Shown here piece by piece: positions 1 to 64,000 of a stretch of DNA of 64,000 bases. Below the pieces are notes generated by a model. The model was not told where the DNA came from, did not search any database, and saw only the letters and a program-made list of their open reading frames with translations. The stretch covers positions 434,001 through 498,000 of the forward strand of contig NZ_CANLZZ010000004.1 in the NCBI RefSeq assembly GCF_947495725.1. Reading direction: 5' to 3'. Positions within the stretch are counted from its first letter, which is position 1. The number at the start of each line of letters is the position of its first letter. The DNA is from an uncultured Lutibacter sp. (GTDB lineage Bacteria; Bacteroidota; Bacteroidia; Flavobacteriales; Flavobacteriaceae). Position numbers and translations under genes: made by a program.

Positions 1-1
1 T

Positions 2-2377
2 ATTAGACCTGATGAAGGCGTTAAAATTGGCTTCCACGAATTAAATTTTGATATCACTGGAGATTCATTTAACTGGGGTTTTGCAAAAGTTCCTGGTGAT
101 GTTTACACCGATCTTTGGAGACAAGGTAGAATTGAAGATCCTCACTTTGGAAGAAATAGTTTAAAAGCTAAATGGGTGCCAGAAAATGAATGGTGGTACA
201 AACGCCAATTCGATGTTCCAAAAGAAATGGAAGGAAAACGCATTCAATTGGTTTTTGATGGTGTAGATTTTGGCTGTGATGTTTGGTTAAATGGAGAATT
301 ATTGGGAACTCACGAAGGAATGTTTTCTCAATTCAAATTCGATGTTTCAAACACCATTCGTTTTGAGCGTTTACGTTTTGGAACCAACGTTTTAATGGTT
401 CGCTTGCATCCTGCTCCAAGACGCTACAGTCAGGTTGCAGGTAGAAAACCAGCTTGGCACGGAGATTATTGGGTAGCCTTGCCTCCTACTGGTATTTGGA
501 AACCTGTTTATTTAGAAGCAATGGGTCAAGTTACTATTGAAGATACATATGTTAAACCAAGTGTATTATCTGAAAATTCAGCAAAATTAGATATAGAAAT
601 AGAACTTAAAAATCATAATTCAACAAACAACAATGTAAATGTTGAGATTGAAATTGAAGGTGAAAATTTCGAATCAAAAATCTATACTGTAAATAAAGAG
701 ACAAATGTTGCTCAAGGAACTAATAAATTAGAATTAAGCATTGATATTGATGATGCAAAATTATGGTGGCCTTGGGATTTAGGAGATCAAAATTTATATA
801 CTGCTAAAGTTACTGTTTCAGAAAACAATGAAAATGTTTTAGATACAACCTCAACTTCATTTGGAATTAGAGAAGTTGAAATGGTTCATAATCCTGGTTT
901 TACGTTAGATGAAGTTGAAAATCCTTGGACTGTTATGATTAACGGTAAACGCCATTTTATGCGTTCAGGAACTTGGGGAGGGCCACCAGATATTTTTATG
1001 GGTCGTGCACATCCAAGTAAATATGTGGAATTAATTAGATTAGCAAAAGAAGCTAACTTTAACAACTTACGTATTTTCGGTTGGCATCCAGAAGAAATTC
1101 CGTTGTTTTACCAACTATGTAATGAAGCTGGTATTACTGTTTGGCAAGATGTTTTGCCTTTGGCTAGCTTATCATTACCAAAAAATCAAGAATTTAAAGA
1201 TGCTGTTTTTGCTGAAGCAATTTCATCAGTTAAAGCACAACGTAATCATCCAAGTATTGTATTATTGGAAGGTTCAGAAGAGTTATTTATGACAGCTTCA
1301 GATCCACAACACAACTTACAATTTGTAAATGAATTGGGTGAAGCAATCAAGCCATATACATCATTAAACTTTATTCCTTCGTCTCCTTTAAGTGATGAAG
1401 TTGGATTAAATTTAGGTTTCAAACCAAAAGAGAGTTTCCACGCCAACGATTTATTTTATGGCGAAGGAGAATTTGTAATGGAAGATTATTTTCCTAGTTT
1501 AGACTACGCTGTAATTCCTGAATTAGCAATTTCATCTTGTCCTAATATTGAAAGTATTAAGAAGTTTATTCCTGCAGATGAAATTTGGCCTCCAGGACCA
1601 AGTTGGGGACATCACTGGACAGATTTTGATGCTTTAAGAACACTTAATTTTGAAGTTGTAGGTGATCAAAGTACAGATAGTTTAGAAAGTTTTGTAACCG
1701 CTACACAAGTTGCTCAAGGTGCCATTTTTCAATATGCTTTAGAGCACTTCAGAACAAGAAAACCAAGAACTAGCGCAATTTGTATTTGTCACTACATAAC
1801 ATTTGCTCCAGATATGAAATGGGGAATTGTAGATTACTACCAAGAGAAAAAACAATCTTTTGATTATGTGAAAAAAGCATACCAACCTGTTTTATTAACT
1901 ATGAAACATTATGATAGACGTTGGTTACCAGGCGAAGAATTTAAAGGTGAATTATGGGTGGTAAATGATTATTACAAAACTTATAATAATTGTAAAGCAA
2001 CTATAAAATTCCTTGATAATAATAAGAATGTAATTAAAGAAGAACAATTTGATTTTTCTGAAATCAATGGAGATAGCTCATCTAAATATATTGATGTAAC
2101 TTGTAAAGTACCAGGTAAAATTGGAGATAAATTTTATGCTGAAATGACTTTAGTAGATGGTGAAGACAATGTATTATCTGAAAACGATTATATGATGCTT
2201 GTTGCTGATAAAACAAAAGACAGAGCAGAATTAAGAGCCATTGGTTTAGAAGCTTTTGAAATTAAGCAAAAATATGGTTGGGCAAATTATTTTAGATATT
2301 TCCCTGGACTTGGAGCTGAAGAAGATCATTTAGAAGCTGATCAAAAAATGCCAATTGCAAGAGGATTTGATAAATAA
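2..2377 (+). CDS. GH2 glycosidase, beta-mannosidase-like, 5' end cut by window
   Basis: The reading frame is open from the first bases of the window, so the true start lies upstream; the in-frame GTG at 176 is internal. The encoded part has the GH2 layout: sugar-binding jelly roll (VWLNG motif near 285-300), immunoglobulin-like domain with the LWWPWDLG motif (about 760-780), TIM barrel, then C-terminal beta domains. It resembles the beta-mannosidase/exo-glucosaminidase branch of GH2, not LacZ. The acid/base Glu is probably the second Glu of GSEE (1277-1282); the Asn that normally precedes it is Glu here. The likely nucleophile is the Glu of PELAISS at 1520-1522. It is homologous along its length to the GH2 at 5839-8352. 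Exact sugar specificity cannot be read from sequence. The gene is followed by a strong inverted repeat. Confidence 0.85.
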   Translation: MRPDEGVKIGFHELNFDITGDSFNWGFAKVPGDVYTDLWRQGRIEDPHFGRNSLKAKWVPENEWWYKRQFDVPKEMEGKRIQLVFDGVDFGCDVWLNGELLGTHEGMFSQFKFDVSNTIRFERLRFGTNVLMVRLHPAPRRYSQVAGRKPAWHGDYWVALPPTGIWKPVYLEAMGQVTIEDTYVKPSVLSENSAKLDIEIELKNHNSTNNNVNVEIEIEGENFESKIYTVNKETNVAQGTNKLELSIDIDDAKLWWPWDLGDQNLYTAKVTVSENNENVLDTTSTSFGIREVEMVHNPGFTLDEVENPWTVMINGKRHFMRSGTWGGPPDIFMGRAHPSKYVELIRLAKEANFNNLRIFGWHPEEIPLFYQLCNEAGITVWQDVLPLASLSLPKNQEFKDAVFAEAISSVKAQRNHPSIVLLEGSEELFMTASDPQHNLQFVNELGEAIKPYTSLNFIPSSPLSDEVGLNLGFKPKESFHANDLFYGEGEFVMEDYFPSLDYAVIPELAISSCPNIESIKKFIPADEIWPPGPSWGHHWTDFDALRTLNFEVVGDQSTDSLESFVTATQVAQGAIFQYALEHFRTRKPRTSAICICHYITFAPDMKWGIVDYYQEKKQSFDYVKKAYQPVLLTMKHYDRRWLPGEEFKGELWVVNDYYKTYNNCKATIKFLDNNKNVIKEEQFDFSEINGDSSSKYIDVTCKVPGKIGDKFYAEMTLVDGEDNVLSENDYMMLVADKTKDRAELRAIGLEAFEIKQKYGWANYFRYFPGLGAEEDHLEADQKMPIARGFDK

Positions 2378-2388
2378 CAATGAAATGG

Positions 2389-2525
2389 TTCTCGATACAA
2401 AATTCTTTGGTGAATTGAGTACTCAATCACCAAAGAATTTTACTCGAACTGACCTGATATTCAAAGACGAAACGTCACTTCGAGTGATTTTCGTAACTCA
2501 GTGAAGAAAATCGTATCGAGAAGTA
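2389..2525. repeat. Flavobacterial REP-like interspersed repeat
   Basis: The ends carry an inverted pair: TTCTCGATAC near 2390 and GTATCGAGAA at 2513-2522. In between lie TCACTTCGAGTGATTTTCG and GAAGAAAATCGTATCGAG, which can fold on each other imperfectly. Strings of this kind are scattered between genes in many Flavobacteriaceae genomes (from memory, not searched). The repeat fills the gap before the enoyl-CoA hydratase gene. The open frame running through it from 2501 is not regarded as coding. Confidence 0.5.
2399..2441 (+). terminator. Long inverted repeat after the first GH2 gene
   Basis: A 15-bp arm (2399-2413) pairs perfectly with 2427-2441, and an inner 5-bp arm (2415-2419 with 2422-2426) continues the stem after one bulged base, leaving a 2-nt tip. 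It lies 21 bases after the GH2 stop codon and can act as a terminator. It is also part of a larger repeat-like stretch (see 2389-2525). Confidence 0.6.
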
Positions 2526-2545
2526 TTAAAGTAATAAAAGATATA

Positions 2546-3310
2546 ATGATCAAATTTGAAAAAAAAGAACGTTTAGGATTCATCACTTTAGATAAATCCC
2601 CAGCTAATAGTTACGATATTCACTTCTTCAACGAGTTTGAAAAAGTTTTAAACTCTATTGAAAATGATACTGATATAGGAGTTGTTTTGCTGAAAAGCGC
2701 TATTCCTAAATTTTTCTGTGCTGGTGCAGATATCAAGGTTTTTGCAAGTAACACCGTTGAACAGAACAACGAAATGGTTGCAATGGCAAATAAAGTTGCC
2801 AAATTAATTAGTACTAGTGCTAAAATATTTATTGCTTTTTTAAACGGTCATACATTAGGTGGCGGATTAGAATTAGCAGTTGCTTGTGACATTCGTTTAG
2901 CTTCAAACAAAAAATTCTTAATAGGTTTACCCGAAGTTAAATTAGGATTAATGCCTGGAAATGGAGGAATCCCAAGATTGGTAAATGCCGTTGGACATTC
3001 CTATGCTTTTGAAATGGTAGTTTCAGGAAATCCTATTAATTCTGAAGAAGCTTTTAGAATTGGATTTGCTCATAAATTATACAATGAAGAAACTGCTGAA
3101 CAAGAAGCTTTGGAATATGCTCAAAACCTTTCCAAAGGTCCAAAAAAAGCAATGGCTACTATAAAACAAACTTTTGCTGAAGGAGTTGGAAAAAGCACAC
3201 AAGATTTTCTTAAATTAGAAACAAAAATGGTTGAAACCTTGTACGATACCTTTGATGCTAAAGAAGGATTTCAATCATTTATAGAAAAACGAGAACCAAA
3301 ATTTGAATAA
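2546..3310 (+). CDS. Enoyl-CoA hydratase/isomerase family protein
   Basis: Crotonase-fold protein of 254 residues. I start it at ATG 2546 (MIKFEKKERLGF), because a longer frame from 2501 would run through a repeat element and adds residues unlike the family. It has the CoA/oxyanion-hole segments FFCAGADIK and GHTLGGGLELA, and both Glu residues used by hydratases are present (Glu of GGGLELA and Glu of LPEVKLG). The reaction is therefore probably hydration of a 2-enoyl-CoA, but the family also covers isomerases and lyases. It is 16 bases upstream of an AldA-like aldehyde dehydrogenase and probably co-transcribed with it. A role in a deoxysugar or uronate side path is inferred only from position. 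Confidence 0.8.
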   Translation: MIKFEKKERLGFITLDKSPANSYDIHFFNEFEKVLNSIENDTDIGVVLLKSAIPKFFCAGADIKVFASNTVEQNNEMVAMANKVAKLISTSAKIFIAFLNGHTLGGGLELAVACDIRLASNKKFLIGLPEVKLGLMPGNGGIPRLVNAVGHSYAFEMVVSGNPINSEEAFRIGFAHKLYNEETAEQEALEYAQNLSKGPKKAMATIKQTFAEGVGKSTQDFLKLETKMVETLYDTFDAKEGFQSFIEKREPKFE

Positions 3311-3326
3311 ATAAACTTAACCAAAT

Positions 3327-4784
3327 ATGAATTCAACAGACATAAAACACTATTCCTGCTATATTAACGGAGAATGGTTAGACGATAACGCAAGAGATGT
3401 AATTGAGGTAGAAAATCCTGCGAATAACGAAGTTTATGCAACCGTTACGGCTTGTACTAAAGACGATGTACAATACGCTTTGGAGTCTTCAGAAAAGGCT
3501 CAAATTGGTTGGGCATTAACACCTGCAAATACAAGAGCTCAACACATTATTGAAATTGCAAACAAACTTAAAGCTGAACGCGAACATTTTGCAAAGCTTT
3601 TAGTGATGGAGCAAGGTAAAACGTATCCTGAAGCTTTAGGTGAAGTTGATGATACTATTACGTATATGACGTATTCTGCGGAAGCAGCTCGAAGAATTCA
3701 AGGTGCTATTTTCCCAGCGGAACAACCAAATAAACGTTTGTCTATTTACAAAGTACCATACGGAGTAACTGTTGGTTTATGTGCATTCAATTATCCTTTG
3801 GCTTTGATTGGTCGAAAAATTGGTCCGGCTTTAGCAACTGGAAATACAATGATTATTAAACCACACGAATTAACGCCAACAACAGCTTCAGAATTTTGTC
3901 GTTTAGTTGACGAATCTAGCTTACCAAAAGGTGTAATAAATATGGTTTCAACCAAAAACGCTGAAGCTGCTTCATTATTAGTTGAAAGTCCAATCACCAA
4001 ATTAATTTCATTAACAGGAAGCACAAGAGCAGGTAGAGCAATGTACCGAGCTGCTGCCGAAAATATTACTGGATTAATTTTAGAATTAGGTGGAAAAGCT
4101 CCATTTATTGTTTGCGAAGATGCTGACATTGATAAAGCTGTTGAAGCTGCCGTAATTTCAAGATATGCAAACTGCGGACAAGTTTGTATTTGTAATGAAA
4201 TGGTTTTTGTTGATGAAAAAATTGCAGATGAATTCACCGAAAAAGTGGTAAAAAGAACACAACAAATTAAAGTTGGAGATCCTTTTGCCCAAGGTGTACA
4301 TATGGGACCAAATGTTAGTAAATTTGGTTTAGACCGTGTAAATAATTTGGTTAAAGAAAACGTAAATAAAGGTGCAGAGTTATTGTTAGGTGGAGATATT
4401 CCTGATGGTGAATATTTTGAAAAAGGAAACTGGTACGCTCCTACTATTTTAGGAAATGTAAAAGGTGACGATCCAACTATTAGCGAAGAATTGTTTGCTC
4501 CTGTTATGCCAATTGTAAAAGTAAACGGTTTTGATGAAGCTGTTGCTTTGGCTAATAACAGAGAAGAAGGTCTTTCAGCATATTTATATACAAATGATTA
4601 CAGATTGCATCAAAGAGCAATTGACTCATTAGAAGTGGGAACTATTTTTATCAACCAACAAATAATTGGTAATATTCAAGGATATCATTCAGGACATAAA
4701 ACTTCTGGAACTGCTGGTGAAGATGGAGTTTATGGTGTAGATCATTATCTTCAAAAAAGAACTATTTATTTAAACTACGAATAA
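3327..4784 (+). CDS. aldA: Lactaldehyde/glycolaldehyde dehydrogenase (AldA-like)
   Basis: NAD(P)-dependent aldehyde dehydrogenase of 485 residues, the usual length. It has the cofactor-binding segment (TGNTMIIKPHE), the ELGGKAPFIV motif with the general-base Glu, and the catalytic Cys in NCGQVCICNE. The C-terminal stretch IQGYHSGHKTSG followed by GVHHYLQ-like residues resembles E. coli AldA closely, favouring oxidation of L-lactaldehyde to lactate, the step after aldolase cleavage of rhamnulose- or fuculose-1-phosphate. It lies between an enoyl-CoA hydratase homologue and a RhaT-like transporter (gap 9 bases), which fits rhamnose or fucose breakdown. Isomerase, kinase and aldolase genes are not in the window. 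Confidence 0.8.
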   Translation: MNSTDIKHYSCYINGEWLDDNARDVIEVENPANNEVYATVTACTKDDVQYALESSEKAQIGWALTPANTRAQHIIEIANKLKAEREHFAKLLVMEQGKTYPEALGEVDDTITYMTYSAEAARRIQGAIFPAEQPNKRLSIYKVPYGVTVGLCAFNYPLALIGRKIGPALATGNTMIIKPHELTPTTASEFCRLVDESSLPKGVINMVSTKNAEAASLLVESPITKLISLTGSTRAGRAMYRAAAENITGLILELGGKAPFIVCEDADIDKAVEAAVISRYANCGQVCICNEMVFVDEKIADEFTEKVVKRTQQIKVGDPFAQGVHMGPNVSKFGLDRVNNLVKENVNKGAELLLGGDIPDGEYFEKGNWYAPTILGNVKGDDPTISEELFAPVMPIVKVNGFDEAVALANNREEGLSAYLYTNDYRLHQRAIDSLEVGTIFINQQIIGNIQGYHSGHKTSGTAGEDGVYGVDHYLQKRTIYLNYE

Positions 4785-4793
4785 ACCAATAGT

Positions 4794-5822
4794 ATGGGAA
4801 TAGGAATATTTTGGGTATTACTAGCGGCAATAATGTTAGGGTTTTATGCCTATCCAAGTAAATTTGTTAAAAATTATGCGGTAGAAAATTTATGGAGCGG
4901 CTTTTGGTTATTGGCTATGTTTGTTGTTCCAATAATTTCAACTTTTGCATTGGTTGATAATTTAGGAGAAACTTACAAACAAGTTCCAAATTCAATTTTC
5001 TTAACCATTTTTGCGCTAAGTATATTATGGGGAATTGGTAATCTTCTGTGGGGAATAAGTATTTCAAAAATTGGAATGGCTTTAGGTTTTTCATTATTAA
5101 TTGGAGTTGCAACTTTATCTGGTTCTATTCTACCTTTTTTTATGGGAGGTGCAGAAAAATTAGGAACAACAGGTGGAATGGTAATTCTTACAGGTATTTT
5201 TATAATTATGCTTGGAATCATAGCCAATGGTAAAGCAGGATTATTACGTGAAAAGAACGAGAATAGCGATTCAGAAAAAAATTCTTCTAACAAAAACTCT
5301 ATGCGTAACGGAATAATCCTTTGCATAATTGGAGGTATTTGTGCCGCAGGTTTTAACTTAGCATACCACGTTGCTGATAATATTGGTCATATTGGCCAAA
5401 TATCACAAGAGCAATTTGGTAATGAACCATGGATAGCACGTTTAGCTGTAATGCTTCCTTCATTTATTGGTAGTGGAATTGCAATTATGATCTATTTCAG
5501 CATTCAACTTACAAAAAATAAAAGCTGGTCTAATTTCAAACATAAAAACAGTTCAAAAAATATTCTTTTTCTATTAATTATGGCCGTGGTTTATTGCGCT
5601 TCATTAATTATTTATGGATTAGGAGCATATGAATTAGGTCCTTTAGGTACTTCCGTTGGGTTTGCAATCTTTCAAACAGGATGTATAATGGTAGCAAACT
5701 TATTAGGAATCTTTTCTGGAGAGTGGAAAAACGCCGGTTTAAAAAGTAAAAAATGGTTGTATAGTGGACTTGCCATAATGACCATTGGAATAATAACAGT
5801 AGCCGTTGGAAACGGTATTTAA
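4794..5822 (+). CDS. RhaT-like sugar/proton symporter
   Basis: Integral membrane protein of 342 residues with about ten predicted helices, the length and pattern of L-rhamnose-H+ symporter RhaT in the drug/metabolite transporter superfamily. The segment near residues 78-115 (WGIGNLLWGISISKIGMALG) matches the Gly-rich core of that family. A hydrophilic loop rich in Asn, Ser and Lys lies near residues 150-170. It should carry a monosaccharide across the inner membrane with protons; rhamnose is the best guess, other deoxysugars are possible. It sits in a tight run with the AldA-like gene upstream and a secreted GH2 gene 16 bases downstream, linking hydrolysis, uptake and oxidation. Confidence 0.75.
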   Translation: MGIGIFWVLLAAIMLGFYAYPSKFVKNYAVENLWSGFWLLAMFVVPIISTFALVDNLGETYKQVPNSIFLTIFALSILWGIGNLLWGISISKIGMALGFSLLIGVATLSGSILPFFMGGAEKLGTTGGMVILTGIFIIMLGIIANGKAGLLREKNENSDSEKNSSNKNSMRNGIILCIIGGICAAGFNLAYHVADNIGHIGQISQEQFGNEPWIARLAVMLPSFIGSGIAIMIYFSIQLTKNKSWSNFKHKNSSKNILFLLIMAVVYCASLIIYGLGAYELGPLGTSVGFAIFQTGCIMVANLLGIFSGEWKNAGLKSKKWLYSGLAIMTIGIITVAVGNGI

Positions 5823-5838
5823 TAATAAAAATTTAAAA

Positions 5839-8352
5839 ATGAGATTTAAAATTGTAGTATGTGCACTTTTGTTATTTTCCTTTACGAAGGGATTTGCCCA
5901 ACCAAGCACAATTAGTAACCACAATTCAAACAGTCAGTTAAAAACTAGTTTGAGTAATTATCACTGGAAAATGAAGATGATGCTTCCCGGTGAAGGAATA
6001 AAACACGGATTACATAAATTACCTCCTGGAGATATAGAAACTTTAGTTTGGAATCCTGCTAAAGTTCCAGGTGATGTTTATACAGATTTATGGAAAGTTG
6101 GGGCTATTGAAGACCCTTATTTTGGAAGAAATAGTGTTAAGGCTCAATGGGTAATGCAATATGAGTGGTGGTACACTGTTCAGTTTAAAGTAAATCAAGA
6201 TTTGAGTGATAAAGTAGCTCGATTAGATTTTGAATCTATTGATCATGAAGCCGACATTTGGTTAAATGGACAAAAAATAGGAAGCCATAAAGGTTCCTTT
6301 TCATCCTTTTCATTCGATGTTACTGAAGCCATCCAAACTAACAAACATTGGCTTAAGGCAACTAATATGCTAGTAATTAGATTGGCGCCTCCTCCGCAAG
6401 TAAATGCCAGTGTTGCTGGTTTAAAAACACCTTGGTTTGGTGATTATTGGAGAGATTTAATTCCATTTGGTATTACTGGTAATATTGATTTAGTTTTTAC
6501 CGGTAAATCAAGGATTTTAGATGTGTATGCTAAACCAAATGTTACAAATGAAAAGAAAGCTTCCGTAACTTTTGAAATTGAGATTGAAAATACTGAAAAG
6601 ATTGCAAAAGAAAAAAATATTACAGTTTCTTTTAAGGGACAAAACTTTGATGGTAAGGAGCAAACTATAAGTTTTAAGCAATTGTTGCAACCAGGAAAAC
6701 AAATCATTAAAAAAAATATTGAAGTTAAAAACCCTCAATTATGGTGGCCTTGGGATTTAGGAAAACCAAACCTTTATGAAGCAAAAGTTTCTTTAGATGA
6801 AGGAAAAATAAATCAAGATTTTAAAGAAATAACATATGGATTACGCAGGGTAGATATGGAATGGAATCCTGGCTTTACAAAAGATGAAGTGAGTTTTCCA
6901 AGAACTACTTTAATAAACGGTAAACCTATTTTTATTCGTTCGGCTTGTTGGGGTGGTCCACCAGATATTTTTGTTGGAAGAACTTCAGAAGAAAAATATA
7001 GAAAGTTAATTGCATTGGCTAAAGAAGCAAATATGAATAACATTCGTATTTTCGGATGGCATCCACCTGAAATTCCATTATTTTATCAACTATGTAATGA
7101 ACAAGGAATTTCTGTTTGGCAAGACATTATCCCTTTAGGAACTGGTAATATTCCAAATGACCCTGAGTTATTAGAACGTATATACCAAGAAGGTGAAAAT
7201 GTAATTAAAAACAGAAGAAACAATCCTTCAATTATAATGATGGAAGGTGGGGAAGAAATGTTGTTGAGAGCTAGCGATGCCAAATATGCAAATGACTTCT
7301 TAGTGACTTTAGGAGAACGATATAAGGCTCAAGTAGATTTACCTTATGTACCAGACTCTCCTTTAACTTGTCATGTCTCAATAGAAGCAGGTTATAAGAA
7401 AAAAGAAGCTGTACACGCACTGGGTTATTTTTATCAAATGGGAAGATGGTTAATGGAAGATTGGTATAAATCATTAGATTATCCAATTGTACCAGAATTA
7501 GCAATTACTTCCGTTCCAAATGTTGAAAGTTTAAAGAAATTTATCCCTGAAAATGAATTATGGCCACCTGGTCCAAGTTGGGGACATCATTGGGCAGATT
7601 TAGACCGTTTAAGAATTCAAAATTTTGATGCATTTGGTGATGAGAAAAAAGGTTCTTTACAAGAGTTTGTTGATGCAACTCAAGATGCTCAAGGAATAAT
7701 TTTTCAATTATCAATCGAACATTTCAGAAGAAACAAACCAAGAACAAGTGGAATTGCCTTATGTCATTTTATTACTTATTGGCCAGATATGAAATGGGGA
7801 ATGGTTGATAATTATTTAAAACCAAAACGTTCTTTTGACTTTGTAAAAACAGCCTATCAGCCTGTTTTACTTAATTTAAACTTTAAAAAACGTAGATGGT
7901 TAAATTCTGAAACTTTTAAAGGTGAATTTTGGATTGTAAATGATTACTATCAGCAATATAAAAATTGTAAAGTTTCATATTCGGTTTTAGATGATGACAA
8001 AAATGTACTGAAAGAATCCACTTTTAAAGTAAATAAAATTGAAGAAAATAGTTCTAAACAATTTGTAAAGCTAGAAGCAAATGTTCTTAAAAACGTAAAA
8101 AAGAATTTCTACGTTACTATGGAACTATCAGATGATAAAGGAACTGTTTTATCTTCAAATGAATATATGTTCTTAATTGGAAATCAAAAAGAGGCTTCTG
8201 ACCAATTCAAAAAAATGGGAGAAAAAATTAGAGAACGCAATGGTATTTACACCTATGGGAACTACTATAGATTCTTTGAGAAATTGACTGGAGAAAACAA
8301 ACAAGAGTTAGAAAGTAAAACTGATGTTATAAAAACTAGAGGATTTGAATAA
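5839..8352 (+). CDS. Secreted GH2 glycosidase, beta-mannosidase-like, paralogue of the first GH2
   Basis: Start chosen at ATG 5839: it gives a typical signal peptide (MRFKIVVCALLLFSFTKGFAQ), while the longer frame from 5806 overlaps the transporter gene. The protein is 837 residues: jelly roll with VPGDVYTDLW and IWLNG motifs, Ig-like domain ending in LWWPWDLG, TIM barrel, C-terminal beta domain. The likely acid/base is the second Glu of MEGGEEML and the likely nucleophile is the Glu of PELAITS. As in the gene at the left edge, the Asn that normally precedes the acid/base in this clan is Glu. The two genes share long near-identical stretches, so they are diverged duplicates. Action in the periplasm on an oligosaccharide end is inferred. 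Confidence 0.85.
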   Translation: MRFKIVVCALLLFSFTKGFAQPSTISNHNSNSQLKTSLSNYHWKMKMMLPGEGIKHGLHKLPPGDIETLVWNPAKVPGDVYTDLWKVGAIEDPYFGRNSVKAQWVMQYEWWYTVQFKVNQDLSDKVARLDFESIDHEADIWLNGQKIGSHKGSFSSFSFDVTEAIQTNKHWLKATNMLVIRLAPPPQVNASVAGLKTPWFGDYWRDLIPFGITGNIDLVFTGKSRILDVYAKPNVTNEKKASVTFEIEIENTEKIAKEKNITVSFKGQNFDGKEQTISFKQLLQPGKQIIKKNIEVKNPQLWWPWDLGKPNLYEAKVSLDEGKINQDFKEITYGLRRVDMEWNPGFTKDEVSFPRTTLINGKPIFIRSACWGGPPDIFVGRTSEEKYRKLIALAKEANMNNIRIFGWHPPEIPLFYQLCNEQGISVWQDIIPLGTGNIPNDPELLERIYQEGENVIKNRRNNPSIIMMEGGEEMLLRASDAKYANDFLVTLGERYKAQVDLPYVPDSPLTCHVSIEAGYKKKEAVHALGYFYQMGRWLMEDWYKSLDYPIVPELAITSVPNVESLKKFIPENELWPPGPSWGHHWADLDRLRIQNFDAFGDEKKGSLQEFVDATQDAQGIIFQLSIEHFRRNKPRTSGIALCHFITYWPDMKWGMVDNYLKPKRSFDFVKTAYQPVLLNLNFKKRRWLNSETFKGEFWIVNDYYQQYKNCKVSYSVLDDDKNVLKESTFKVNKIEENSSKQFVKLEANVLKNVKKNFYVTMELSDDKGTVLSSNEYMFLIGNQKEASDQFKKMGEKIRERNGIYTYGNYYRFFEKLTGENKQELESKTDVIKTRGFE

Positions 8353-8375
8353 AATTTAGATTCTTATAATTTAAT

Positions 8376-8409
8376 AAAACCCCTTATTTTAATTAAATAA
8401 GGGGTTTTT
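8376..8409. terminator. Bidirectional rho-independent terminator
   Basis: A 14-bp perfect stem (8376-8389 with 8395-8408) around a 5-nt loop; A-rich 5' arm and T-rich 3' arm make it usable from both sides. It separates the converging GH2 genes at 5839-8352 (+) and 8414-10960 (-). Confidence 0.8.
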
Positions 8410-8413
8410 AATT

Positions 8414-10960
8414 TCAATTAATCTCTACTTTTAATTTATTTGAAGAAATATTATTACTTATAACTTCAATTTCTACTGATCCTTTAGATTTATTTGATTG
8501 AAGAATTAAAATGGCTTTTCCGTTATGCGTTACAATTTTATTAGATTTATGAGGTTGCACATTCATTTCCCAACCATTATCAACTCCTAAATTTTTAACG
8601 TCTCCAGAAATTTTAAATTCAATTTCTTGATCTTTATCAACAACAAGGTTTCCTTCATCATCTAGTAATTTTGCAGTAATAATTGTCACATCGTATCCAT
8701 CTGAATCTAATTCAGTTTGGGTCGCTTCAATCACTATATTTGAAACATTTGAAGTCGTATTTAGTTCATATTCTTCAACTTCTACTCCGTTGTTGTAACC
8801 AACAACTTTTAATTCTCCAGCGGTATATGGAACCAACCATTTAATAATATTATCTGTTTCGCTAAAATCAGCTAATTTTTGTTTTCCTAATGAAGTTCCA
8901 TTTAAAAACAACTCAGCTTCCTCACAATTGGTATAAGTTTGAACAATAATTTTCTCATTGTTATTGTACTTCCATTTTGAATTTGTTTTATACCACTCCC
9001 ATTTTCGTAACATTTTCCACACCGGAGCAGGTGTATATTGCATTTCATACTTCCAACCATCTTTTTCGGAAAAAGAAAACTCTGATTCACTTGCTGGGGT
9101 AGTAACCATATAAACTTTTGGTTCAGTTATCCATAGACATTCAAAAAAATGACCTCTTGGTGTTTTGAAACCTGCATAATCAAAAAATGAAATATTTAAC
9201 CCTTTTCTTGGCCAAGGACCCGCTTCACCTAAATAAGCAAAACCTGTCCAAGTAAAGATTCCTGCAACAAAATCACGCTCATTAATACTTTTCCATTCAT
9301 TATAATCTCCCCAGTTTTCAGAACCTAAAATTTTTAAATCTGGATATTCTTTATGTGCAGCATCATAATCTGCAGCTCGATAATTATAACCAAACACATC
9401 TACAGCCGTTCCATAACCACTTGCCATTCCAATAGAAGGTAATACACTTCCAGCTGTAACCGGACGCGATAAATCAACTTCTTTTACCCAAGTAACTAAT
9501 TGTTTAGCCGTAGTTGCTAATGGATCATTGCCATCTATATTCTTATCAAAAGCCTCTTTTACTAATTTTTCATCATAAATTGGAACATTTACATAACCTT
9601 GCGCGCCTGTTTTTCCATTTACATCATTATATGTTTTTGAGTAGTGAGGAAATGTCCATTCGATCTCATTACCAATACTCCACATAATTACAGAAGGATG
9701 ATTAAAATCTCTTAGAACCAAATCTTTCAAATCTCTTTCTGCCCATTCTTTAAAATATACTGGGTATGATTTTGCAATTCCACCTTTTGCAGCGTTATCT
9801 CCTAAATAGTTTTTACTTTTTTCTTTTGGCACATACCATTCATCAAAAGCTTCTGCCATTACAAGTATTCCTTTTTCATCACAAACTTCCATTAGTTCTG
9901 TAGAATGAGGATTGTGTGACATTCTAACCGCATTTACACCTATAGATTGCAATTTATCTATTCTATATTCCCAAATACCTTTCGGAACAGCTGTTCCAAC
10001 TGCACCTGCATCGTGATGTAAGTTTACTCCTTTTATTTTTAAATTTTCACCGTTTAAAAAGAATCCATTATTTGCATCAAATCTAAACGTTCTAATTCCA
10101 AATTTTTCAGTTGTAGCATCTATCAATTTTTCATTCTGAAATACTTCTACATTTAAAGAATACATATTTGGAGATTGAACTCCCCATAATTTTGGATTGT
10201 TCACTTTAATAGTTGTTATATTTGAAAGCGAATTATTTAACTCTGCAATTGATTCACCAACTTTTAAACCATTATTATCTATAATAGCATATTTTAAAGT
10301 AACATTTTCTAAAGATTCATTTTTGCTATTTTTTAATTTTGAAGTAATTGAAACTTCAGCAAATTCTTTAGAAACTTTTGGCGTAGTAATTTTAACTCCC
10401 CACTGTGCAATATGTAATGGAGATGTTTTTATTAATTGCACTTTTCTGTATATACCAGATCCGGTGTACCACCTAGAATCCGCATAAGCCGTTCTATCAA
10501 CTTTTACAGCTATAACATTGTCTTTACCATCAAAATTTAAATAGTTGGTTAAATTATATGAAAACGAACTATATCCATTTGGTCTTTCACCCAATAAATG
10601 TCCATTAATCCAAACTTTAGAATTGTTATAAACACCATCAAACAAAATACTAAATAATTTGTTTTTATCTTTTGAAGTTAGCTTAAAATTCTTTCTATAC
10701 CAACCTATTCCACCTTGAACAAAACCAGTACTAGCAGCAGTATTTTCTTTGCTATAACCCAGTTCAATACTCCAATCGTGTGGAACATTTAGTTTTTTCC
10801 AATCGGCATCATCAAAATCAATAGTTGACGCTTTATTATTATTAATTAGTTTAAATTTCCAATCGTTATTAAAATCTTCAACTATTCTTGACTTGTTGGC
10901 TTCTTGACTACAAGAAGTTAACACAAGAAAAGTCATTAATACGTAAACAAGGTTTTTCAT
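8414..10960 (-). CDS. GH2 beta-galactosidase-like lipoprotein
   Basis: Exported lipoprotein of 848 residues; signal MKNLVYVLMTFLVLTSC with lipobox Cys. Domains in order: jelly roll (KVWINGHLLGERPNGYSSF), Ig-like, TIM barrel, then Bacteroidota-type extra beta domains (DUF4982-like and an invasin/Ig-like tail). Acid/base Glu in MWSIGNE near residue 427; nucleophile Glu probably in GSENWG near residue 548. NGYSSF and WYTGSGIYR are typical of the beta-galactosidase/beta-glucuronidase branch. Last gene of the run led by P450 and ADH, 32 bases after an esterase gene. It probably removes a beta-galactosyl-type residue, perhaps one carrying or exposed by a methyl group; that is inference. Confidence 0.85.
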   Translation of the reverse strand: MKNLVYVLMTFLVLTSCSQEANKSRIVEDFNNDWKFKLINNNKASTIDFDDADWKKLNVPHDWSIELGYSKENTAASTGFVQGGIGWYRKNFKLTSKDKNKLFSILFDGVYNNSKVWINGHLLGERPNGYSSFSYNLTNYLNFDGKDNVIAVKVDRTAYADSRWYTGSGIYRKVQLIKTSPLHIAQWGVKITTPKVSKEFAEVSITSKLKNSKNESLENVTLKYAIIDNNGLKVGESIAELNNSLSNITTIKVNNPKLWGVQSPNMYSLNVEVFQNEKLIDATTEKFGIRTFRFDANNGFFLNGENLKIKGVNLHHDAGAVGTAVPKGIWEYRIDKLQSIGVNAVRMSHNPHSTELMEVCDEKGILVMAEAFDEWYVPKEKSKNYLGDNAAKGGIAKSYPVYFKEWAERDLKDLVLRDFNHPSVIMWSIGNEIEWTFPHYSKTYNDVNGKTGAQGYVNVPIYDEKLVKEAFDKNIDGNDPLATTAKQLVTWVKEVDLSRPVTAGSVLPSIGMASGYGTAVDVFGYNYRAADYDAAHKEYPDLKILGSENWGDYNEWKSINERDFVAGIFTWTGFAYLGEAGPWPRKGLNISFFDYAGFKTPRGHFFECLWITEPKVYMVTTPASESEFSFSEKDGWKYEMQYTPAPVWKMLRKWEWYKTNSKWKYNNNEKIIVQTYTNCEEAELFLNGTSLGKQKLADFSETDNIIKWLVPYTAGELKVVGYNNGVEVEEYELNTTSNVSNIVIEATQTELDSDGYDVTIITAKLLDDEGNLVVDKDQEIEFKISGDVKNLGVDNGWEMNVQPHKSNKIVTHNGKAILILQSNKSKGSVEIEVISNNISSNKLKVEIN

Positions 10961-10992
10961 TTATTTGGTTTTAAAGAAGGTAGTTATTTATT

Positions 10993-11793
10993 TTACTTAA
11001 TTTTATTAAAAAACAATAAGGTGTCTTTTATATGTTCTGTCCAATAGCTCCATTCATGTTTCCCTTCAAATTCTTCATATTCATGTGGAATTTTTTCAGA
11101 AATTAGTTTTTTATGAAGTACTCTGTTATGCTCAATTAATAAATCATTCTTTCCACAATCAAATCTAAATGGTGGTAAATTGTTTTTATTTTGAAGCATT
11201 AATTCAAAAACATCTTCATTAATAGCATTTTCCTGCTTATAATTAGCTTCATTTTCCTCAACAAATAAGTGCATTTGATTTTTATTTGTTATTGAAGATA
11301 AACCAGAAAAAGCTTTATACTTTTCAGGGTATTTTGCACCTAAACGTAAAGCGCCATAACCTCCCATTGATAAACCAGAAATAAATAAATGAGACTGCTC
11401 ACTAACACAATCTATGTTTTCAATAACTGCTTGGTTTACATCATCTACAATCCAACTTTCAAAATTCTTATTATTGTGCGGTAAATAAGCCGATCCATCT
11501 CCCCATAAACCATCTGATGGCATTGCTAAAACCATTGGTTTTATAAGTCCTTCTTCAATCATTTTCAATGCCGTAAAATGAACACCAGCTTTGTGAGCCC
11601 AAATCCAAGCACTTCCATAAACACCGTGCAACAATGTTACAATTGGTAGGTTTTTTAACTCTTTTCCTGGAGGAACAAATACACATATATCTCCTCTTCC
11701 TTTTAAGTTTGAAGTTTTAATAGTTATAAAACGTAGATTATTACTCTCAAATTCAGGATTTGATATTTCAGTAGTTCTAAATTTAGATTTCAT
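10993..11793 (-). CDS. Esterase of the esterase-D/CE1-like alpha/beta hydrolase group
   Basis: Protein of 266 residues without a clear signal peptide. The nucleophile elbow is GLSMGG (Ser near residue 140); Asp in DCGKNDLL (near 212) and His in GKHEWSYW (near 247) complete a triad. The fold group includes S-formylglutathione hydrolase, acyltransferase-like esterases and sugar acetyl or feruloyl esterases. It is encoded 5 bases from the GH2 at 11799-14288. Two readings are possible: removal of an acyl group from the carbohydrate, or hydrolysis of a formyl-thiol formed downstream of formaldehyde made by the P450. Sequence alone does not decide; the lack of a signal peptide slightly favours cytosolic action. 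Confidence 0.7.
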   Translation of the reverse strand: MKSKFRTTEISNPEFESNNLRFITIKTSNLKGRGDICVFVPPGKELKNLPIVTLLHGVYGSAWIWAHKAGVHFTALKMIEEGLIKPMVLAMPSDGLWGDGSAYLPHNNKNFESWIVDDVNQAVIENIDCVSEQSHLFISGLSMGGYGALRLGAKYPEKYKAFSGLSSITNKNQMHLFVEENEANYKQENAINEDVFELMLQNKNNLPPFRFDCGKNDLLIEHNRVLHKKLISEKIPHEYEEFEGKHEWSYWTEHIKDTLLFFNKIK

Positions 11794-11798
11794 AACTA

Positions 11799-14288
11799 CT
11801 AATTTACAATTAATGAATTATTAGAGCCTTGCAATTTTTCTGAAGTGGCATTAATTTTAACTACTCCTTTTTTATTGGATTTAACAAAAATAACTGCTTG
11901 TCCATTAAATAGTTTTCTAATTGGCTTTGAAAGGTTTTGCATATTTGTTGGGTCTCCATTACCAGATGCTAAAAATTCTGCGGAACCACTAATTTCAATG
12001 TTCATGTTTTTATTGTAGTGCGGACATAAATTACCATCTTTATCAACTACAGAAATCACATAAACACCTACTTCACCATTGTTAATTGAATTTAATTCAG
12101 GTTCAATTTTAATTGAATGTGGATCACCTGCAGTAACTTTTGTAACCTCTCCAACTTTTTTCCCTTTCTTATTGTAAGCAACTATTTTTACTTCACCAGG
12201 TTCGTAAACTACATCTTTCCAAATAATTGCATAAGCATTCATTAAATCCCAATTACCTCCACCAGATGCTGGTTTAGAGAGAGTAGGGCTTTCGTACGAA
12301 TGTTTTTTTAGTGGCTTTTTTGTCTGAATTCCATAACTTTTACCGTTAACAAATAATTCAGCTTTTTCATAAGAAGTATAACAAACTATAGGAAATGATT
12401 TTACATTTAATTTAGGCCAAGTCCAGTGTGGAAAAAAGTGTAATACATCTTTATCTTTTTTCCATTGTGTTTGATACAAGTAAAATTTATCTTTTTCTAA
12501 TCCCACAAAATCAACAGGTGCAAAATAAGAACTTCTTGATTTAGCATCGTGATATGGTGATGGTTCACCTAAATAATCGTAACCAGTCCAAACAAACTCT
12601 CCATAAACAGTAATGTTTTTTTCTAGTGAAGCAAACTCTTTAAATGCAGGATAACCCCAAGGAACATTTGTTGTTTCAAAATTCCCTGGATATCCATCTG
12701 AATAAACTTTAGTATTTAAAGAATTTCCTCTTGGATTATGAATCGTATCAAATACAACAGGAAATTTATAACTGTTTCTAACACTCACAGCTCCACCTGT
12801 TTCACTTGCATAAAATTTTAAGTTTGGATATTCTTTTCTAATTACATTATAAATTCCAGGCTTATAATTAAACCCTGCAACATCTACTGTTTCGGCCAAA
12901 CCATTTTTAAAAGCACCAGCAGGATTGTTAAATCCAGCAGTTGTAGCTCTGGTTGTATCGACACTTTTAACAATATCATTTAAAAAATTACAAATTTTTG
13001 GGTCTCCTTTATACTGCTCCATAATTTCGTTACCAATACTCCACATAATAACACTTGGATGGTTACGATCTCTAATAATCATATCGGTCAAATCTGTTTT
13101 TGCCCACTTATCAAAATGTACAGAATATCCATTCATTACTTTTCCTACTTGCCATTCATCAAAAGCTTCATCAATGGCTAAAAGTCCCATTTCATCACAA
13201 ATATCCAACGCTTCTGGTGCAGGTGGATTATGAGAAAAACGAATTGCATTAACCCCCATTTCTTTCATTTTTTTCATTTGACGTACAAATAACTCTTTAT
13301 GAAATGCTGCTCCAACAGGACCTAAATCGTGATGCATATTTACACCTTTGAATCGAATTTTCTCATTATTTAAATAAAAACCATCTACTTCAAATCTAAT
13401 TGACCTTATTCCAAAAGTTGTTGAATATGAATTTATTTCTTTTCCTTCCTTTAATATTGAAGTTTTTAATGTGTATAATTGAGGTGTTTTTAATCCCCAC
13501 AACATTGGTTTTTTAACTTCAAAATCTTCAGTAATTTTAAGTTCATTATTAATAGTAACTTCTTTAATTTGTTTAGCTACTGAAACACCTTTAGGGTTTA
13601 TAATTTCATTAACTACCGTACATTCTCCTTCACCTAAAACATCTAAATCTAAATGAACTTGAGCTGTTTTTTTGGTAATTTTTGGTGTTGTAATAAAAGT
13701 TCCCCAAGTTTTTACATGCGTGTTATTTGTTTTAATTACAGATACTTTACGATACAAACCTGCACCTGGATACCAGCGCGACTGACTGTTGAAATTTTCT
13801 AATCTTACTGCAATTGTATTTTCACCTGGCTTTAAAAACTTTGTGATATCAAAATAGAAAGAGATATAACCAAATGGTCGTTCTCCAACATAATTTCCAT
13901 TTACATATACCTTTGAATTACTCATTGCTCCATCAAAAAGCAATTGAACTTTTTGCTGTAAATCATTTTCTGAAACAGCATAATTTGTTCTATACCATCC
14001 AACTCCAACAAAAGGTAAAGCGCCAGTTCTTCCTGCTCTATACCTTGGTTTCTTTTCTCCATCTTGAACAACCATTGTTAATTGAACGTCATGAGCAAAA
14101 TTAAAATCTCCTTTCGCTGCCCAATCATGTGGAACTGTTACAGATTCCCAACTAGAATCATCAAAATCTTCTTTAAATGCATTACCATAATCGTAATTAG
14201 AAAATTTCCAATTCTTTAATAAGTCAATTTCTTGAGCAGAAAGACTTATTGTTACAAGTGTTATTAACAAACAAATTAATTGTTTCAT
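11799..14288 (-). CDS. Secreted GH2 beta-galactosidase-like enzyme
   Basis: 829 residues with signal peptide MKQLICLLITLVTISLSAQ. GH2 domains in order: jelly roll (KVYVNGNYVGERPFGYISF), Ig-like, TIM barrel, then C-terminal beta domains. Acid/base Glu in MWSIGNEIME near residue 418, nucleophile Glu in ASETGG near residue 494. The SRWYPGAGLYR motif supports the beta-galactosidase-type branch. It begins 24 bases after the alcohol dehydrogenase gene, so it belongs to the P450 transcript. That tie resembles porphyran loci where demethylation of 6-O-methyl-galactose is coupled to galactosidases; the exact substrate remains inferred. Confidence 0.85.
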   Translation of the reverse strand: MKQLICLLITLVTISLSAQEIDLLKNWKFSNYDYGNAFKEDFDDSSWESVTVPHDWAAKGDFNFAHDVQLTMVVQDGEKKPRYRAGRTGALPFVGVGWYRTNYAVSENDLQQKVQLLFDGAMSNSKVYVNGNYVGERPFGYISFYFDITKFLKPGENTIAVRLENFNSQSRWYPGAGLYRKVSVIKTNNTHVKTWGTFITTPKITKKTAQVHLDLDVLGEGECTVVNEIINPKGVSVAKQIKEVTINNELKITEDFEVKKPMLWGLKTPQLYTLKTSILKEGKEINSYSTTFGIRSIRFEVDGFYLNNEKIRFKGVNMHHDLGPVGAAFHKELFVRQMKKMKEMGVNAIRFSHNPPAPEALDICDEMGLLAIDEAFDEWQVGKVMNGYSVHFDKWAKTDLTDMIIRDRNHPSVIMWSIGNEIMEQYKGDPKICNFLNDIVKSVDTTRATTAGFNNPAGAFKNGLAETVDVAGFNYKPGIYNVIRKEYPNLKFYASETGGAVSVRNSYKFPVVFDTIHNPRGNSLNTKVYSDGYPGNFETTNVPWGYPAFKEFASLEKNITVYGEFVWTGYDYLGEPSPYHDAKSRSSYFAPVDFVGLEKDKFYLYQTQWKKDKDVLHFFPHWTWPKLNVKSFPIVCYTSYEKAELFVNGKSYGIQTKKPLKKHSYESPTLSKPASGGGNWDLMNAYAIIWKDVVYEPGEVKIVAYNKKGKKVGEVTKVTAGDPHSIKIEPELNSINNGEVGVYVISVVDKDGNLCPHYNKNMNIEISGSAEFLASGNGDPTNMQNLSKPIRKLFNGQAVIFVKSNKKGVVKINATSEKLQGSNNSLIVN

Positions 14289-14312
14289 TATAATATTTAT
14301 TGAGATTTTTTT

Positions 14313-15431
14313 TTATTCAAATACAATTACACCTTTGGCATTTTTACCAGAGAGCATATCTTTAAAAGCTTGTTCTAATTCTTCAATTGGATAGGTTCTG
14401 GTAATCATTTCATCTAACATAATTTCTCCTTTTTTGTAATGATTTACAATTTTTGGGAAATCGGTTTGTGGATTGCATTTACCATACAACGGATTGATGT
14501 ATTTTTTATCCCATTCAAACAAAGCCATATCAATTAAAACTTCTTGTTCAATGCCACTTACTTGAACTGCTGTACCAGCATTTCTTACCATTGCTAAAGG
14601 AGCAGCTCCCAATTCAGGAATTGCTGTACATTCAAAGGCATAATCGGCACCTCTTCCATTTGTCATTTCTTTCACTTTTTCGGCAGCTTTCAACAATCCT
14701 TTGTCATTTTTATCGGCTAAAATAGTATGCGTTGCACCAAATTCTACAGCCATATCTAAACGTTGCTGATTAACATCAATTGCTATAATTTTTGAAGCTT
14801 TAGAAACTTTAATTCCTTGAATAACATTTAATCCAACTCCACCTGTTCCTAAAACAACTGCAGATGAATTTTCTTCAACTTGAGCAGTATTTACTGCCGA
14901 CCCAAAACCTGTCATAACTCCACAACTAATAATACTTGCTGAACTATGATTCATATCTTGAATAGGATTTTTAACAACCGCCGATTCCTTAACTAACGTA
15001 TATTCTGAAATAGTTCCAATATTAAACGAACGTTCAATTGCATTACCATTCCAAGTTGTTCCTTCTTTATGAGCGTGACCTGGCGTGTAACCATTTGCTC
15101 CTGCAACTACTGGAGAATTATTTTCACAAATATGCTCGTTTTCGTGTTTGCATTGAAAACATTCACCACAAGGTGTTGCCCAATTTAAAATTACTGCATC
15201 TCCAACTTTTACACTTGTTACATTTTTTCCTATGGCTTCAACAATTCCAGACCCTTCGTGTCCCATAACAATTGGCTTTCCCCAATTTAAAGAATCGTGG
15301 TCTGTATGACATAAACTAGCAGCTTTAATTTTAACTAAAACCTCATCACTTTTAGGATTTTCAACTTTTATATTTTCTATTGAAAAAGAACCATCGCCTT
15401 TTGCAATAGCTGCTTTACATTGTAAACTCAT
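14313..15431 (-). CDS. Zinc-dependent alcohol dehydrogenase of the P450 cluster
   Basis: Medium-chain, zinc-containing dehydrogenase of 372 residues, class-III-like. Catalytic zinc ligands: Cys41 (SLCHTD), His58 (GHEG) and the Cys of SCGVMTGFG; structural zinc ligands Cys88, 91, 94 and 102. The Rossmann motif is GTGGVGLNVIQG. The gene is 5 bases downstream of the ferredoxin reductase gene. ADHs of this kind accompany the P450 system for 6-O-methyl-galactose in flavobacteria, where they were proposed to handle formaldehyde or another product of demethylation; the true substrate there is not certain to me. No separate glutathione-pathway gene is visible except possibly the esterase at 10993. 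Confidence 0.85.
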   Translation of the reverse strand: MSLQCKAAIAKGDGSFSIENIKVENPKSDEVLVKIKAASLCHTDHDSLNWGKPIVMGHEGSGIVEAIGKNVTSVKVGDAVILNWATPCGECFQCKHENEHICENNSPVVAGANGYTPGHAHKEGTTWNGNAIERSFNIGTISEYTLVKESAVVKNPIQDMNHSSASIISCGVMTGFGSAVNTAQVEENSSAVVLGTGGVGLNVIQGIKVSKASKIIAIDVNQQRLDMAVEFGATHTILADKNDKGLLKAAEKVKEMTNGRGADYAFECTAIPELGAAPLAMVRNAGTAVQVSGIEQEVLIDMALFEWDKKYINPLYGKCNPQTDFPKIVNHYKKGEIMLDEMITRTYPIEELEQAFKDMLSGKNAKGVIVFE

Positions 15432-15436
15432 ATTTT

Positions 15437-16693
15437 TTAATCTTTTAAGAAACTTGTTGGCTTAATTGGAATAGAAACATCTTTTAATTTCAACTTATCA
15501 ATTTCTTGTTTTCCTTTTATAAATCGACCACCTAACACATAGGCTTTCCCATTGTTAACTGCATCTACAGCTAATAATTCGTTATCTTTAAAATACCAAA
15601 CAGATTGGCATTTATCATTGTCTAATTCTATACGTTGAATAACTTCATTATAACCTTTTGAAAGTCCAACCATTTGTAATTTCACATCATATTGATCTGA
15701 CCAAAACCAAGGAATAGCGTTATACTCAACTTGATTACCACATATTGCTAAAGCAGCTACTTTTGCTTGATCAACGGCATTTTGAACAGATTCTAAGCGA
15801 ATAAAACGATTGTAATGTGGGTTGAAATGATACGTACAATCTCCAATAGCATAAATATTAGCATCACTTGTTTTAGCTGAAGAATCAACTTTAATTCCGT
15901 TTTCAATCTCAACACCGGCCTTTTCAGCTAAATCAATATTTACTTTAATTCCAACACCAACAACAATTAAATCTGCTTTATATGAAGTATTATCATCGCA
16001 AACAACTTCATTTATTCCTTCGGAAGTTTTTATTGAAACAACATTTTTATTTGGTAACACCTCAACACCATTTTCTTGATGTAGTTTACTAAAAAAAGTT
16101 GACATTTCAGGAGCTGTAACGCGTTCTAAAACACGTTCTTCTCTTTCCAAAACCACAACTTTAGCACCTATTTTTTTTAATGAAGCCGCAGTTTCCAAAC
16201 CTATATATCCACCACCAATAATAACTACTCTTTTTTCTACTGAATTTTTAATAGCTTTTTGAATACTAACCGTGTCAGCAAAAGTTCTCATAGGAAACAA
16301 ATTACTCGCTGTTTTTATTCCATTAATTGGAGGAATAAAAGGTCTTGCTCCTGTTGCTAAAACTAATTTGTCGTACAATTGAATTTCCCCAGAAGATAAG
16401 GTTATTGTTTTTTCTTCATTATTTATTTCTGAAACAGTTTCACCTAACTTTAAAGTTATATTTTCTGATGCGTAATTTTGTTCAGGAAACAATAAATCTA
16501 ATTCTGAATTATTTTCAGCAGATAAATATGCTTTTGATAATGGAGGCCTGTGATAAGGCATTTCCGGATCACTATCATACAAGATTATTTCCCCTTCCCA
16601 ACCTTCTCTTCTTAATGAAAAAGCAACGTTTACACCGGCGTGACTAGCACCAATGACAACGCAAATTTTATTTGAAGTTGTATTTTCTGACAT
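15437..16693 (-). CDS. Ferredoxin reductase (FAD, putidaredoxin-reductase type)
   Basis: 418-residue flavoprotein with two nucleotide-binding motifs: FAD site at the N terminus (VVIGASHAGVNVAF) and NAD(P)H site in the middle (VVIIGGGYIGLETAASL), followed by the ATG-type segment LVLATGARPFIPP and the second FAD motif IYAIGDCT. This matches reductases that pass electrons from NAD(P)H to a [2Fe-2S] ferredoxin serving a class I bacterial P450. It is 6 bases downstream of exactly such a ferredoxin, and the P450 precedes that. No CxxxxC redox disulfide of thioredoxin-reductase kind is seen. Confidence 0.9.
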   Translation of the reverse strand: MSENTTSNKICVVIGASHAGVNVAFSLRREGWEGEIILYDSDPEMPYHRPPLSKAYLSAENNSELDLLFPEQNYASENITLKLGETVSEINNEEKTITLSSGEIQLYDKLVLATGARPFIPPINGIKTASNLFPMRTFADTVSIQKAIKNSVEKRVVIIGGGYIGLETAASLKKIGAKVVVLEREERVLERVTAPEMSTFFSKLHQENGVEVLPNKNVVSIKTSEGINEVVCDDNTSYKADLIVVGVGIKVNIDLAEKAGVEIENGIKVDSSAKTSDANIYAIGDCTYHFNPHYNRFIRLESVQNAVDQAKVAALAICGNQVEYNAIPWFWSDQYDVKLQMVGLSKGYNEVIQRIELDNDKCQSVWYFKDNELLAVDAVNNGKAYVLGGRFIKGKQEIDKLKLKDVSIPIKPTSFLKD

Positions 16694-16699
16694 TATATT

Positions 16700-17008
16700 T
16701 TAGTTCGCAACTTTTAAAACTACACCATCTAGATCTTCAGTAACTTTCATTTGACAAGATAAACGACTGTGGTCACTTACTTTTTCATCAAATTCTAACA
16801 TATCGCTTTCCATCGCATTTGGAGCTCCCGTTTTAGCCCAATCTGAAGGTTCTACATGTACATGACAAGTTGCACATGAACAAACTCCTCCACAGTTACC
16901 ATCAATTCCTTTAATTTTATTTTGCACAGCCAATTCCATTACATTTCCTGAATTTCCTTCTACTGTTATTGATTCGTTATCTCTTGTTATAAATGTTATT
17001 TTTGCCAT
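16700..17008 (-). CDS. [2Fe-2S] ferredoxin (putidaredoxin/adrenodoxin type)
   Basis: Ferredoxin of 102 residues. Cluster ligands are Cys39, Cys45, Cys48 and Cys85 (C-x5-C-x2-C-x36-C), with an additional Cys43 inside the loop. The length and the LSCQM ending fit vertebrate-type/putidaredoxin ferredoxins that reduce P450s. It lies between the P450 and its reductase genes, giving a complete three-part electron chain. A second use, reducing the corrinoid activation system encoded just upstream, is conceivable but only inferred from proximity. Confidence 0.92.
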   Translation of the reverse strand: MAKITFITRDNESITVEGNSGNVMELAVQNKIKGIDGNCGGVCSCATCHVHVEPSDWAKTGAPNAMESDMLEFDEKVSDHSRLSCQMKVTEDLDGVVLKVAN

Positions 17009-17054
17009 TTTAATTTATTTTTATAGTTGTAGTAATAGTTTATTCTTTTTTTAT

Positions 17055-18206
17055 TTAATTAAATTTCACATTAATACTGTCAAAACCAACTTTACGTTTA
17101 AATTCTCCCAAAGTTTCGATATTTTCCTTTGCATCAATAATCTCAATTGATTTCACTTTCTCTATTAAGGTATTAATTAATACTTTTAATATTTGACGAG
17201 CATGAGTTGCACCTAAACAGTTATGCGTTCCAAAACCAAATGCAACATGTGGATTCATTTTCCTATCTAAAACCACCTCATTTGGGTTTTCGAAAACAGT
17301 AGCATCTCTATTTGCAGAAGCCCAATTTAAAGAAATTCTAGAATCAGCTTTTATTGCGTGTTCGCAAACCTGTGTATCTTCTGTAGCAACACGCCCCATT
17401 TGCGTTAATGGTGAAAAATATCTAATTAATTCTTCTATTGCAAAATTGATTAATTCGGGTTCATTTTTTAATCTTTCTAATGATTTTGGGTGCTCAGCAA
17501 AATACGCAATAGAGTTTGTTACTGCGTTTATTACCGTGTCTCTTCCACCTGCAAAAGTTAACATCAATACTCCTTTTATTTCTTCCTTTGTTAATTTTTT
17601 ACCATTAACGTCTGATGCTAACAATACAGAATAGAAATCTTGGCCTGGATTTTTTTCGCTTTCAGCAATTTTGTTATCTATATAATCATATAATATATTT
17701 GCTTTATCGGCATCTAATGCTGAATCTTTACTTCTAAATACATGAGTTCCCCAAGAAATCCAAGTTTCTGATTCCTCGAACGGAACATTAAATAACAATG
17801 TAAGTGCCCTAGACTGTAAAACCAATGAAAACTCTTCAATCGCTTCTACTGAACTCTTAGCTAAAGCTTCATCCACAACTCCATCAATAATACATTTTAA
17901 ACCTGCCTCATAATTTGCTTCTAACGGACGTTTAAACCATTTTTCAACAACTGCTCTATAATCACCATGCATTGGTGGGTCTAATTCAAAAGGAATTTGA
18001 CGAATATCTCTAATATTAACTTCTGAAGGAATTACAATACGTCCTGGTTCAGCTCCCGATTGAAAGGTTTTCCAATTATGTGCACACCTACGAACATCTT
18101 TATGACGCAATGCCATAACAACAGGATCATTTTGATCGTCCATTTCACCAAAACCTTTTTCTAGTCTTGCTTTTTCAAACGGATCTGAAATTTCACTTTT
18201 CTTCAT
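17055..18206 (-). CDS. Cytochrome P450, likely O-demethylase of methylated sugar (CYP236A-like)
   Basis: 383-residue soluble P450. Haem motif FGFGTHNCLG at 323-332 with ligand Cys330; I-helix AGGRDT at 219-224 carrying the acid-alcohol pair; ExxR as EELIR at 258-262. Together with the adjacent ferredoxin, reductase and zinc ADH it forms the gene set that, in porphyran-degrading Zobellia and Formosa, oxidatively demethylates 6-O-methyl-D-galactose to galactose and formaldehyde. The sequence looks close to that group from memory (segments around QSGAEPGRIVIPSEVNIRD), but I cannot align it. It has its own 163-bp upstream promoter region. Another methylated sugar as substrate is possible. Confidence 0.85.
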   Translation of the reverse strand: MKKSEISDPFEKARLEKGFGEMDDQNDPVVMALRHKDVRRCAHNWKTFQSGAEPGRIVIPSEVNIRDIRQIPFELDPPMHGDYRAVVEKWFKRPLEANYEAGLKCIIDGVVDEALAKSSVEAIEEFSLVLQSRALTLLFNVPFEESETWISWGTHVFRSKDSALDADKANILYDYIDNKIAESEKNPGQDFYSVLLASDVNGKKLTKEEIKGVLMLTFAGGRDTVINAVTNSIAYFAEHPKSLERLKNEPELINFAIEELIRYFSPLTQMGRVATEDTQVCEHAIKADSRISLNWASANRDATVFENPNEVVLDRKMNPHVAFGFGTHNCLGATHARQILKVLINTLIEKVKSIEIIDAKENIETLGEFKRKVGFDSINVKFN

Positions 18207-18299
18207 ACTATTTCTTCTTTATTTGGTATACTAAATTTATCTTTTCAAAAATGAAGATTCTAAGTATAAAAATGATAAACTTTATTAGCTATAAAAGTG

Positions 18300-18349
18300 C
18301 CTATTTTGACTGAATTACCAAAATAACGATGATTTTAAGTCAAAATAGG
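18300..18349. promoter_or_regulatory. Inverted-repeat operator candidate in the P450 promoter
   Basis: CCTATTTTGACT at 18300-18311 is repeated in perfect inverted form at 18338-18349, with 26 bases between. It lies 94-143 bases upstream of the P450 start, in the 163-bp gap after the MetH-activation-domain gene. The 3' copy read on the minus strand (AATACCTATTTTGACTT) resembles AATACCTTATTTTGATAT at 23203-23220 in the promoter between the methyltransferase operon and its AraC-type regulator. Common control by that regulator is inferred. Confidence 0.5.
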
Positions 18350-18369
18350 TATTAAAGACTAATTCGTCT

Positions 18370-19074
18370 TTAATGTTTTACGTACATTTTTTTAGCCCGA
18401 TAAACGCACGTATTATTTTTACAAGTATCACAAATGTAACCAAGGTATTTTACGTTTTTTCCAATACCTACAATTCCACTTACAGATTTTACTGGACTCA
18501 TTAATGAAGTTTCACTTAAACTAACATTGCAGAAGCCTTTTGGAAAGAATGAAAATAGGTTTTGTTGATCTTTAACCAACCAATCGCAATATCCTGGACT
18601 GTATCTATTTGTTAGTGATAAGTTGTTTAAACTTACCATTGTTTTTAATTTTTCATAAATAAGATCCATTGCACCTTCAACCAATAATGAGCCTGTTGAA
18701 TCTACTACATAACTCATTACAATATCTCCTTCAGCATTAAACTTTTTACTCAATTTTTCGACTTCATAGCCTGCAGTGCACGTAAACAAAGCTGCAAATT
18801 CAGCATTTCTTAAAAATGAAGTAATCATTCTTCCTGTTTCAAATGTTTTATCTTCAACTTTAATAAACCCTTCTTTAGCTGAAAAATCTGTTACAGGTTT
18901 TAGGGTAAATCCACCTTCAATATTTTTATTATTTGAAAGTAATTCTATAGCAGCATCAATCATACTATTAAATGGTTCTTCAGGAACTGGTCCTAAACCC
19001 ATAAACGATGAAATTTCTTCTTTTTCAAGTTCAATTTCTGAAAAATCTATCTTATATGTATATGTGCCTTTCAC
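18370..19074 (-). CDS. Vitamin B12-dependent methionine synthase activation-domain protein
   Basis: 234 residues resembling the MetH reactivation domain as a free-standing protein. The signature RYSPGYCDW at 157-165 corresponds to the SAM-binding RxxPGYGxxPxx-like motif of MetH, with Cys where Gly is usual. The C terminus has a Cys cluster (Cys215, 218, 223, then Arg226) common in stand-alone members near corrinoid methyltransferases. It probably helps to re-reduce cob(II)alamin on the neighbouring corrinoid protein. It is 5 bases downstream of the COG0523 GTPase gene. No [2Fe-2S] N-terminal domain of RamA/RACE kind is present, so the electron donor is unknown. Confidence 0.8.
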   Translation of the reverse strand: MKGTYTYKIDFSEIELEKEEISSFMGLGPVPEEPFNSMIDAAIELLSNNKNIEGGFTLKPVTDFSAKEGFIKVEDKTFETGRMITSFLRNAEFAALFTCTAGYEVEKLSKKFNAEGDIVMSYVVDSTGSLLVEGAMDLIYEKLKTMVSLNNLSLTNRYSPGYCDWLVKDQQNLFSFFPKGFCNVSLSETSLMSPVKSVSGIVGIGKNVKYLGYICDTCKNNTCVYRAKKMYVKH

Positions 19075-19079
19075 TATAT

Positions 19080-19973
19080 TTATTTTGTTTTTTGAAATAA
19101 CCCTCGTAACGTTCTTAAACTCATTTGCTCACCAAAGGCTATTATTTCACAACTTCCGGTATAATTTTCTAATGGAATTATTTCGTAATTATTATAGGTT
19201 AAATGAAACAATTTAAACTCGTTAACTCCTACCCTAACAAAACCTTTTGCTCGGATACTTATGCTACTTAATTCTTTTAAAAATACGTTTAATTTTTCTT
19301 CTGAAATAATATCAGTTGTTCTATACACAGCTGTTTTTATTTCTTCAGGTCGCGTATCTTCGGAAGTTATGTTTGGTATTTCGTTTACCTGATTTAACTC
19401 CGTTGATTTTACATTGCAAAATTGATGTTGTTCAATTACTGCAAACGGATTTATGTCTTTTACTTTTTCAATAACCTTTTCAATTTGGTTTTTATCAACC
19501 AAATCTGCTTTATTCAAAATAATTTTATCAGCCACTCTAACTTGATGTTTTGCTCTTTGTACAAAAGCAGCACTTTTATTAAAGTTTAAAGCATCAACTA
19601 CACACCAAGCCCCAGCATAACGGACCTTATTGCTTATCTCGTCTTTATTTAATAATTCACAAATTGAAATTGGATCTGAAATTCCAGATGCTTCTAAATA
19701 AATTATTTCTGGATTGTATTGTTCAATTAAGGTTGAAATGTTTTCAATAAAATTACTTAACAAGCAAACACAAAAAACCGAGCCGTTATTTATTTCTACA
19801 AGTTTAAAATTATCTTCAGAAAGTTTTAATTCTTTACCATCTACACCACTTGGCGCAAACTCGTTTTGTATAACTGCAATTCTTTTTCCTTTATGTAAAG
19901 AAAGTAGATTTTTAAGCAGCGTTGTTTTTCCGCTGCCTAAAAATCCACTAATAAGAATTAAGTCTGTTATCAT
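19080..19973 (-). CDS. COG0523 (CobW-like) P-loop GTPase of the methyltransferase cluster
   Basis: 297-residue G3E-family GTPase. Walker A GFLGSGKT at residues 10-17, switch segment ViEN-like (LVEINNG) and base-recognition NKAD. The metal-binding CxCC motif of the family is reduced to Cys68-Val-Cys70-Leu. A shorter C-terminal CobW domain follows. Members act as metallochaperones or corrinoid-handling accessory proteins. Its place between the methyltransferase genes and the MetH-activation-domain gene suggests a part in zinc or cobalamin loading or in protecting the corrinoid protein, much as G3E GTPases serve other B12 enzymes. That role is inference. Confidence 0.8.
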   Translation of the reverse strand: MITDLILISGFLGSGKTTLLKNLLSLHKGKRIAVIQNEFAPSGVDGKELKLSEDNFKLVEINNGSVFCVCLLSNFIENISTLIEQYNPEIIYLEASGISDPISICELLNKDEISNKVRYAGAWCVVDALNFNKSAAFVQRAKHQVRVADKIILNKADLVDKNQIEKVIEKVKDINPFAVIEQHQFCNVKSTELNQVNEIPNITSEDTRPEEIKTAVYRTTDIISEEKLNVFLKELSSISIRAKGFVRVGVNEFKLFHLTYNNYEIIPLENYTGSCEIIAFGEQMSLRTLRGLFQKTK

Positions 19974-19995
19974 TTTTTATTGATTATCAGTATAA

Positions 19996-20026
19996 TGAGA
20001 TTCTTCTCTATTGTTCAGAATGACAA
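19996..20026. repeat. Fragment of flavobacterial interspersed repeat
   Basis: The bases TGAGATTCTTC followed by GTTCAGAATGAC resemble a palindromic interspersed element seen between genes in many flavobacteria (from memory). It lies in the 91-bp gap between the UroD-thioredoxin gene and the GTPase gene, the only sizeable gap in that operon. Confidence 0.4.
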
Positions 20027-20064
20027 ACGTGAGATTACTACTCATTATTCGCAATAACTTTTAT

Positions 20065-21438
20065 TTAATTAACAACAACTTTAGTATCTAAATGCTTTTG
20101 AATACATTTTACCAATTCAGTTTTTGGAGGAATAATTGAAATAAATTCAATTTCTCCATCAATACAAATAGTTGGTAGGTTTCTAACACCTAAACTCATC
20201 ATCATTTGAATACCTTCTTGGTTTTTAATTTTATGCTCTACATATTCAATATTATCAGCTCCAATTTCTTCAACAGCCAATTCAACTGCTTGCATCATAT
20301 ATTGGCAAGGTGCACAACCTTCAGAATCTAAAGTAATTACATCTATTTTTACTTTATCGTTTGTAAAGTAATTTTCTAAATCTAACAACTCTACATCTTT
20401 TGCTGTTTGCCCTTTTGTTCTTAACACATCTTGCTGATATTCATCGTGAACAATTTCTGCAATAGCTTCTAAATTTTCAGGAGGAGTTGCCATTGGTAAA
20501 TCGCAACCAGGAGCTAAAATAAATCCTTTTTTACCACCAATATCCATACATTCTATTGCTTCGAACTTACAATCTTCTGGAGTACCAATTAGTAAAACAG
20601 AAGTCAGCTTCATATTTCCACCAAAACTGATTTCGTATTTATCACATTGTTCTTTTAAGAAATCTAAAGGAATATTTTCATCAATCGAAATATTGTCTGG
20701 TTCACATTTACACATCTCTTCAATGTTTTGTGTAGCATTTCCGCATACAAAGAAAGAACTCAAAGCTCCACATTCTCTAATATGACTGAAAACTTCTTTA
20801 CAATACGGAGAAACAAACATTTCAAAAGACATTGGATCTATTTGACTAACCATTGGATCAACCACTGCAACTACATCACAACCAGCTTCAATATAATAAT
20901 CAGACATTGCTTTACCAACTTTGGTGCAATAATCCATTACTTTACCTACGTACTCTGGGTCTTCAAATAATTTCATAAAAATATCTGTACCCATTAAATG
21001 CAATGCCAATGTAAACGGTCCAGTAATTAATCCGTATAAAGCAATATCTGGATGCGCTTCTTTTATTTTTGAAGTAGCATTCATTACAGTTGCAATTCTA
21101 CCTTTACAACGACAAGGAACTTTTAAATCTTCCAGTTTTAAACTTCCATCTGCTAACGGATGAGAAACTACAGCCGGCGGATTATCTTCTGACCATTTTA
21201 ATTCACAACCCAACACTTCAGCTTCAATTTGAAGGTCAAACGTTACCGGAATACCATCTGGGTTGTATTTTTTTATTGCTTCCTCCGCACCATCAATAAT
21301 ATGTTGTTCAGATTTAAAATAAGTGGTAGCATTTAAGCCTAACAAATGTCCTGCGTGCGCACCAACAAATGGTACCCAAGGCACACGTTCCACTTCCTGA
21401 CGTTTCATAGCTGCTTTTACTAGTTCTAAACCTTTCAT
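20065..21438 (-). CDS. UroD/MtaA-family methyltransferase fused to a thioredoxin-like domain
   Basis: 457 residues. Residues 1-340 are a UroD-fold domain of the MtaA/CmuA group; residues about 362-450 are a thioredoxin-like domain with Cys375-Ala-Pro-Cys378 and the cis-Pro of NLPT at 422. In the zinc site, the usual H-x-C is Phe230-Val-Cys232, while the last ligand Cys312 (APGCDLP) is kept. It most likely moves the methyl group from the methylated corrinoid protein to an acceptor (tetrahydrofolate or a thiol). The ATG shares one base with the stop of the corrinoid protein gene. The attached redox domain and the missing His are unusual. It is not haem-pathway HemE. Confidence 0.8.
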   Translation of the reverse strand: MKGLELVKAAMKRQEVERVPWVPFVGAHAGHLLGLNATTYFKSEQHIIDGAEEAIKKYNPDGIPVTFDLQIEAEVLGCELKWSEDNPPAVVSHPLADGSLKLEDLKVPCRCKGRIATVMNATSKIKEAHPDIALYGLITGPFTLALHLMGTDIFMKLFEDPEYVGKVMDYCTKVGKAMSDYYIEAGCDVVAVVDPMVSQIDPMSFEMFVSPYCKEVFSHIRECGALSSFFVCGNATQNIEEMCKCEPDNISIDENIPLDFLKEQCDKYEISFGGNMKLTSVLLIGTPEDCKFEAIECMDIGGKKGFILAPGCDLPMATPPENLEAIAEIVHDEYQQDVLRTKGQTAKDVELLDLENYFTNDKVKIDVITLDSEGCAPCQYMMQAVELAVEEIGADNIEYVEHKIKNQEGIQMMMSLGVRNLPTICIDGEIEFISIIPPKTELVKCIQKHLDTKVVVN

Positions 21439-22112
21439 TATGCTGAGATTTTAAGTTTATTCATAAATTCAACAACACCTTGTGGGTCTGCTGAAAAATT
21501 ATCTGCTCCAATTTGGTCGCAGAATTCTTGTGTAATAGGTGCTCCACCAATAGTTACTTTTTGGTTTGGATGCACTGCTTTTATTTCTTTTACAATGTTT
21601 TCCATACTAGCCATTGTTGTAGTTAACAATGAAGAAAGACCGATAATTGCATCAGGGAAATCATTAATTGTATCAATGAATTTTTTTGCAGGAACATCAG
21701 TTCCTAAATCAATTACTTCGTAACCGTTTCCTTCAACAATCATAGAAACTAGATTTTTACCAATATCGTGTAAATCACCAGCGACTGTACCAATAATAAA
21801 TACTCCTTTTTTATCTGTATTTCCTTCAGCAAACAATGGTTTTAAATGTTCCATTGCAGTATTCATTGCTTTTGCAGACATTAAAACTTGAGGAACAAAT
21901 ACTTTGTTTTCTCTAAATTTAACACCTACTTTTTCCATACCAAGTATTAAGCCTTTTTCCAATACTTCACGTGCACTTGCACCTTGTTCTAAGGCTTGTA
22001 CTGTTAATTCATCAGCACCATCTTGATCTTTCATATTTGGTGGGTAAGGTGAAACTTTGTTAATTTTACCAAACTCTACACAATCCGATATTTTGTTAAA
22101 TAAATCTTCCAT
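21438..22112 (-). CDS. Corrinoid (cobalamin-binding) methyl-carrier protein
   Basis: 224 residues in the two-domain form of MtaC/MtbC-type proteins: helical cap (about 1-95) and Rossmann-like B12 domain (about 100-224). The lower cobalt ligand is His115 in D113-L-H-D-I-G118; GLSSLLTTT and TIGGAPIT are the other two B12-binding segments. It carries the methyl group between the two UroD-family enzymes encoded on either side. Each junction overlaps by a single base, indicating tight translational coupling. Residues 1-30 are a little longer than in many homologues. Confidence 0.92.
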   Translation of the reverse strand: MEDLFNKISDCVEFGKINKVSPYPPNMKDQDGADELTVQALEQGASAREVLEKGLILGMEKVGVKFRENKVFVPQVLMSAKAMNTAMEHLKPLFAEGNTDKKGVFIIGTVAGDLHDIGKNLVSMIVEGNGYEVIDLGTDVPAKKFIDTINDFPDAIIGLSSLLTTTMASMENIVKEIKAVHPNQKVTIGGAPITQEFCDQIGADNFSADPQGVVEFMNKLKISA

Positions 22113-23131
22113 TACGCTAGTTCTTCTTTTTTAAGTTGTGCTTTTGCAACTTCAATAAATGTTAATATGTTTTCTAATGTAGTATCGCTTTCAACTGAAT
22201 GAGAAGGAGAGAAAATATAACCTCCTTTTTTACCCATTTCTATAAGCTTTTCAGATTCTTCTCTAACTTCTTCAGGGGTTCCAAACGGCAATGTTTTTTG
22301 CATTGATAAACCTCCGTGGAAACAAAGTTTCCCTAAATAATTATTATGAATTTCGTGAACATCCATTACTTCTGGTTGAAAAGGATTGAAACAGTTTAAA
22401 CCTGCATCAATTAAAGACGGAAATAACTCATCCACATCTCCACAAGAGTGAATCATTACCTTTTTACCTGCATCTTTAACACGTTTATACATTCGTTTAA
22501 TTTGTGGATACATAAACTCGTGCCATAAATCGGCTCCCATAATTAAACCATGTTGTTGTCCCCAGTCATCTCCAAAATATACGGCATCAATATCGTATTC
22601 TAACGCTTTGTCAATTTGAGCAATGTTGTAATCTGCAATTTTTTCGAATAAAGCGTGTACAAAGTCAGGGTACATATAAAAGTCCATCAATAAGTTTTCC
22701 ATACCTCTCATTGACCATGCTCTTTCATATAAAGAAAATCCTATTTGAAACACTCTAAATAAATCTGGTTTTTTCTCAATTTCAGATTCTATATTATCAA
22801 AAAATCTAGGATCGTGTGGATTAGGAAATTCTAAACCTTCAATTGAAGGTTCTTTAATAATATCCTCAATTGGCATTCCTATATCCTTATCAACTGATCG
22901 ATCCCAAACTACACCAAACACATCTTTAAAATGGTCTTTTTCGACCTCATCAAAAAAACCAATATCGCTACCTAAGTTTAAAATATGGTTTCCAAGAGTT
23001 ATATCTAAATCATCCGATTTAAAGTGTTCTTCTAACATTTCTTTTGGTTCTTTTGTAAATTTAAAGGACCAAGGCACATAAGGTGGTTTCTCGTGGTTTA
23101 GCACCATTTTTATAATCTCACGTTTTGTCAT
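22112..23131 (-). CDS. UroD-family corrinoid-dependent methyltransferase (substrate side)
   Basis: 339-residue UroD-fold protein, first gene of the methyltransferase operon. Zinc-ligand candidates are His228-Ser-Cys230 and His311 (SPSHSV), in place of the final Cys of Mta[12 protein letters not shown] at 185-195 is typical of this non-HemE branch. Proteins of this type, encoded next to a corrinoid protein, transfer a methyl group from a methoxy or other methylated substrate to cob(I)alamin. The setting among polysaccharide genes suggests an O-methyl sugar or the product of one as methyl donor, but no such enzyme is known to me, so this is inference. A methoxy-aromatic donor cannot be excluded. 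Confidence 0.8.
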
Positions 23132-23203
23132 TGTTTTTAGATTTTGTTTAACACAAATTTACCTCAGTATTTCTATGTAATCTACTTTGATTTTAACAAT
23201 ATA

Positions 23204-23250
23204 ATACCTTATTTTGATATGATTTTTATCATATTACACCTTAATTAGAT
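23204..23250. promoter_or_regulatory. Direct-repeat operator candidate between methyltransferase operon and AraC regulator
   Basis: ATACCTTATTTTGAT (23204-23218) is followed by ACACCTTAATTAGAT (23236-23250), 12 of 15 bases alike and 32 bases apart (about three helical turns), as often seen for AraC-family sites. The 155-bp gap serves both divergent genes. A similar motif lies in the P450 promoter (18300-18349). Confidence 0.5.
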
Positions 23251-23286
23251 ATAATTGATTATATTTAAAACTTAAACACAAAAAAT

Positions 23287-24147
23287 TTGAAAGCACATTT
23301 TGAAAAAGTAGCCTCTTCATCCGACAGTTCGTTTAACGCATTTATCTATGAAGATAAAAATTTTGATGCTCCTTGGCATTTTCATCCAGAATATGAATTA
23401 ACATATATTGTCAAAGGTGAAGGAATTCGGTATGTAGGAAACAATGTTGAAAAATTTGAAGCAGGAGATTTTGTTTTAATTGGCTCTAACTTACCACACT
23501 GCTGGAAAGATTCTGTTCAAAATAATGGTATGGTTAAATCTATTGTATTTCAATGGAGTGATGACATATTAGGCGATAATTGGATTCAAAAAAATGAATT
23601 TAGGCATATAAGGTCGTTGCTAAAAAATGCAGCAAATGGTGTTTTGTTTAACCCAACTTTTTCCAAAAACATTGAGGTAAAGTTAAAAACAATAGTTACT
23701 AAAAACCCTTTAGAGAAGTTACTGAGTTTCATTCAATTACTAGAATACTTAAGTGGACTAAAGGATTATAAAACCCTTACCTCAACTGATTTTACACCAA
23801 GCTTAAATTTAAAAGCAAACAATCGAATTGATCGAGTTTACGATTTTGTTCAAGAAAATTATGCTAAAAAGATTAAACTAAAAGAAGTTTCAGATTTAGT
23901 ATCAATGGGTGATGAAGCATTTTGTAGATTTTTCAAAAAATCATTAAATAAATCATTTTTTACTTATGTAAATGAATATCGAATAAATCTTGCTTGTAAA
24001 GCTTTAATTGAAACTAATAAACAAGTAAGTCAAATTGCTTATGATTGCGGATACGAAAGTTTACCATTTTTTTATAGACAGTTTCAAAAATTTATGGACT
24101 GCTCTCCTTTGGTTTTTAAAAAAATGTATCTGAAGGTAAAGTCTTAA
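23287..24147 (+). CDS. AraC-family regulator, divergent from methyltransferase operon
   Basis: 286 residues: N-terminal cupin sensor (APWHFHPEYELTYIVKGEG, about residues 28-100, with His residues able to bind ligand) and C-terminal AraC double helix-turn-helix (about 187-285, ending in the canonical QIAYDCGYESLPFFYRQFQKF). The start is TTG; no ATG lies close enough to keep the cupin whole. It is transcribed away from the methyltransferase operon across a 155-bp gap with repeated motifs, so it most likely controls that operon and, given the shared motif, the P450 operon. The inducer is probably a sugar, possibly methylated. Confidence 0.85.
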   Translation: MKAHFEKVASSSDSSFNAFIYEDKNFDAPWHFHPEYELTYIVKGEGIRYVGNNVEKFEAGDFVLIGSNLPHCWKDSVQNNGMVKSIVFQWSDDILGDNWIQKNEFRHIRSLLKNAANGVLFNPTFSKNIEVKLKTIVTKNPLEKLLSFIQLLEYLSGLKDYKTLTSTDFTPSLNLKANNRIDRVYDFVQENYAKKIKLKEVSDLVSMGDEAFCRFFKKSLNKSFFTYVNEYRINLACKALIETNKQVSQIAYDCGYESLPFFYRQFQKFMDCSPLVFKKMYLKVKS

Positions 24148-24166
24148 TTATAAAATTAATCTTTTC

Positions 24167-24961
24167 TTATTTAACAAACTCCATTAACCCAAACATATTT
24201 GGTTGATGTACATCTTTTTCTATAAAATTATCTACAGGAAATATGGTTGAAGTTACTCTACGTTCTCCTTCAATTTCATTTCTACCTTGTCTTAACGCTA
24301 AAAAAGCCCATTGTGTTCCGGCTTTAATTGGGTAATGTCTATCGGCACCTAAAAAAGCCTCTTTTGGAATAGCAAATTCCATTGTCCACCCTTTATCAAT
24401 GTCCGAATTATCGTTTAAGGTACCATTAATTTGCACTCCTATTTTTACATCATTTGGATTATATCCTTTTACCGGAAGTCCAAGACCTTGGGTAAAATCA
24501 TTTACATAAACTATATCATTTACTGCTTTTAAAACATTTACTTCAAAACAAATATGCGCATTTGAACTGTTTGGAGCTGGAGTTAAAAAAATCTCTGCAC
24601 AGTCATCATAAAACGGCATCCCATCTCTCTTAGTTTCTCTTGCTGTTATATATTTATCTTCGCATTCAAAAAACAAGTATAAATTTTCATCGTCCCACAA
24701 CATTCTAAAAGTTGTTTTTTGAGTATCATCAGGTTTTTCAGCTTTGTATGTATAATCAAAAGTACGTACCTCACTTTTTGTCCAATCAGTTTCATCCATT
24801 TTACCATCAGCTACTATGGCTCTATCAGTCTTCTTCACTTTAAAAAGTGGACGATCATCTAATGATAGTTTATATTCTTTTTTACAAGATATATACGAAA
24901 CTAATACACAAAAAATTAACGCAATTTTGTAAAATTTAAAAACCAGATTTTTTGAATTCAT
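24167..24961 (-). CDS. CBM9-like carbohydrate-binding lipoprotein
   Basis: 264 residues; signal and lipobox end at SYISC near residue 26, so it is membrane-anchored. Residues about 45-260 form a DOMON/CBM9-like beta-sandwich: IVADGKMDETDW near the start, LWDDENLYLFFECED, and the DDCAEIFLTP segment are typical of the family. Such stand-alone domains in PULs are thought to bind sugars at the cell surface or periplasm. It is 37 bases after the GH105 gene and the last gene of that short transcript. It converges with the AraC gene 20 bases away. Confidence 0.75.
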   Translation of the reverse strand: MNSKNLVFKFYKIALIFCVLVSYISCKKEYKLSLDDRPLFKVKKTDRAIVADGKMDETDWTKSEVRTFDYTYKAEKPDDTQKTTFRMLWDDENLYLFFECEDKYITARETKRDGMPFYDDCAEIFLTPAPNSSNAHICFEVNVLKAVNDIVYVNDFTQGLGLPVKGYNPNDVKIGVQINGTLNDNSDIDKGWTMEFAIPKEAFLGADRHYPIKAGTQWAFLALRQGRNEIEGERRVTSTIFPVDNFIEKDVHQPNMFGLMEFVK

Positions 24962-24998
24962 AAATTATTGATTCTAATAAGGAACAAATTAACCTATT

Positions 24999-26120
24999 TT
25001 ATTTGTTTTTCACTAATTTATATACTTCAGATCCTGCTGCCAAAAAAGCTCCTGTTCCATATACTTCAGTTTTATCTGCCCAAGCTTTTCCGGGAGCTGC
25101 TCCTATTGGTTGTACATAACCAAGCATTCCGTCCTTTGTTATATGGGAAACCAAAGAGTTCCACGCTTTTTCTATATGAGGTTGAAATTTTTCTTTATTT
25201 AATAAACCATTGTTAATGCCCCAGGCTAAACCGAAAGTAAAAAATGAAGTTCCACTAGTTTCTGGAGTAGGGTATTTATCTTGCCCTAACAAACTCATTG
25301 CCCAATGTCCTTCTAAAGTTTGAATTTCAATTAACTTATTTGCCATTTTAAGGTAAATATCCTTAAAGTATTCATACTCTTTTGAACCAGGTTCATATTC
25401 ATCCATAATTAATGTTAAACCTCCAAAAACCCAACCGTTTCCTCGAGCCCAAAATATTTTTTTCCCATCATCTAATTTTCCAATATAACTATTGTCTCTA
25501 TAAAATAGATTTTCATCAGTATCATATAAATGTTCTCTTGTGGCTTCAAACTCTTTCATCATAAATTCAGTATACTTTTTATCGCCAGTTTCGGTTGTTA
25601 ATTTTGCCAAAACAGGAGGCGCCATAAATAAGGCATCACACCAAGTCCATCGTTCTAAGTGTTTGTAATTATCCAATGTTATTGGTTGTTTGCTGGGATT
25701 TTCTAAAATAAAATCGAAACTCTCTTGTGTTGATTTTATCATTTTAGGATCCCCATATTTTCGAAACAATTCGAAATACATTTGACCAATTGTATGATCA
25801 TCTGCATGGTATTTTCTATTATGTAATTTCCAGTTTTGCTCTTCTCCTATTCCCTTCAACCATTTATAATATTTTTTACCGCCTTTCATTTGAGCCAACT
25901 TTACCATACCAACATACAATGCTCCGTTTGTCCAAGCTGCAATGTGATGTGGTTTTTTTCTACCACTATATGTTTCTCTAAAATGTTCAATTTGCCAATT
26001 GGCAACTTTTTTCATTTCTTTTTTAACGGCAATAGGCTTAATTGTTTGAGATTGTGTTGAAAATGTAACTCCAAACAATACTAATAAAATTAAAAGGTGT
26101 TTATAAAACTTCATAATCAA
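24999..26120 (-). CDS. GH105 unsaturated glucuronyl/galacturonyl hydrolase
   Basis: 373 residues; signal peptide ends near TQSQT. Alpha-toroid of six helical hairpins. The catalytic Asp is in WTWCDALFMAPP near residue 161, matching the YteR/YesR centre; FWARGNGWVFGGL is the other conserved core. The family hydrates 4,5-unsaturated uronic acids at chain ends, which arise from polysaccharide lyases cutting ulvan, rhamnogalacturonan or similar polymers. Its presence implies that a lyase, not in this window, acts upstream, and that uronate and often rhamnose are in the substrate. Met1 and Met3 are both possible starts. It has its own promoter after a terminator at 26295-26332. Confidence 0.88.
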   Translation of the reverse strand: MIMKFYKHLLILLVLFGVTFSTQSQTIKPIAVKKEMKKVANWQIEHFRETYSGRKKPHHIAAWTNGALYVGMVKLAQMKGGKKYYKWLKGIGEEQNWKLHNRKYHADDHTIGQMYFELFRKYGDPKMIKSTQESFDFILENPSKQPITLDNYKHLERWTWCDALFMAPPVLAKLTTETGDKKYTEFMMKEFEATREHLYDTDENLFYRDNSYIGKLDDGKKIFWARGNGWVFGGLTLIMDEYEPGSKEYEYFKDIYLKMANKLIEIQTLEGHWAMSLLGQDKYPTPETSGTSFFTFGLAWGINNGLLNKEKFQPHIEKAWNSLVSHITKDGMLGYVQPIGAAPGKAWADKTEVYGTGAFLAAGSEVYKLVKNK

Positions 26121-26146
26121 AAATTTATTTAAACAAATATATTAAA

Positions 26147-26164
26147 AATACAATCGATTGTATT
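26147..26164. promoter_or_regulatory. Perfect 18-bp palindrome upstream of GH105
   Basis: AATACAATCGATTGTATT is fully self-complementary. It ends 27 bases before the GH105 start. It may be a dimer-binding operator; no matching copy was noticed elsewhere in the window. Confidence 0.4.
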
Positions 26165-26254
26165 AATTTAAAAAAAATATTCAGAGGGAATAGTTCAATT
26201 TTTGCAAAAAAGTTTACATAGAACTTCTCTATTTCTGCAAATTGTATTTATTGA

Positions 26255-26290
26255 CTATTGTTTTAACTAACATACTAATTGTGCTATGCT
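26255..26290 (-). promoter_or_regulatory. Operator-like element upstream of GH105 (shared PUL motif)
   Basis: CTATTGTTTTAACT at 26255-26268, then AACTAACATACTAATTG at 26265-26281, with ATTG cores 21 bases apart. The same arrangement is found at 35076-35103 and related AACTAGnACAATTGA repeats lie at 27980-28015. All three read the same way relative to the minus-strand genes they precede. Confidence 0.5.
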
Positions 26291-26294
26291 AGTT

Positions 26295-26332
26295 AAAAAA
26301 AAGGTGTAACTAAAAAATATTAGTTACACCTT
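26295..26332 (-). terminator. Terminator of the GH29 gene at 26357-27937
   Basis: 12-bp perfect stem (26301-26312 with 26321-26332), 8-nt loop, and a run of T on the minus strand from 26300 to 26295. It ends the preceding transcript and separates it from GH105. Confidence 0.8.
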
Positions 26333-26356
26333 AATTGGCTTTAGGGTTATAATTAT

Positions 26357-27937
26357 TTATTTCTTCGGTGTAATTTTAAAAGAAAATGCATGATTTCCAA
26401 CTTTTTCTTTTGGAAGTTTAATGGTTAAACCTTTATTATTTCTATTAAATTCTAAATTACCTTCACTTCCTAATAATTGAATTGATTCAATATCAGAAGT
26501 TAATAAATTGTTTCCTTCTTTGAAAGAATGAATAGTAAATTCGTTTCCTTTAGGCCAATCTAAAACTATTGCATAAAGTATGTCTCCTTTTGTAGTAAAA
26601 CGAATATCCTTAGCTGTATTATCTGCGTTTTTCTGTTCGCTTAAATGCCCTTCAACAACCTCAGCATCACCTTCTCCATAAATATCAAAAGTTCTGGTTC
26701 CGTAAATAGCTTCTCCATTAACCTTTAACCATTCACCCATTTCTAATAAACGTTCTTTAACGGGTTCTGGAATTGTTCCATCGGCTCTTGGAGTAATATT
26801 TAATAAAACAGCTCCATTTTTACTAACCACATCCACTAAAAAATCAATTAATCTATTAGTTGTTTTATAATTAGGGTCATCTATATGGCACCAAGCTTTC
26901 CAATCAATTGAGTCATCTGTCAACCAAGGAAAATCTTTCTTTTCACTCATTCTGGCACGCTCCAAATCGTAAACTGCAGAACCTTCCGCAAAGTCGTAAA
27001 ATTTGTAAGTGGCCACAACTTCTTTATTATTTTTTTCGGCGTGATTGTAGTAATACTCTAAGAACTCTTTTCTATGTTCTTCACTAATAACATCCATTTT
27101 GTTATCGAACCAAACTAAATCAGGATCATATTTATTAATGATTTCTTTTAATCTGTTCAACCATTCATCATTAAATTCTTTATCTCCTACGGGATAATAA
27201 CTCGTATCACCATTATCAAGTTGGTGCTTACTTTTTGGCATTTTATTATCTCCTTTTTTTAATTTAGGACCATATAATCCGGCGTATTTTGGGTCTGAAG
27301 CATCAGTAGTTTCATCCCATGTTGGGTACCAACCAAATAACCAGTGACGGTGATAAGTAGCAATAAATTTCATATCACGCTTACGAATTTCTTTAGATAA
27401 TTCACCCATAATATCACGTTTAGGTCCCATATCTTTAGAATCCCATTCTGTTAAATCACTATCCCACATAGCAAAACCATCTGCGTGTTCAGAAACTGGC
27501 CCAGCAAATTTTGCACCTGCTTTTTCAAATAAATCTGCCCATTCTGCTGCATCAAATTTTTCTGCTTTAAACATTGGAATAAAATCTTTGTAACCGAACT
27601 TGTCTAATGTTCCATAAGTTTTTACATGGTAATCATGAATTTCATGTGCTTCACCTTTTCTTGCTTCAGGATTATCTGCATTTACATACATCCAATGTGC
27701 ATACCATTCAGTTTCATGTGCTGGCACAGAATATGGACCCCAATGACAATAAATCCCAAACTTAGCGTCTAAAAACCAATCTGGAGTTTTATGTTTTTTT
27801 AACGATTCCCAATCTGCCGAATACTTACTCTGAACTTGCTCTTCTTTTACTTCTTCTTTTTTCGCATCTCCGCAAGAAATTACCAGTAATATTAAAGCTA
27901 CAACAGCTAATAAATTTGTTAAATAATTTTTAATCAT
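26357..27937 (-). CDS. GH29 alpha-L-fucosidase-like lipoprotein
   Basis: 526 residues; lipoprotein signal ending in LLVISC. GH29 barrel with the N-terminal motif KFGIYCHWGPYSVPAHETEWY, the region HADGFAMWDSDLTEW, and the nucleophile Asp in LVWFDNKMD near residue 276. A C-terminal beta-sandwich follows (about 400-526). GH29 enzymes remove alpha-L-fucose; some PUL members act on alpha-L-galactose of red-algal galactans, a nearly identical sugar, so either is possible. It has an upstream pair of direct repeats and a downstream terminator, so may form its own transcript. The second GH29 (33451-35004) is a paralogue with differing active-site loops. Confidence 0.88.
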   Translation of the reverse strand: MIKNYLTNLLAVVALILLVISCGDAKKEEVKEEQVQSKYSADWESLKKHKTPDWFLDAKFGIYCHWGPYSVPAHETEWYAHWMYVNADNPEARKGEAHEIHDYHVKTYGTLDKFGYKDFIPMFKAEKFDAAEWADLFEKAGAKFAGPVSEHADGFAMWDSDLTEWDSKDMGPKRDIMGELSKEIRKRDMKFIATYHRHWLFGWYPTWDETTDASDPKYAGLYGPKLKKGDNKMPKSKHQLDNGDTSYYPVGDKEFNDEWLNRLKEIINKYDPDLVWFDNKMDVISEEHRKEFLEYYYNHAEKNNKEVVATYKFYDFAEGSAVYDLERARMSEKKDFPWLTDDSIDWKAWCHIDDPNYKTTNRLIDFLVDVVSKNGAVLLNITPRADGTIPEPVKERLLEMGEWLKVNGEAIYGTRTFDIYGEGDAEVVEGHLSEQKNADNTAKDIRFTTKGDILYAIVLDWPKGNEFTIHSFKEGNNLLTSDIESIQLLGSEGNLEFNRNNKGLTIKLPKEKVGNHAFSFKITPKK

Positions 27938-27979
27938 AATACTTATTTTTACACAAAAATATAATACAATCCTTTATAG

Positions 27980-28015
27980 AACTAGAACAATTGAATTAAT
28001 AACTAGCACAATTGA
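27980..28015 (-). promoter_or_regulatory. Direct-repeat operator upstream of GH29
   Basis: AACTAGAACAATTGA (27980-27994) and AACTAGCACAATTGA (28001-28015) differ at one base and start 21 bases apart, two helical turns. They lie 43-78 bases upstream of the GH29 start. The arrangement fits a dimeric AraC-type or hybrid two-component DNA-binding domain. Confidence 0.65.
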
Positions 28016-28046
28016 TTTGTATATAAATCTTTTGTTTATATTTGAA

Positions 28047-30968
28047 CTACTTCCATTCACTTAATTCAAAGGCATTTAACCATATACCTTTATTTCCTTT
28101 TCCGTTGAAATTAATAATTACCGGGTTAGTTCCATCAGCTTTAATTATAATTTCTGATATTCCAGGTAAATCCCATTGCATCTCTTTTCCTTCAGTTATT
28201 TTTGATATTATCTTGTTACCATTAATTGATGAACTTGAAGTTACCATTACTTCTTTTTCATAAGGAAGTTTATAAATTGATTGCGCTCGCATTGTTTCTT
28301 GATTTGGATCCATTAAATCTGAATTTGTTCTAGGAGCATGGTGCCAACTTTTTAGTTTGTAAATTCCTTTAGGTAAATTTTTCAATTCTAAATTCATTCC
28401 ATCTTTATCTATTGAAATAACACCTTCACCAAAAGCAAAACCAAACTTTCCAATAACATTCATTTCGCCTAACCAACGTATAATTCCATTAGAAGAACCA
28501 TTTTTTAATTCTGCCTTAACACCTTTAAAAATTTTGAAAGAATATTCATTTTTAGTTTCATCGTTTCCGTTCCAAGCATTCCAACCAAATTGTAATAATT
28601 GATCTGCAGCACCTAAATCAACTCTTTCTTTAGTAAAATCGTAAATAGGTTTCGCATTTTTCTGAATTTCATTTAAATTATTTGTAATAAGTGAAACAGT
28701 GGAACTGGCCGATTTTAATCCTTTTGATTTAGCAATTACCGTGACTTCACCAATAGTTTTTCCCGCTCTTATTAATGCTGGAGCAACACCATATTCAGTA
28801 AACATTGGGTTTGCATTTATAGCTGTTTTATCTCCTATTATAGTTGCATCTCCTTTTATAGAAAACTTAATTTTTTCTTTAAAATCACTAACTGTACTCC
28901 CATTTTTATCCACCACAGTTGCATAGGCCACAATTATATCATTATTATCGGCAGTAAAAGTTCTTCCTTCTGAATCAATTTTTAATTGAATTGCGTATGG
29001 CTTTCCTGGTGTGGATTTTTTGGTCTCTGCTACTTTTCCACCCTTAAAATGTGCTTTGGCAACTAGTTCACCTTTTTCATAATTAATATTTTTAAAATGA
29101 AAAGGAGCGTGTTTTAAACCAACATAACTTGTATCTTCACTTGGTTTAAGTTTATCTATTAATTTTCCATTTAATAATAATTCTACTTCTGGAGCATTAC
29201 TATAAACAGTAACTTCCTCAGTTCCTTCTTTCCAATCTTCAACTATTTTAACAAAAGGCTCTTTTTTAAATTCGGTTTTGTACCAATCTAATTCAGGTCT
29301 TGGGTATCTAAAAATAGTCATCATACCACTTCTTGTTCTGTCAACTTTATCGTTTGCTCTAGCATGAGTTGGATGAAAAGTGTAATAAGCGTGTGCCGTC
29401 CAAGAAATTATTCCTGTCATTAAAGGATCTCTCATATATGGAGCAACACCCTTTGCTCCGTGTCTTCCTTCCATTGCAAACATAGGCTCTGTTCTATCCC
29501 AAATAAATGGACCATATAGCATATTTGCATTAATATCTGTTAAACCAGAAGTTTGCCAACCTGTCCAACGTGCACCTTGTGATGCTGTTAATCTGGTTGG
29601 ATCTTCTTGTTTTATGGTATTATGTACTCTAGGTACGTAACCACGGTGATTTACACCAGCTCCCCACATAACAATTGAAGGATGATTTCTATGGTTTCTA
29701 ACTAAAATTCTAGCAGCTTTTTCAAGATTATCCCACCAAGCACCATTTTGCGATATTGAAACCCAGGTTGGAGCTTCTTCATAAGCCAAAATACCTAATT
29801 CATCACAAGCATCAAGTAAAGCATTATCATGTGGATAATGTGCAGTTCTAACAATATTAAAGCCGTACTCTTTAAACTGCAACAGATCTTTATAATGAAG
29901 CGTATTTGGAACAGCATCTCCTATATAAGGAAATTGTTGGTGGCGATTTGCACCAATTAGTTTTATAGGTTTGTTATTTAATACAAAACCACGCACCGGA
30001 TCTAGCTCAAATTTTCTTAAACCAATTTTATTTTCAACAAAATCAATTTCTTTTCCATCAATTTTCACAACGCTATTTACTCGATATAAATAAGGTGTAT
30101 CAATATCCCAAAAATGCACATCATCTTCAATGCTTCCAATTTGGTTAAATTGAAATTCTTGTCCACTTTTAATTTCTGAATTATCAACTAGTTTTAAAAC
30201 TACCAATCCTTCTTTATTAATTAATCGAGTAACTAATTCACAATTAACAGCTGTAGAATTTTCATTTTTTATCGAAGTTTTAATATCAATTACAGCATTT
30301 TTATTAACCACATCAATAGTTGGAGTAGTTATGTTTACACCAGAGTTTAACGTTTCCCAATTAAAAGTAACATGTACAGGATTGGTTTCAACTAAATAAA
30401 CATCCCTGTACAATCCGCTGAATTTTACATAATCAAAAGGTCCCGGATCTGGAGGAATAATTTCGTTTCTTCTGTTGTCAACTAATAATGTAATTTGATT
30501 AGTTCCTTTGTTTACAAACTTTGAAATGTCGAAGTGAAACGGAGAGTATCCACCAACTGCAAACTGACCAACATGTTTTCCGTTTACCCATAGGTCTGTA
30601 ACTTGGTGAGCTCCTTCAAACTCTAAAAATATTTTTTTTGAAGTATTGTTAATCTCAATATTTCTTCTGTACCAACCAACTTCTCTATGAAAAATTAATT
30701 GAGTTTTTTCATCTTGTAATCCATCCAATGTAAGTGATGTTAGCTTTAGAGTGTGTGGTACAGTAACAGATTCCCAATTAGAATCATCAACAGAAACTTC
30801 ATAGTTTTTTGCATCTGGATTTCCTAAATGAAATTTCCAATTTTGATTTAAATTTAATTTTGTTCTTTCAGTATTTGGAAACCCAAAAGGTAAATTTTGA
30901 CTAATTAAGTCTGGTATTAACGAAACCAAAAAAAATAATAAAATTGATTTTTGAATAATATTGCGCAT
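28047..30968 (-). CDS. GH2 family enzyme with altered acid/base site
   Basis: 973 residues with signal peptide MRNIIQKSILLFFLVSLIPDLISQ. Domains: jelly roll (TDLWVNGKHVGQF), Ig-like, TIM barrel, further beta domains, and a C-terminal carbohydrate-binding-like domain (about 800-973). The barrel keeps a nucleophile candidate, Glu of AMEGRHGA near residue 499. The acid/base segment reads MWGAGVNHRG near residue 436, where GH2 enzymes have WSxGNE; no Glu is present. It may use another residue or act on a substrate needing no protonation, or could be a binding protein. It is one of five GH2 proteins here and the only one with this change. Function otherwise undetermined. Confidence 0.8.
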   Translation of the reverse strand: MRNIIQKSILLFFLVSLIPDLISQNLPFGFPNTERTKLNLNQNWKFHLGNPDAKNYEVSVDDSNWESVTVPHTLKLTSLTLDGLQDEKTQLIFHREVGWYRRNIEINNTSKKIFLEFEGAHQVTDLWVNGKHVGQFAVGGYSPFHFDISKFVNKGTNQITLLVDNRRNEIIPPDPGPFDYVKFSGLYRDVYLVETNPVHVTFNWETLNSGVNITTPTIDVVNKNAVIDIKTSIKNENSTAVNCELVTRLINKEGLVVLKLVDNSEIKSGQEFQFNQIGSIEDDVHFWDIDTPYLYRVNSVVKIDGKEIDFVENKIGLRKFELDPVRGFVLNNKPIKLIGANRHQQFPYIGDAVPNTLHYKDLLQFKEYGFNIVRTAHYPHDNALLDACDELGILAYEEAPTWVSISQNGAWWDNLEKAARILVRNHRNHPSIVMWGAGVNHRGYVPRVHNTIKQEDPTRLTASQGARWTGWQTSGLTDINANMLYGPFIWDRTEPMFAMEGRHGAKGVAPYMRDPLMTGIISWTAHAYYTFHPTHARANDKVDRTRSGMMTIFRYPRPELDWYKTEFKKEPFVKIVEDWKEGTEEVTVYSNAPEVELLLNGKLIDKLKPSEDTSYVGLKHAPFHFKNINYEKGELVAKAHFKGGKVAETKKSTPGKPYAIQLKIDSEGRTFTADNNDIIVAYATVVDKNGSTVSDFKEKIKFSIKGDATIIGDKTAINANPMFTEYGVAPALIRAGKTIGEVTVIAKSKGLKSASSTVSLITNNLNEIQKNAKPIYDFTKERVDLGAADQLLQFGWNAWNGNDETKNEYSFKIFKGVKAELKNGSSNGIIRWLGEMNVIGKFGFAFGEGVISIDKDGMNLELKNLPKGIYKLKSWHHAPRTNSDLMDPNQETMRAQSIYKLPYEKEVMVTSSSSINGNKIISKITEGKEMQWDLPGISEIIIKADGTNPVIINFNGKGNKGIWLNAFELSEWK

Positions 30969-31135
30969 ATTTATTAGAATTGTTTTATAATTAAATTTCG
31001 AAGATTAAACTTACTCATCTTTACAGATATTGAATACAACATATGTTTTAAAATTTAAATGAATTGTTTATTTAAACAAAAAAGAGATGATTTCTAATGA
31101 AAACACCTCCTTTTTTCACAATTAACACGTTCTGT

Positions 31136-33367
31136 TTAAAAATTCTTTTTTATTGAAATTGATTTTGAAGCTCCTAAATCCAAACTTCTTTGTGAAGGTA
31201 AAGAACCACCAACATAAATGGTATATTCTCCTTCTCTAATAACTTCCTTACCTTCATCATTAAACTGATTAAAGGTTTCTTTTGTTAAATTAAATGTAAT
31301 AGTTTTAGTTTCTCCTGCTTTAATAAATTCGCGATTAAACGATTTTAAATCATAAATAGGATCTTTTTCTCCTGCTAAAGGTGAAGATATATACAGTTGA
31401 ATAACTTCTTCAGAATCAATTTTACCAGTATTTGTAATTTGAGCAGTTACATTAAAATTATTGTCAATTTTTAAGTTACTGTATTCAAAAGAAGTATATG
31501 ATAAACCAAAGCCAAACGGATACAATGGCTCTTTACTCATATATTTATACGTTCTTCCTTTCATATTGTAATCTATATATGGAGGTAATTGATCTACAGA
31601 TTTAGGGAATGTAATTGGTAATTTTCCTGAAGGCGCAACATCACCAAATAAAACATCAGCAACAGCATTTCCACCTTCTTCACCTGGATACCAAACAAAC
31701 AATACGGCTTCAACTAGCTCGTGTAATTCAGGAATTGCAATTGGGCTTCCACCTGTTAACACTAATACTAATGGTTTTTTACTTTTTGCTTTAATTCTTT
31801 TAATAAAATCTATTTGGTTTTTTGGTAATTTAATACTTGTTCTATCTCCTTTGTCACCAGAAGCTAAAGCTTCACCTTCTTCACCTTCTAATAATGCTGA
31901 AATTCCCATTACGGCAATACATACATCTGCATCTCCGGCCTCACCCGTTGTCCAGTCAATAGGATTTACATTATCTCTAAAAGGTAGAACACCCGATTTG
32001 TAATTGATACTTGTACCTGGACTTACTTTACTTACAATACCATCTAAAATAGTTTGAGTACTACTCGTTAATCCGTAATAATTTCCTAATAAAACTTCTT
32101 CGTTAGAAGCATTTGGCCCAACAACATAAACAGTTTTTGTATCTTTTTTTAAAGGTAATACATTGTTTTTGTTTTTTAATAATACAATAGATTTTTGAGC
32201 AACTTCTTTTGCTAATTCTCTATGTTTTTTTGAATCTACAACTTCTGAAGTAATATTATCATATGGATTTGAACCTATTGGATCAAACATTCCTAATTTA
32301 AAACGTGTTAATAAACTTTCCTTCAATCTTTGGTCTATTAATTCAATAGTGATTAATTTTTGCTCTAAAGCACTTTTTAAAACACTATAAACATTTCCGC
32401 AGTTAATAGTTGTACCACTTTTTAATGCCAATGCAGCAGATTCTTCAGCCGTTTGTGTTACCTTATGAAATTTATGAAAATCGCCAATAGCACCACAATC
32501 TGAAACTATGTAACCATCAAACCCCCAATCTTTTCTTAAAATATCTTGTAATAAATATGGGCTACCACAACAAGGAACTCCCAAGGTTCTATTATAAGCT
32601 CCCATAACTCCTTCTACATTTGCTTCTGTTACCAAAGCTTTAAATGCAGGTAAATATGTTTCAAATAAATCTTTTTTATTAACAACAGCATCAAATTCAT
32701 GTCTAAATTCTTCTGGACCAGAATGTACCGCATAATGTTTTGCGCACGCCGCAGCTTTCATATATTTTGAATCGGTTCCTTGTAAACCCTTTACAAAGTT
32801 TACACCAATTCTACTAGTAAGAAATGGATCTTCACCATAAGTTTCTTGACCACGACCCCAGCGAGGATCTCTAAATATATTTACGTTTGGCGACCAAAAT
32901 GTTAAACCTGCATATCTGCTGCGATTGTCAATTTTAATTGCCTCGTTATATTTTGCTCTAGCTTCATCTGAAATTGCAGTTCCAACTCTTAAAATTAATT
33001 CCTCGTCAAAAGTAGCTCCAAATGCAATTGCTTGAGGAAAAACTGTCGCTCTACCATTTCTAGCAACACCGTGTAATGCTTCATTCCACCAATTATATTC
33101 TGGGATATCTAGACGCTCAATTGGAGGACAAATATCCAATAATTGAGATGTTTTTTCCTCTAAAGTCATTTCAGCAATTAATAAATCAACTCTTTCTTCA
33201 TTTGAAAGTGAAAGATTTTGCCATTTAAATTTTGCTTGTACTTGTTCTTGTTCTTGAGTACTAGGTTGATCGTTTTTAGTAGGTTCGTTACAGCTGTAAA
33301 GTGTTACTAATGAAATTGAAGCAACAAGAATATAGCTTCTAATTAACGATAGTTTTTTTAATGCCAT
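31136..33367 (-). CDS. GH3 beta-glycosidase lipoprotein (xylosidase/glucosidase-like)
   Basis: 743 residues; lipoprotein signal ending in VTLYSC. Two-domain GH3 (about 55-400 and 410-620) plus fibronectin III-like C-terminal domain (about 650-735). The nucleophile is Asp in GYIVSDCGAIGDF near residue 289; KHYAVHSGPE and RHEFDA are substrate-binding segments. SDCGAI and GPEEFRHEF are commonest in beta-xylosidase-type members, so xylose is a candidate product; beta-glucosidase activity is the alternative. It follows the GH29 gene at 33451 with a hairpin between. The gap to the next gene downstream (GH2 at 28047-30968) is 167 bases. Confidence 0.85.
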   Translation of the reverse strand: MALKKLSLIRSYILVASISLVTLYSCNEPTKNDQPSTQEQEQVQAKFKWQNLSLSNEERVDLLIAEMTLEEKTSQLLDICPPIERLDIPEYNWWNEALHGVARNGRATVFPQAIAFGATFDEELILRVGTAISDEARAKYNEAIKIDNRSRYAGLTFWSPNVNIFRDPRWGRGQETYGEDPFLTSRIGVNFVKGLQGTDSKYMKAAACAKHYAVHSGPEEFRHEFDAVVNKKDLFETYLPAFKALVTEANVEGVMGAYNRTLGVPCCGSPYLLQDILRKDWGFDGYIVSDCGAIGDFHKFHKVTQTAEESAALALKSGTTINCGNVYSVLKSALEQKLITIELIDQRLKESLLTRFKLGMFDPIGSNPYDNITSEVVDSKKHRELAKEVAQKSIVLLKNKNNVLPLKKDTKTVYVVGPNASNEEVLLGNYYGLTSSTQTILDGIVSKVSPGTSINYKSGVLPFRDNVNPIDWTTGEAGDADVCIAVMGISALLEGEEGEALASGDKGDRTSIKLPKNQIDFIKRIKAKSKKPLVLVLTGGSPIAIPELHELVEAVLFVWYPGEEGGNAVADVLFGDVAPSGKLPITFPKSVDQLPPYIDYNMKGRTYKYMSKEPLYPFGFGLSYTSFEYSNLKIDNNFNVTAQITNTGKIDSEEVIQLYISSPLAGEKDPIYDLKSFNREFIKAGETKTITFNLTKETFNQFNDEGKEVIREGEYTIYVGGSLPSQRSLDLGASKSISIKKNF

Positions 33368-33396
33368 TTTATGATATATTTTTTAAAATAAAAGAA

Positions 33397-33421
33397 GGTA
33401 CATTTAATGTGTAAATGTACC
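33397..33421 (-). terminator. Hairpin after the GH29 gene at 33451-35004
   Basis: GGTACATTTA (33397-33406) pairs with TAAATGTACC (33412-33421), 10 bp with 5-nt loop. T tract on the minus strand is short, so termination may be partial. Confidence 0.45.
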
Positions 33422-33450
33422 CCTTTTAAACAATCAATTCAAAAAAATTA

Positions 33451-35004
33451 TTATATAGAAATACTTATTGTATACGCGAAATCACATGGTTTTTCTGAAG
33501 GCATATTTACAATTAATCCTTCATCAGTTTGTTTCCATTCTATTTTAGAATCACTTCCTAAAACACTAACGTTTTTAATATTTAAATCTTTAACGTATTT
33601 AGAGTTTTTTGCCAGTGATGTAATAACTACTTTTCCATCTTTTGGCCAATCTAAAGCAATGGCATATAATTTATTTCCTTTATGTGTAAAACGAATATCT
33701 TTTGACGAAAGATTTTCATTTCCACCTTCAGAGTGATGTCCTTTTTTAACTTCTGTTGGACCTTCACCAAAAGTTTTCCAATATTTAGTATCGTAAATTG
33801 CTTCACCGTTAATTGCTAACCAATCTCCCATTTGCAATAAAATTTCTTTTTGATCTTCTGGAATAGTTCCGTCAGATTTAGGACCTACATTTAATAATAA
33901 ACATCCGTTTTTAGAAACAATATCAACCAAATCGTCAACCAATTGATTTGCTGTTTTAGATTTCCAGTTAGTTACATAACTCCAAGAGTTTTTTCCAATT
34001 GAAGTATCTGTTTGCCAAGGCAATTTTCTAATACCTGGTAATTTTCCACGTTCTAAGTCGTAAACAACAGTTCCTTCAGGAAAAGCTTCGTGAGAAAAGT
34101 TTTTATCTTGTAAAACAACTTCTTTACCCCACTCAATTCCTTTATTGTAATAGTATGCAGCTAATTGAGGTCTCATATCAGCAAAATCTGGAATGTCTAA
34201 GTAAAAATCGAACCATAAAATATCTGGTTGATAGTTATCAATAACATCTTTTGTTCTTGCCCACCAGCGTTCTTTAAATTTATCTGAAACAGGCTCTCTT
34301 AAATCTTTTCCTTTTGAAGAATATAAATCGGCATATTCAGGATCTGTAGTATCAAAATGATCTTTTTTATTGTAGAAAGACCAGTTGAACGCAAAATGAG
34401 AAGATGTTCCCATTATCATTCCTTTTTCTCTACCCGCTTTAAATAACTCTCCTAATACGTCTCTTTTTGGTCCCATATCATAGGCATTCCAACGTGTAGT
34501 ATTAGATTTGTACATTGCAAAACCATCGTGATGATCGGCTACAGGAATAACATATTTAGCACCAGCTTTTTTAAATAAATCAATCCATTCATTTGCGTTA
34601 AATTTTTCTGCCTTAAACATTGGAATAAAATCTTTGTAACCAAATGTTTTTTGATCTCCCCAATTTTTCTTGTGATGTAAAAATTCTTTAGTTGGACCTT
34701 TTGATCCAGTACCTAATTGCGCATTAAAATTTGCAGTATCCATGTACATTTGTCTCGGATACCATTCCGATCCATAAGCAGGAACTGTATAAGCTCCCCA
34801 ATGAATAAAAATTCCAAATTTTGTTTTATTAAACCATTCTGGATCTTTATAATGTTCTTTAATTGATTCCCAATTTGGTTCATAAGTTAGTTTTTGTTCC
34901 TTAACATCAGCTGTTTCTTTTGATGATTTTTCGCTTGTGTTACATGATACTAAAAGAAAAAGTGTAGCAAGGATACTTAATACTAGTGCTTTGGTTGGTT
35001 TCAT
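33451..35004 (-). CDS. GH29 alpha-L-fucosidase-like lipoprotein, second copy
   Basis: 517 residues; lipoprotein signal ending in LLVSC. GH29 core with KFGIFIHWGAYTVPAYGSEWY, HHDGFAMYKSNTTRW and the nucleophile Asp in ILWFDFYLD near residue 264; C-terminal beta-sandwich from about 400. Compared with the other GH29 (26357-27937) it has a longer loop near residues 95-112 and different residues after the nucleophile, suggesting a different linkage or neighbour sugar. Expected product is L-fucose, or L-galactose if the polymer is a red-algal galactan. Preceded by an operator-like element at 35076-35103. Confidence 0.88.
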   Translation of the reverse strand: MKPTKALVLSILATLFLLVSCNTSEKSSKETADVKEQKLTYEPNWESIKEHYKDPEWFNKTKFGIFIHWGAYTVPAYGSEWYPRQMYMDTANFNAQLGTGSKGPTKEFLHHKKNWGDQKTFGYKDFIPMFKAEKFNANEWIDLFKKAGAKYVIPVADHHDGFAMYKSNTTRWNAYDMGPKRDVLGELFKAGREKGMIMGTSSHFAFNWSFYNKKDHFDTTDPEYADLYSSKGKDLREPVSDKFKERWWARTKDVIDNYQPDILWFDFYLDIPDFADMRPQLAAYYYNKGIEWGKEVVLQDKNFSHEAFPEGTVVYDLERGKLPGIRKLPWQTDTSIGKNSWSYVTNWKSKTANQLVDDLVDIVSKNGCLLLNVGPKSDGTIPEDQKEILLQMGDWLAINGEAIYDTKYWKTFGEGPTEVKKGHHSEGGNENLSSKDIRFTHKGNKLYAIALDWPKDGKVVITSLAKNSKYVKDLNIKNVSVLGSDSKIEWKQTDEGLIVNMPSEKPCDFAYTISISI

Positions 35005-35075
35005 TTGTTGGTTGATTTTCTATTTTAATAATTTCATTCTGTAAATTTCATTATAATTGAGCAATTAAAAAGAAA

Positions 35076-35103
35076 CTATTGTTTAAAAACTAACAACAAT
35101 TGA
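35076..35103 (-). promoter_or_regulatory. Operator-like element upstream of GH29
   Basis: CTATTGTTTAAA begins at 35076 and AACTAACAACAATTGA spans 35088-35103; the ATTG cores are 21 bases apart, as at 26255-26281. It is 72-99 bases upstream of the GH29 start. Confidence 0.5.
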
Positions 35104-35152
35104 GTTATTTATGGTTTATAATAAAGCTATTCATAAATGCTTACTCACAACC

Positions 35153-35183
35153 ATAAAAAAAGCTCGTAAAATTTACGAGCTTT
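35153..35183 (-). terminator. Terminator after the type IX-secreted protein gene
   Basis: AAAGCTCGTAAA (35159-35170) and TTTACGAGCTTT (35172-35183) are inverted copies; on the minus strand a run of T follows. It closes the gene at 35208-36035. Confidence 0.75.
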
Positions 35184-35207
35184 ATAAAAAAACTAAATTT
35201 ATGTAAG

Positions 35208-36035
35208 TTAATTTTTAATTATTTTTCTATTCAAACCGTTGTTCGATTGTAAAAAGTATATTCCTTTCGATAGATCTGAAATATCTATAGAATCTAGAGC
35301 ACTAAAACTTTTTAATTCTTGCCCTAAAACATTATGGATAGTTATGGTTTCAACATCTTTTAAATCAGAAATAAAAATCTTTCCAGTTGTAGGGTTTGGA
35401 TACATTTTAATATGTCTTAATGAAATATCTTCAATAGATAAAGTTGATGATGATAATTGCAAAATATCATCAATATAATAAATGTCTCCATCGTAAGTTC
35501 CTGTGGCATTAAATTTAAAATCTAATCTACTCAAATAACCTGGTTCTGCACCAGCGGCAGTTACACCATCCGATTGAAGCAAAGCATTTGAGAAATCAAA
35601 TTCAACCTCGTACCAAGTATTTAAACTTACAGTAAAAGTTTGAACTTCTGTAATGTATCGAATACTACTAAACCAAGGCTCAAGCTGAATATTAACAGAG
35701 GTTTCATTTGCTGAGAAAAATTTGAATTTATAAAAAGTCCCATTAGCAGAACCATAAGTTCCTCCTGGGTTGTTTATAGCAATCCACCTCCAACCAGGAG
35801 CTGTATCAGTCAATGTAATTTGAAACGCAGTTGCACTAGTGTTTATACCACTGGTCACTGGGTTTGAGGCATTTACTGCTGTAGCTTGAGCATCTGTACC
35901 GGCCCTTACTATAGGAGTTAACGTGGATGATTCAAAATCTTGTGAATACTGTGCATGTGTAAAATTTGTAGTCGCTAGGCAAAAAACAAATATTAATAAC
36001 CTTTTTATAAGTACTAAAGAAATTTTCTGATTCAT
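35208..36035 (-). CDS. Type IX-secreted putative carbohydrate-binding protein
   Basis: 275 residues. Signal peptide ends at NFTHAQ (about 29). Residues 30-195 look like a jelly-roll carbohydrate-binding module (many aromatic residues, closing with YYIDDIL). Residues 205-275 are a type A secretion/sorting domain: MYPNPTTGKIFI, then GIYFLQSN and a basic end (RKIIKN). So it is exported by the type IX system and probably fixed to or released from the surface. No catalytic motif is seen; a glycan-binding role is inferred from its place right after the SusCDE genes. It has its own terminator on each side, so it is a separate transcript. Confidence 0.75.
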   Translation of the reverse strand: MNQKISLVLIKRLLIFVFCLATTNFTHAQYSQDFESSTLTPIVRAGTDAQATAVNASNPVTSGINTSATAFQITLTDTAPGWRWIAINNPGGTYGSANGTFYKFKFFSANETSVNIQLEPWFSSIRYITEVQTFTVSLNTWYEVEFDFSNALLQSDGVTAAGAEPGYLSRLDFKFNATGTYDGDIYYIDDILQLSSSTLSIEDISLRHIKMYPNPTTGKIFISDLKDVETITIHNVLGQELKSFSALDSIDISDLSKGIYFLQSNNGLNRKIIKN

Positions 36036-36148
36036 AAAAAAAATAATTGATTGGTTGACAACTGTTTACAAGAATAGATAAAATATTCAAATTTAAATAG
36101 CAACGATTAATTAAAAAAGTATAACAATAAGGTTATATCATAAATTAA

Positions 36149-36180
36149 AAAGCCCATTTGTAATTATACAAATGGGCTTT
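36149..36180 (-). terminator. Terminator of the susCDE-type operon
   Basis: 14-bp perfect stem (36149-36162 with 36167-36180), 4-nt loop, T-rich on the minus strand; 26 bases after the stop of the SusE-position gene. Confidence 0.85.
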
Positions 36181-36205
36181 AAAAATCCAAACTTTAATCT
36201 ACTTG

Positions 36206-37843
36206 TTATGGACGCTCTTCTTTTTCTATTACTTTGAAATCATCATAGTAAACAGTTAAATCAGATGCTAAACTACCGTGAATAATTCTTAAATAAAACC
36301 CTGTAATAGATGACGCATTAAACTCTCCTGTTACAGTTACCCATTCACCTTTAGGTTTATCAGCTAAATTCACCCAAGTTTGAGCCCAAGAAGGGAATCT
36401 AAATAATCCCATTGCTCTTCCTGCAGTATCAGAATCTTCTGTAATAAACATTTTCCAAGTTACCACAAACGGCTCTCCTGTTTTATTAAGAATTGGTGTA
36501 AATTCTGATGCCGGAGTACTCATTGAAGCTTCTTTTTGCCCTGGTACTAAATCTAATTTAATACTATAATCTCCTGATAATGGCATTTCATTTGAAACTT
36601 CACCTGTACCATCACTACTCCAATGTTTAGTCCAAGCACCACCGCCATCTTCTAATCCAGCCTGAGCTATATTTAGTAAGTTTACATCGTGCATAACTAC
36701 TGCTACATCTGTAAATGAAACTGGTGTACGTGTGTCCGTTGATTCTATTCCACTTCCCTCTAATAATGAGATAGTTATAACATCTGGTCTGTAAATTTTA
36801 TCTGTCTTAATATCTAAAATTGTTGCATCATCTGCATTAATTGACACAGAATTTACAGGGAAATCAACACCATTTACAGTAATTTTAAAGAATTCTTCTT
36901 TATTTAAAAATGGAGCAAATTCACCATTGAAAGGAATTTGAATTGTTTCATCTTCCAACTCTTTAATAGCTCCTGTTAAAACAAATGGTTTTGATGAAGG
37001 TATTACTTTGAAAGGTGCTGGAATTATATATGTTTCACCATCTCCAGGTAAATTTTGCCCAGTTCTGTTTACACTAACTCTTGCCGTAAAATGTCCAAGT
37101 TTTTTAAATATCATGTCTGCAACTTCTTCGCTACTTTGAGCAACTACATCATTAGGAGAAGAAACAGCTCCTGGCGCTAATGTTTTACGTACAGACCAGT
37201 ATCTTCCTGTTGGCTCTCCAATAGTAGTTTTATCAATAAATTGAACTACATCTCCCGCTTCAACATAAATAGTATCTGTACTTGTATGATCTACAACAGC
37301 ACCATACTGTCTAACTTCTATTTCAGGAACAATTGTATCATAAACCTTAACAACAAATGTTGTATCAATCACCCATAAATCACCAACTCGTTCTGCAGCC
37401 TTAGTATAATCAAACTTTGCACCTAGGGCATCGGACCACTTATTTCCTCTAAAGGTAACAGAGTCCTTAAAAACGTCATAAAGTCTCACTTTTTGAAATC
37501 CAGGATTGTTAAACAATACATGGATTGTTTCATCTTCTGTTACAGTGTCACCAGGGTAAATAATAAACTGTTCTAAAATAGAATCTCTACTATTAATTGG
37601 CCCTTCAAGAAAGTTATTTCCTTTATCAATCATCCAACTATGTTCCAAATATCCTTGAGATAAATCAGAGAATGTTAAATAGTCGAAAACATTTAATAGC
37701 AAAGTATCGCTTTGTTGTCCTAAACCTGTATAAAACCCAACATCTGAAAATGAGTTAGGCGCCTCATATTCGTCATCGTCACAACCAATAAAGACTGCTA
37801 AAAATGCAAAGGCTAATAATATTTTATTTTTCATGTTTTTCAT
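36206..37843 (-). CDS. SusE/SusF-position surface glycan-binding lipoprotein
   Basis: 545 residues with lipoprotein signal ending in AVFIGC (Met4 is an equally good start). The middle has Ig/PKD-like beta domains, and residues about 400-540 form a CBM-like jelly roll (AWTKHWSSDG to VYYDDFKVI). Coming third after SusC and SusD, with a 44-base gap, it fits the surface glycan-binding protein that helps the SusCD pair capture polymer. These proteins vary greatly in sequence, so the glycan cannot be deduced. The Asp-rich DDDE after the lipid Cys is consistent with surface export of lipoproteins in Bacteroidota. Confidence 0.75.
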   Translation of the reverse strand: MKNMKNKILLAFAFLAVFIGCDDDEYEAPNSFSDVGFYTGLGQQSDTLLLNVFDYLTFSDLSQGYLEHSWMIDKGNNFLEGPINSRDSILEQFIIYPGDTVTEDETIHVLFNNPGFQKVRLYDVFKDSVTFRGNKWSDALGAKFDYTKAAERVGDLWVIDTTFVVKVYDTIVPEIEVRQYGAVVDHTSTDTIYVEAGDVVQFIDKTTIGEPTGRYWSVRKTLAPGAVSSPNDVVAQSSEEVADMIFKKLGHFTARVSVNRTGQNLPGDGETYIIPAPFKVIPSSKPFVLTGAIKELEDETIQIPFNGEFAPFLNKEEFFKITVNGVDFPVNSVSINADDATILDIKTDKIYRPDVITISLLEGSGIESTDTRTPVSFTDVAVVMHDVNLLNIAQAGLEDGGGAWTKHWSSDGTGEVSNEMPLSGDYSIKLDLVPGQKEASMSTPASEFTPILNKTGEPFVVTWKMFITEDSDTAGRAMGLFRFPSWAQTWVNLADKPKGEWVTVTGEFNASSITGFYLRIIHGSLASDLTVYYDDFKVIEKEERP

Positions 37844-37887
37844 TTTATTTTAATATATAAATTGTATTAAAAGAAATCTTTGCAAGA

Positions 37888-39666
37888 TTATTCTTCCGTA
37901 CCACCAATTATTGGATTAGTAATAACTTCACTATTTGGTAATTTCCAATATGCGTGTTCACTTTCAACATAATTTACTGCTGCTTCTTGGAACTCATTCC
38001 AATTATCCATAGCGTCAGGATCACTTGGATCTACTTCTAATACAATAGAGTTCCAACGTGTAGCAGTTGTACCATCTTCTTTTGTAACCACATAATGTTC
38101 AGATCTATATCTTCGTGCTGCAAGTTCTTGGAAACGTTGTTTTTTAATACCCCATCTTCTTAAATCAACATTTCTAGATAATCCATGACCTTCACAAGAC
38201 ATTTCTAATGGATATTCTTTAAATCTTAAATGGTCCATTAAACTTTGTGCATCATATGCTTTATTATCATGGTCATTTAATGGATATTCTCCTGTACCTA
38301 CTAAACCTAATAATTGAAGTCCAGAACGTCTTCTTACCTTGTTAATATAAAGCATTGCTTCATCTACGTTACCCATCTCAATCATACACTCTGCATATTG
38401 TAAGTAAATTTCAGCAAGTCTAATTAAACGTTGGTTAACACCACTTCTCACTTTTCCAGGAGACAATGCGTTTTCACTTTCAAATCCTAAATCCCAATTT
38501 GTATGTTTTCTCCAGAAACAAGTCATATTCACATTAAAGTTTGCAGCTTCTCCAGTAGTTTTATACCCATAGTATTCCATATCTACATCATCTACAATAG
38601 CAACAGACCAAGATGTTCTTAAACTAAATTTTCTAAAACGTTGTGTACCATCTTCTTCTGTAATGATATTTCTAGGATCAGAATAATCCATAGGATCATT
38701 TCTGTATTCTTTAATTAACCAGTTAGCGGCAACTCCTCCCCACCATCCTTGGATTGGTGTAAGTTGTTGCTGAATTGATGTTGCTCCTGTATCTCTCCAA
38801 TCCCATTCATTCAATTCATTTTTATAATCTGTAGAACGTACAATTTCTAAAATAGATTCCTCATTTAATTCATCCATTGTAGTGAAGTTACTACCAATAT
38901 TTGGAGTTAATGAATATCCATAATTGTTAATTACATCTGCAAAATAAGTAGCCGCTGTAGGGAAGTCATTTTCAAATAAATAAGACTGACCTAAAACTGC
39001 AGCAGCAGCTCCAGCAGTAATTCTTCCTTTTTCTCTTCCCTCCCATGTTGCAGGTAGGTTTGCTTTGGCAAATTCTAAATCTGCACGGTAAAAATCTTTA
39101 ACTTGTTGTGATGTACTTAAATCTTTATAGAATCCATCTTCACCACCAGGCACTTTATCCCAAATAATTACTTCTCCATTATTAAAAGATTCATTCAATA
39201 TAAAATATGCAAATCCTCTTATAAAACGTGCTTGACCATCTATTACAACTGCTTCAGCTTCTTTGTCTGCGTTTGGCAATGTACCTTTTAAATTTGCACA
39301 AGCTTCAATAACTTGATTTGCTCTAAAAATTGTAGTATACAATTGAGACCATTTTTGAACTGGGTCTTTAGACGCTTCGTTAAATGTTTGCAAATAATAC
39401 TCATTTGTATTAAATGGTCTTTGATATCCTGTTCCCCAAGCAATATCACTTCTTACAAGTTCGTTTAATAATTTATAATTATTATCACTACTAAATGATT
39501 TATAGGTAGCTACAAGCCCTGTATTTAGGTCATCTACTGTTTTCCAAAAACTATCTGTAGATAATTGGTTTGGGTTTGATTGTTCTAGAAAATCTTCTGA
39601 ACAACTAACCATTACACCAACCATAAACAATACTATGGTTAGTTTGCTTATTATTTTATTCTTCAT
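37888..39666 (-). CDS. susD: SusD/RagB-family outer-membrane lipoprotein
   Basis: Start at Met of MKNKIISKLTIVLFM (39666): this gives a proper lipoprotein signal ending in GVMVSC; the frame open from 39708 adds 14 residues of unlikely sequence. 592 residues with the SusD marks: SEDFLEQSNPN after the signal, TPR-like helices (FIRGFAYFILNESF), and the C-terminal RHxxLRRWG-like segments. It forms the lid of the SusC pore and binds oligosaccharide at the surface. It lies 56 bases after susC. Confidence 0.92.
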   Translation of the reverse strand: MKNKIISKLTIVLFMVGVMVSCSEDFLEQSNPNQLSTDSFWKTVDDLNTGLVATYKSFSSDNNYKLLNELVRSDIAWGTGYQRPFNTNEYYLQTFNEASKDPVQKWSQLYTTIFRANQVIEACANLKGTLPNADKEAEAVVIDGQARFIRGFAYFILNESFNNGEVIIWDKVPGGEDGFYKDLSTSQQVKDFYRADLEFAKANLPATWEGREKGRITAGAAAAVLGQSYLFENDFPTAATYFADVINNYGYSLTPNIGSNFTTMDELNEESILEIVRSTDYKNELNEWDWRDTGATSIQQQLTPIQGWWGGVAANWLIKEYRNDPMDYSDPRNIITEEDGTQRFRKFSLRTSWSVAIVDDVDMEYYGYKTTGEAANFNVNMTCFWRKHTNWDLGFESENALSPGKVRSGVNQRLIRLAEIYLQYAECMIEMGNVDEAMLYINKVRRRSGLQLLGLVGTGEYPLNDHDNKAYDAQSLMDHLRFKEYPLEMSCEGHGLSRNVDLRRWGIKKQRFQELAARRYRSEHYVVTKEDGTTATRWNSIVLEVDPSDPDAMDNWNEFQEAAVNYVESEHAYWKLPNSEVITNPIIGGTEE

Positions 39667-39722
39667 CTTAAAATATTTTTTTTGAATTTTTTTATCTATT
39701 GTTTTCATAATAAAGCTCTAGA

Positions 39723-42700
39723 TTAAAATTCTAATTGAACACCAGCTCTTACTTGAGAACTAACAGGATAAGTACCTTTATCAATACCTCTTGTACTTAA
39801 ACCATTGTTTCCTACCTCAGGATCATAACCTGTATAGTCAGTTAATGTAATTAAATTCTGACCTGCAACATAAAATCTTAGTTTAGAAAGATTTATTTTT
39901 TCAATTACCTTTTTAGGAAAACTATATCCTACAGTAATATTACGTAACCTAACATATGTTCCATCTTCTAACCAAAAATCATTTCTACCTCTAACATTGT
40001 TATGTGTAGATTGACCTCTAAATACTGGAATTTCAGAAGTTGGATTTTGAGGAGACCATTGGTAAACTAAATCTAGCGCATTTCCATTTTGAAAAGCTGC
40101 CGCTCTACTACCATTCATTATCTCTCCTCCAAAAGCACCATAAATTTGTGCAGATACATCAAAGTTTTTATAAGAAATAGAAGAATTAAAACCTATTTCA
40201 AATTCTGGTGTACCACTACCCATATACTGTTGATCATTTACATCAATAACTCCATCACCTGCATCAGCAACACCATCACCATCAGTATCAACTGTTAATG
40301 CATCGATCAATCTCAAATCTCCTAATTTGGCTTGACTAGTAGGGTATTCAGTTAAATAAGCATCTAACTCTTCTTGACTTTGAATAACTCCGTCAGTTTT
40401 AATTAAGAAAAATGCACCACCTTCATATCCTTCTGCCAATACAGATACATAATCACGGTCATTTGAAGTACCAGAAATATTACTATTTGTAAAATAAATA
40501 ATTTTATTTGCCCCAGTCATTTTCGTAACTTTATTTGTATTACGCGTATAGTTTAAACCAGCATTCCATCTTACTTTACCTTTATTACGGTAGTTTAAAG
40601 CTAATTCAGTACCATTATTTTCCATATCACCAACATTTAATACAACTGCTGCATCATTACCGTCTCCAGCACCAACAGAAGGTGGTAATGTTACAGGAAA
40701 TAACATATCTTCTTTATTTGTTTTATAAAAATCTGCGGCAAACGTTAATCTGTTTTTCATGAATGACAAATCAAAACCAATATTTTGTGAAATTGAAGTT
40801 TCCCAACTCACTAATTCATTTGCATAAGACTGCTGAATTGCACCTGTTACCAAATTTTGGTCATCACCATTTCCAAATACATAATCGTTCTCTAATACAA
40901 TAGTAGAAGCGAACGCATAATCTGCAATACCTTGGTTACCTGTTGTACCATAACTTGCTCTAATTTTAAAAGATGAAATTGCATTTTTTAGTGGTTGAAA
41001 GAAATTTTCATCACTTACATTCCAACCTGCAGAGAATGATGGGAAAACTCCCCAATAATCATTCTTAAACCTTGAAGAACCATCTCTACGTACACTTGCA
41101 CTTAGTAAATATTTCCCTTGGTAATTGTATTGTAAACGAGCTAACATACCAATAAGGGTGTTTTCTCTATCTTGTCCCCATTGCCCAGTACCTGAACCTG
41201 CTAAAGAATCACCTGTTGCTCCATTTAAAACAGTAATATCATTACTATTAATATCAAATTTTTGAGCGAAAAATGATGTATAACTATATCTTTCAGCCGA
41301 ATACACACCTACAAAATTTAAATTGTGATCACCAAATGATTTTTGCCAATTTACAATATTTTCCCAAGAAAACCTTTTTGAGTTAGAAGAAAAATTACGA
41401 ATCTTCGATTGATCTCCTGGTAAAGCTTCACCTTCCCAGTCATATGCAACGAATTGAGGATTAAGAGTTATCCTAGTTGAATTTTCCCAACCAGCAGATA
41501 TTCTAGAGGTAATCTTTAAGTTTTTATTAAAACTATAAGCTGCACTTAATCTTCCATCAAAATACTGAGTCTCTGAATTATCTTCTTGTAATAATTTTGT
41601 ACCTAAGTAAGATAAGTTACTAGCTGCACTACCATCTCCTGCATCTTCAATAGACTCTAAGTTATCTTCTAAATCTACTTGTAAAGCTTTATATCTATAA
41701 GCATCAGCTAAAATACCCCAAGGTGCATGTTGCTTATCTTCAACTCTAAATGATAAACCACTTGTAATATTCCAATTTCCTTTTTTAAGTTGTGAATTAG
41801 ATCTTACGTTAAATCTTTCATATCCAGAATTGATAATTGTTCCTTCTTGTCTAAAGAAGTTACCAGAAATATTATATGTTAAACCGGCTTTACCACCTGA
41901 TAACATTAAACTATAATTTTCAATTGGTGCAGAATCATTTTCAATAAAATCAACAATATTAGTATTGTTTGTTAACTGACTTGGATTTTGCTCTGCACTA
42001 TGCCAAGTATTTCCGTATACATTTCCATTTACCGCCCAAGATTGTAAGAAGTGAGAATATAATAGGTCTTCTCTATCCATAATTGCAATACCTGAAGTAA
42101 TGTTTTGAATACCATAATAGCCATTAGCACTAATTTTCATAGTACCTTCTTTACCTTTTTTAGTAGTAACTAAAATTACACCGGCAGCACCACGAGTACC
42201 ATAAATTGCAGCTGAAGCGGCATCTTTTAATACATCAATACTTTCAATTTCGTTAACACTTAATTTAGGATCTCCTTCAAAAGGAATTCCATCTACAACA
42301 TATAATGGTTTGTTTGCACCATTAATAGAGGTAAGACCACGAATCATAACGTTTGCTTCAGAACCAGGAGAACCATCACTAGCAACAACTGTTACCCCTG
42401 CAATTTGCCCTTGTAAAGCTGAGTTAATATCTGAGGTTGCCGTTTTAGCTAATTCATCAGATTTAATTTGAACAACAGCACCAGTTACTTCTTTTTTAAC
42501 CTGAGTACCATACCCAATTACTACAACCTCTTCTAAAGCTGCAACATTTGTTTTAAGCACTACATTAATGCTTGTTCTTCCATTAATTTTAATCTCTTGA
42601 ATGTCAAAACCAATGTAACTATAAATAAGTACATCGCTTGAATTCGCCTTAATCTCGTAGTTACCATCAAAATCAGTAACTGCTCCGTTCGATGTTCCTT

Positions 42701-42857
42701 TAACAAGAACACTCACACCTGGCAGTGGTTGTCCATCTCCAGTAACTGTACCCTTCACGGTTACAGATTGTGCTTGAATTGTACTAAAGCTAAGAAATAA
42801 CATAAACGTTACGAAATAAGCTTTGAGTTTCCAATTAACAAGTAAATTGAATTTCAT
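39723..42857 (-). CDS. susC: SusC/RagA-family TonB-dependent transporter
   Basis: 1044 residues. Signal peptide to about 29 (FSTIQAQ), carboxypeptidase-D-regulatory-like domain (GTVTGDGQPLPGVSVLVKG, about 33-105), plug domain (about 115-235, with YGTRGAAGVILVTTKKGK), then a 22-strand barrel ending in the usual final aromatic residue (QLEF). It imports oligosaccharides into the periplasm using TonB energy. First gene of the PUL's uptake operon, with a good promoter upstream. The next gene is its SusD partner. Substrate is set by the PUL enzymes, not visible in the sequence itself. Confidence 0.95.
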   Translation of the reverse strand: MKFNLLVNWKLKAYFVTFMLFLSFSTIQAQSVTVKGTVTGDGQPLPGVSVLVKGTSNGAVTDFDGNYEIKANSSDVLIYSYIGFDIQEIKINGRTSINVVLKTNVAALEEVVVIGYGTQVKKEVTGAVVQIKSDELAKTATSDINSALQGQIAGVTVVASDGSPGSEANVMIRGLTSINGANKPLYVVDGIPFEGDPKLSVNEIESIDVLKDAASAAIYGTRGAAGVILVTTKKGKEGTMKISANGYYGIQNITSGIAIMDREDLLYSHFLQSWAVNGNVYGNTWHSAEQNPSQLTNNTNIVDFIENDSAPIENYSLMLSGGKAGLTYNISGNFFRQEGTIINSGYERFNVRSNSQLKKGNWNITSGLSFRVEDKQHAPWGILADAYRYKALQVDLEDNLESIEDAGDGSAASNLSYLGTKLLQEDNSETQYFDGRLSAAYSFNKNLKITSRISAGWENSTRITLNPQFVAYDWEGEALPGDQSKIRNFSSNSKRFSWENIVNWQKSFGDHNLNFVGVYSAERYSYTSFFAQKFDINSNDITVLNGATGDSLAGSGTGQWGQDRENTLIGMLARLQYNYQGKYLLSASVRRDGSSRFKNDYWGVFPSFSAGWNVSDENFFQPLKNAISSFKIRASYGTTGNQGIADYAFASTIVLENDYVFGNGDDQNLVTGAIQQSYANELVSWETSISQNIGFDLSFMKNRLTFAADFYKTNKEDMLFPVTLPPSVGAGDGNDAAVVLNVGDMENNGTELALNYRNKGKVRWNAGLNYTRNTNKVTKMTGANKIIYFTNSNISGTSNDRDYVSVLAEGYEGGAFFLIKTDGVIQSQEELDAYLTEYPTSQAKLGDLRLIDALTVDTDGDGVADAGDGVIDVNDQQYMGSGTPEFEIGFNSSISYKNFDVSAQIYGAFGGEIMNGSRAAAFQNGNALDLVYQWSPQNPTSEIPVFRGQSTHNNVRGRNDFWLEDGTYVRLRNITVGYSFPKKVIEKINLSKLRFYVAGQNLITLTDYTGYDPEVGNNGLSTRGIDKGTYPVSSQVRAGVQLEF

Positions 42858-42934
42858 ATTATTATTGTTTTAAGTTTGATGCTACAAATTTTAACATTCT
42901 TTAACACTTAAAGGGAAACAATCGTCCTAATAAA

Positions 42935-42967
42935 CAAAACTATTGGATGATTTTTTAGCCTCAACAA
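42935..42967 (-). promoter_or_regulatory. Promoter of the susC operon
   Basis: On the minus strand TAGTTTTG (42942-42935) matches the Bacteroidota -7 box TAnnTTTG, with TTG at 42964-42962 and a 19-base spacer, the family spacing. CTTAAAGGGA occurs on either side (42907-42916 and 43040-43049) and may be a binding site. This is the only notable content of the 260-bp gap. Confidence 0.6.
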
Positions 42968-43117
42968 GCTAATTTACAAGGAAAACACACAAATTAAGTA
43001 ACTTATCAATTTTTCACAAAAATTATTAAAACTGAAGCCCTTAAAGGGAATACAGGAGTATTTAACTTGAAAATTATTACTATTTTTAACCAATAAACAC
43101 ACTAAAAAAAGCCCATT

Positions 43118-43474
43118 ATGAATATTGAAGAATTTCGAGACTACTGCTTAAGAAAAGCACATGTTACAGAATCTTTTCCGTTCGATCAACACACTTTAGT
43201 ATTTAAAGTGGACAAAAAAATGTTTGCTTTAACAGGACTGGAAAACAAACCAATCTCGGTTAATTTAAAATGTAATCCTGAAAAATCAATAGAATTACGA
43301 GACCTTTATAATGAGGTTACTGCAGGATACCATATGAGTAAGAAACACTGGAATACTATACAAATTGACGGCAATTTGTCTAGTTCGCTAATAAAAGAAC
43401 TAATTGATCATTCTTATGATTTGGTTGTTAAGGGTCTTTCAAAAAAAAGACAAAAAGAATTAGGATTTATTTAA
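43118..43474 (+). CDS. MmcQ/YjbR family DNA-binding-fold protein
   Basis: 118 residues of the CyaY-like YjbR fold. MNIEEFRDYCL and ESFPFDQHTLVFKVDKKMFAL are the family's N-terminal marks; YHMSKKHWNTIQIDG is the other conserved region. The group is widespread, with no clear biochemical role known to me; DNA binding was suggested from structure. It lies alone between the divergent susC promoter and a converging AraC gene and seems unrelated to the PUL. Confidence 0.85.
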   Translation: MNIEEFRDYCLRKAHVTESFPFDQHTLVFKVDKKMFALTGLENKPISVNLKCNPEKSIELRDLYNEVTAGYHMSKKHWNTIQIDGNLSSSLIKELIDHSYDLVVKGLSKKRQKELGFI

Positions 43475-43483
43475 AACTAAAAT

Positions 43484-44326
43484 TTAATGTTTTTTTCTAT
43501 AATCGGATGGTGTTATTCCTTTTATAGCTTTAAATTTTCTATTAAAATTAGCTAAATTATTAAATCCTGATTTATATGAAATTTCTGTTATACTTAAATC
43601 GTTTTTCTTAGCCAAGAGTTTACAAGCATTTCCAATTCTAATATCAATTAAAAAATTTACAAAAGTTTTATTTGTTCGCTGTTTAAAATATCTACAAAAT
43701 GCATTTGGTGTCATATTAGCAATATCTGCAACATCTTGTAGGCTTACCTCTTTTTGAAAATTATTCATTGTGTATTGAAAAATATCACTCATACGTTTTC
43801 CTTCATCTCCTGCGTACTTCTTTAAATTTATTAAAGATGATAATTTTTGTTTTTCAGATTCTGATATTAATCGAAGAATTTCTAAAAATGATATAAATTG
43901 ATTGTATTTTGGAAGTAATCCAATACCAGACATTAAATTTGAGAGTTCTGTTTTGTTTGAAAGTACTTTATAGCCTAAATCTGATTTTTCAAAAAACTTT
44001 TTAAAATTTTCAAACTCAGGTAAACTAAAAAAAAGTTCTCCAAAAGCATTTTTAGCAAAAAACAAGGTAACCATCTCCGTTTCTTTAACGCAAGAGGCAT
44101 CTCTTTTAAATACGTGAGGTAAATTTTCTCCAAGCACAAAAATATCTTGCTCTTTAAATGTACCAACACAATCACCTATTATAAAAGTTCCTTCACCTTT
44201 TAAAACAACACTAATCTGAATCTCCTTATGTTGGTGTAATTTCTCATAAAAAGATTCGCCCTTGTAATGCTGTAAGTACAGGGTTACATTTTCTGGTTTC
44301 GGTATTTTAAATGGTAAAACTTTCAT
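43484..44326 (-). CDS. AraC-family regulator next to the semialdehyde dehydrogenase gene
   Basis: 280 residues: cupin sensor (LHQHKEIQISVVLKGEGTF, about 30-100) and C-terminal AraC HTH (about 180-280, with ITEISYKSGFNNLANFNRKFK and the TPSDYRKKH end). Similar in layout to the regulator at 23287. Transcribed away from the aldehyde dehydrogenase at 44562 over a 235-bp gap, so it probably controls that operon (dehydrogenase, DUF885 peptidase, S37 peptidase). The gap holds AT-rich DNA with no clear repeat that I could pick out. Confidence 0.85.
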   Translation of the reverse strand: MKVLPFKIPKPENVTLYLQHYKGESFYEKLHQHKEIQISVVLKGEGTFIIGDCVGTFKEQDIFVLGENLPHVFKRDASCVKETEMVTLFFAKNAFGELFFSLPEFENFKKFFEKSDLGYKVLSNKTELSNLMSGIGLLPKYNQFISFLEILRLISESEKQKLSSLINLKKYAGDEGKRMSDIFQYTMNNFQKEVSLQDVADIANMTPNAFCRYFKQRTNKTFVNFLIDIRIGNACKLLAKKNDLSITEISYKSGFNNLANFNRKFKAIKGITPSDYRKKH

Positions 44327-44561
44327 AAATTTATCATCGCAAAATTAATCTAATTTTCAAAATAAATACCACAATAGGATAAAATAATATTAATTACAAA
44401 CATTTCCTAGTAAAATTGGCTTATAAATTAGAAAACAAAACGCTAATATTGTTTAAATTTGTTCATTCACAAAATAAAGATTCATTAATTAACATTTTTA
44501 CGTTTATTATCAAAAATCGTACATACATTTTTAATGGAATTAATATTACTAGAAAACTAAT

Positions 44562-46148
44562 ATGATAACTGGTAAAAATTACATAGGAAATCTTCGTGCT
44601 TCCTCGGGAACAAAAACATTTAAAACATTTAATCCTTTAAAAAATGTAGAAAACAAAACTGTTTTTTTCGAAGCTAGCACTATTGAAATAGAACATGCAA
44701 TTGATTTAGCTACTAAAGCTTTTGAACAATTTCAATTAACTTCAGGAATAGATAAAAGCATTTTTTTATTTGAAATTGCTAACGAAATAATAAAACTAGA
44801 TGAAGAGTTAATAGATACCTATTGCTCAGAATCAGGTTTATCAAAAGAAAGAGCTATTGCAGAGCGAGAAAGAACACTATTTCAGTTGCAAACTTTTGCC
44901 AAATTAGTAAAAGACGGTAGTTGGGTAGAAGCTTCAATTGACACAGCTAAACCAAGTAGGGTTCCAATTCCTAAAAGTGATATTAGAAAATTGTTAACGC
45001 CTATAGGACCAATTGTTGTTTTTGGAGCAAGTAACTTTCCTTTAGCTTATTCAACTGCAGGAGGCGATACTGCATCGGCGCTGGCCGCAGGTTGCCCGGT
45101 TATTGTAAAATCGCATCCAATGCATACTGGAACAGGTGAATTAGTAGCTTCTGCAATTATTAATGCTGCCGAAAAAACTGGAATGCCAAATGGTGTGTTT
45201 TCAAATTTAAATAGTAGCGGTAATGAAGTTGGCGAATTTTTAGTAAAACATACAGCTATAAAAGCAGTTGGATTTACAGGAAGCTTAAATGGAGGAAGAG
45301 CTTTGTATAATTTAGCATCTAAACGAAACGAACCAATTCCTGTATTTGCAGAAATGGGAAGTGTAAACCCCGTGATACTATTTCCAAACGCAGTTGAAAA
45401 TAATTATAAACACTGGGCTAAAACCTATTCACAATCAATAACTAATGGAGCTGGTCAATTTTGTACAAATCCTGGTTTAATATTTGGAATAAAAAGCGAA
45501 TCACTTTCTAAATTTATAAATGTATTAATTGAAGAAGTTAAAAAAATAGCTCCAACTTGTATGCTTCACCCAAAAATATTTGAGGCATTTAATAAAAATA
45601 AAAATAACGTACTTAAAAACAAGAATGTTGCTGTAAGTTTTGAAAATAAAGGTATTATTTCCGATAATTTTGGAAAACATACAATTGCAACTATTAATGG
45701 GAAAGCTTTTTTAAAAAATCCAAATCTACACCAAGAAGTATTTGGTCCTTTTTCTATGATAGTGCAATGTGAAGATTTACACGAACTTGAGAATTGTATA
45801 TCAAACTTGGAAGGACAACTTACAGGAACTATTTTAGCTAGCAACAACGAACAAGAAAATTACACCAATTTAATTAACTTATTAAAACAACGTGTTGGCC
45901 GACTCATTTTTAATGGAGTTCCAACTGGCGTAGAAGTTTGTGACTCAATGGTTCATGGCGGTCCATATCCTGCAACAACAGACAGCCGGTTTACTGCTGT
46001 AGGAGCACATTCAATAAAACGTTGGGTACGATCTGTTTGCTATCAAAACTGGCCAAATAATTTGTTACCAAATGAATTAAAAAATGAAAATCCATTAAAT
46101 ATTTTAAGAATTATTGATGGAGAATATTCGAAAAAGTCAATTCAATAA
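44562..46148 (+). CDS. Alpha-ketoglutarate semialdehyde (2,5-dioxopentanoate) dehydrogenase-like
   Basis: 528-residue aldehyde dehydrogenase of the longer AldH type that includes 2,5-dioxopentanoate dehydrogenases. Marks: FGASNFPLAYSTAGGDTASALAAG-type N-terminal region (split here for length), general-base Glu in VFAEMGSVNP, catalytic Cys in GAGQFCTNPG, and the C-terminal GVPTGVEVCDSMVHGGP. It converts alpha-ketoglutarate semialdehyde to alpha-ketoglutarate, the last step of hydroxyproline, pentose or uronate breakdown. Being followed 2 bases later by peptidase genes points to hydroxyproline, but the other enzymes of that route are absent from the window. Confidence 0.78.
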   Translation: MITGKNYIGNLRASSGTKTFKTFNPLKNVENKTVFFEASTIEIEHAIDLATKAFEQFQLTSGIDKSIFLFEIANEIIKLDEELIDTYCSESGLSKERAIAERERTLFQLQTFAKLVKDGSWVEASIDTAKPSRVPIPKSDIRKLLTPIGPIVVFGASNFPLAYSTAGGDTASALAAGCPVIVKSHPMHTGTGELVASAIINAAEKTGMPNGVFSNLNSSGNEVGEFLVKHTAIKAVGFTGSLNGGRALYNLASKRNEPIPVFAEMGSVNPVILFPNAVENNYKHWAKTYSQSITNGAGQFCTNPGLIFGIKSESLSKFINVLIEEVKKIAPTCMLHPKIFEAFNKNKNNVLKNKNVAVSFENKGIISDNFGKHTIATINGKAFLKNPNLHQEVFGPFSMIVQCEDLHELENCISNLEGQLTGTILASNNEQENYTNLINLLKQRVGRLIFNGVPTGVEVCDSMVHGGPYPATTDSRFTAVGAHSIKRWVRSVCYQNWPNNLLPNELKNENPLNILRIIDGEYSKKSIQ

Positions 46149-46150
46149 TT

Positions 46151-47869
46151 ATGAAATATGTATACTTAATTTTAGGAATAACACTGTTAATTTCTTGCAA
46201 TAACAGTAACGAAACGTGTGAATCTGCTAAAACAGAATTGGATATTATTATTAAATCTGTTGAAAACCATAAAGGTTATGACTCAGAAGCCTATCCTTTA
46301 GGCTTATTCACAGAAGATTATTATAAATCCGAAGCCGAATTTGCAAAACAACAACTCGATTATTTTGGATGTATAAAAATTGATGACTTACCTGAAACTG
46401 ATAAAATTTCAGCAGAATTATTGAAATTTCAATTACAAGAAACAATTGATTTCTACACTTATGAAGCCTATCTGAACCCGTTACTATCCGATTCTGGATT
46501 TCACACTGATTTACCACATAAAGTGCGCGACTATGTTACCTACAAACAATATGTACATTATCTAAAAATGTTAAACGCATTTCCTTCTTTTGTTGAACAG
46601 CATATTGTTTTAATGCAAAAAGGATTAGAAAAAGGTATATCACAGCCAAAAATAATATTTAATAATTTTGAAGACACTTATAATAGACATTTGGTTAAAA
46701 ACTTTAAAGACAGCTATTACTATACTCCTTTCGAGAATTTACCTACAATATTAACAACACATCAAAAAGACTCAATTTTAAAAGCCGCAAAGGTTACCAT
46801 TGAAAATAATGTAATTCCACAATATAAAATAATTAAAGATTTTTTCGAAAATGAATATTTTAAGAAAACAAGAGAAAATGGAGGTGTCTCTAATCAAACT
46901 AATGGACTAGAATATTATCAAAACCGAGTAAAATATTACACAACCCTAAATTTAACTGCGGAAGAAGTTCACAAAATAGGATTGAAAGAAGTTGATAGAA
47001 TAAAAGCTGAAATGCAACTAATTATTAACGACCTTAATTTTAAAGGCAGTTTCGATGATTTTTTATTGTTTTTAAGAACCGATAAACAATTTTATGCAAC
47101 TTCAGGAGAAGAATTACTAAAAGAAGCACGTGATATTGCTAAAAGAATTGATGCACAGCTTCCAAAATTTTTCAAAACACTACCCCGAAAACCGTATGGA
47201 GTAGCCCCTGTGCCAGCAGCAATTGCTCCAAAATACACTGCAGGAAGATATAGTGGCTCTAATTCCAGCACAGAACCCGGTTATTATTGGGTTAACACAT
47301 ACAACTTAAAAAGTAGACCATTATATATATTACCGGCTTTAACATTACATGAAGCTGTCCCCGGACATCATTTACAAATAAGTTTAACCAAAGAATTAGG
47401 TGAGCATATTCCTCAATTTCGACGTAATTATTATCTTTCTGCTTATGGTGAAGGCTGGGGCTTATATTCCGAATTTTTAGGAAATGAAATGCAAATTTAC
47501 ACAACTCCTTATGAAAACTTTGGTAAATTAACTTACGAAATGTGGCGCGCTTGCAGATTGGTTGTAGATACTGGAATTCATTCTAAAAACTGGACAAGAG
47601 AGCAAGCTGTTGATTACTTAAAATCGAACACGGCATTATCTTTGCACGAAGTAAACACCGAAATTGATCGGTATATATCGTGGCCAGGACAGGCGCTTTC
47701 TTATAAAATTGGTGAATTAAAAATACGTGAATTACGAAAAAAAGCTGAAGCTATTTTAGGACCTAAATTTGATATTCGTGAATTTCATGAAGTTATTTTA
47801 GAAGAAGGAACAGTAACATTGACAATTTTAGAGAATAGAATTAATAATTATATTGAAAACAACAAATAA
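46151..47869 (+). CDS. DUF885-family metallopeptidase-like lipoprotein
   Basis: 572 residues; lipoprotein signal ending in LLISC. The DUF885 zinc motif is in TLHEAVPGHHLQ (HExxPGHH), with YGEGWGLYSE supplying the downstream Glu, and GVAPVP in the middle. Members are thought to be dipeptidase- or oligopeptidase-like enzymes with poorly known targets. Starts 2 bases after the dehydrogenase stop codon and is 5 bases before the S37 peptidase, so clearly one operon. Acts probably in the periplasm. Confidence 0.82.
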   Translation: MKYVYLILGITLLISCNNSNETCESAKTELDIIIKSVENHKGYDSEAYPLGLFTEDYYKSEAEFAKQQLDYFGCIKIDDLPETDKISAELLKFQLQETIDFYTYEAYLNPLLSDSGFHTDLPHKVRDYVTYKQYVHYLKMLNAFPSFVEQHIVLMQKGLEKGISQPKIIFNNFEDTYNRHLVKNFKDSYYYTPFENLPTILTTHQKDSILKAAKVTIENNVIPQYKIIKDFFENEYFKKTRENGGVSNQTNGLEYYQNRVKYYTTLNLTAEEVHKIGLKEVDRIKAEMQLIINDLNFKGSFDDFLLFLRTDKQFYATSGEELLKEARDIAKRIDAQLPKFFKTLPRKPYGVAPVPAAIAPKYTAGRYSGSNSSTEPGYYWVNTYNLKSRPLYILPALTLHEAVPGHHLQISLTKELGEHIPQFRRNYYLSAYGEGWGLYSEFLGNEMQIYTTPYENFGKLTYEMWRACRLVVDTGIHSKNWTREQAVDYLKSNTALSLHEVNTEIDRYISWPGQALSYKIGELKIRELRKKAEAILGPKFDIREFHEVILEEGTVTLTILENRINNYIENNK

Positions 47870-47874
47870 CAACT

Positions 47875-49194
47875 ATGAAATATTTGAAACCCCTTATTGT
47901 TTTTATAAGTTTAAGTTTCTCAATAATTGGCTGCAGAATTCAGTTAGAACCAGTTGAAATTCTCACTTTTCGTCAAAACATTGAAAAACTTTTCCCAAAT
48001 GCTGAAATATCCGAAATGGAACTTACCGACCATTTCACAAAGGCTTATCAAATTGTTTTAGAACAACCATTAGATCATAAAAACCCAACTATTGGTACGT
48101 TTAAACAATATGTATACTTATCGCATATTGACGAATCTAGTCCAACGGTAATTGTTACAGAAGGTTATAACGCCGTTCCTAGAACTTATGAGATGAGCAG
48201 AATTTTAAAAGGAAACCAGGTACAAGTTGAGTACAGGTTTTATGGAAAGTCGCGCCCAGACACTATTCCTTGGAAATATTTAAAAAATGATCAGGCTATT
48301 GAAGATTACCACAAAATTGTAACCAAACTTAAAAAAATATACACAGGAAAGTGGGTTTCAACTGGAATTAGCAAAGGCGGAGAAACCGTTTTAATTTATA
48401 AATCCAAATATCCTTGGGATGTTGAAGTTGCTGTACCTTATGTTGCACCACTAATTAATACTCAAGAGGACCCAAAAACACAAAAACACATCAATACTAT
48501 TGGAAGTGAAGATTGTAGAACTAAAATAACAAATTTTCAGCGATACGTTTTAAAAAACAGAGATTCAGTTTTATTTGAAATCTCTAATTATGCCAATTCC
48601 GAAGAAATGAAATTTACCGAATTGTCAATAGAAGAAGCTTTAGAATATGCTGTTTTAGAATTCCCTTTTTCATTTTGGCAATGGGGCGGAAAATGTGATG
48701 ACATTCCTACCGAAAATGCAACTGCTAAAGAATTGTTTAATTATATAAATACTATTGTTGGGATTGGATTTTATAACGATAAAACGTTTTACAATTTATT
48801 GCCTTCTTATTATCAACATTTAACAGAATTGGGCTATTATGGTTTTGATACAACACCTGTAAAAGATTTATTAAAAATTGTTCATAAACCTACTAACGCA
48901 CGTTTTGCGCCCAAAAATGTTGATTTAACATATAATCCATCTTATATAAATGAAGTGCGAGATTTTGTTGAAAACAAAGGAAAAAATATATTATATATTT
49001 ACGGTGAATATGATACCTGGGGTGCTTGTGCCCCAAAACCAAAACCTCATGTTGATGCTTTAAAAATGGTGCTAAAAAAAGGTTCTCACAAAACCAGAAT
49101 AAAGAGTTTTTCAAAAGAAGATCAACAACTTATTTATAACAAATTACAAAATTGGCTAGGATATAGTGTAACTATTTATCCACTTGAAGATTAA
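47875..49194 (+). CDS. S37-family (PS-10-like) peptidase lipoprotein
   Basis: 439 residues; lipoprotein signal ending in SIIGC. Resembles the Streptomyces PS-10 peptidase (MEROPS S37), prolyl tri/tetrapeptidyl aminopeptidases: EQPLDHKNP, the nucleophile elbow STGISKGGET (Ser near residue 165), YGEYDTWGA carrying the Asp, and GSHKTRI carrying the His. The specificity for prolyl peptides would supply proline or hydroxyproline peptides to the rest of the operon; this is inference from family knowledge. Confidence 0.78.
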   Translation: MKYLKPLIVFISLSFSIIGCRIQLEPVEILTFRQNIEKLFPNAEISEMELTDHFTKAYQIVLEQPLDHKNPTIGTFKQYVYLSHIDESSPTVIVTEGYNAVPRTYEMSRILKGNQVQVEYRFYGKSRPDTIPWKYLKNDQAIEDYHKIVTKLKKIYTGKWVSTGISKGGETVLIYKSKYPWDVEVAVPYVAPLINTQEDPKTQKHINTIGSEDCRTKITNFQRYVLKNRDSVLFEISNYANSEEMKFTELSIEEALEYAVLEFPFSFWQWGGKCDDIPTENATAKELFNYINTIVGIGFYNDKTFYNLLPSYYQHLTELGYYGFDTTPVKDLLKIVHKPTNARFAPKNVDLTYNPSYINEVRDFVENKGKNILYIYGEYDTWGACAPKPKPHVDALKMVLKKGSHKTRIKSFSKEDQQLIYNKLQNWLGYSVTIYPLED

Positions 49195-49214
49195 TTTTAA
49201 AAATACACACTACT

Positions 49215-49433
49215 ATGAACAAAGAAATAAAACAAAGAATTATTTCGGTTTGTAATAATAAAATTGCAAAAAAAGGAACAAATGTTGGCGTTTCATTTTA
49301 TGCTTTTTTTGCTAATAAAAATGACAATCCTAAATTATTAATGGAGGTTGCTGAATGGTGGATTATGACAAACAAACTTAACCATTTTGAAAAAGCTATT
49401 AAAATTAAAAAAATGATTGAAGAATTAAATTAA
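49215..49433 (+). CDS. Small conserved-looking protein of unknown function
   Basis: 72 residues, rich in Lys and Asn, with two likely amphipathic helices (about 1-15 and 45-70) around a short hydrophobic piece (VGVSFYAFFA). No signal peptide or known motif. It follows the S37 gene by 20 bases on the same strand and may share the transcript. Codon use and start are ordinary, and its frame is complete, so I consider it real. I do not recognise its family with certainty. Confidence 0.6.
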   Translation: MNKEIKQRIISVCNNKIAKKGTNVGVSFYAFFANKNDNPKLLMEVAEWWIMTNKLNHFEKAIKIKKMIEELN

Positions 49434-49442
49434 TTACAATAG

Positions 49443-50546
49443 TTATTTAATTATGTTTTGTTGACTTTTATGAAAAGCATCTGCTTGCAATTGTAAAATT
49501 TCTCGTGCTTTTTGTTTTTTATAATTGTACAACTCCTCTTCATCGGAAAGATCGTTGTAAATAGCTTCGTTTAAAGCATAATCTGTATTTAAAACTTTTT
49601 CTCGTTGATTTTCTTTTTGAGAAACCCAAGTTTTTACAGCATCTTCTATATCCTGTAATTTATAATCGTATTCACCTTTTAGTGAAATTAATTTAGCCAA
49701 AATTGGAGAAGTTTCAATTGCTAAAAACAATAAAAAAATAAAAAACGAAGGAAGCCAAGGTAATTTATTTAGAGCATTTACACGCGCCATTAACCCATCA
49801 AAACCATCAATTATTGGTTGAGTTGCAATAACCTGTTCATTTTGTTGAATTGTAAGCGCTTTAAGTTGATTTTCCTTTTCAAGTATTTTTAATCTATTAT
49901 CCGTTTTTAATTGCTGTAATTCGGTCAAAGCAGCATCGTGCTTTTCACGTTTTTCTTTATAAACAGGGCCTTTTCCTAAAATTTTTGTACCCGCCGTTCC
50001 TTCAGCTTCCGAAATATAGGTATCGTATAATTTGTTTGTTTCTGCCTCTGTTTTCTCAATTTCTTGTTTTAATTGTGTTATTTCATTTTCAATTAAGGTT
50101 ATTCTAGGGGTAAATTGATTGGCAATTTGATCTTTATTTTGAAGTGTTAGTTCGTTTTTTTGAGTTAATAACACCTGATTTATCTCTTTTTCGAATATTT
50201 TTAACTCAAGTGGTTTTGAAATTACAACGGCAATAATAATAGCCAAAAGAATTCTTGGAGTAGCTTGTAAAAACTCTTTCTTTTTGCTATCTCCTTTTTT
50301 TATGGTAGAAACAATAAAACGATCTAAATTAAAAATTAATAATCCCCAAATTAGTCCAAAAATAATTGCTGAATAATAATTATCAAAAACGGTAAACAAG
50401 GCATAACTAGAGGCTATAAATGCCATAACGGCCGTAAAAAATACAGTACCGCCTATTCCTGCATATTTAATTTGTTCAGCTTTAGAGCTATCTTGTAAAA
50501 TATTGGTATCGGCTCCTGAGCACATCCAAAAAAATTGTTTTAACAT
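49443..50546 (-). CDS. DUF4407 membrane protein
   Basis: 367 residues. Four transmembrane segments: two near residues 30-75 (VFFTAVMAFIASSYALF, IIFGLIWGLLIFNLD), one near 95-115, one near 270-290. Between the third and fourth is a long charged coiled coil (about 120-255). FNLDRFIVSTI after the second helix and the MxxSGAD-like N terminus match the DUF4407 family. Function unknown. It is alone on its strand, converging with the small ORF upstream. Confidence 0.85.
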   Translation of the reverse strand: MLKQFFWMCSGADTNILQDSSKAEQIKYAGIGGTVFFTAVMAFIASSYALFTVFDNYYSAIIFGLIWGLLIFNLDRFIVSTIKKGDSKKKEFLQATPRILLAIIIAVVISKPLELKIFEKEINQVLLTQKNELTLQNKDQIANQFTPRITLIENEITQLKQEIEKTEAETNKLYDTYISEAEGTAGTKILGKGPVYKEKREKHDAALTELQQLKTDNRLKILEKENQLKALTIQQNEQVIATQPIIDGFDGLMARVNALNKLPWLPSFFIFLLFLAIETSPILAKLISLKGEYDYKLQDIEDAVKTWVSQKENQREKVLNTDYALNEAIYNDLSDEEELYNYKKQKAREILQLQADAFHKSQQNIIK

Positions 50547-50655
50547 AACATAGTAGTTGGTTATACAAATAACGAAAGGACTTCCAAAATATTATAATAA
50601 AGAAATGTTAAAATGCATATGGTAACATTATAATGTCGTTTTATGCACACTTATT

Positions 50656-50731
50656 GCGTTAGGGATGGTAATGAAAAGCCCGCAGCATAAGCGAGGACTT
50701 GTAATGTACAGCCCGACCTAAAAGGGAACGC
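50656..50731. ncRNA. Flavobacterial structured intergenic element (possibly Flavo-1 RNA-like)
   Basis: GCGTT at 50656-50660 can pair with AACGC at 50727-50731, enclosing AGGGAT, AAGCCCG and GCCCGACC segments that can form inner stems. Strings such as GCGTTAGGGAT followed by AGCCCGACC recur between genes in many flavobacteria, which I recall as the Flavo-1 RNA motif, but I could not check a covariance model. It lies 61 bases upstream of the PhnA-like gene. Orientation and function are uncertain. Confidence 0.4.
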
Positions 50732-50791
50732 CCAAAAAATTGCGATTGCTATTTAATAGCCTTACTTTTGCGTTTTTAAAAATTTAATGAA

Positions 50792-51358
50792 ATGAGTTTA
50801 TCGAAAGAGTTAAATGCCAGAAGTGGTGGTAAATGTGAATTGTGTGGTTCAACTGAAAATTTAAACGATTTTGAGGTTGCACCATCTAAAGAAAATATTG
50901 CAGCTTGTAGTATTTGTATAGATCAAATTGAAAATTCAGACAACATGGATGCAAATCATTGGCGTTGTTTAAATGATAGTATGTGGAGTGAAGTTGCGGC
51001 AGTGCAGGTTGTAGCTTGGAGAATGTTAACTCGATTACGCGCAGAAGGTTGGCCTCAAGATTTGTTGGATATGCTATATTTGGAAGAAGAAACTTTAGAA
51101 TTGGCAAAAGCTTTGGGCGATGGTGTAGAAGAAGATGAAAATGCTGTGGTACATAGAGATGTTAATGGTGTAATTTTACAAGCAGGAGATTCTGTAGTGC
51201 TAATTAAAGATTTAAAAGTTAAAGGATCGAGTATGATTGCTAAACAAGGAACCGCTGTAAGAAGAATAAGTTTGGACCGCGATAACGAAAAATACATTGA
51301 AGGAAAAGTTGGACCAACTCAAATTGTAATTATTACTGATTACGTTAAGAAAATATAA
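50792..51358 (+). CDS. phnA: PhnA-family zinc-ribbon protein
   Basis: 188 residues. N-terminal zinc ribbon with Cys pairs CELCGS and CSIC; C-terminal PhnA domain (about 120-188) with VHRDVNGVILQAGDSVVLIKDLKVKG-like segment and GKVGPTQIVI. The name comes from a phosphonate operon, but the protein does not cleave phosphonoacetate in most species and its role is unsettled. It is a separate gene with a terminator after it. Confidence 0.88.
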   Translation: MSLSKELNARSGGKCELCGSTENLNDFEVAPSKENIAACSICIDQIENSDNMDANHWRCLNDSMWSEVAAVQVVAWRMLTRLRAEGWPQDLLDMLYLEEETLELAKALGDGVEEDENAVVHRDVNGVILQAGDSVVLIKDLKVKGSSMIAKQGTAVRRISLDRDNEKYIEGKVGPTQIVIITDYVKKI

Positions 51359-51400
51359 ACTCGCATTATAGTTTTTAACTATAATTTTGAGCTTCATAAG

Positions 51401-51441
51401 AATGAATACTTATAATTAATTAAGTATTCATTTTTTTTTGT
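51401..51441 (+). terminator. Terminator after phnA
   Basis: AATGAATACTTA (51401-51412) pairs perfectly with TAAGTATTCATT (51421-51432), and is followed by a T run. Confidence 0.85.
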
Positions 51442-51591
51442 TATATTTATTATAGAAAAAATGCAACTAAATTACTGGTATTTAGCTTTTTTTGCATTAA
51501 AAATATTGTAAACAATTTATTCGTTGTTCTAATTTCAATATTTTATATTGAAATGTAAACATATAATTTACAAACCTAAATTCTTCTTATT

Positions 51592-52356
51592 ATGAAAAAA
51601 GCCTTTCCTGTTTTATTAGTGTTATTAATGAGTTTCTCATTTATAAATGCGCAAGATGTTACTACTCATATGTACAGAAAAGTTGCGCCAGAAAATTTAG
51701 CTGAATATTTAGATAAAGAAGTTAATTTTTGGAGTAAATTTTCCCAAAGTGAAATTGATAAAGGAAATTTAAAATTTTGGGCTGTTTTACAAAGAGTGGG
51801 TAGTGAAAATTTACGTGACGAACCAAATATTTTATTAATTACACAAATTAATGACATAAACAAACCTGTAAATTGGAAAAGTATTCAACAATTATTTCCA
51901 CAGGAAAAATTAAAAGATTTAATGATGGAAGATCTTTTTATAAATACCGACGAATTTTACCTTCGAGATTTAGGAAATGATATAGTTGGTCCAAATATTA
52001 ATCCTGAAAAAGATTATAAATATGTTCGCATAAATTACCACAACATGAAAGATGTTTGGTGGCACTTAAATTTTGAAGCACAAAAAGTTAAACCATTTTT
52101 TGAAGAAGCTATGAAAAATGGAAAAACTAGAATTAAAGGATGGGGAAATTCTTTAATATTAACTCCTAAATCTGATAATTTTAAATATAAAACTGAATCT
52201 CACGATTATTTTTCAACATTTAGAGACGCCTTAGGGCCAAATGATTTTGTAGATTTAGATTTCCCAGAAGGCTTTTTTAAAGATTGGCAAAATAATTATG
52301 TAGGAGAAAGAAATGTTCGTATTTATAAAATTATTGCACTTAAAAGAGCTAAATAA
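51592..52356 (+). CDS. Secreted protein of unknown function
   Basis: 254 residues; signal peptide ends at INAQ (about 22). The mature part appears to hold two similar alpha/beta halves (about 25-125 and 130-250), each with a beta strand, aromatic-rich helix and a final strand; the fold could be a dimeric-barrel type (ABM-like), judged by eye only. No catalytic residues are obvious. It converges with the hybrid sensor gene, separated by a strong bidirectional terminator. I do not recognise the family. Confidence 0.65.
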   Translation: MKKAFPVLLVLLMSFSFINAQDVTTHMYRKVAPENLAEYLDKEVNFWSKFSQSEIDKGNLKFWAVLQRVGSENLRDEPNILLITQINDINKPVNWKSIQQLFPQEKLKDLMMEDLFINTDEFYLRDLGNDIVGPNINPEKDYKYVRINYHNMKDVWWHLNFEAQKVKPFFEEAMKNGKTRIKGWGNSLILTPKSDNFKYKTESHDYFSTFRDALGPNDFVDLDFPEGFFKDWQNNYVGERNVRIYKIIALKRAK

Positions 52357-52372
52357 TCTTAATTATATTAAT

Positions 52373-52415
52373 AAAGAACAAGGCTTGCGCAATCGCAAGC
52401 CTTGTTCTTTTTTTA
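52373..52415. terminator. Strong bidirectional terminator
   Basis: A 17-bp perfect stem (52373-52389 with 52394-52410) with a 4-nt loop and T run; it separates the secreted protein (+) from the hybrid sensor (-). Confidence 0.92.
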
Positions 52416-55400
52416 ATCTTCTGTTTGTAACTCACCGTCATTATTAGCTATTCCATTTTCATTTCTAATTTGTTTTACATACTTACTCGGAATTACCCCA
52501 AATTGTTTCTTAAAACATTTAGAAAAATAGGAAGCCGTATTAAAACCTGTCATAAACATAATTTCTTTTACAGACAAATTACTTTTCTCTAACAATTGCA
52601 TAGCTCTCTTAAGTCTAATATTTCTTATAAATTCACCGGTTGACAAACCTGTTAATTCCTTAATTTTTAAATAAAAAGTACTTCTACTTAAAGCCATTTC
52701 TTTAACTAAAATTTCAACACTAAAGTCACTATCCATCATATGCTTTTCAACAATTTCAATAGAATCTTGTAAAAATTTCTCATCTGACGAAGTTACGGTT
52801 ACCTCATTAGGTTGCAATGTAATTTCTCTATTAAACTTTTTACGTAATTCTCCCCTATATTTTAAAATGTTTTTAATTTTTAACTTAACTACTTCCATAT
52901 CGAAAGGCTTTCTTATATAAGCATCTGCACCTGTTTTAAGCCCTTCTATTTCCCATTCTTGAGATGTTTTGGCTGTTAACATTACAACAGGTATATGACT
53001 TGTTTCTTGCGTTGTTTTTAATTTGTCGCAAAATTCAATACCATCCATAACGGGCATTAAAATATCGGTTACAACTACATTTGGCATTAACTTACAGGCC
53101 AATTCAAACCCTCTTAATCCATTTTCTGCTTCATATACATCAAATTCATTTTTTAGGCCTTTTTTAAGAAATGATCTTATATCTGCATTATCATCAATAA
53201 CTAATACAATTGGTAATTTAGATCTCTTTTTTATAATATTTTCATCAACTATATCATCAATTACTCCACTAATATGAGTTTGGGCATTGGTTTGGGTTAT
53301 AAAAGTTTTACTTTCTTCTTCTGTTGAAAAACTAACTCCTTTAACATTTTTGTAATATTTCATGTCCTTTGGAAGCCAAAATACAAAATTTGATCCTCCG
53401 CCCTTTTCGTCACTAAGTACCTTTATTCCACCTCTATGTAATTCAATTAATTTCTTTGTAAAATTTAAACCAATTCCGGCTCCTTCCGAATTCAATTTTC
53501 GAAAATCACGATCTACATAAAAGCGTTCAAAAATTATTTTAATTCTGTGTTTTGGAATTCCAGGTCCTGAATCTTTTACTTGAATAAAAACATAATCTGA
53601 TTTATTTTCAATTTTTTCTTTACCCTTTGTGGAAACATAATCTTTTCCTTCGCAAATATTTACTTCAATATTGCCTTGATCTGGTGTAAATTTAAATGCA
53701 TTAGAAAGTAAATTATTCATTATTTTTTCAACAGCATCAGGATCAAACCAACTTAAAATTGAACTTTCCTTTGTTTTAATTTGAAAATCGATATTTTTTT
53801 TATGACTTAAAAACTGGAAGGGCTCACCAACTAAATTTATAAACTTAACAATATCGCTATTACCAACTTTTAAATCCATAACACCTTTATCCATTTTTCT
53901 AAAGTCTAAAAGTTGATTTACCAATCTTAACAAATAATTGGTGTTTTTATCCATTAATTCAAGTTGCTCCTTAACCTCTGGTTTAATTACCTCCGAATCC
54001 ATTTTATTTAAATAATCAAGAGGACCTTTTATTAATGTAAGTGGTGTTCTAAACTCATGTGAAATATTGGTGAAAAATTCTAGTTTTAATCGTTGCACTT
54101 GTTCGTAATTTTCACGTTCCATGTGCTCAAGTTCTAATTGATGTTTTTTAGTAGATCTAATAATAGTAAACCTTCTAAATAAAATTAACCCTCCAAAAAA
54201 CAGTAAAATGTAAATAAGATTTGCTAAATCTGTTCTCCAAAAAGGAGGTATTATATTAATTTCTAATTCTACCGGTGTTTCGTCCCAATACCCATCATTA
54301 TTAGAGGATTTTACCTTAAGAGTATACTTTCCTGGCTCAAGGTTTGTATAGGTTGCATACCGTTTATTTGAAGTTGTGAATATCCAATCATTATTAAAAC
54401 CTTCTAATTTATATGCGTAATGATTTTTTGATGGAGCTGAATAATGCAGCGCTGCAAATTCAAAAGAAAAACTGTTTTCTGTATACTTAAAATCTATAGT
54501 TTTAGTAATATCTACTGGTTTTTCTAGTACAACTCTTCCCTCAAACTCTTCGCCTACTTCCACTTTTTTATTAAAAATTAGCAAATTGGTTAAGACTGTT
54601 TCAGGCATTTCTTTATTATCCTTAATATTCTCTGGAAAAAAAATGTTAAATCCATAAACTCCAGCAAAAACCATTTCTCCATTGCGCTTTTTTAAACAAG
54701 CTAACTCACTAAATTCATTGCTTTGTAAACCATCATTTACGTCGTAATTACTTATTTCAAAACTCTCTGGATTAAATTTGGATAACCCTCCATTTGAAGA
54801 CAACCATAAATTTCCATTTTCATCTTCTAATATTCCCTTAATAACATTGTTGGGAAACCCATTTGACTCTGAATAAGTTATAAAATGTTCGTTTTCTCCA
54901 TCTTTAGCAGGAATATACTTATTTAACCCTCCTCCTAAAGTACCAACCCATAATTCGCCCTTTGAGCTCTCAAAAAGTGTTAAAACATAATTATGACTTA
55001 AACTATTGATATTTCCTACTTCATTTTTGTAGGTAATAAACTTTGGGTTTCTTTTAATTGATTCTTCACTTGTTAGTTTACATAATCCATTTCCAGTTGC
55101 AAACCAAATATCTCCATTTGAAGTTTGCAAAATATCTCTAATAATATTGTTTGAAATACTGGTAACATTATTTTCATTATGAAAAAGAATGTCTTTTTTA
55201 TATTCATTATTATCACTTTTTAACCATCTATACAAACCTCCATTATAAGTTCCAATCCATAAATTAGAATCCTTATCTTCAAGAATTGAGAAAACACTTC
55301 TACTTATACTTTCATCAATTGAATAATCTAATTTTTTATAATTTCCTTCTGAAGAAATATCAATTGTATATAAACCACCATAATTTGCAGCACCTACTAA

Positions 55401-56711
55401 TAATTGCTTCTTATTGTTACGTACAACTTCTATAATTTCAATAGGGCTTATTCCTTTTAAATTGTTACTCTTAAAATTATTATAGGATCCATCATTGTTT
55501 TCTTTAGTTACATAACTTAAACCTCCTTCTTCAGTTCCAAACCACATTGTTCCATTACTATCTTCGAAAACTGATTTTACAAAACTTGAATTTAAACTGT
55601 TTGGATTACTTGTTTTACTAAAATACTTAAACCGCTTTTTATTTGGATCTAATTTATTTACACCTCCACCATTTGATCCAATCCAAACAATTCCTGTTCT
55701 ATCAACAAATAGTGATTTTACACTACTTTTACTTAAACTATATTCAGGATTATTTGAATCATATGTAAAATGCTCTAATTCCTTTAGATTTTTCGTGTTT
55801 TCATCTGTTTCAAACAAATGCAACCCATTAAGAGTCCCTGTCCAAACTTGATTTTTAAAAGTTACAATTTTATTATATACACCAGATTTTATAAGTTTTC
55901 TTGAAACAACTCCATTATTTTGATGCACCAAAAACAGCCCACCTGTAGTACCTAATATTAAATTTCCATAAATATCCTCTCCAATAGAACGAACAGCCAC
56001 TCTATTATTTGAGTATATATTGAAATAAGCATTAGCACTTTCAAAAATAAAACCGCCTTTTTTATCTTTAATTATTTTGCTAATCCCATTTGTTTCACAT
56101 ACCCATAATTGGCCATTTGTATCTTCAAAAAACGAAGTAAACCCTACTAGAAGAAACTCATACGGGTAATCATCTGAAATGTTAACATGTTCAACTTTAA
56201 TATTTTCTATTGGATTGTTTAAATCGATTACATCGATGCCTTTTAGTGTTGCAATCCATAACCTATTACTACTGTCTATATAAATAGCATTAATATGGTT
56301 GCTACTTAAGCTATTTTCATCATTTTCGTCATATTCAAAATGCAAAAATTTATTGGTTAACCTATTATAAAAATTTAAGCCATTTCCTGTGGTTCCTATC
56401 CACAAATTATCATCTTTATCTCCAATAATTGTATAGACTAAATTACTATTAATACTCTCCGGATCATTTGGATTCGGTTTAAACACCTCAAATTCATATC
56501 CATTATATTTATTTAATCCATCATGTGTACCAAACCACATAAATCCTTTACTATCTTGGTAAATACTATTAACATCGTTTTGAGATAAACCATCCTCTGT
56601 TAATAAATGTTCAACTCTAACAGAATTTTGGGCGTATAAACTTGGCATTATTAAAAAAATGAGAATGCCTGAAATGAAAAACGAAGTAGTGATTTTTTTT
56701 GTTTTATTCAT
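52413..56711 (-). CDS. Hybrid two-component system sensor/regulator (HTCS)
   Basis: 1432 residues in one chain. Signal peptide (about 1-27), periplasmic two-part beta-propeller (about 30-720, many WxGTxxGGL repeats), Y_Y_Y domain (about 725-790), transmembrane helix near 800-820, HisKA with phospho-acceptor His in NISHEFRTPL near residue 886, HATPase (about 990-1110), receiver domain with Asp in VVTDILMPVMDG near 1213, and C-terminal AraC DNA-binding domain (about 1315-1420). HTCS proteins sense oligosaccharides in the periplasm and switch on PULs. No PUL is directly adjacent; the closest is the one 10 kb away on the same strand. Whether it controls it is not known. Confidence 0.93.
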   Translation of the reverse strand: MNKTKKITTSFFISGILIFLIMPSLYAQNSVRVEHLLTEDGLSQNDVNSIYQDSKGFMWFGTHDGLNKYNGYEFEVFKPNPNDPESINSNLVYTIIGDKDDNLWIGTTGNGLNFYNRLTNKFLHFEYDENDENSLSSNHINAIYIDSSNRLWIATLKGIDVIDLNNPIENIKVEHVNISDDYPYEFLLVGFTSFFEDTNGQLWVCETNGISKIIKDKKGGFIFESANAYFNIYSNNRVAVRSIGEDIYGNLILGTTGGLFLVHQNNGVVSRKLIKSGVYNKIVTFKNQVWTGTLNGLHLFETDENTKNLKELEHFTYDSNNPEYSLSKSSVKSLFVDRTGIVWIGSNGGGVNKLDPNKKRFKYFSKTSNPNSLNSSFVKSVFEDSNGTMWFGTEEGGLSYVTKENNDGSYNNFKSNNLKGISPIEIIEVVRNNKKQLLVGAANYGGLYTIDISSEGNYKKLDYSIDESISRSVFSILEDKDSNLWIGTYNGGLYRWLKSDNNEYKKDILFHNENNVTSISNNIIRDILQTSNGDIWFATGNGLCKLTSEESIKRNPKFITYKNEVGNINSLSHNYVLTLFESSKGELWVGTLGGGLNKYIPAKDGENEHFITYSESNGFPNNVIKGILEDENGNLWLSSNGGLSKFNPESFEISNYDVNDGLQSNEFSELACLKKRNGEMVFAGVYGFNIFFPENIKDNKEMPETVLTNLLIFNKKVEVGEEFEGRVVLEKPVDITKTIDFKYTENSFSFEFAALHYSAPSKNHYAYKLEGFNNDWIFTTSNKRYATYTNLEPGKYTLKVKSSNNDGYWDETPVELEINIIPPFWRTDLANLIYILLFFGGLILFRRFTIIRSTKKHQLELEHMERENYEQVQRLKLEFFTNISHEFRTPLTLIKGPLDYLNKMDSEVIKPEVKEQLELMDKNTNYLLRLVNQLLDFRKMDKGVMDLKVGNSDIVKFINLVGEPFQFLSHKKNIDFQIKTKESSILSWFDPDAVEKIMNNLLSNAFKFTPDQGNIEVNICEGKDYVSTKGKEKIENKSDYVFIQVKDSGPGIPKHRIKIIFERFYVDRDFRKLNSEGAGIGLNFTKKLIELHRGGIKVLSDEKGGGSNFVFWLPKDMKYYKNVKGVSFSTEEESKTFITQTNAQTHISGVIDDIVDENIIKKRSKLPIVLVIDDNADIRSFLKKGLKNEFDVYEAENGLRGFELACKLMPNVVVTDILMPVMDGIEFCDKLKTTQETSHIPVVMLTAKTSQEWEIEGLKTGADAYIRKPFDMEVVKLKIKNILKYRGELRKKFNREITLQPNEVTVTSSDEKFLQDSIEIVEKHMMDSDFSVEILVKEMALSRSTFYLKIKELTGLSTGEFIRNIRLKRAMQLLEKSNLSVKEIMFMTGFNTASYFSKCFKKQFGVIPSKYVKQIRNENGIANNDGELQTED

Positions 56712-56813
56712 AATGCAAAAATAAAGTTTATCAACTTTGAAAAAAAATAATACAACAGTTAATTAAGTATAAGAATGTGCTTTAAACCTAGAAAAAAAGA
56801 CTTAAAAAAATTA

Positions 56814-57434
56814 CTATATTTTTTCACTGTCTATCTTCTTAGTTTCAGTTGAAGGCAAAACTAATTGAGAATAATTTAAGCTCCATCCCGAGGTTTCTAA
56901 TAATTGCTCAATCATTAAAATAGTATCTAAAGCTTCTTTTTTAGCAGCATCAATTAATCCACTTTCTGGAATTTTTTCAACAATAAAAGTTTTCGCCTCT
57001 TTATTTAAACCTGTTAAATCGGACGCATCAAATTTATTAAAAAAACCATCAACCTTATCGTAATACTTAACTTCAGTTTCAATAGTTAGAATTTTTGGTT
57101 CAGGAAAATGAGTTAGTATAATTTCTTTTTTATTAGTATCTGATTCTAATTTAATTTGAGATAAATCGTAACCTATATGTGCTTTAGCATTAATTAATAA
57201 TATTGCCTTTTTTTTACTAGTTATAAGGTTTAAAAAATGATTTTTCGTGTTTTCATAATGATAAATTTCAGCAAAATCGCCTTCAACAGAAATTAACTTA
57301 CAAACACTTTTAATTTTTTCAATTAAAATAACCGATTGTCTTTCTGTTTTTTCAACTCCCTTTTTTTTATTAAAAAAAGACATTCCCCAATACGAGAGCA
57401 TAACCCCCAATAAAGTTCCTAAAATTAATTCCAT
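56814..57434 (-). CDS. DUF4230 membrane-anchored protein
   Basis: 206 residues. Single N-terminal transmembrane segment (LILGTLLGVMLSYWGMSFF, about 3-21) followed by a mixed alpha/beta domain; GDFAEIYHYENTK, LLINAKAHIGYDL and FNKFDASDL fit DUF4230. The role is unknown. It lies 34 bases downstream of the hemW gene and is probably transcribed with it. Confidence 0.8.
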   Translation of the reverse strand: MELILGTLLGVMLSYWGMSFFNKKKGVEKTERQSVILIEKIKSVCKLISVEGDFAEIYHYENTKNHFLNLITSKKKAILLINAKAHIGYDLSQIKLESDTNKKEIILTHFPEPKILTIETEVKYYDKVDGFFNKFDASDLTGLNKEAKTFIVEKIPESGLIDAAKKEALDTILMIEQLLETSGWSLNYSQLVLPSTETKKIDSEKI

Positions 57435-57468
57435 AGTTATTGTTCTAATTCAAATATAAGCATAGTTT

Positions 57469-58599
57469 TTAGATAATAAATAAATCTGAAGCAATACCAT
57501 CAGACAAAAATTTTCCTTTTTTTGTTGTTGTTAATGTTTGAGTTTCAATATTAAAATCCAATAATTTTTTTTGAAGGAATGGTTTTATGTTCTTTAATAA
57601 TTTTTCAGAATAACTAGTACCAAAATCACTTTTAATCTTATTTAAATTAACACCCCAAATAGTACGTAAACCAGTCATTATATATTCATTAAATTTATTA
57701 TTTAATGATAATTTTTCTATTTCAAGTGGTAATTCTCCTGCGTTCAATGATTTAATATATTTTGGATTATTTGAAATATTCCAAGAGCGTTCAACTCCAT
57801 TAAACGAGTGAGCAGATGGCCCAATACCTAAATATTTTTCTCCTAGCCAATACGAAGTATTATGTTTTGAAAAATATTCGGGTTTTCCAAAATTTGAAAT
57901 TTCGTACTGAACAAAACCTTGTTTCTTAGTTTCTGCAACCAATATATTAAAATGTTCCAATGCTAAATTTTCATCTAAAGGAGCAACTTTTCCTTTTTTA
58001 ATAAAACTATATAAAGCTGTTTTTTCTTCCACCGTAAGTGCATAACTTGAAATATGAGGAACACCCAGATTAAAAGCTCTTTGCAAATTTTCTAGCCATT
58101 TTTTTTTACTCATATTAGGAACTCCATAAATTAAATCAATAGTTATGTTTTTAAAATATTTCGAAGCATTTTCTATACAACTTTGAGCTTCACTTGCATT
58201 ATGGGCCCTGTTCATAAACTTTAAATCGTCATCAAAAAACGATTGAATTCCAATGCTTAACCTATTAATTGGTGATTTTGATAATTGTATAATTTTTTCT
58301 AGAGTTAAATCATCTGGGTTAGCTTCTAAAGTAATTTCTGGTTTTTCAACTATTTTATAATTGTTATAAATTACATTAAATATGGAATTTATTTCATTAA
58401 TTGATAATAGTGATGGGGTTCCTCCTCCAAAATAAATAGTTTTAATATTATCACTTTTTAATTCATCTTTACGCAATAACAATTCCTTTTTTATGGCATT
58501 AATCATTTCATCTTTTCTTTTTAAGGATGCCGAAAAATGAAAATCGCAATAATAACAAGCTTGTTTACAAAAAGGTATGTGCAAATAAATCCCTGCCAA
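57469..58599 (-). CDS. hemW: HemW-like radical SAM haem chaperone
   Basis: 376 residues. Radical-SAM cluster motif CKQACYYCDF near residues 11-20 (CxxxCxxC), the GGGTPS segment near 58-63, LTLEANPDDLT and RLSIGIQSFFDDDLKFMNRAH, followed by the C-terminal HemN-like domain. The protein is homologous to coproporphyrinogen III oxidase HemN but its short N terminus and Phe after the Cys motif mark HemW, which binds haem rather than decarboxylating porphyrinogen. Chromosomal housekeeping gene. Confidence 0.9.
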   Translation of the reverse strand: MAGIYLHIPFCKQACYYCDFHFSASLKRKDEMINAIKKELLLRKDELKSDNIKTIYFGGGTPSLLSINEINSIFNVIYNNYKIVEKPEITLEANPDDLTLEKIIQLSKSPINRLSIGIQSFFDDDLKFMNRAHNASEAQSCIENASKYFKNITIDLIYGVPNMSKKKWLENLQRAFNLGVPHISSYALTVEEKTALYSFIKKGKVAPLDENLALEHFNILVAETKKQGFVQYEISNFGKPEYFSKHNTSYWLGEKYLGIGPSAHSFNGVERSWNISNNPKYIKSLNAGELPLEIEKLSLNNKFNEYIMTGLRTIWGVNLNKIKSDFGTSYSEKLLKNIKPFLQKKLLDFNIETQTLTTTKKGKFLSDGIASDLFII

Positions 58600-58713
58600 A
58601 TCTTAAATTTTAGTATTTGCTAAAAGTACAACAATAAAAAAATATGAAAAAAGTGATTTTTGTTACCTTTTTTAAGCGCACTCTATTGTAAATTTGAGAA
58701 AAAGCAAAACATT

Positions 58714-59001
58714 ATGTACACTTATATAGTTTCATTTAAAGTAAAAGAAGGAGAAGGAATTAGTTTTGTTGAGCTGCAAAAGTTTGAAGAACTTACCGAA
58801 GCAAAACCAGCTGGCCTAGATCATTTTCATATTTTTAAAGATAGAATTGAAGAAAACAGATACTTTTTAGTTGAATATTGGAACTCAAAAGAAGATCGTG
58901 TTAAACTAGAAAATTCTAAAGAGTATCAATTATTTAGAGAACATAGAAAATTGGTAATTGATAAAAAATATGAAACCTATGAATGCGACGTAGTTATTTA
59001 A
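58714..59001 (+). CDS. Small ABM-like (dimeric alpha/beta barrel) protein
   Basis: Start chosen at ATG 58714 (MYTYIVSFKVKEGEG), 95 residues; the longer frame from 58660 overlaps the upstream promoter region and adds an implausible tail. Beta-alpha-beta pattern with ESxxFLVEYW-like segment (NRYFLVEYWNSKEDRVKLENS) shared with antibiotic-biosynthesis-monooxygenase-like proteins. Function not known. It converges with ruvC, one base apart from its stop. Confidence 0.7.
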   Translation: MYTYIVSFKVKEGEGISFVELQKFEELTEAKPAGLDHFHIFKDRIEENRYFLVEYWNSKEDRVKLENSKEYQLFREHRKLVIDKKYETYECDVVI

Positions 59002-59002
59002 A

Positions 59003-59557
59003 CTACTTTTTTACACGATTGCCGTTTTGTTTAACAAAAGACGCCCAACCAGTATAATTTTTATTGGTTGTAACTTTTCCGCTGTTATAAAAATGACAAA
59101 CTGCTGCTGCCAAACCATCGGTTGCATCTAAATTTTTAGGAAGTGTTTTTATTTTTAACAAACTCTGTAACATTTTAGCTACCTGTTCTTTACTTGCATT
59201 TCCATTACCAGTAATTGCCATTTTAATTTTCTTTGGTGAATATTCTGTAATAGGAACCTCTCTAGAAAGTCCAGCCGCCATTGCAACTCCTTGAGCACGA
59301 CCAAGTTTTAACATTGATTGTACATTTTTCCCAAAAAAAGGTGCTTCAATTGCTATTTCATCAGGATGATATGTTTCAATTAAATGAATAGTTCTTTCAA
59401 AAATTAATTTCAATTTCACGTAGTGATCATCATACTTTTTCAACATCAACTCATCTAGCTGCATTAACTCCATTTTTTTGTTAACAACCTTAATCAATCC
59501 AAATCCCATAATGGTTGTCCCTGGATCAATTCCTAATATGATTTTTTCTGAATTCAA
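59003..59557 (-). CDS. ruvC: Crossover junction endodeoxyribonuclease RuvC
   Basis: 184 residues, the usual length. Acidic active-site residues: Asp in GIDPGTT near residue 11, Glu in IAIEAPFFG near 72, and the pair in LDATDGLAAAVCH near 145-148. It resolves Holliday junctions with RuvAB. NGNASKEQVAKML is also characteristic. Housekeeping gene, divergent from the membrane protein at 59582. Confidence 0.95.
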   Translation of the reverse strand: MNSEKIILGIDPGTTIMGFGLIKVVNKKMELMQLDELMLKKYDDHYVKLKLIFERTIHLIETYHPDEIAIEAPFFGKNVQSMLKLGRAQGVAMAAGLSREVPITEYSPKKIKMAITGNGNASKEQVAKMLQSLLKIKTLPKNLDATDGLAAAVCHFYNSGKVTTNKNYTGWASFVKQNGNRVKK

Positions 59558-59581
59558 TTATTCGTTTATTTGTAAAACCAA

Positions 59582-60520
59582 ATGTACAATAACTTATACA
59601 AATACAAACCTTACTTTAGTTGGCTTATTAAATTAGGGATTGTATCGGCTGCCATTTATTTTATTTATCAAAAGTTAGCATATAACGAACTTTTATCTTT
59701 TGAATTATTTAAAAAACAAGTTGCGTTTTTACTTTCAAATAAGTTATGGACTTTAATTTTAGTGCTTTTTTTTACCGATGCAAATTGGATATTAGAAATT
59801 TTTAAATGGAAAACCTTGGTGTCGACCATTAAAAAAACAAGCTTTATAGAAGCCTATGAACAATGTTTGGCATCGCAAACTGTATCTATTATTACTCCTA
59901 ACAGAATTGGAGAGTATGGAGCTAAAGCACTATATTTTGAAAAAGAAAAAAGAAAAAAAATAGTTTTTTTAAACCTAATTGGAAATTTAACTCAACTAAT
60001 TATAACAATTGTATTTGGCCTTATTGGAATGGTTTATATTTTTAGTTATTTTAACTTACCTTCAGTTTTATTAAATTTTCAAAACACTTTTATTATTTTA
60101 GTTATAATTGTTTTGATTCTTTTTTTTAGAAGAAAACTTAAACTACCAAAACTGTTTAAATACTTTAAAACAATTAACCCTAAAATTATATACAAAACAC
60201 TCTGTTATTCGTTTTTAAGATATGTGGTTTTCTCTCATCAATTTTATTTTTTATTAATATTATTTGAAATAGAAGCGACTTATTTATCGGTTATGAATTT
60301 ACTCTTTTGCATGTATTTTTTAGCTTCAACAATTCCAAGTTTAAGTATTTTTGATTGGGCAATTAAAGGTTCATTAGCTGTTTGGCTTTTTAGTTACATA
60401 CAAGTTAACGAACTAACTATTTTAACTATAACTACTTTAATGTGGTTGTTAAATGTTGTTTTCCCTGCAATTATTGGAAGCTTTTTTATACTTAAATTTA
60501 ACTCAAAAAAAGTAATATGA
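59582..60520 (+). CDS. Lysylphosphatidylglycerol-synthase-type membrane protein
   Basis: 312 residues with about eight transmembrane segments, resembling the flippase-like (UPF0104/LPG_synthase_TM) group. NRIGEYGAKALYFEK near residue 105 corresponds to the family's conserved PxRxGE motif. It probably moves or binds a lipid-linked intermediate. It overlaps the glycosyltransferase gene by four bases (ATGA), so the two act together, perhaps in lipid or envelope glycan assembly. Confidence 0.75.
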   Translation: MYNNLYKYKPYFSWLIKLGIVSAAIYFIYQKLAYNELLSFELFKKQVAFLLSNKLWTLILVLFFTDANWILEIFKWKTLVSTIKKTSFIEAYEQCLASQTVSIITPNRIGEYGAKALYFEKEKRKKIVFLNLIGNLTQLIITIVFGLIGMVYIFSYFNLPSVLLNFQNTFIILVIIVLILFFRRKLKLPKLFKYFKTINPKIIYKTLCYSFLRYVVFSHQFYFLLILFEIEATYLSVMNLLFCMYFLASTIPSLSIFDWAIKGSLAVWLFSYIQVNELTILTITTLMWLLNVVFPAIIGSFFILKFNSKKVI

Positions 60521-61644
60521 TAATATTTTTTATTGCCATATCACTTATATATATTATCCTAATTGGTTCTTTTATAATTGGGTTTAATAAGATTAAACAA
60601 GTAAAATTAAACCAAACTAAACCAGTAAATTCATTTTCTATAATTATTCCGTTTAGAAATGAAGAAAAACATTTACCTCTTTTATTAAAATCTCTTTCAA
60701 ATTTAAATTATCCAACTGATTTATTTGAAATTTTACTGATTAATGACGACTCCTCAGATGCTTCTGAAATTATTATTGAAAAATTTAAAAATAATTACCC
60801 TAATTTAAATTTAACTATTTTAAACAATATTAGAAAATCCAATTCTCCAAAAAAAGACGCTATTGAAACTGCAATAATGAAAGCACAATATAACTGGATT
60901 ATCACTACCGATGCTGATTGTATTGTTTCTAAAAATTGGTTGCGTATATTCAATCAAATTATTATAAAAAATGAACCTAAATTTATTGCTGCACCAGTTG
61001 ATTTTAACAACAAATCTTGTTTTTTACATAATTTTCAAAAATTAAATTTAAACAGTTTAATTGGAAGTACAATTGGTGGATTTGGAATTAAAAAACCCTT
61101 TTTATGTAACGGAGCTAACTTGTGTTATAATAAAACTGCATTTTTTGATGTAGATGGATTTAGCGGAAATAATAAAATATCAAGTGGAGACGATATTTTT
61201 TTATTGGAAAAATTTCATCAAAATTATCCCAAAAAGGTCTATTTTTTAAAATCGAACGAGGCCACAATTAAAACAAACTCAGAAGTAAGTTGGAAACTTT
61301 TTTTTAATCAACAACTACGTTGGGCTTCTAAATCTACATCGTACAAAAATACCTTTTCAAAAATAGTAGCTCTTATAGTATATTTAGAAAATTTAACAAT
61401 TCCAATACTTACTTTACTAACTCTAATCGCGCCAATTAATAGCAAGTATCTAGCTATTATTTTTATATTAAAAATAAGCGTAGATTTTATTTTATTATCT
61501 AAAACAACCTTATTTTTAAATAATAAATTTCCTTTTAAATATTTTTTATTTATTAGTTTACTTTATCCAATTTTTATAGTTTTTGTTGGTACAATGTCGT
61601 TATTTATAAATTATAATTGGAAAGGACGCACTTTTAAAAAATAA
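60517..61644 (+). CDS. Family 2 glycosyltransferase, membrane-bound
   Basis: 375 residues. One N-terminal transmembrane segment and three near the C terminus. GT2 motifs: IIIPFRNEE (nucleotide-sugar site), NDDSSD, the DxD-like TTDADC, and QQLRW near residue 265. The set resembles processive GT2 enzymes that build a lipid- or polymer-linked glycan. Start overlaps the upstream membrane protein gene. Acceptor and sugar are unknown. Confidence 0.85.
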   Translation: MIIFFIAISLIYIILIGSFIIGFNKIKQVKLNQTKPVNSFSIIIPFRNEEKHLPLLLKSLSNLNYPTDLFEILLINDDSSDASEIIIEKFKNNYPNLNLTILNNIRKSNSPKKDAIETAIMKAQYNWIITTDADCIVSKNWLRIFNQIIIKNEPKFIAAPVDFNNKSCFLHNFQKLNLNSLIGSTIGGFGIKKPFLCNGANLCYNKTAFFDVDGFSGNNKISSGDDIFLLEKFHQNYPKKVYFLKSNEATIKTNSEVSWKLFFNQQLRWASKSTSYKNTFSKIVALIVYLENLTIPILTLLTLIAPINSKYLAIIFILKISVDFILLSKTTLFLNNKFPFKYFLFISLLYPIFIVFVGTMSLFINYNWKGRTFKK

Positions 61645-61646
61645 TT

Positions 61647-61781
61647 TTATTTAGGGTTAAAAAAACCTATTATTAAATCTTCAATATTAAACCATAAAAA
61701 TATAATTATCAATAGTAAAATTACCAGTATTAGACCTCTTTTATAGTTAGGTTTTTTTCTTTTTTTAAATCTATTTTCCAT
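61647..61781 (-). CDS. 44-residue single-pass membrane protein
   Basis: A short frame too small for usual gene calling: basic N terminus (about residues 4-15, rich in Lys and Arg), one transmembrane helix (about 16-31), short acidic tail ending FFNPK. It starts 7 bases after the stop of mnmD on the same strand, so it is likely co-transcribed, and ends 2 bases from the end of the converging GT2 gene. Function unknown; codon use is normal. Confidence 0.65.
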   Translation of the reverse strand: MENRFKKRKKPNYKRGLILVILLLIIIFLWFNIEDLIIGFFNPK

Positions 61782-61787
61782 TAAACC

Positions 61788-62450
61788 TTATTTTTTAATT
61801 GCTCTTAACATTTCTCTTTTTCCTGGAGGTCCAGGCAGCCTTTCAACCTCAAAGCCAACCGTTTGCATCGCTCTTCTAACACTACCTTTGGCACTGTAGG
61901 TAACCAAAACTCCATCTTTCTTTAGCGCATCAAACATAATTTTAAAAATATCTTCTGTCCATAACTCTGGCTGAACTCTTGCTCCAAATGCATCAAAATA
62001 AATTAAATTAAATGTATTTATATCATTTATTTCATTAAAAAACTGCTTTCTTTTTGTTAATAAAAAATCTGACGAGATTTCTCCATTAATTCCCCAATCT
62101 TGTTCATGCATATCTTTAAAAACCGCTTCAAAATTTAAAGCTTTTAATTCTTCAACATAATTTAATTTTTCAATTTCTTGCATAGATACTGGGTATGCTT
62201 CTACTCCAACATATTTTATATTTAATTGAAGATTTTTGGCTTCCAAAAACGTAATAAAACTATTTAAACCAGTTCCAAATCCTATTTCTAAAATACTAAT
62301 TTCGGAATTTGAAAATAGTGATAGCCCACTTTTAATAAAAACATGCATAGCTTCTTGTATTGCTCCATGTTTTGAATGATATTGTTCATTCCAATCGGGC
62401 AAATGAATGGTTGAAGAGCCATCAGAAGTAATTATTACTTTTCTTTCCAA
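61788..62450 (-). CDS. mnmD: tRNA 5-methylaminomethyl-2-thiouridine methyltransferase (MnmD)
   Basis: 220 residues, DUF752/MnmD as a stand-alone enzyme (in enterobacteria it is fused to MnmC's oxidase part). SAM site EIGFGTGLNSF near residue 56; catalytic-pocket region FNLIYFDAFGARVQPELW near 148-165; LVTYSAKGSVRRAMQ and GPPGKREMLRA at the end are family signatures. It completes wobble-uridine modification by methylating the aminomethyl group. Short gap to a small membrane ORF downstream. Confidence 0.88.
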   Translation of the reverse strand: MERKVIITSDGSSTIHLPDWNEQYHSKHGAIQEAMHVFIKSGLSLFSNSEISILEIGFGTGLNSFITFLEAKNLQLNIKYVGVEAYPVSMQEIEKLNYVEELKALNFEAVFKDMHEQDWGINGEISSDFLLTKRKQFFNEINDINTFNLIYFDAFGARVQPELWTEDIFKIMFDALKKDGVLVTYSAKGSVRRAMQTVGFEVERLPGPPGKREMLRAIKK

Positions 62451-62728
62451 TTTTTTTTATATTTTAAATTAACAACAAACATCATTAAAACATCACTTAC
62501 AAAACTCATTACAAGCAAATTACAGCCCGCAATAAAATATTTAGTTTTTATATTTAAGTGAAATAACTTGCGCATAAAATACTAATAACGCAATTTTATT
62601 TTCTTGTTACTACTTAAATGAATATTTTTACCCAAATATATTAAAAATAAGGTAGTACAATCAATAGAAAATGAAATTACTATTTAAAAAAAATAAGTAA
62701 TTTTGTTTAAACTAAATTTACATTAGCA

Positions 62729-63781
62729 ATGGCTTTAGAAATAGAAAAAATAGCAAAATCGAAAATCGCTGAAGTTGATTTTAGTAATTTATCATTTGGT
62801 CAAATTTTTACAGATCATATGTTTGAATGCGATTTTGAAAATGGAGAATGGAAAACACCTAAAATTAGGCCTTATCAGCCAATTTCATTTGATCCATCTG
62901 CAAAAGTTTTTCATTACGGACAAGCAGTTTTCGAAGGAATGAAAGCCTATAAAGATGACAATGATGATATTTGGTTATTTAGACCAGATCAAAACCAAGC
63001 ACGTATTAATATTTCTGCAGAAAGACTTGATATGCCAGCTTTCCCTAAAGAATATTTCTTTGAAGGATTAACTGAATTACTAAAATTGGATAGTGAATGG
63101 GTTCAAAAAGGAGAAGGAAATTCACTTTACATTAGACCTTTTGTTATTGCTACAGAAAATTGTGTTTCGGCATCGTCATCACTTAAATATAAATTTATGA
63201 TTATCTGTTCGCCAGTTCAAGCCTATTATGCTGGTGAAGTTAGAGTTGTAATTGCAGACAAATACAGTAGATCTGCAAATGGAGGTGTTGGATTTGCAAA
63301 AGCAGCTGGAAATTATGCAGCTTCTTTTTATCCCGCTAAACTTGCAGCAAAACAAGGTTACCAACAAGTATTATGGACCGATGCTTCCACTCATGAGTAT
63401 TTAGAAGAAGCGGGAACAATGAATGTATTTTTTAGAATAAATGATACATTATTAACAGCTCCAACTAGCGAACGTATTTTAGATGGTGTAACTCGAAAAA
63501 GTATCATTCAGTTTGCGGAAGACAAAGGTATTAAAGTTGAAGTAAGGCCAATTAAAGTTTCTGAAATTGTAGAAGCTGCTAAAAATGGCGATTTATTAGA
63601 AATGTTTGGAGCAGGAACAGCTGCCGTTGTTAGCCCAATTTTAGGATTCGCTCATAAAAATGAAAAATTTGAATTGCCGAAAGTTGAAAATAGCTATGCA
63701 TCCTTTATCAAAAAGAGCATAACTGATATCCAAAGAAATCTTGCTGAAGATAAATTCGGATGGAGATTTAAGGTTAAATAA
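62729..63781 (+). CDS. ilvE: Branched-chain amino acid aminotransferase
   Basis: 350 residues. Fold-type IV PLP enzyme, longer (eukaryote-type) BCAT group: VFHYGQAVFEGMKAY near the start, RINISAERLDMP, PLP-binding Lys in GFAKAAGNYA near residue 193-196, and YLEEAGTMNVFF. It transfers the amino group between glutamate and the keto acids of Leu, Ile and Val. The 278 bases upstream, shared with the divergent mnmD, hold AT-rich DNA with no strong feature that I can see. Confidence 0.95.
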   Translation: MALEIEKIAKSKIAEVDFSNLSFGQIFTDHMFECDFENGEWKTPKIRPYQPISFDPSAKVFHYGQAVFEGMKAYKDDNDDIWLFRPDQNQARINISAERLDMPAFPKEYFFEGLTELLKLDSEWVQKGEGNSLYIRPFVIATENCVSASSSLKYKFMIICSPVQAYYAGEVRVVIADKYSRSANGGVGFAKAAGNYAASFYPAKLAAKQGYQQVLWTDASTHEYLEEAGTMNVFFRINDTLLTAPTSERILDGVTRKSIIQFAEDKGIKVEVRPIKVSEIVEAAKNGDLLEMFGAGTAAVVSPILGFAHKNEKFELPKVENSYASFIKKSITDIQRNLAEDKFGWRFKVK

Positions 63782-63840
63782 TTCATTTTAATATTATTTT
63801 GACCAAACACATAACTTTTTATAAATTGCAATATCTTAAA

Positions 63841-63864
63841 ACAATCGGATTCACATCCGATTGT
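63841..63864 (+). terminator. Hairpin after ilvE
   Basis: ACAATCGGAT (63841-63850) and ATCCGATTGT (63855-63864) form a perfect 10-bp stem with a 4-nt loop, 60 bases after the ilvE stop. The T run is weak, so it could also be a regulatory hairpin. Confidence 0.5.
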
Positions 63865-63904
63865 TTGGCATATTTATTGGTCTTAACCAATTAAAAACAT
63901 ACGT

Positions 63905-64000
63905 ATGACTACATTAGAAGAAGCAAAAAAAAATATTCAAGAAAAAGGATTTTTAGATGTTAAAACACCTAAAGACATTGATTATGTTAAAGAAATTAAT
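63905..64000 (+). CDS. Truncated ORF at right edge, unknown
   Basis: ATG at 63905 opens a frame that runs off the window (32 residues seen: MTTLEEAKKNIQEKGF at the start). The visible part is a charged helix and cannot be assigned to a family. Confidence 0.55.
   Translation, partial: MTTLEEAKKNIQEKGFLDVKTPKDIDYVKEIN

Follow-up and report, generated by a model that had tools for sequence, protein, structure and literature searches.

How might a bacterium remove methyl groups from algal sugars when oxygen is unavailable? Oxidative demethylation of 6-O-methyl-D-galactose by a cytochrome P450 was reportedly described by Reisky et al. in 2018. Removal of the 6-O-methyl group from galactose, as described in marine bacteria, depends on a P450 and O2 and releases toxic formaldehyde, according to the available portion of a paper (PMC10033563) in whose text the terms ‘corrinoid’, ‘cobalamin’, and ‘vitamin B12’ are absent. 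Demethylation of 6-O-methyl-D-galactose under anaerobic conditions was described as not elucidated in a 2025 paper. In a literature search that fell mostly outside subscription papers and drew on partial texts, nothing on B12-dependent sugar demethylation appeared among the matches listed, and no assay of the reaction considered here was found. The question is raised by a 64,000-nucleotide stretch (hereafter, the window) of an uncultured Lutibacter genome, in which five genes form a corrinoid methyltransferase cassette that is joined to a sugar-demethylation operon.

Organization of the locus

An ORF check confirmed a run of 12 genes, all on the minus strand. The first five constitute the cassette: UroD1 (22112..23131; 339 aa), a predicted donor-side, substrate-specific methyltransferase whose metal-site positions read HSCGD and SPSH; a corrinoid protein (CP; 21438..22112; 224 aa) in which the DxHxxG motif is present as GDLHDIG; UroD2-Trx (20065..21438; 457 aa), an MtaA-like methyltransferase that carries a fused thioredoxin domain (CAPC) and is predicted to act on the acceptor side; CobW (19080..19973), a COG0523/CobW GTPase (PF02492, 136 bits) and predicted metallochaperone; and ACT (18370..19074), a stand-alone MetH-type activation domain and predicted reactivase. 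These are followed by a cytochrome P450 of the 6-O-methyl-D-galactose demethylase type (17055..18206), a 2Fe-2S ferredoxin (16700..17008; PF00111) that is its predicted redox partner, a ferredoxin reductase (15437..16693; PF07992 and PF14759), a zinc-type alcohol dehydrogenase (ADH; 14313..15431; PF08240 and PF00107), a GH2 glycosidase (11799..14288; PF02836), an esterase (10993..11793; PF00756), and a second GH2 glycosidase (8414..10960; PF02836). This order, with its coordinates and one-strand layout, had been read from the DNA beforehand and was borne out, with Pfam agreeing with each gene name. The single-base overlaps described for the first three genes are likewise real, taking the form TAATG at both the UroD1/CP and the CP/UroD2-Trx junctions. 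The cassette is flanked on one side by the P450 operon and on the other by an AraC-type regulator divergent from UroD1 (23287..24147, plus strand; PF12833 and PF07883); this regulator, together with the GTG start and free-standing nature of ACT, refines the earlier annotation. The remaining polysaccharide locus (24999..42857, minus strand) encodes a GH88-type protein, two GH29, GH2, GH3, a Por-tail protein, SusD, and SusC, and most of its genes were also found in Lutibacter citreus by BLAST.

The P450 matches PDB entry 6g5o across its full length (638 bits, E 3e-191), the substrate of which we take to be 6-O-methyl-D-galactose. This relatedness and the neighboring ferredoxin, ferredoxin reductase, and ADH genes agree with a 6-O-methyl-D-galactose P450 system. 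Of the 42 ORFs of at least 150 aa in the window, 39 were scanned, and none matched a model for sulfatase, GH16, or GH86; thus the window by itself does not establish porphyran as the polymer. A sulfatase and an Agarase_CBM protein are encoded near the cassette of L. oricola, and our guess is that the polysaccharide is an algal galactan of the porphyran/agar type. An Rfam scan of the window at gathering thresholds yielded no match, and hence a B12 riboswitch was not recognized there.

Domains, motifs, and folds of the cassette proteins

Both methyltransferases match the URO-D family (PF01208), UroD1 with 98 bits and UroD2-Trx with 200 bits, and the C-terminus of the latter is a Thioredoxin_3 domain (PF13192, 29 bits). 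The CP carries B12-binding (PF02310) and B12-binding_2 (PF02607) domains, and the DxHxxG motif is kept in all 46 CPs compared, including that of the window. ACT is a Met_synt_B12 protein (PF02965; 33.5 bits, cut-off 25), and the motif R[YF]SPGYC occurs in 22 of 22 relatives compared, the window protein counted. A HemE identity was ruled out for either UroD protein (68.9 and 33.1 bits against a curated hemE cut-off of 302.95). UroD2-Trx stayed below the curated models for MtaA/MtbA methylcobamide:CoM methyltransferases (150.4, cut-off 400, and 140.1, cut-off 600). It also scored below the cut-off of the mtaA_cmuA subfamily model (166.8, cut-off 235.4), and neither protein reached the cut-off of a curated NCBIfam model.

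The closest solved structure to UroD2-Trx in fold comparison is MtaA (4ay7; TM 0.89 by target). The predicted model of UroD1 matches MtaA and UroD enzymes at near-equal Z (29.1 and 28.4), and function therefore cannot be told from its fold; by sequence, UroD1 matched no solved structure, either singly at 0.001 or as a seven-row profile at 0.01. The metal-site motifs, interpreted by the Cys rule in the available part of PMC10418091, are HSC...H in UroD1 versus FxC...C in UroD2-Trx. If ligand roles are read from these sequence motifs, one Cys of the thiol-type site is missing in UroD1, and its predicted UroD fold without a full His-Cys-Cys site fits that of an O-demethylase substrate methyltransferase. 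UroD2-Trx keeps both Cys (FxC...APGC in all readable rows of 69), while the metal-site His is absent in 68 of 68 readable rows.

The sequence-only reading had allowed tetrahydrofolate or thiols as methyl acceptors. The genome has no match to MtrH (PF02007) above the cut-off, a weak match (20 bits, cut-off 22.8) falling in a split methionine synthase gene (MetH) that has PF02574 and MTHFR neighbors. Since MtrH is not detected above the cut-off and UroD2-Trx keeps both Cys, a thiol is the more likely acceptor and tetrahydrofolate the less likely one; the assignment remains uncertain because of the absent His. The genome likewise has zero matches to the RACo/Ram activase (PF14574), and the cassette has the PF02965 protein instead.

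Linkage of the cassette to P450 operons

With UroD2-Trx as the marker gene, the cassette was sought in 349 Flavobacteriaceae genomes, the source genome counted. UroD2-Trx was present in two of these, one being the source genome, and the P450 in 25; both UroD2-Trx genomes were among the 25 (chance 0.005), and in each the cassette directly adjoins the P450 operon. The same adjacency holds for all five flavobacterial loci examined (the window and L015-L018); it should be noted that G134 of the family sample and L016 appear to be one assembly. P450-linked cassettes were seen in only two genera, Lutibacter and Mariniflexile, where they occupy the same junction, with the divergent AraC gene on one side and the opening gene of the P450 operon on the other, and an AraC regulator has the same position in the other flavobacterial cassette loci. 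The two host operons differ in gene order and P450 lineage. In Lutibacter, the cassette lies between AraC and P450, and genome G246 has no cassette at that place. In Mariniflexile, it lies between AraC and ADH, and a near-twin locus in genome G061 is collinear without it (identities of 90% for ADH, 87% for esterase, 85% for P450, 88% for ferredoxin, 80% for ferredoxin reductase, and 92, 95, and 85% for three further neighbors). Moreover, UroD1 of Mariniflexile and L. oricola are 93% identical, their P450s just 68%. The proposed link between a corrinoid cassette and a P450 demethylation operon is strengthened by its recurrence at this junction in two architectures.

On the P450 tree, the two hosts’ proteins fall in separate clades (support 100/99 each), both of which contain cassette-free P450s, and supported branches require at least two changes of the cassette label. 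The best tree has four changes, and 114 of 500 shuffles were as low, such that clustering is not beyond chance and gains may be mixed with losses. A quick ADH tree also requires at least two changes; a quick AraC tree, with weak support, does not by itself force two insertion events. Collectively, we think it fairly probable that this corrinoid methyltransferase cassette is modular and transferable and was recruited to a site next to an AraC gene and a P450 operon, with UroD1 passing a sugar methyl to CP and UroD2-Trx passing it on to a thiol.

Relatives of the core and exchange of donor enzymes

Most of 68 core loci keep CP, UroD2-Trx, and CobW, the last lying no more than 6 kb from UroD2-Trx in 57 loci, and vary in the donor enzyme, which may be a UroD1 orthologue, a different UroD, MtaB (L023), or others. 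UroD1 orthologues were identified in L019 (77%) and L029 (62%), from genomes without a match to the window-type P450; both are MAGs and possibly incomplete, so that this P450 absence is uncertain. L019 has GH2 nearby and L029 has GH26 and SusCD, with sulfatase, GH130, and more GH2 at distances up to ~22 kb. The mannan-like region of L029 (GH26, GH130) indicates that the donor may be another methylated hexose. In phylum-wide samples of 395 genomes, UroD1 was found at 1e-60 only in the source genome, which offers too few contexts to infer a substrate from, and UroD2-Trx at 1e-30 in six: the source and G677 (59%) as near matches and four at 26-28%.

The sequence-only reading held that homologues consistently located away from carbohydrate genes would count against a sugar substrate. 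For UroD1 this is not the case, given the carbohydrate loci of L019 and L029; for the wider core it is partly so, since other donors (MtaB, PF02574-type) and one neighbor set with a BCCT betaine transporter gene occur. Of the 68 core loci, 21 also have a PF02574-like homocysteine methyltransferase gene, the family being confirmed by Pfam for one core locus and 3 of 81 pooled neighbors. The pooled scan covered 81 of 137 proteins from 11 of 15 donor-bearing loci (L061, L064, L069, and L072 were wholly omitted, as were some genes of other loci; eight L064 genes were scanned separately). Among the first 25 of 137 families listed were three PF02574, two sulfatases, two TonB plugs, one MFS_2, and one BCCT, a mixture that argues against the wider core being purely carbohydrate-related. 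A methoxy-aromatic donor was rejected, as the annotated neighbors of the window cassette and of the UroD1 orthologues in L015-L019 and L029 include no aromatic-degradation gene.

Proposed pathway and alternative explanations

In the proposed pathway, ACT would restore the CP corrinoid to Co(I), probably by using S-adenosylmethionine together with an electron donor of low potential, a role that the operon's own ferredoxin might fill. UroD1 would then transfer the methyl of an O-methyl sugar, with 6-O-methyl-D-galactose as the first candidate, to Co(I)-CP, freeing the sugar hydroxyl without O2 or formaldehyde, a step suggested by fold, metal-site residues, and genome context. From CP, UroD2-Trx would hand the methyl on to a thiol, for which homocysteine or another small thiol is a guess; carbon would thereby enter methionine and C1 metabolism rather than formaldehyde. 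CobW would provide metal to UroD2-Trx, as their near-constant pairing suggests. We regard the chances as evenly divided that UroD1 strips the methyl from 6-O-methyl-D-galactose without O2 and that UroD2-Trx is a new acceptor enzyme serving many exchangeable donors; equally balanced is the scope of those donors, in Bacteroidota and, judging from MAG titles, Planctomycetota, with methylated-deoxysugar ones included. The cassette is a concrete candidate for oxygen-free demethylation of algal sugars.

It is possible, if unlikely, that UroD1 acts on another O-methyl sugar of the same polysaccharide, methylated at a different position or on a different residue (e.g., a methylated 6-deoxy sugar), and that the P450 alone takes 6-O-methyl-D-galactose, making the two systems complementary. 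The window holds two GH29 genes and a RhaT-type transporter, related cores carry RhaT, L-rhamnose mutarotase, sulfatases, and, in L020, a GH29 gene between CP and UroD2, and the L029 orthologue lies in a mannan-like region. However, GH29 and GH2, after a sulfatase, free 6-O-methyl-galactose from porphyran, according to the available part of PMC12316285, and the deoxysugar cassettes have a different UroD, only 27% identical to UroD1. Further, in both operon architectures the cassette directly precedes the P450 operon and has an AraC-type regulator as its other neighbor, which suggests the same inducer.

An additional MetH-like system for methionine synthesis or methyl salvage, placed beside the P450 operon without a substrate link, is improbable. 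ACT is of MetH type, CP resembles MtgC-type and MetH B12 domains, and the PF02574-like genes accompany 21 of the 68 cores; yet a split MetH flanked by PF02574 and MTHFR genes is already present in the genome, use of the same junction twice would be unlikely absent a link, and the core stays constant while donor genes change with context. It is very improbable that the cassette processes a one-carbon side product of P450 demethylation (methanol, or a formaldehyde-derived methylated thiol) and not a sugar ether. Such a role would fit the partnership with a formaldehyde-releasing P450 type and ADH and the MtaB methanol-type enzyme in a related donor slot, but that enzyme is not UroD1, UroD1 orthologues occur in the two possibly incomplete MAGs without a P450 match, and, according to the available portion of PMC10033563, formaldehyde detoxification or dismutation by the ADH was not detected.

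If demethylation of the sugar ether by the cassette is correct, it would represent the missing anaerobic route for algal methyl sugars, kept by Lutibacter beside the aerobic one as a two-mode regulon. Five named genes, and relatives without the P450, provide places to look for anaerobic demethylation, and the cassette suggests that sediments and algal aggregates low in oxygen may host a route that saves carbon.

Comparison with known systems

Acetogens and methoxydotrophic archaea have aromatic O-demethylases (Vdm/Odm/Mtv, Mto), which the cassette resembles in combining a substrate methyltransferase, a CP, a second methyltransferase, and a reactivase. The phenolic enzymes OdmB and VdmB belong to the UroD superfamily (PMC10418091, in part), and in the Mto system the acceptor step falls to the MtrH-like MtoA, with MtoD serving as ATP-dependent activase (PMC8630106, in part). 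Unlike these systems, which use methoxy-aromatic donors, the cassette resides in a carbohydrate locus and has UroD2-Trx in place of MtrH and a MetH-type activation domain in place of RACo. The type 1 mlp gene clusters of Kountz and Balskus (PMC10418091) are similar in having several UroD-superfamily methyltransferases and a CP without an H4folate methyltransferase in the cluster; in the sections of that paper available, they are reported only from obligate anaerobes, use a Ram/RACE activase, are linked to methyl-Se/S, and have His-Cys-Cys sites, several Mlp1 excepted. The cassette differs in its HSC...H (UroD1) and FxC...C (UroD2-Trx) sites, neither being His-Cys-Cys, and in lacking RACo. Aerobic marine Ruegeria demethylate glycine betaine in a likewise B12-dependent way with exchangeable modules, but the donor is a quaternary amine and the partner module is pterin-binding, and UroD enzymes are not mentioned in the part of PMC12478193 available. 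Lastly, the downstream operon shares its set of P450, ferredoxin, ferredoxin reductase, ADH, esterase, and GH2 with the known oxidative system, as far as described in the available text of PMC10033563; that system needs O2 and yields formaldehyde, whereas the route proposed for the cassette would need no O2 and yield no formaldehyde.

Organization of the locus

The ORFs, strands and coordinates described in the sequence-only reading were all recovered. Transcribed from the minus strand are, in order, UroD1 (the predicted donor-side methyltransferase; 339 aa), the corrinoid protein CP (224 aa), UroD2-Trx (the predicted acceptor-side methyltransferase; 457 aa), CobW (297 aa) and the MetH-type activation domain protein ACT (234 aa, GTG start), followed by P450, ferredoxin (Fd), reductase (FdR), ADH, GH2, esterase and GH2, with names assigned by Pfam. 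TAATG forms both junctions of the UroD1-CP-UroD2-Trx trio. AraC is encoded divergently at 23287-24147, and the remainder of the locus encodes CBM9, GH88-type, two GH29, GH2, GH3, SusD and SusC proteins; the window total is two GH29 and five GH2-type genes. A RhaT-type sugar permease gene (4794-5822), with counterparts in other cassette loci, is near the P450 operon and is accompanied by ALDH and enoyl-CoA-hydratase-family genes on the opposite strand. The host genome (4.24 Mb; the window is on its contig C4) encodes one trio, and CP-like sequence occurs elsewhere only in the B12 portion of methionine synthase. Judged by UroD2-Trx and UroD1, Lutibacter oricola is the closest named relative in the scan, and the host is accordingly taken as a Lutibacter of the Flavobacteriaceae.

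Linkage of the cassette and the P450 operon

The observation that a corrinoid operon is linked to a P450 O-demethylase operon stands. UroD2-Trx, the marker of the five-gene cassette, was encoded by 2 of 349 family genomes, host included, and the P450 by 25; both UroD2-Trx carriers also carry the P450 (chance 0.005), and two further genomes of the host genus in this sample encode neither. Neighborhoods of 19.9 kb were compared for 20 of the 23 cassette-free P450 carriers (G011, G180 and G227 were left out), and none of the 20 held the cassette within that span. A divergent AraC gene directly precedes P450-Fd-FdR-ADH-esterase or ADH-esterase-P450-Fd-FdR in 15 of them, with GH2 inside some of these operons. 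In L112, L117, L119, L125 and L126, AraC is missing, sits at another position or is otherwise oriented; the P450 of L126, in addition, has neither ADH nor esterase next to it.

The Mariniflexile maritimum cassette locus L016 (overlapping L011 from genome G134) has the same gene order as the cassette-free locus L118 of genome G061 (AraC 63% identical, ADH 90%, esterase 87%, P450 85%, Fd 88% and FdR 80%; three neighbors, the first and last of them sulfatases in L016, 92, 95 and 85%), except that in L016 the five cassette genes separate AraC from ADH. The other operon order is that of the window, Lutibacter oricola, L. citreus and L. agarilyticus, where the cassette falls between AraC and P450; genome G246 (L111) has this order with no cassette. 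The P450 of L016 pairs with that of G061 in a 28-row tree (100/99), while the Lutibacter P450s and two cassette-free P450s form another clade (100/99). On well supported branches of this tree the cassette label must change at least twice, and the best tree needs four changes; the label shows no more clustering than expected at random (114 of 500 shuffles were as low). In quick trees, ADH also forces two changes whereas AraC does not.

Between L016 and L. oricola L015, the cassette proteins are 93% (UroD1), 87% (CP), 82% (UroD2-Trx), 72% (CobW) and 74% (ACT) identical and the P450 only 68%, esterase 61% and Fd 58%, with ADH at 85%. Most simply, the cassette reached the same junction twice, which would argue for a shared inducer and pathway. 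The cassette could instead have been lost from an ancestral linked state, or P450 genes could have been replaced beside a resident cassette. Separately, the window UroD2-Trx (20065-21438) is identical in protein and 97% identical in DNA to that of L. oricola (L015:10001-11374), and CobW DNA is 96% identical, compared to 90% for UroD1, 80% for AraC and 77% for P450; recent recombination inside the Lutibacter cassette is thus possible.

Modular composition of the cassette

A scan of a GTDB-based genome collection yielded 72 loci, 68 of which, four of them flavobacterial, encode UroD2-Trx at 50% identity or higher. Within 6 kb of these 68 genes were CobW (57), CP (45), BLAST-detectable ACT (21), a PF02574-like 293-aa gene (21), UroD1-like (17) and MtaB-like (3) genes, with Pfam confirming one PF02574 and one MtaB member, and three PF02574 among pooled neighbors. 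Nine of the 11 loci without CobW have less than 1.5 kb of contig remaining downstream. UroD1 orthologs fill the donor slot in the window, L015-L019 and L029; in L020 and L064 the donor is a different UroD, 27% identical to UroD1, in the order RhaT, UroD, L-rhamnose mutarotase, CP, UroD2-Trx, CobW, ACT; in L020 a GH29 gene separates CP from UroD2-Trx, and three sulfatases surround the L064 cassette. L069 shares this layout by BLAST and ORF size, its mutarotase-sized ORF being assigned by size only, and L037 and L077 hold genes that cluster with the L020 mutarotase. The donor-slot UroD of L012/L040 is at 25%, and the Bacteroidales MAG locus L023 has an MtaB-type methanol methyltransferase (8213-9589) between CP and UroD2-Trx and RACo downstream (12682-14199). 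With CP and UroD2-Trx constant and donor enzymes variable, we infer that UroD1 handles the substrate and UroD2-Trx the acceptor. Candidate metal ligands are H228, C230 and H311 of UroD1 and C232 and C312 of UroD2-Trx. A further variant (L024, L031, L032, L041 and similar; Pfam on L032, others by clustering) combines CP, UroD2-Trx, CobW and mostly a PF02574 homocysteine methyltransferase with a fumarate-reductase-like flavoprotein, an Fe-S protein and a GntP-permease-like gene.

Among 10 genomes searched with the window P450 at E 1e-20, all four flavobacterial cassette genomes were matched and those of L019, L029, L070, L020, L064 and L069 were not. UroD1 orthologs occur in two of the genomes with no P450 match, those of L019 (77%) and L029 (62%), both MAGs that may be incomplete. 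The L019 neighborhood encodes a GH2 at 41% to the window's, along with beta-helix and pectate-lyase-like proteins, and has a sulfatase ~13 kb away; a 45% UroD1 relative in L070 adjoins a sulfatase. Close to L029 are GH26, an MFS sugar transporter and SusCD, and GH5-like, GH130, CBM9 and GH2 occur within ~22 kb; this region looks mannan-directed, and the sugar used may therefore differ among UroD1 relatives. In L029, L143 and L144 a second donor UroD accompanies the 62% ortholog in the mannan-like region, and the donor there is possibly methyl-mannose.

Predicted substrate, methyl acceptor and activation

The window P450 aligns with PDB 6g5o over 383 of 383 residues (638 bits, E 3e-191; next chain 159 bits). 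The PDB listing reads 'Cytochrome P450', and we take this entry to be a 6-O-methyl-D-galactose P450 structure. According to the available part of PMC12316285, GH29 and GH2 degrade methylated porphyran oligosaccharides, after a sulfatase, to galactose and 6-O-methyl-galactose. In L. oricola, a sulfatase and an Agarase_CBM protein flank the cassette, one on each side, ~15 kb off; the latter, GH42-like (L145:3473-5575), fits an agar- or porphyran-type substrate.

The sequence-only interpretation is strengthened, apart from the acceptor. The cassette is probably a sugar-ether demethylase, with 6-O-methyl-D-galactose as first candidate. Our confidence was lowered marginally by the window itself, where sulfatase, GH16 and GH86 models had no match in the 39 of 42 ORFs of at least 150 aa that were scanned. 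A different sugar from the same polysaccharide is a less likely substrate.

The methyl acceptor is revised to what is probably a thiol, perhaps homocysteine, because the host genome has no MtrH over the cut-off and no RACo, and encodes a split methionine synthase (a PF02574 gene and a pterin-B12-activation gene) adjoining MTHFR. ACT would substitute MetH-type reactivation for an ATP-driven activase, which would suit an aerobe. B12-dependent demethylation has precedent in an aerobic marine bacterium (PMC12478193, in the part available).

Comparison with known systems

No B12-dependent sugar demethylation was found in the open-access literature among the papers listed, and anaerobic removal of the 6-O-methyl group is an open question in the available part of PMC12316285; the locus is of interest for this question and for its clean cassette evidence. 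The P450 side is a known system: as described in the accessible part of PMC10033563, Formosa has the same gene set (CYP, Fd, FdR, ADH, esterase and GH2), which releases formaldehyde, and Zobellia a similar one. The cassette itself is a variant within corrinoid methyltransferase systems and involves no new principle.
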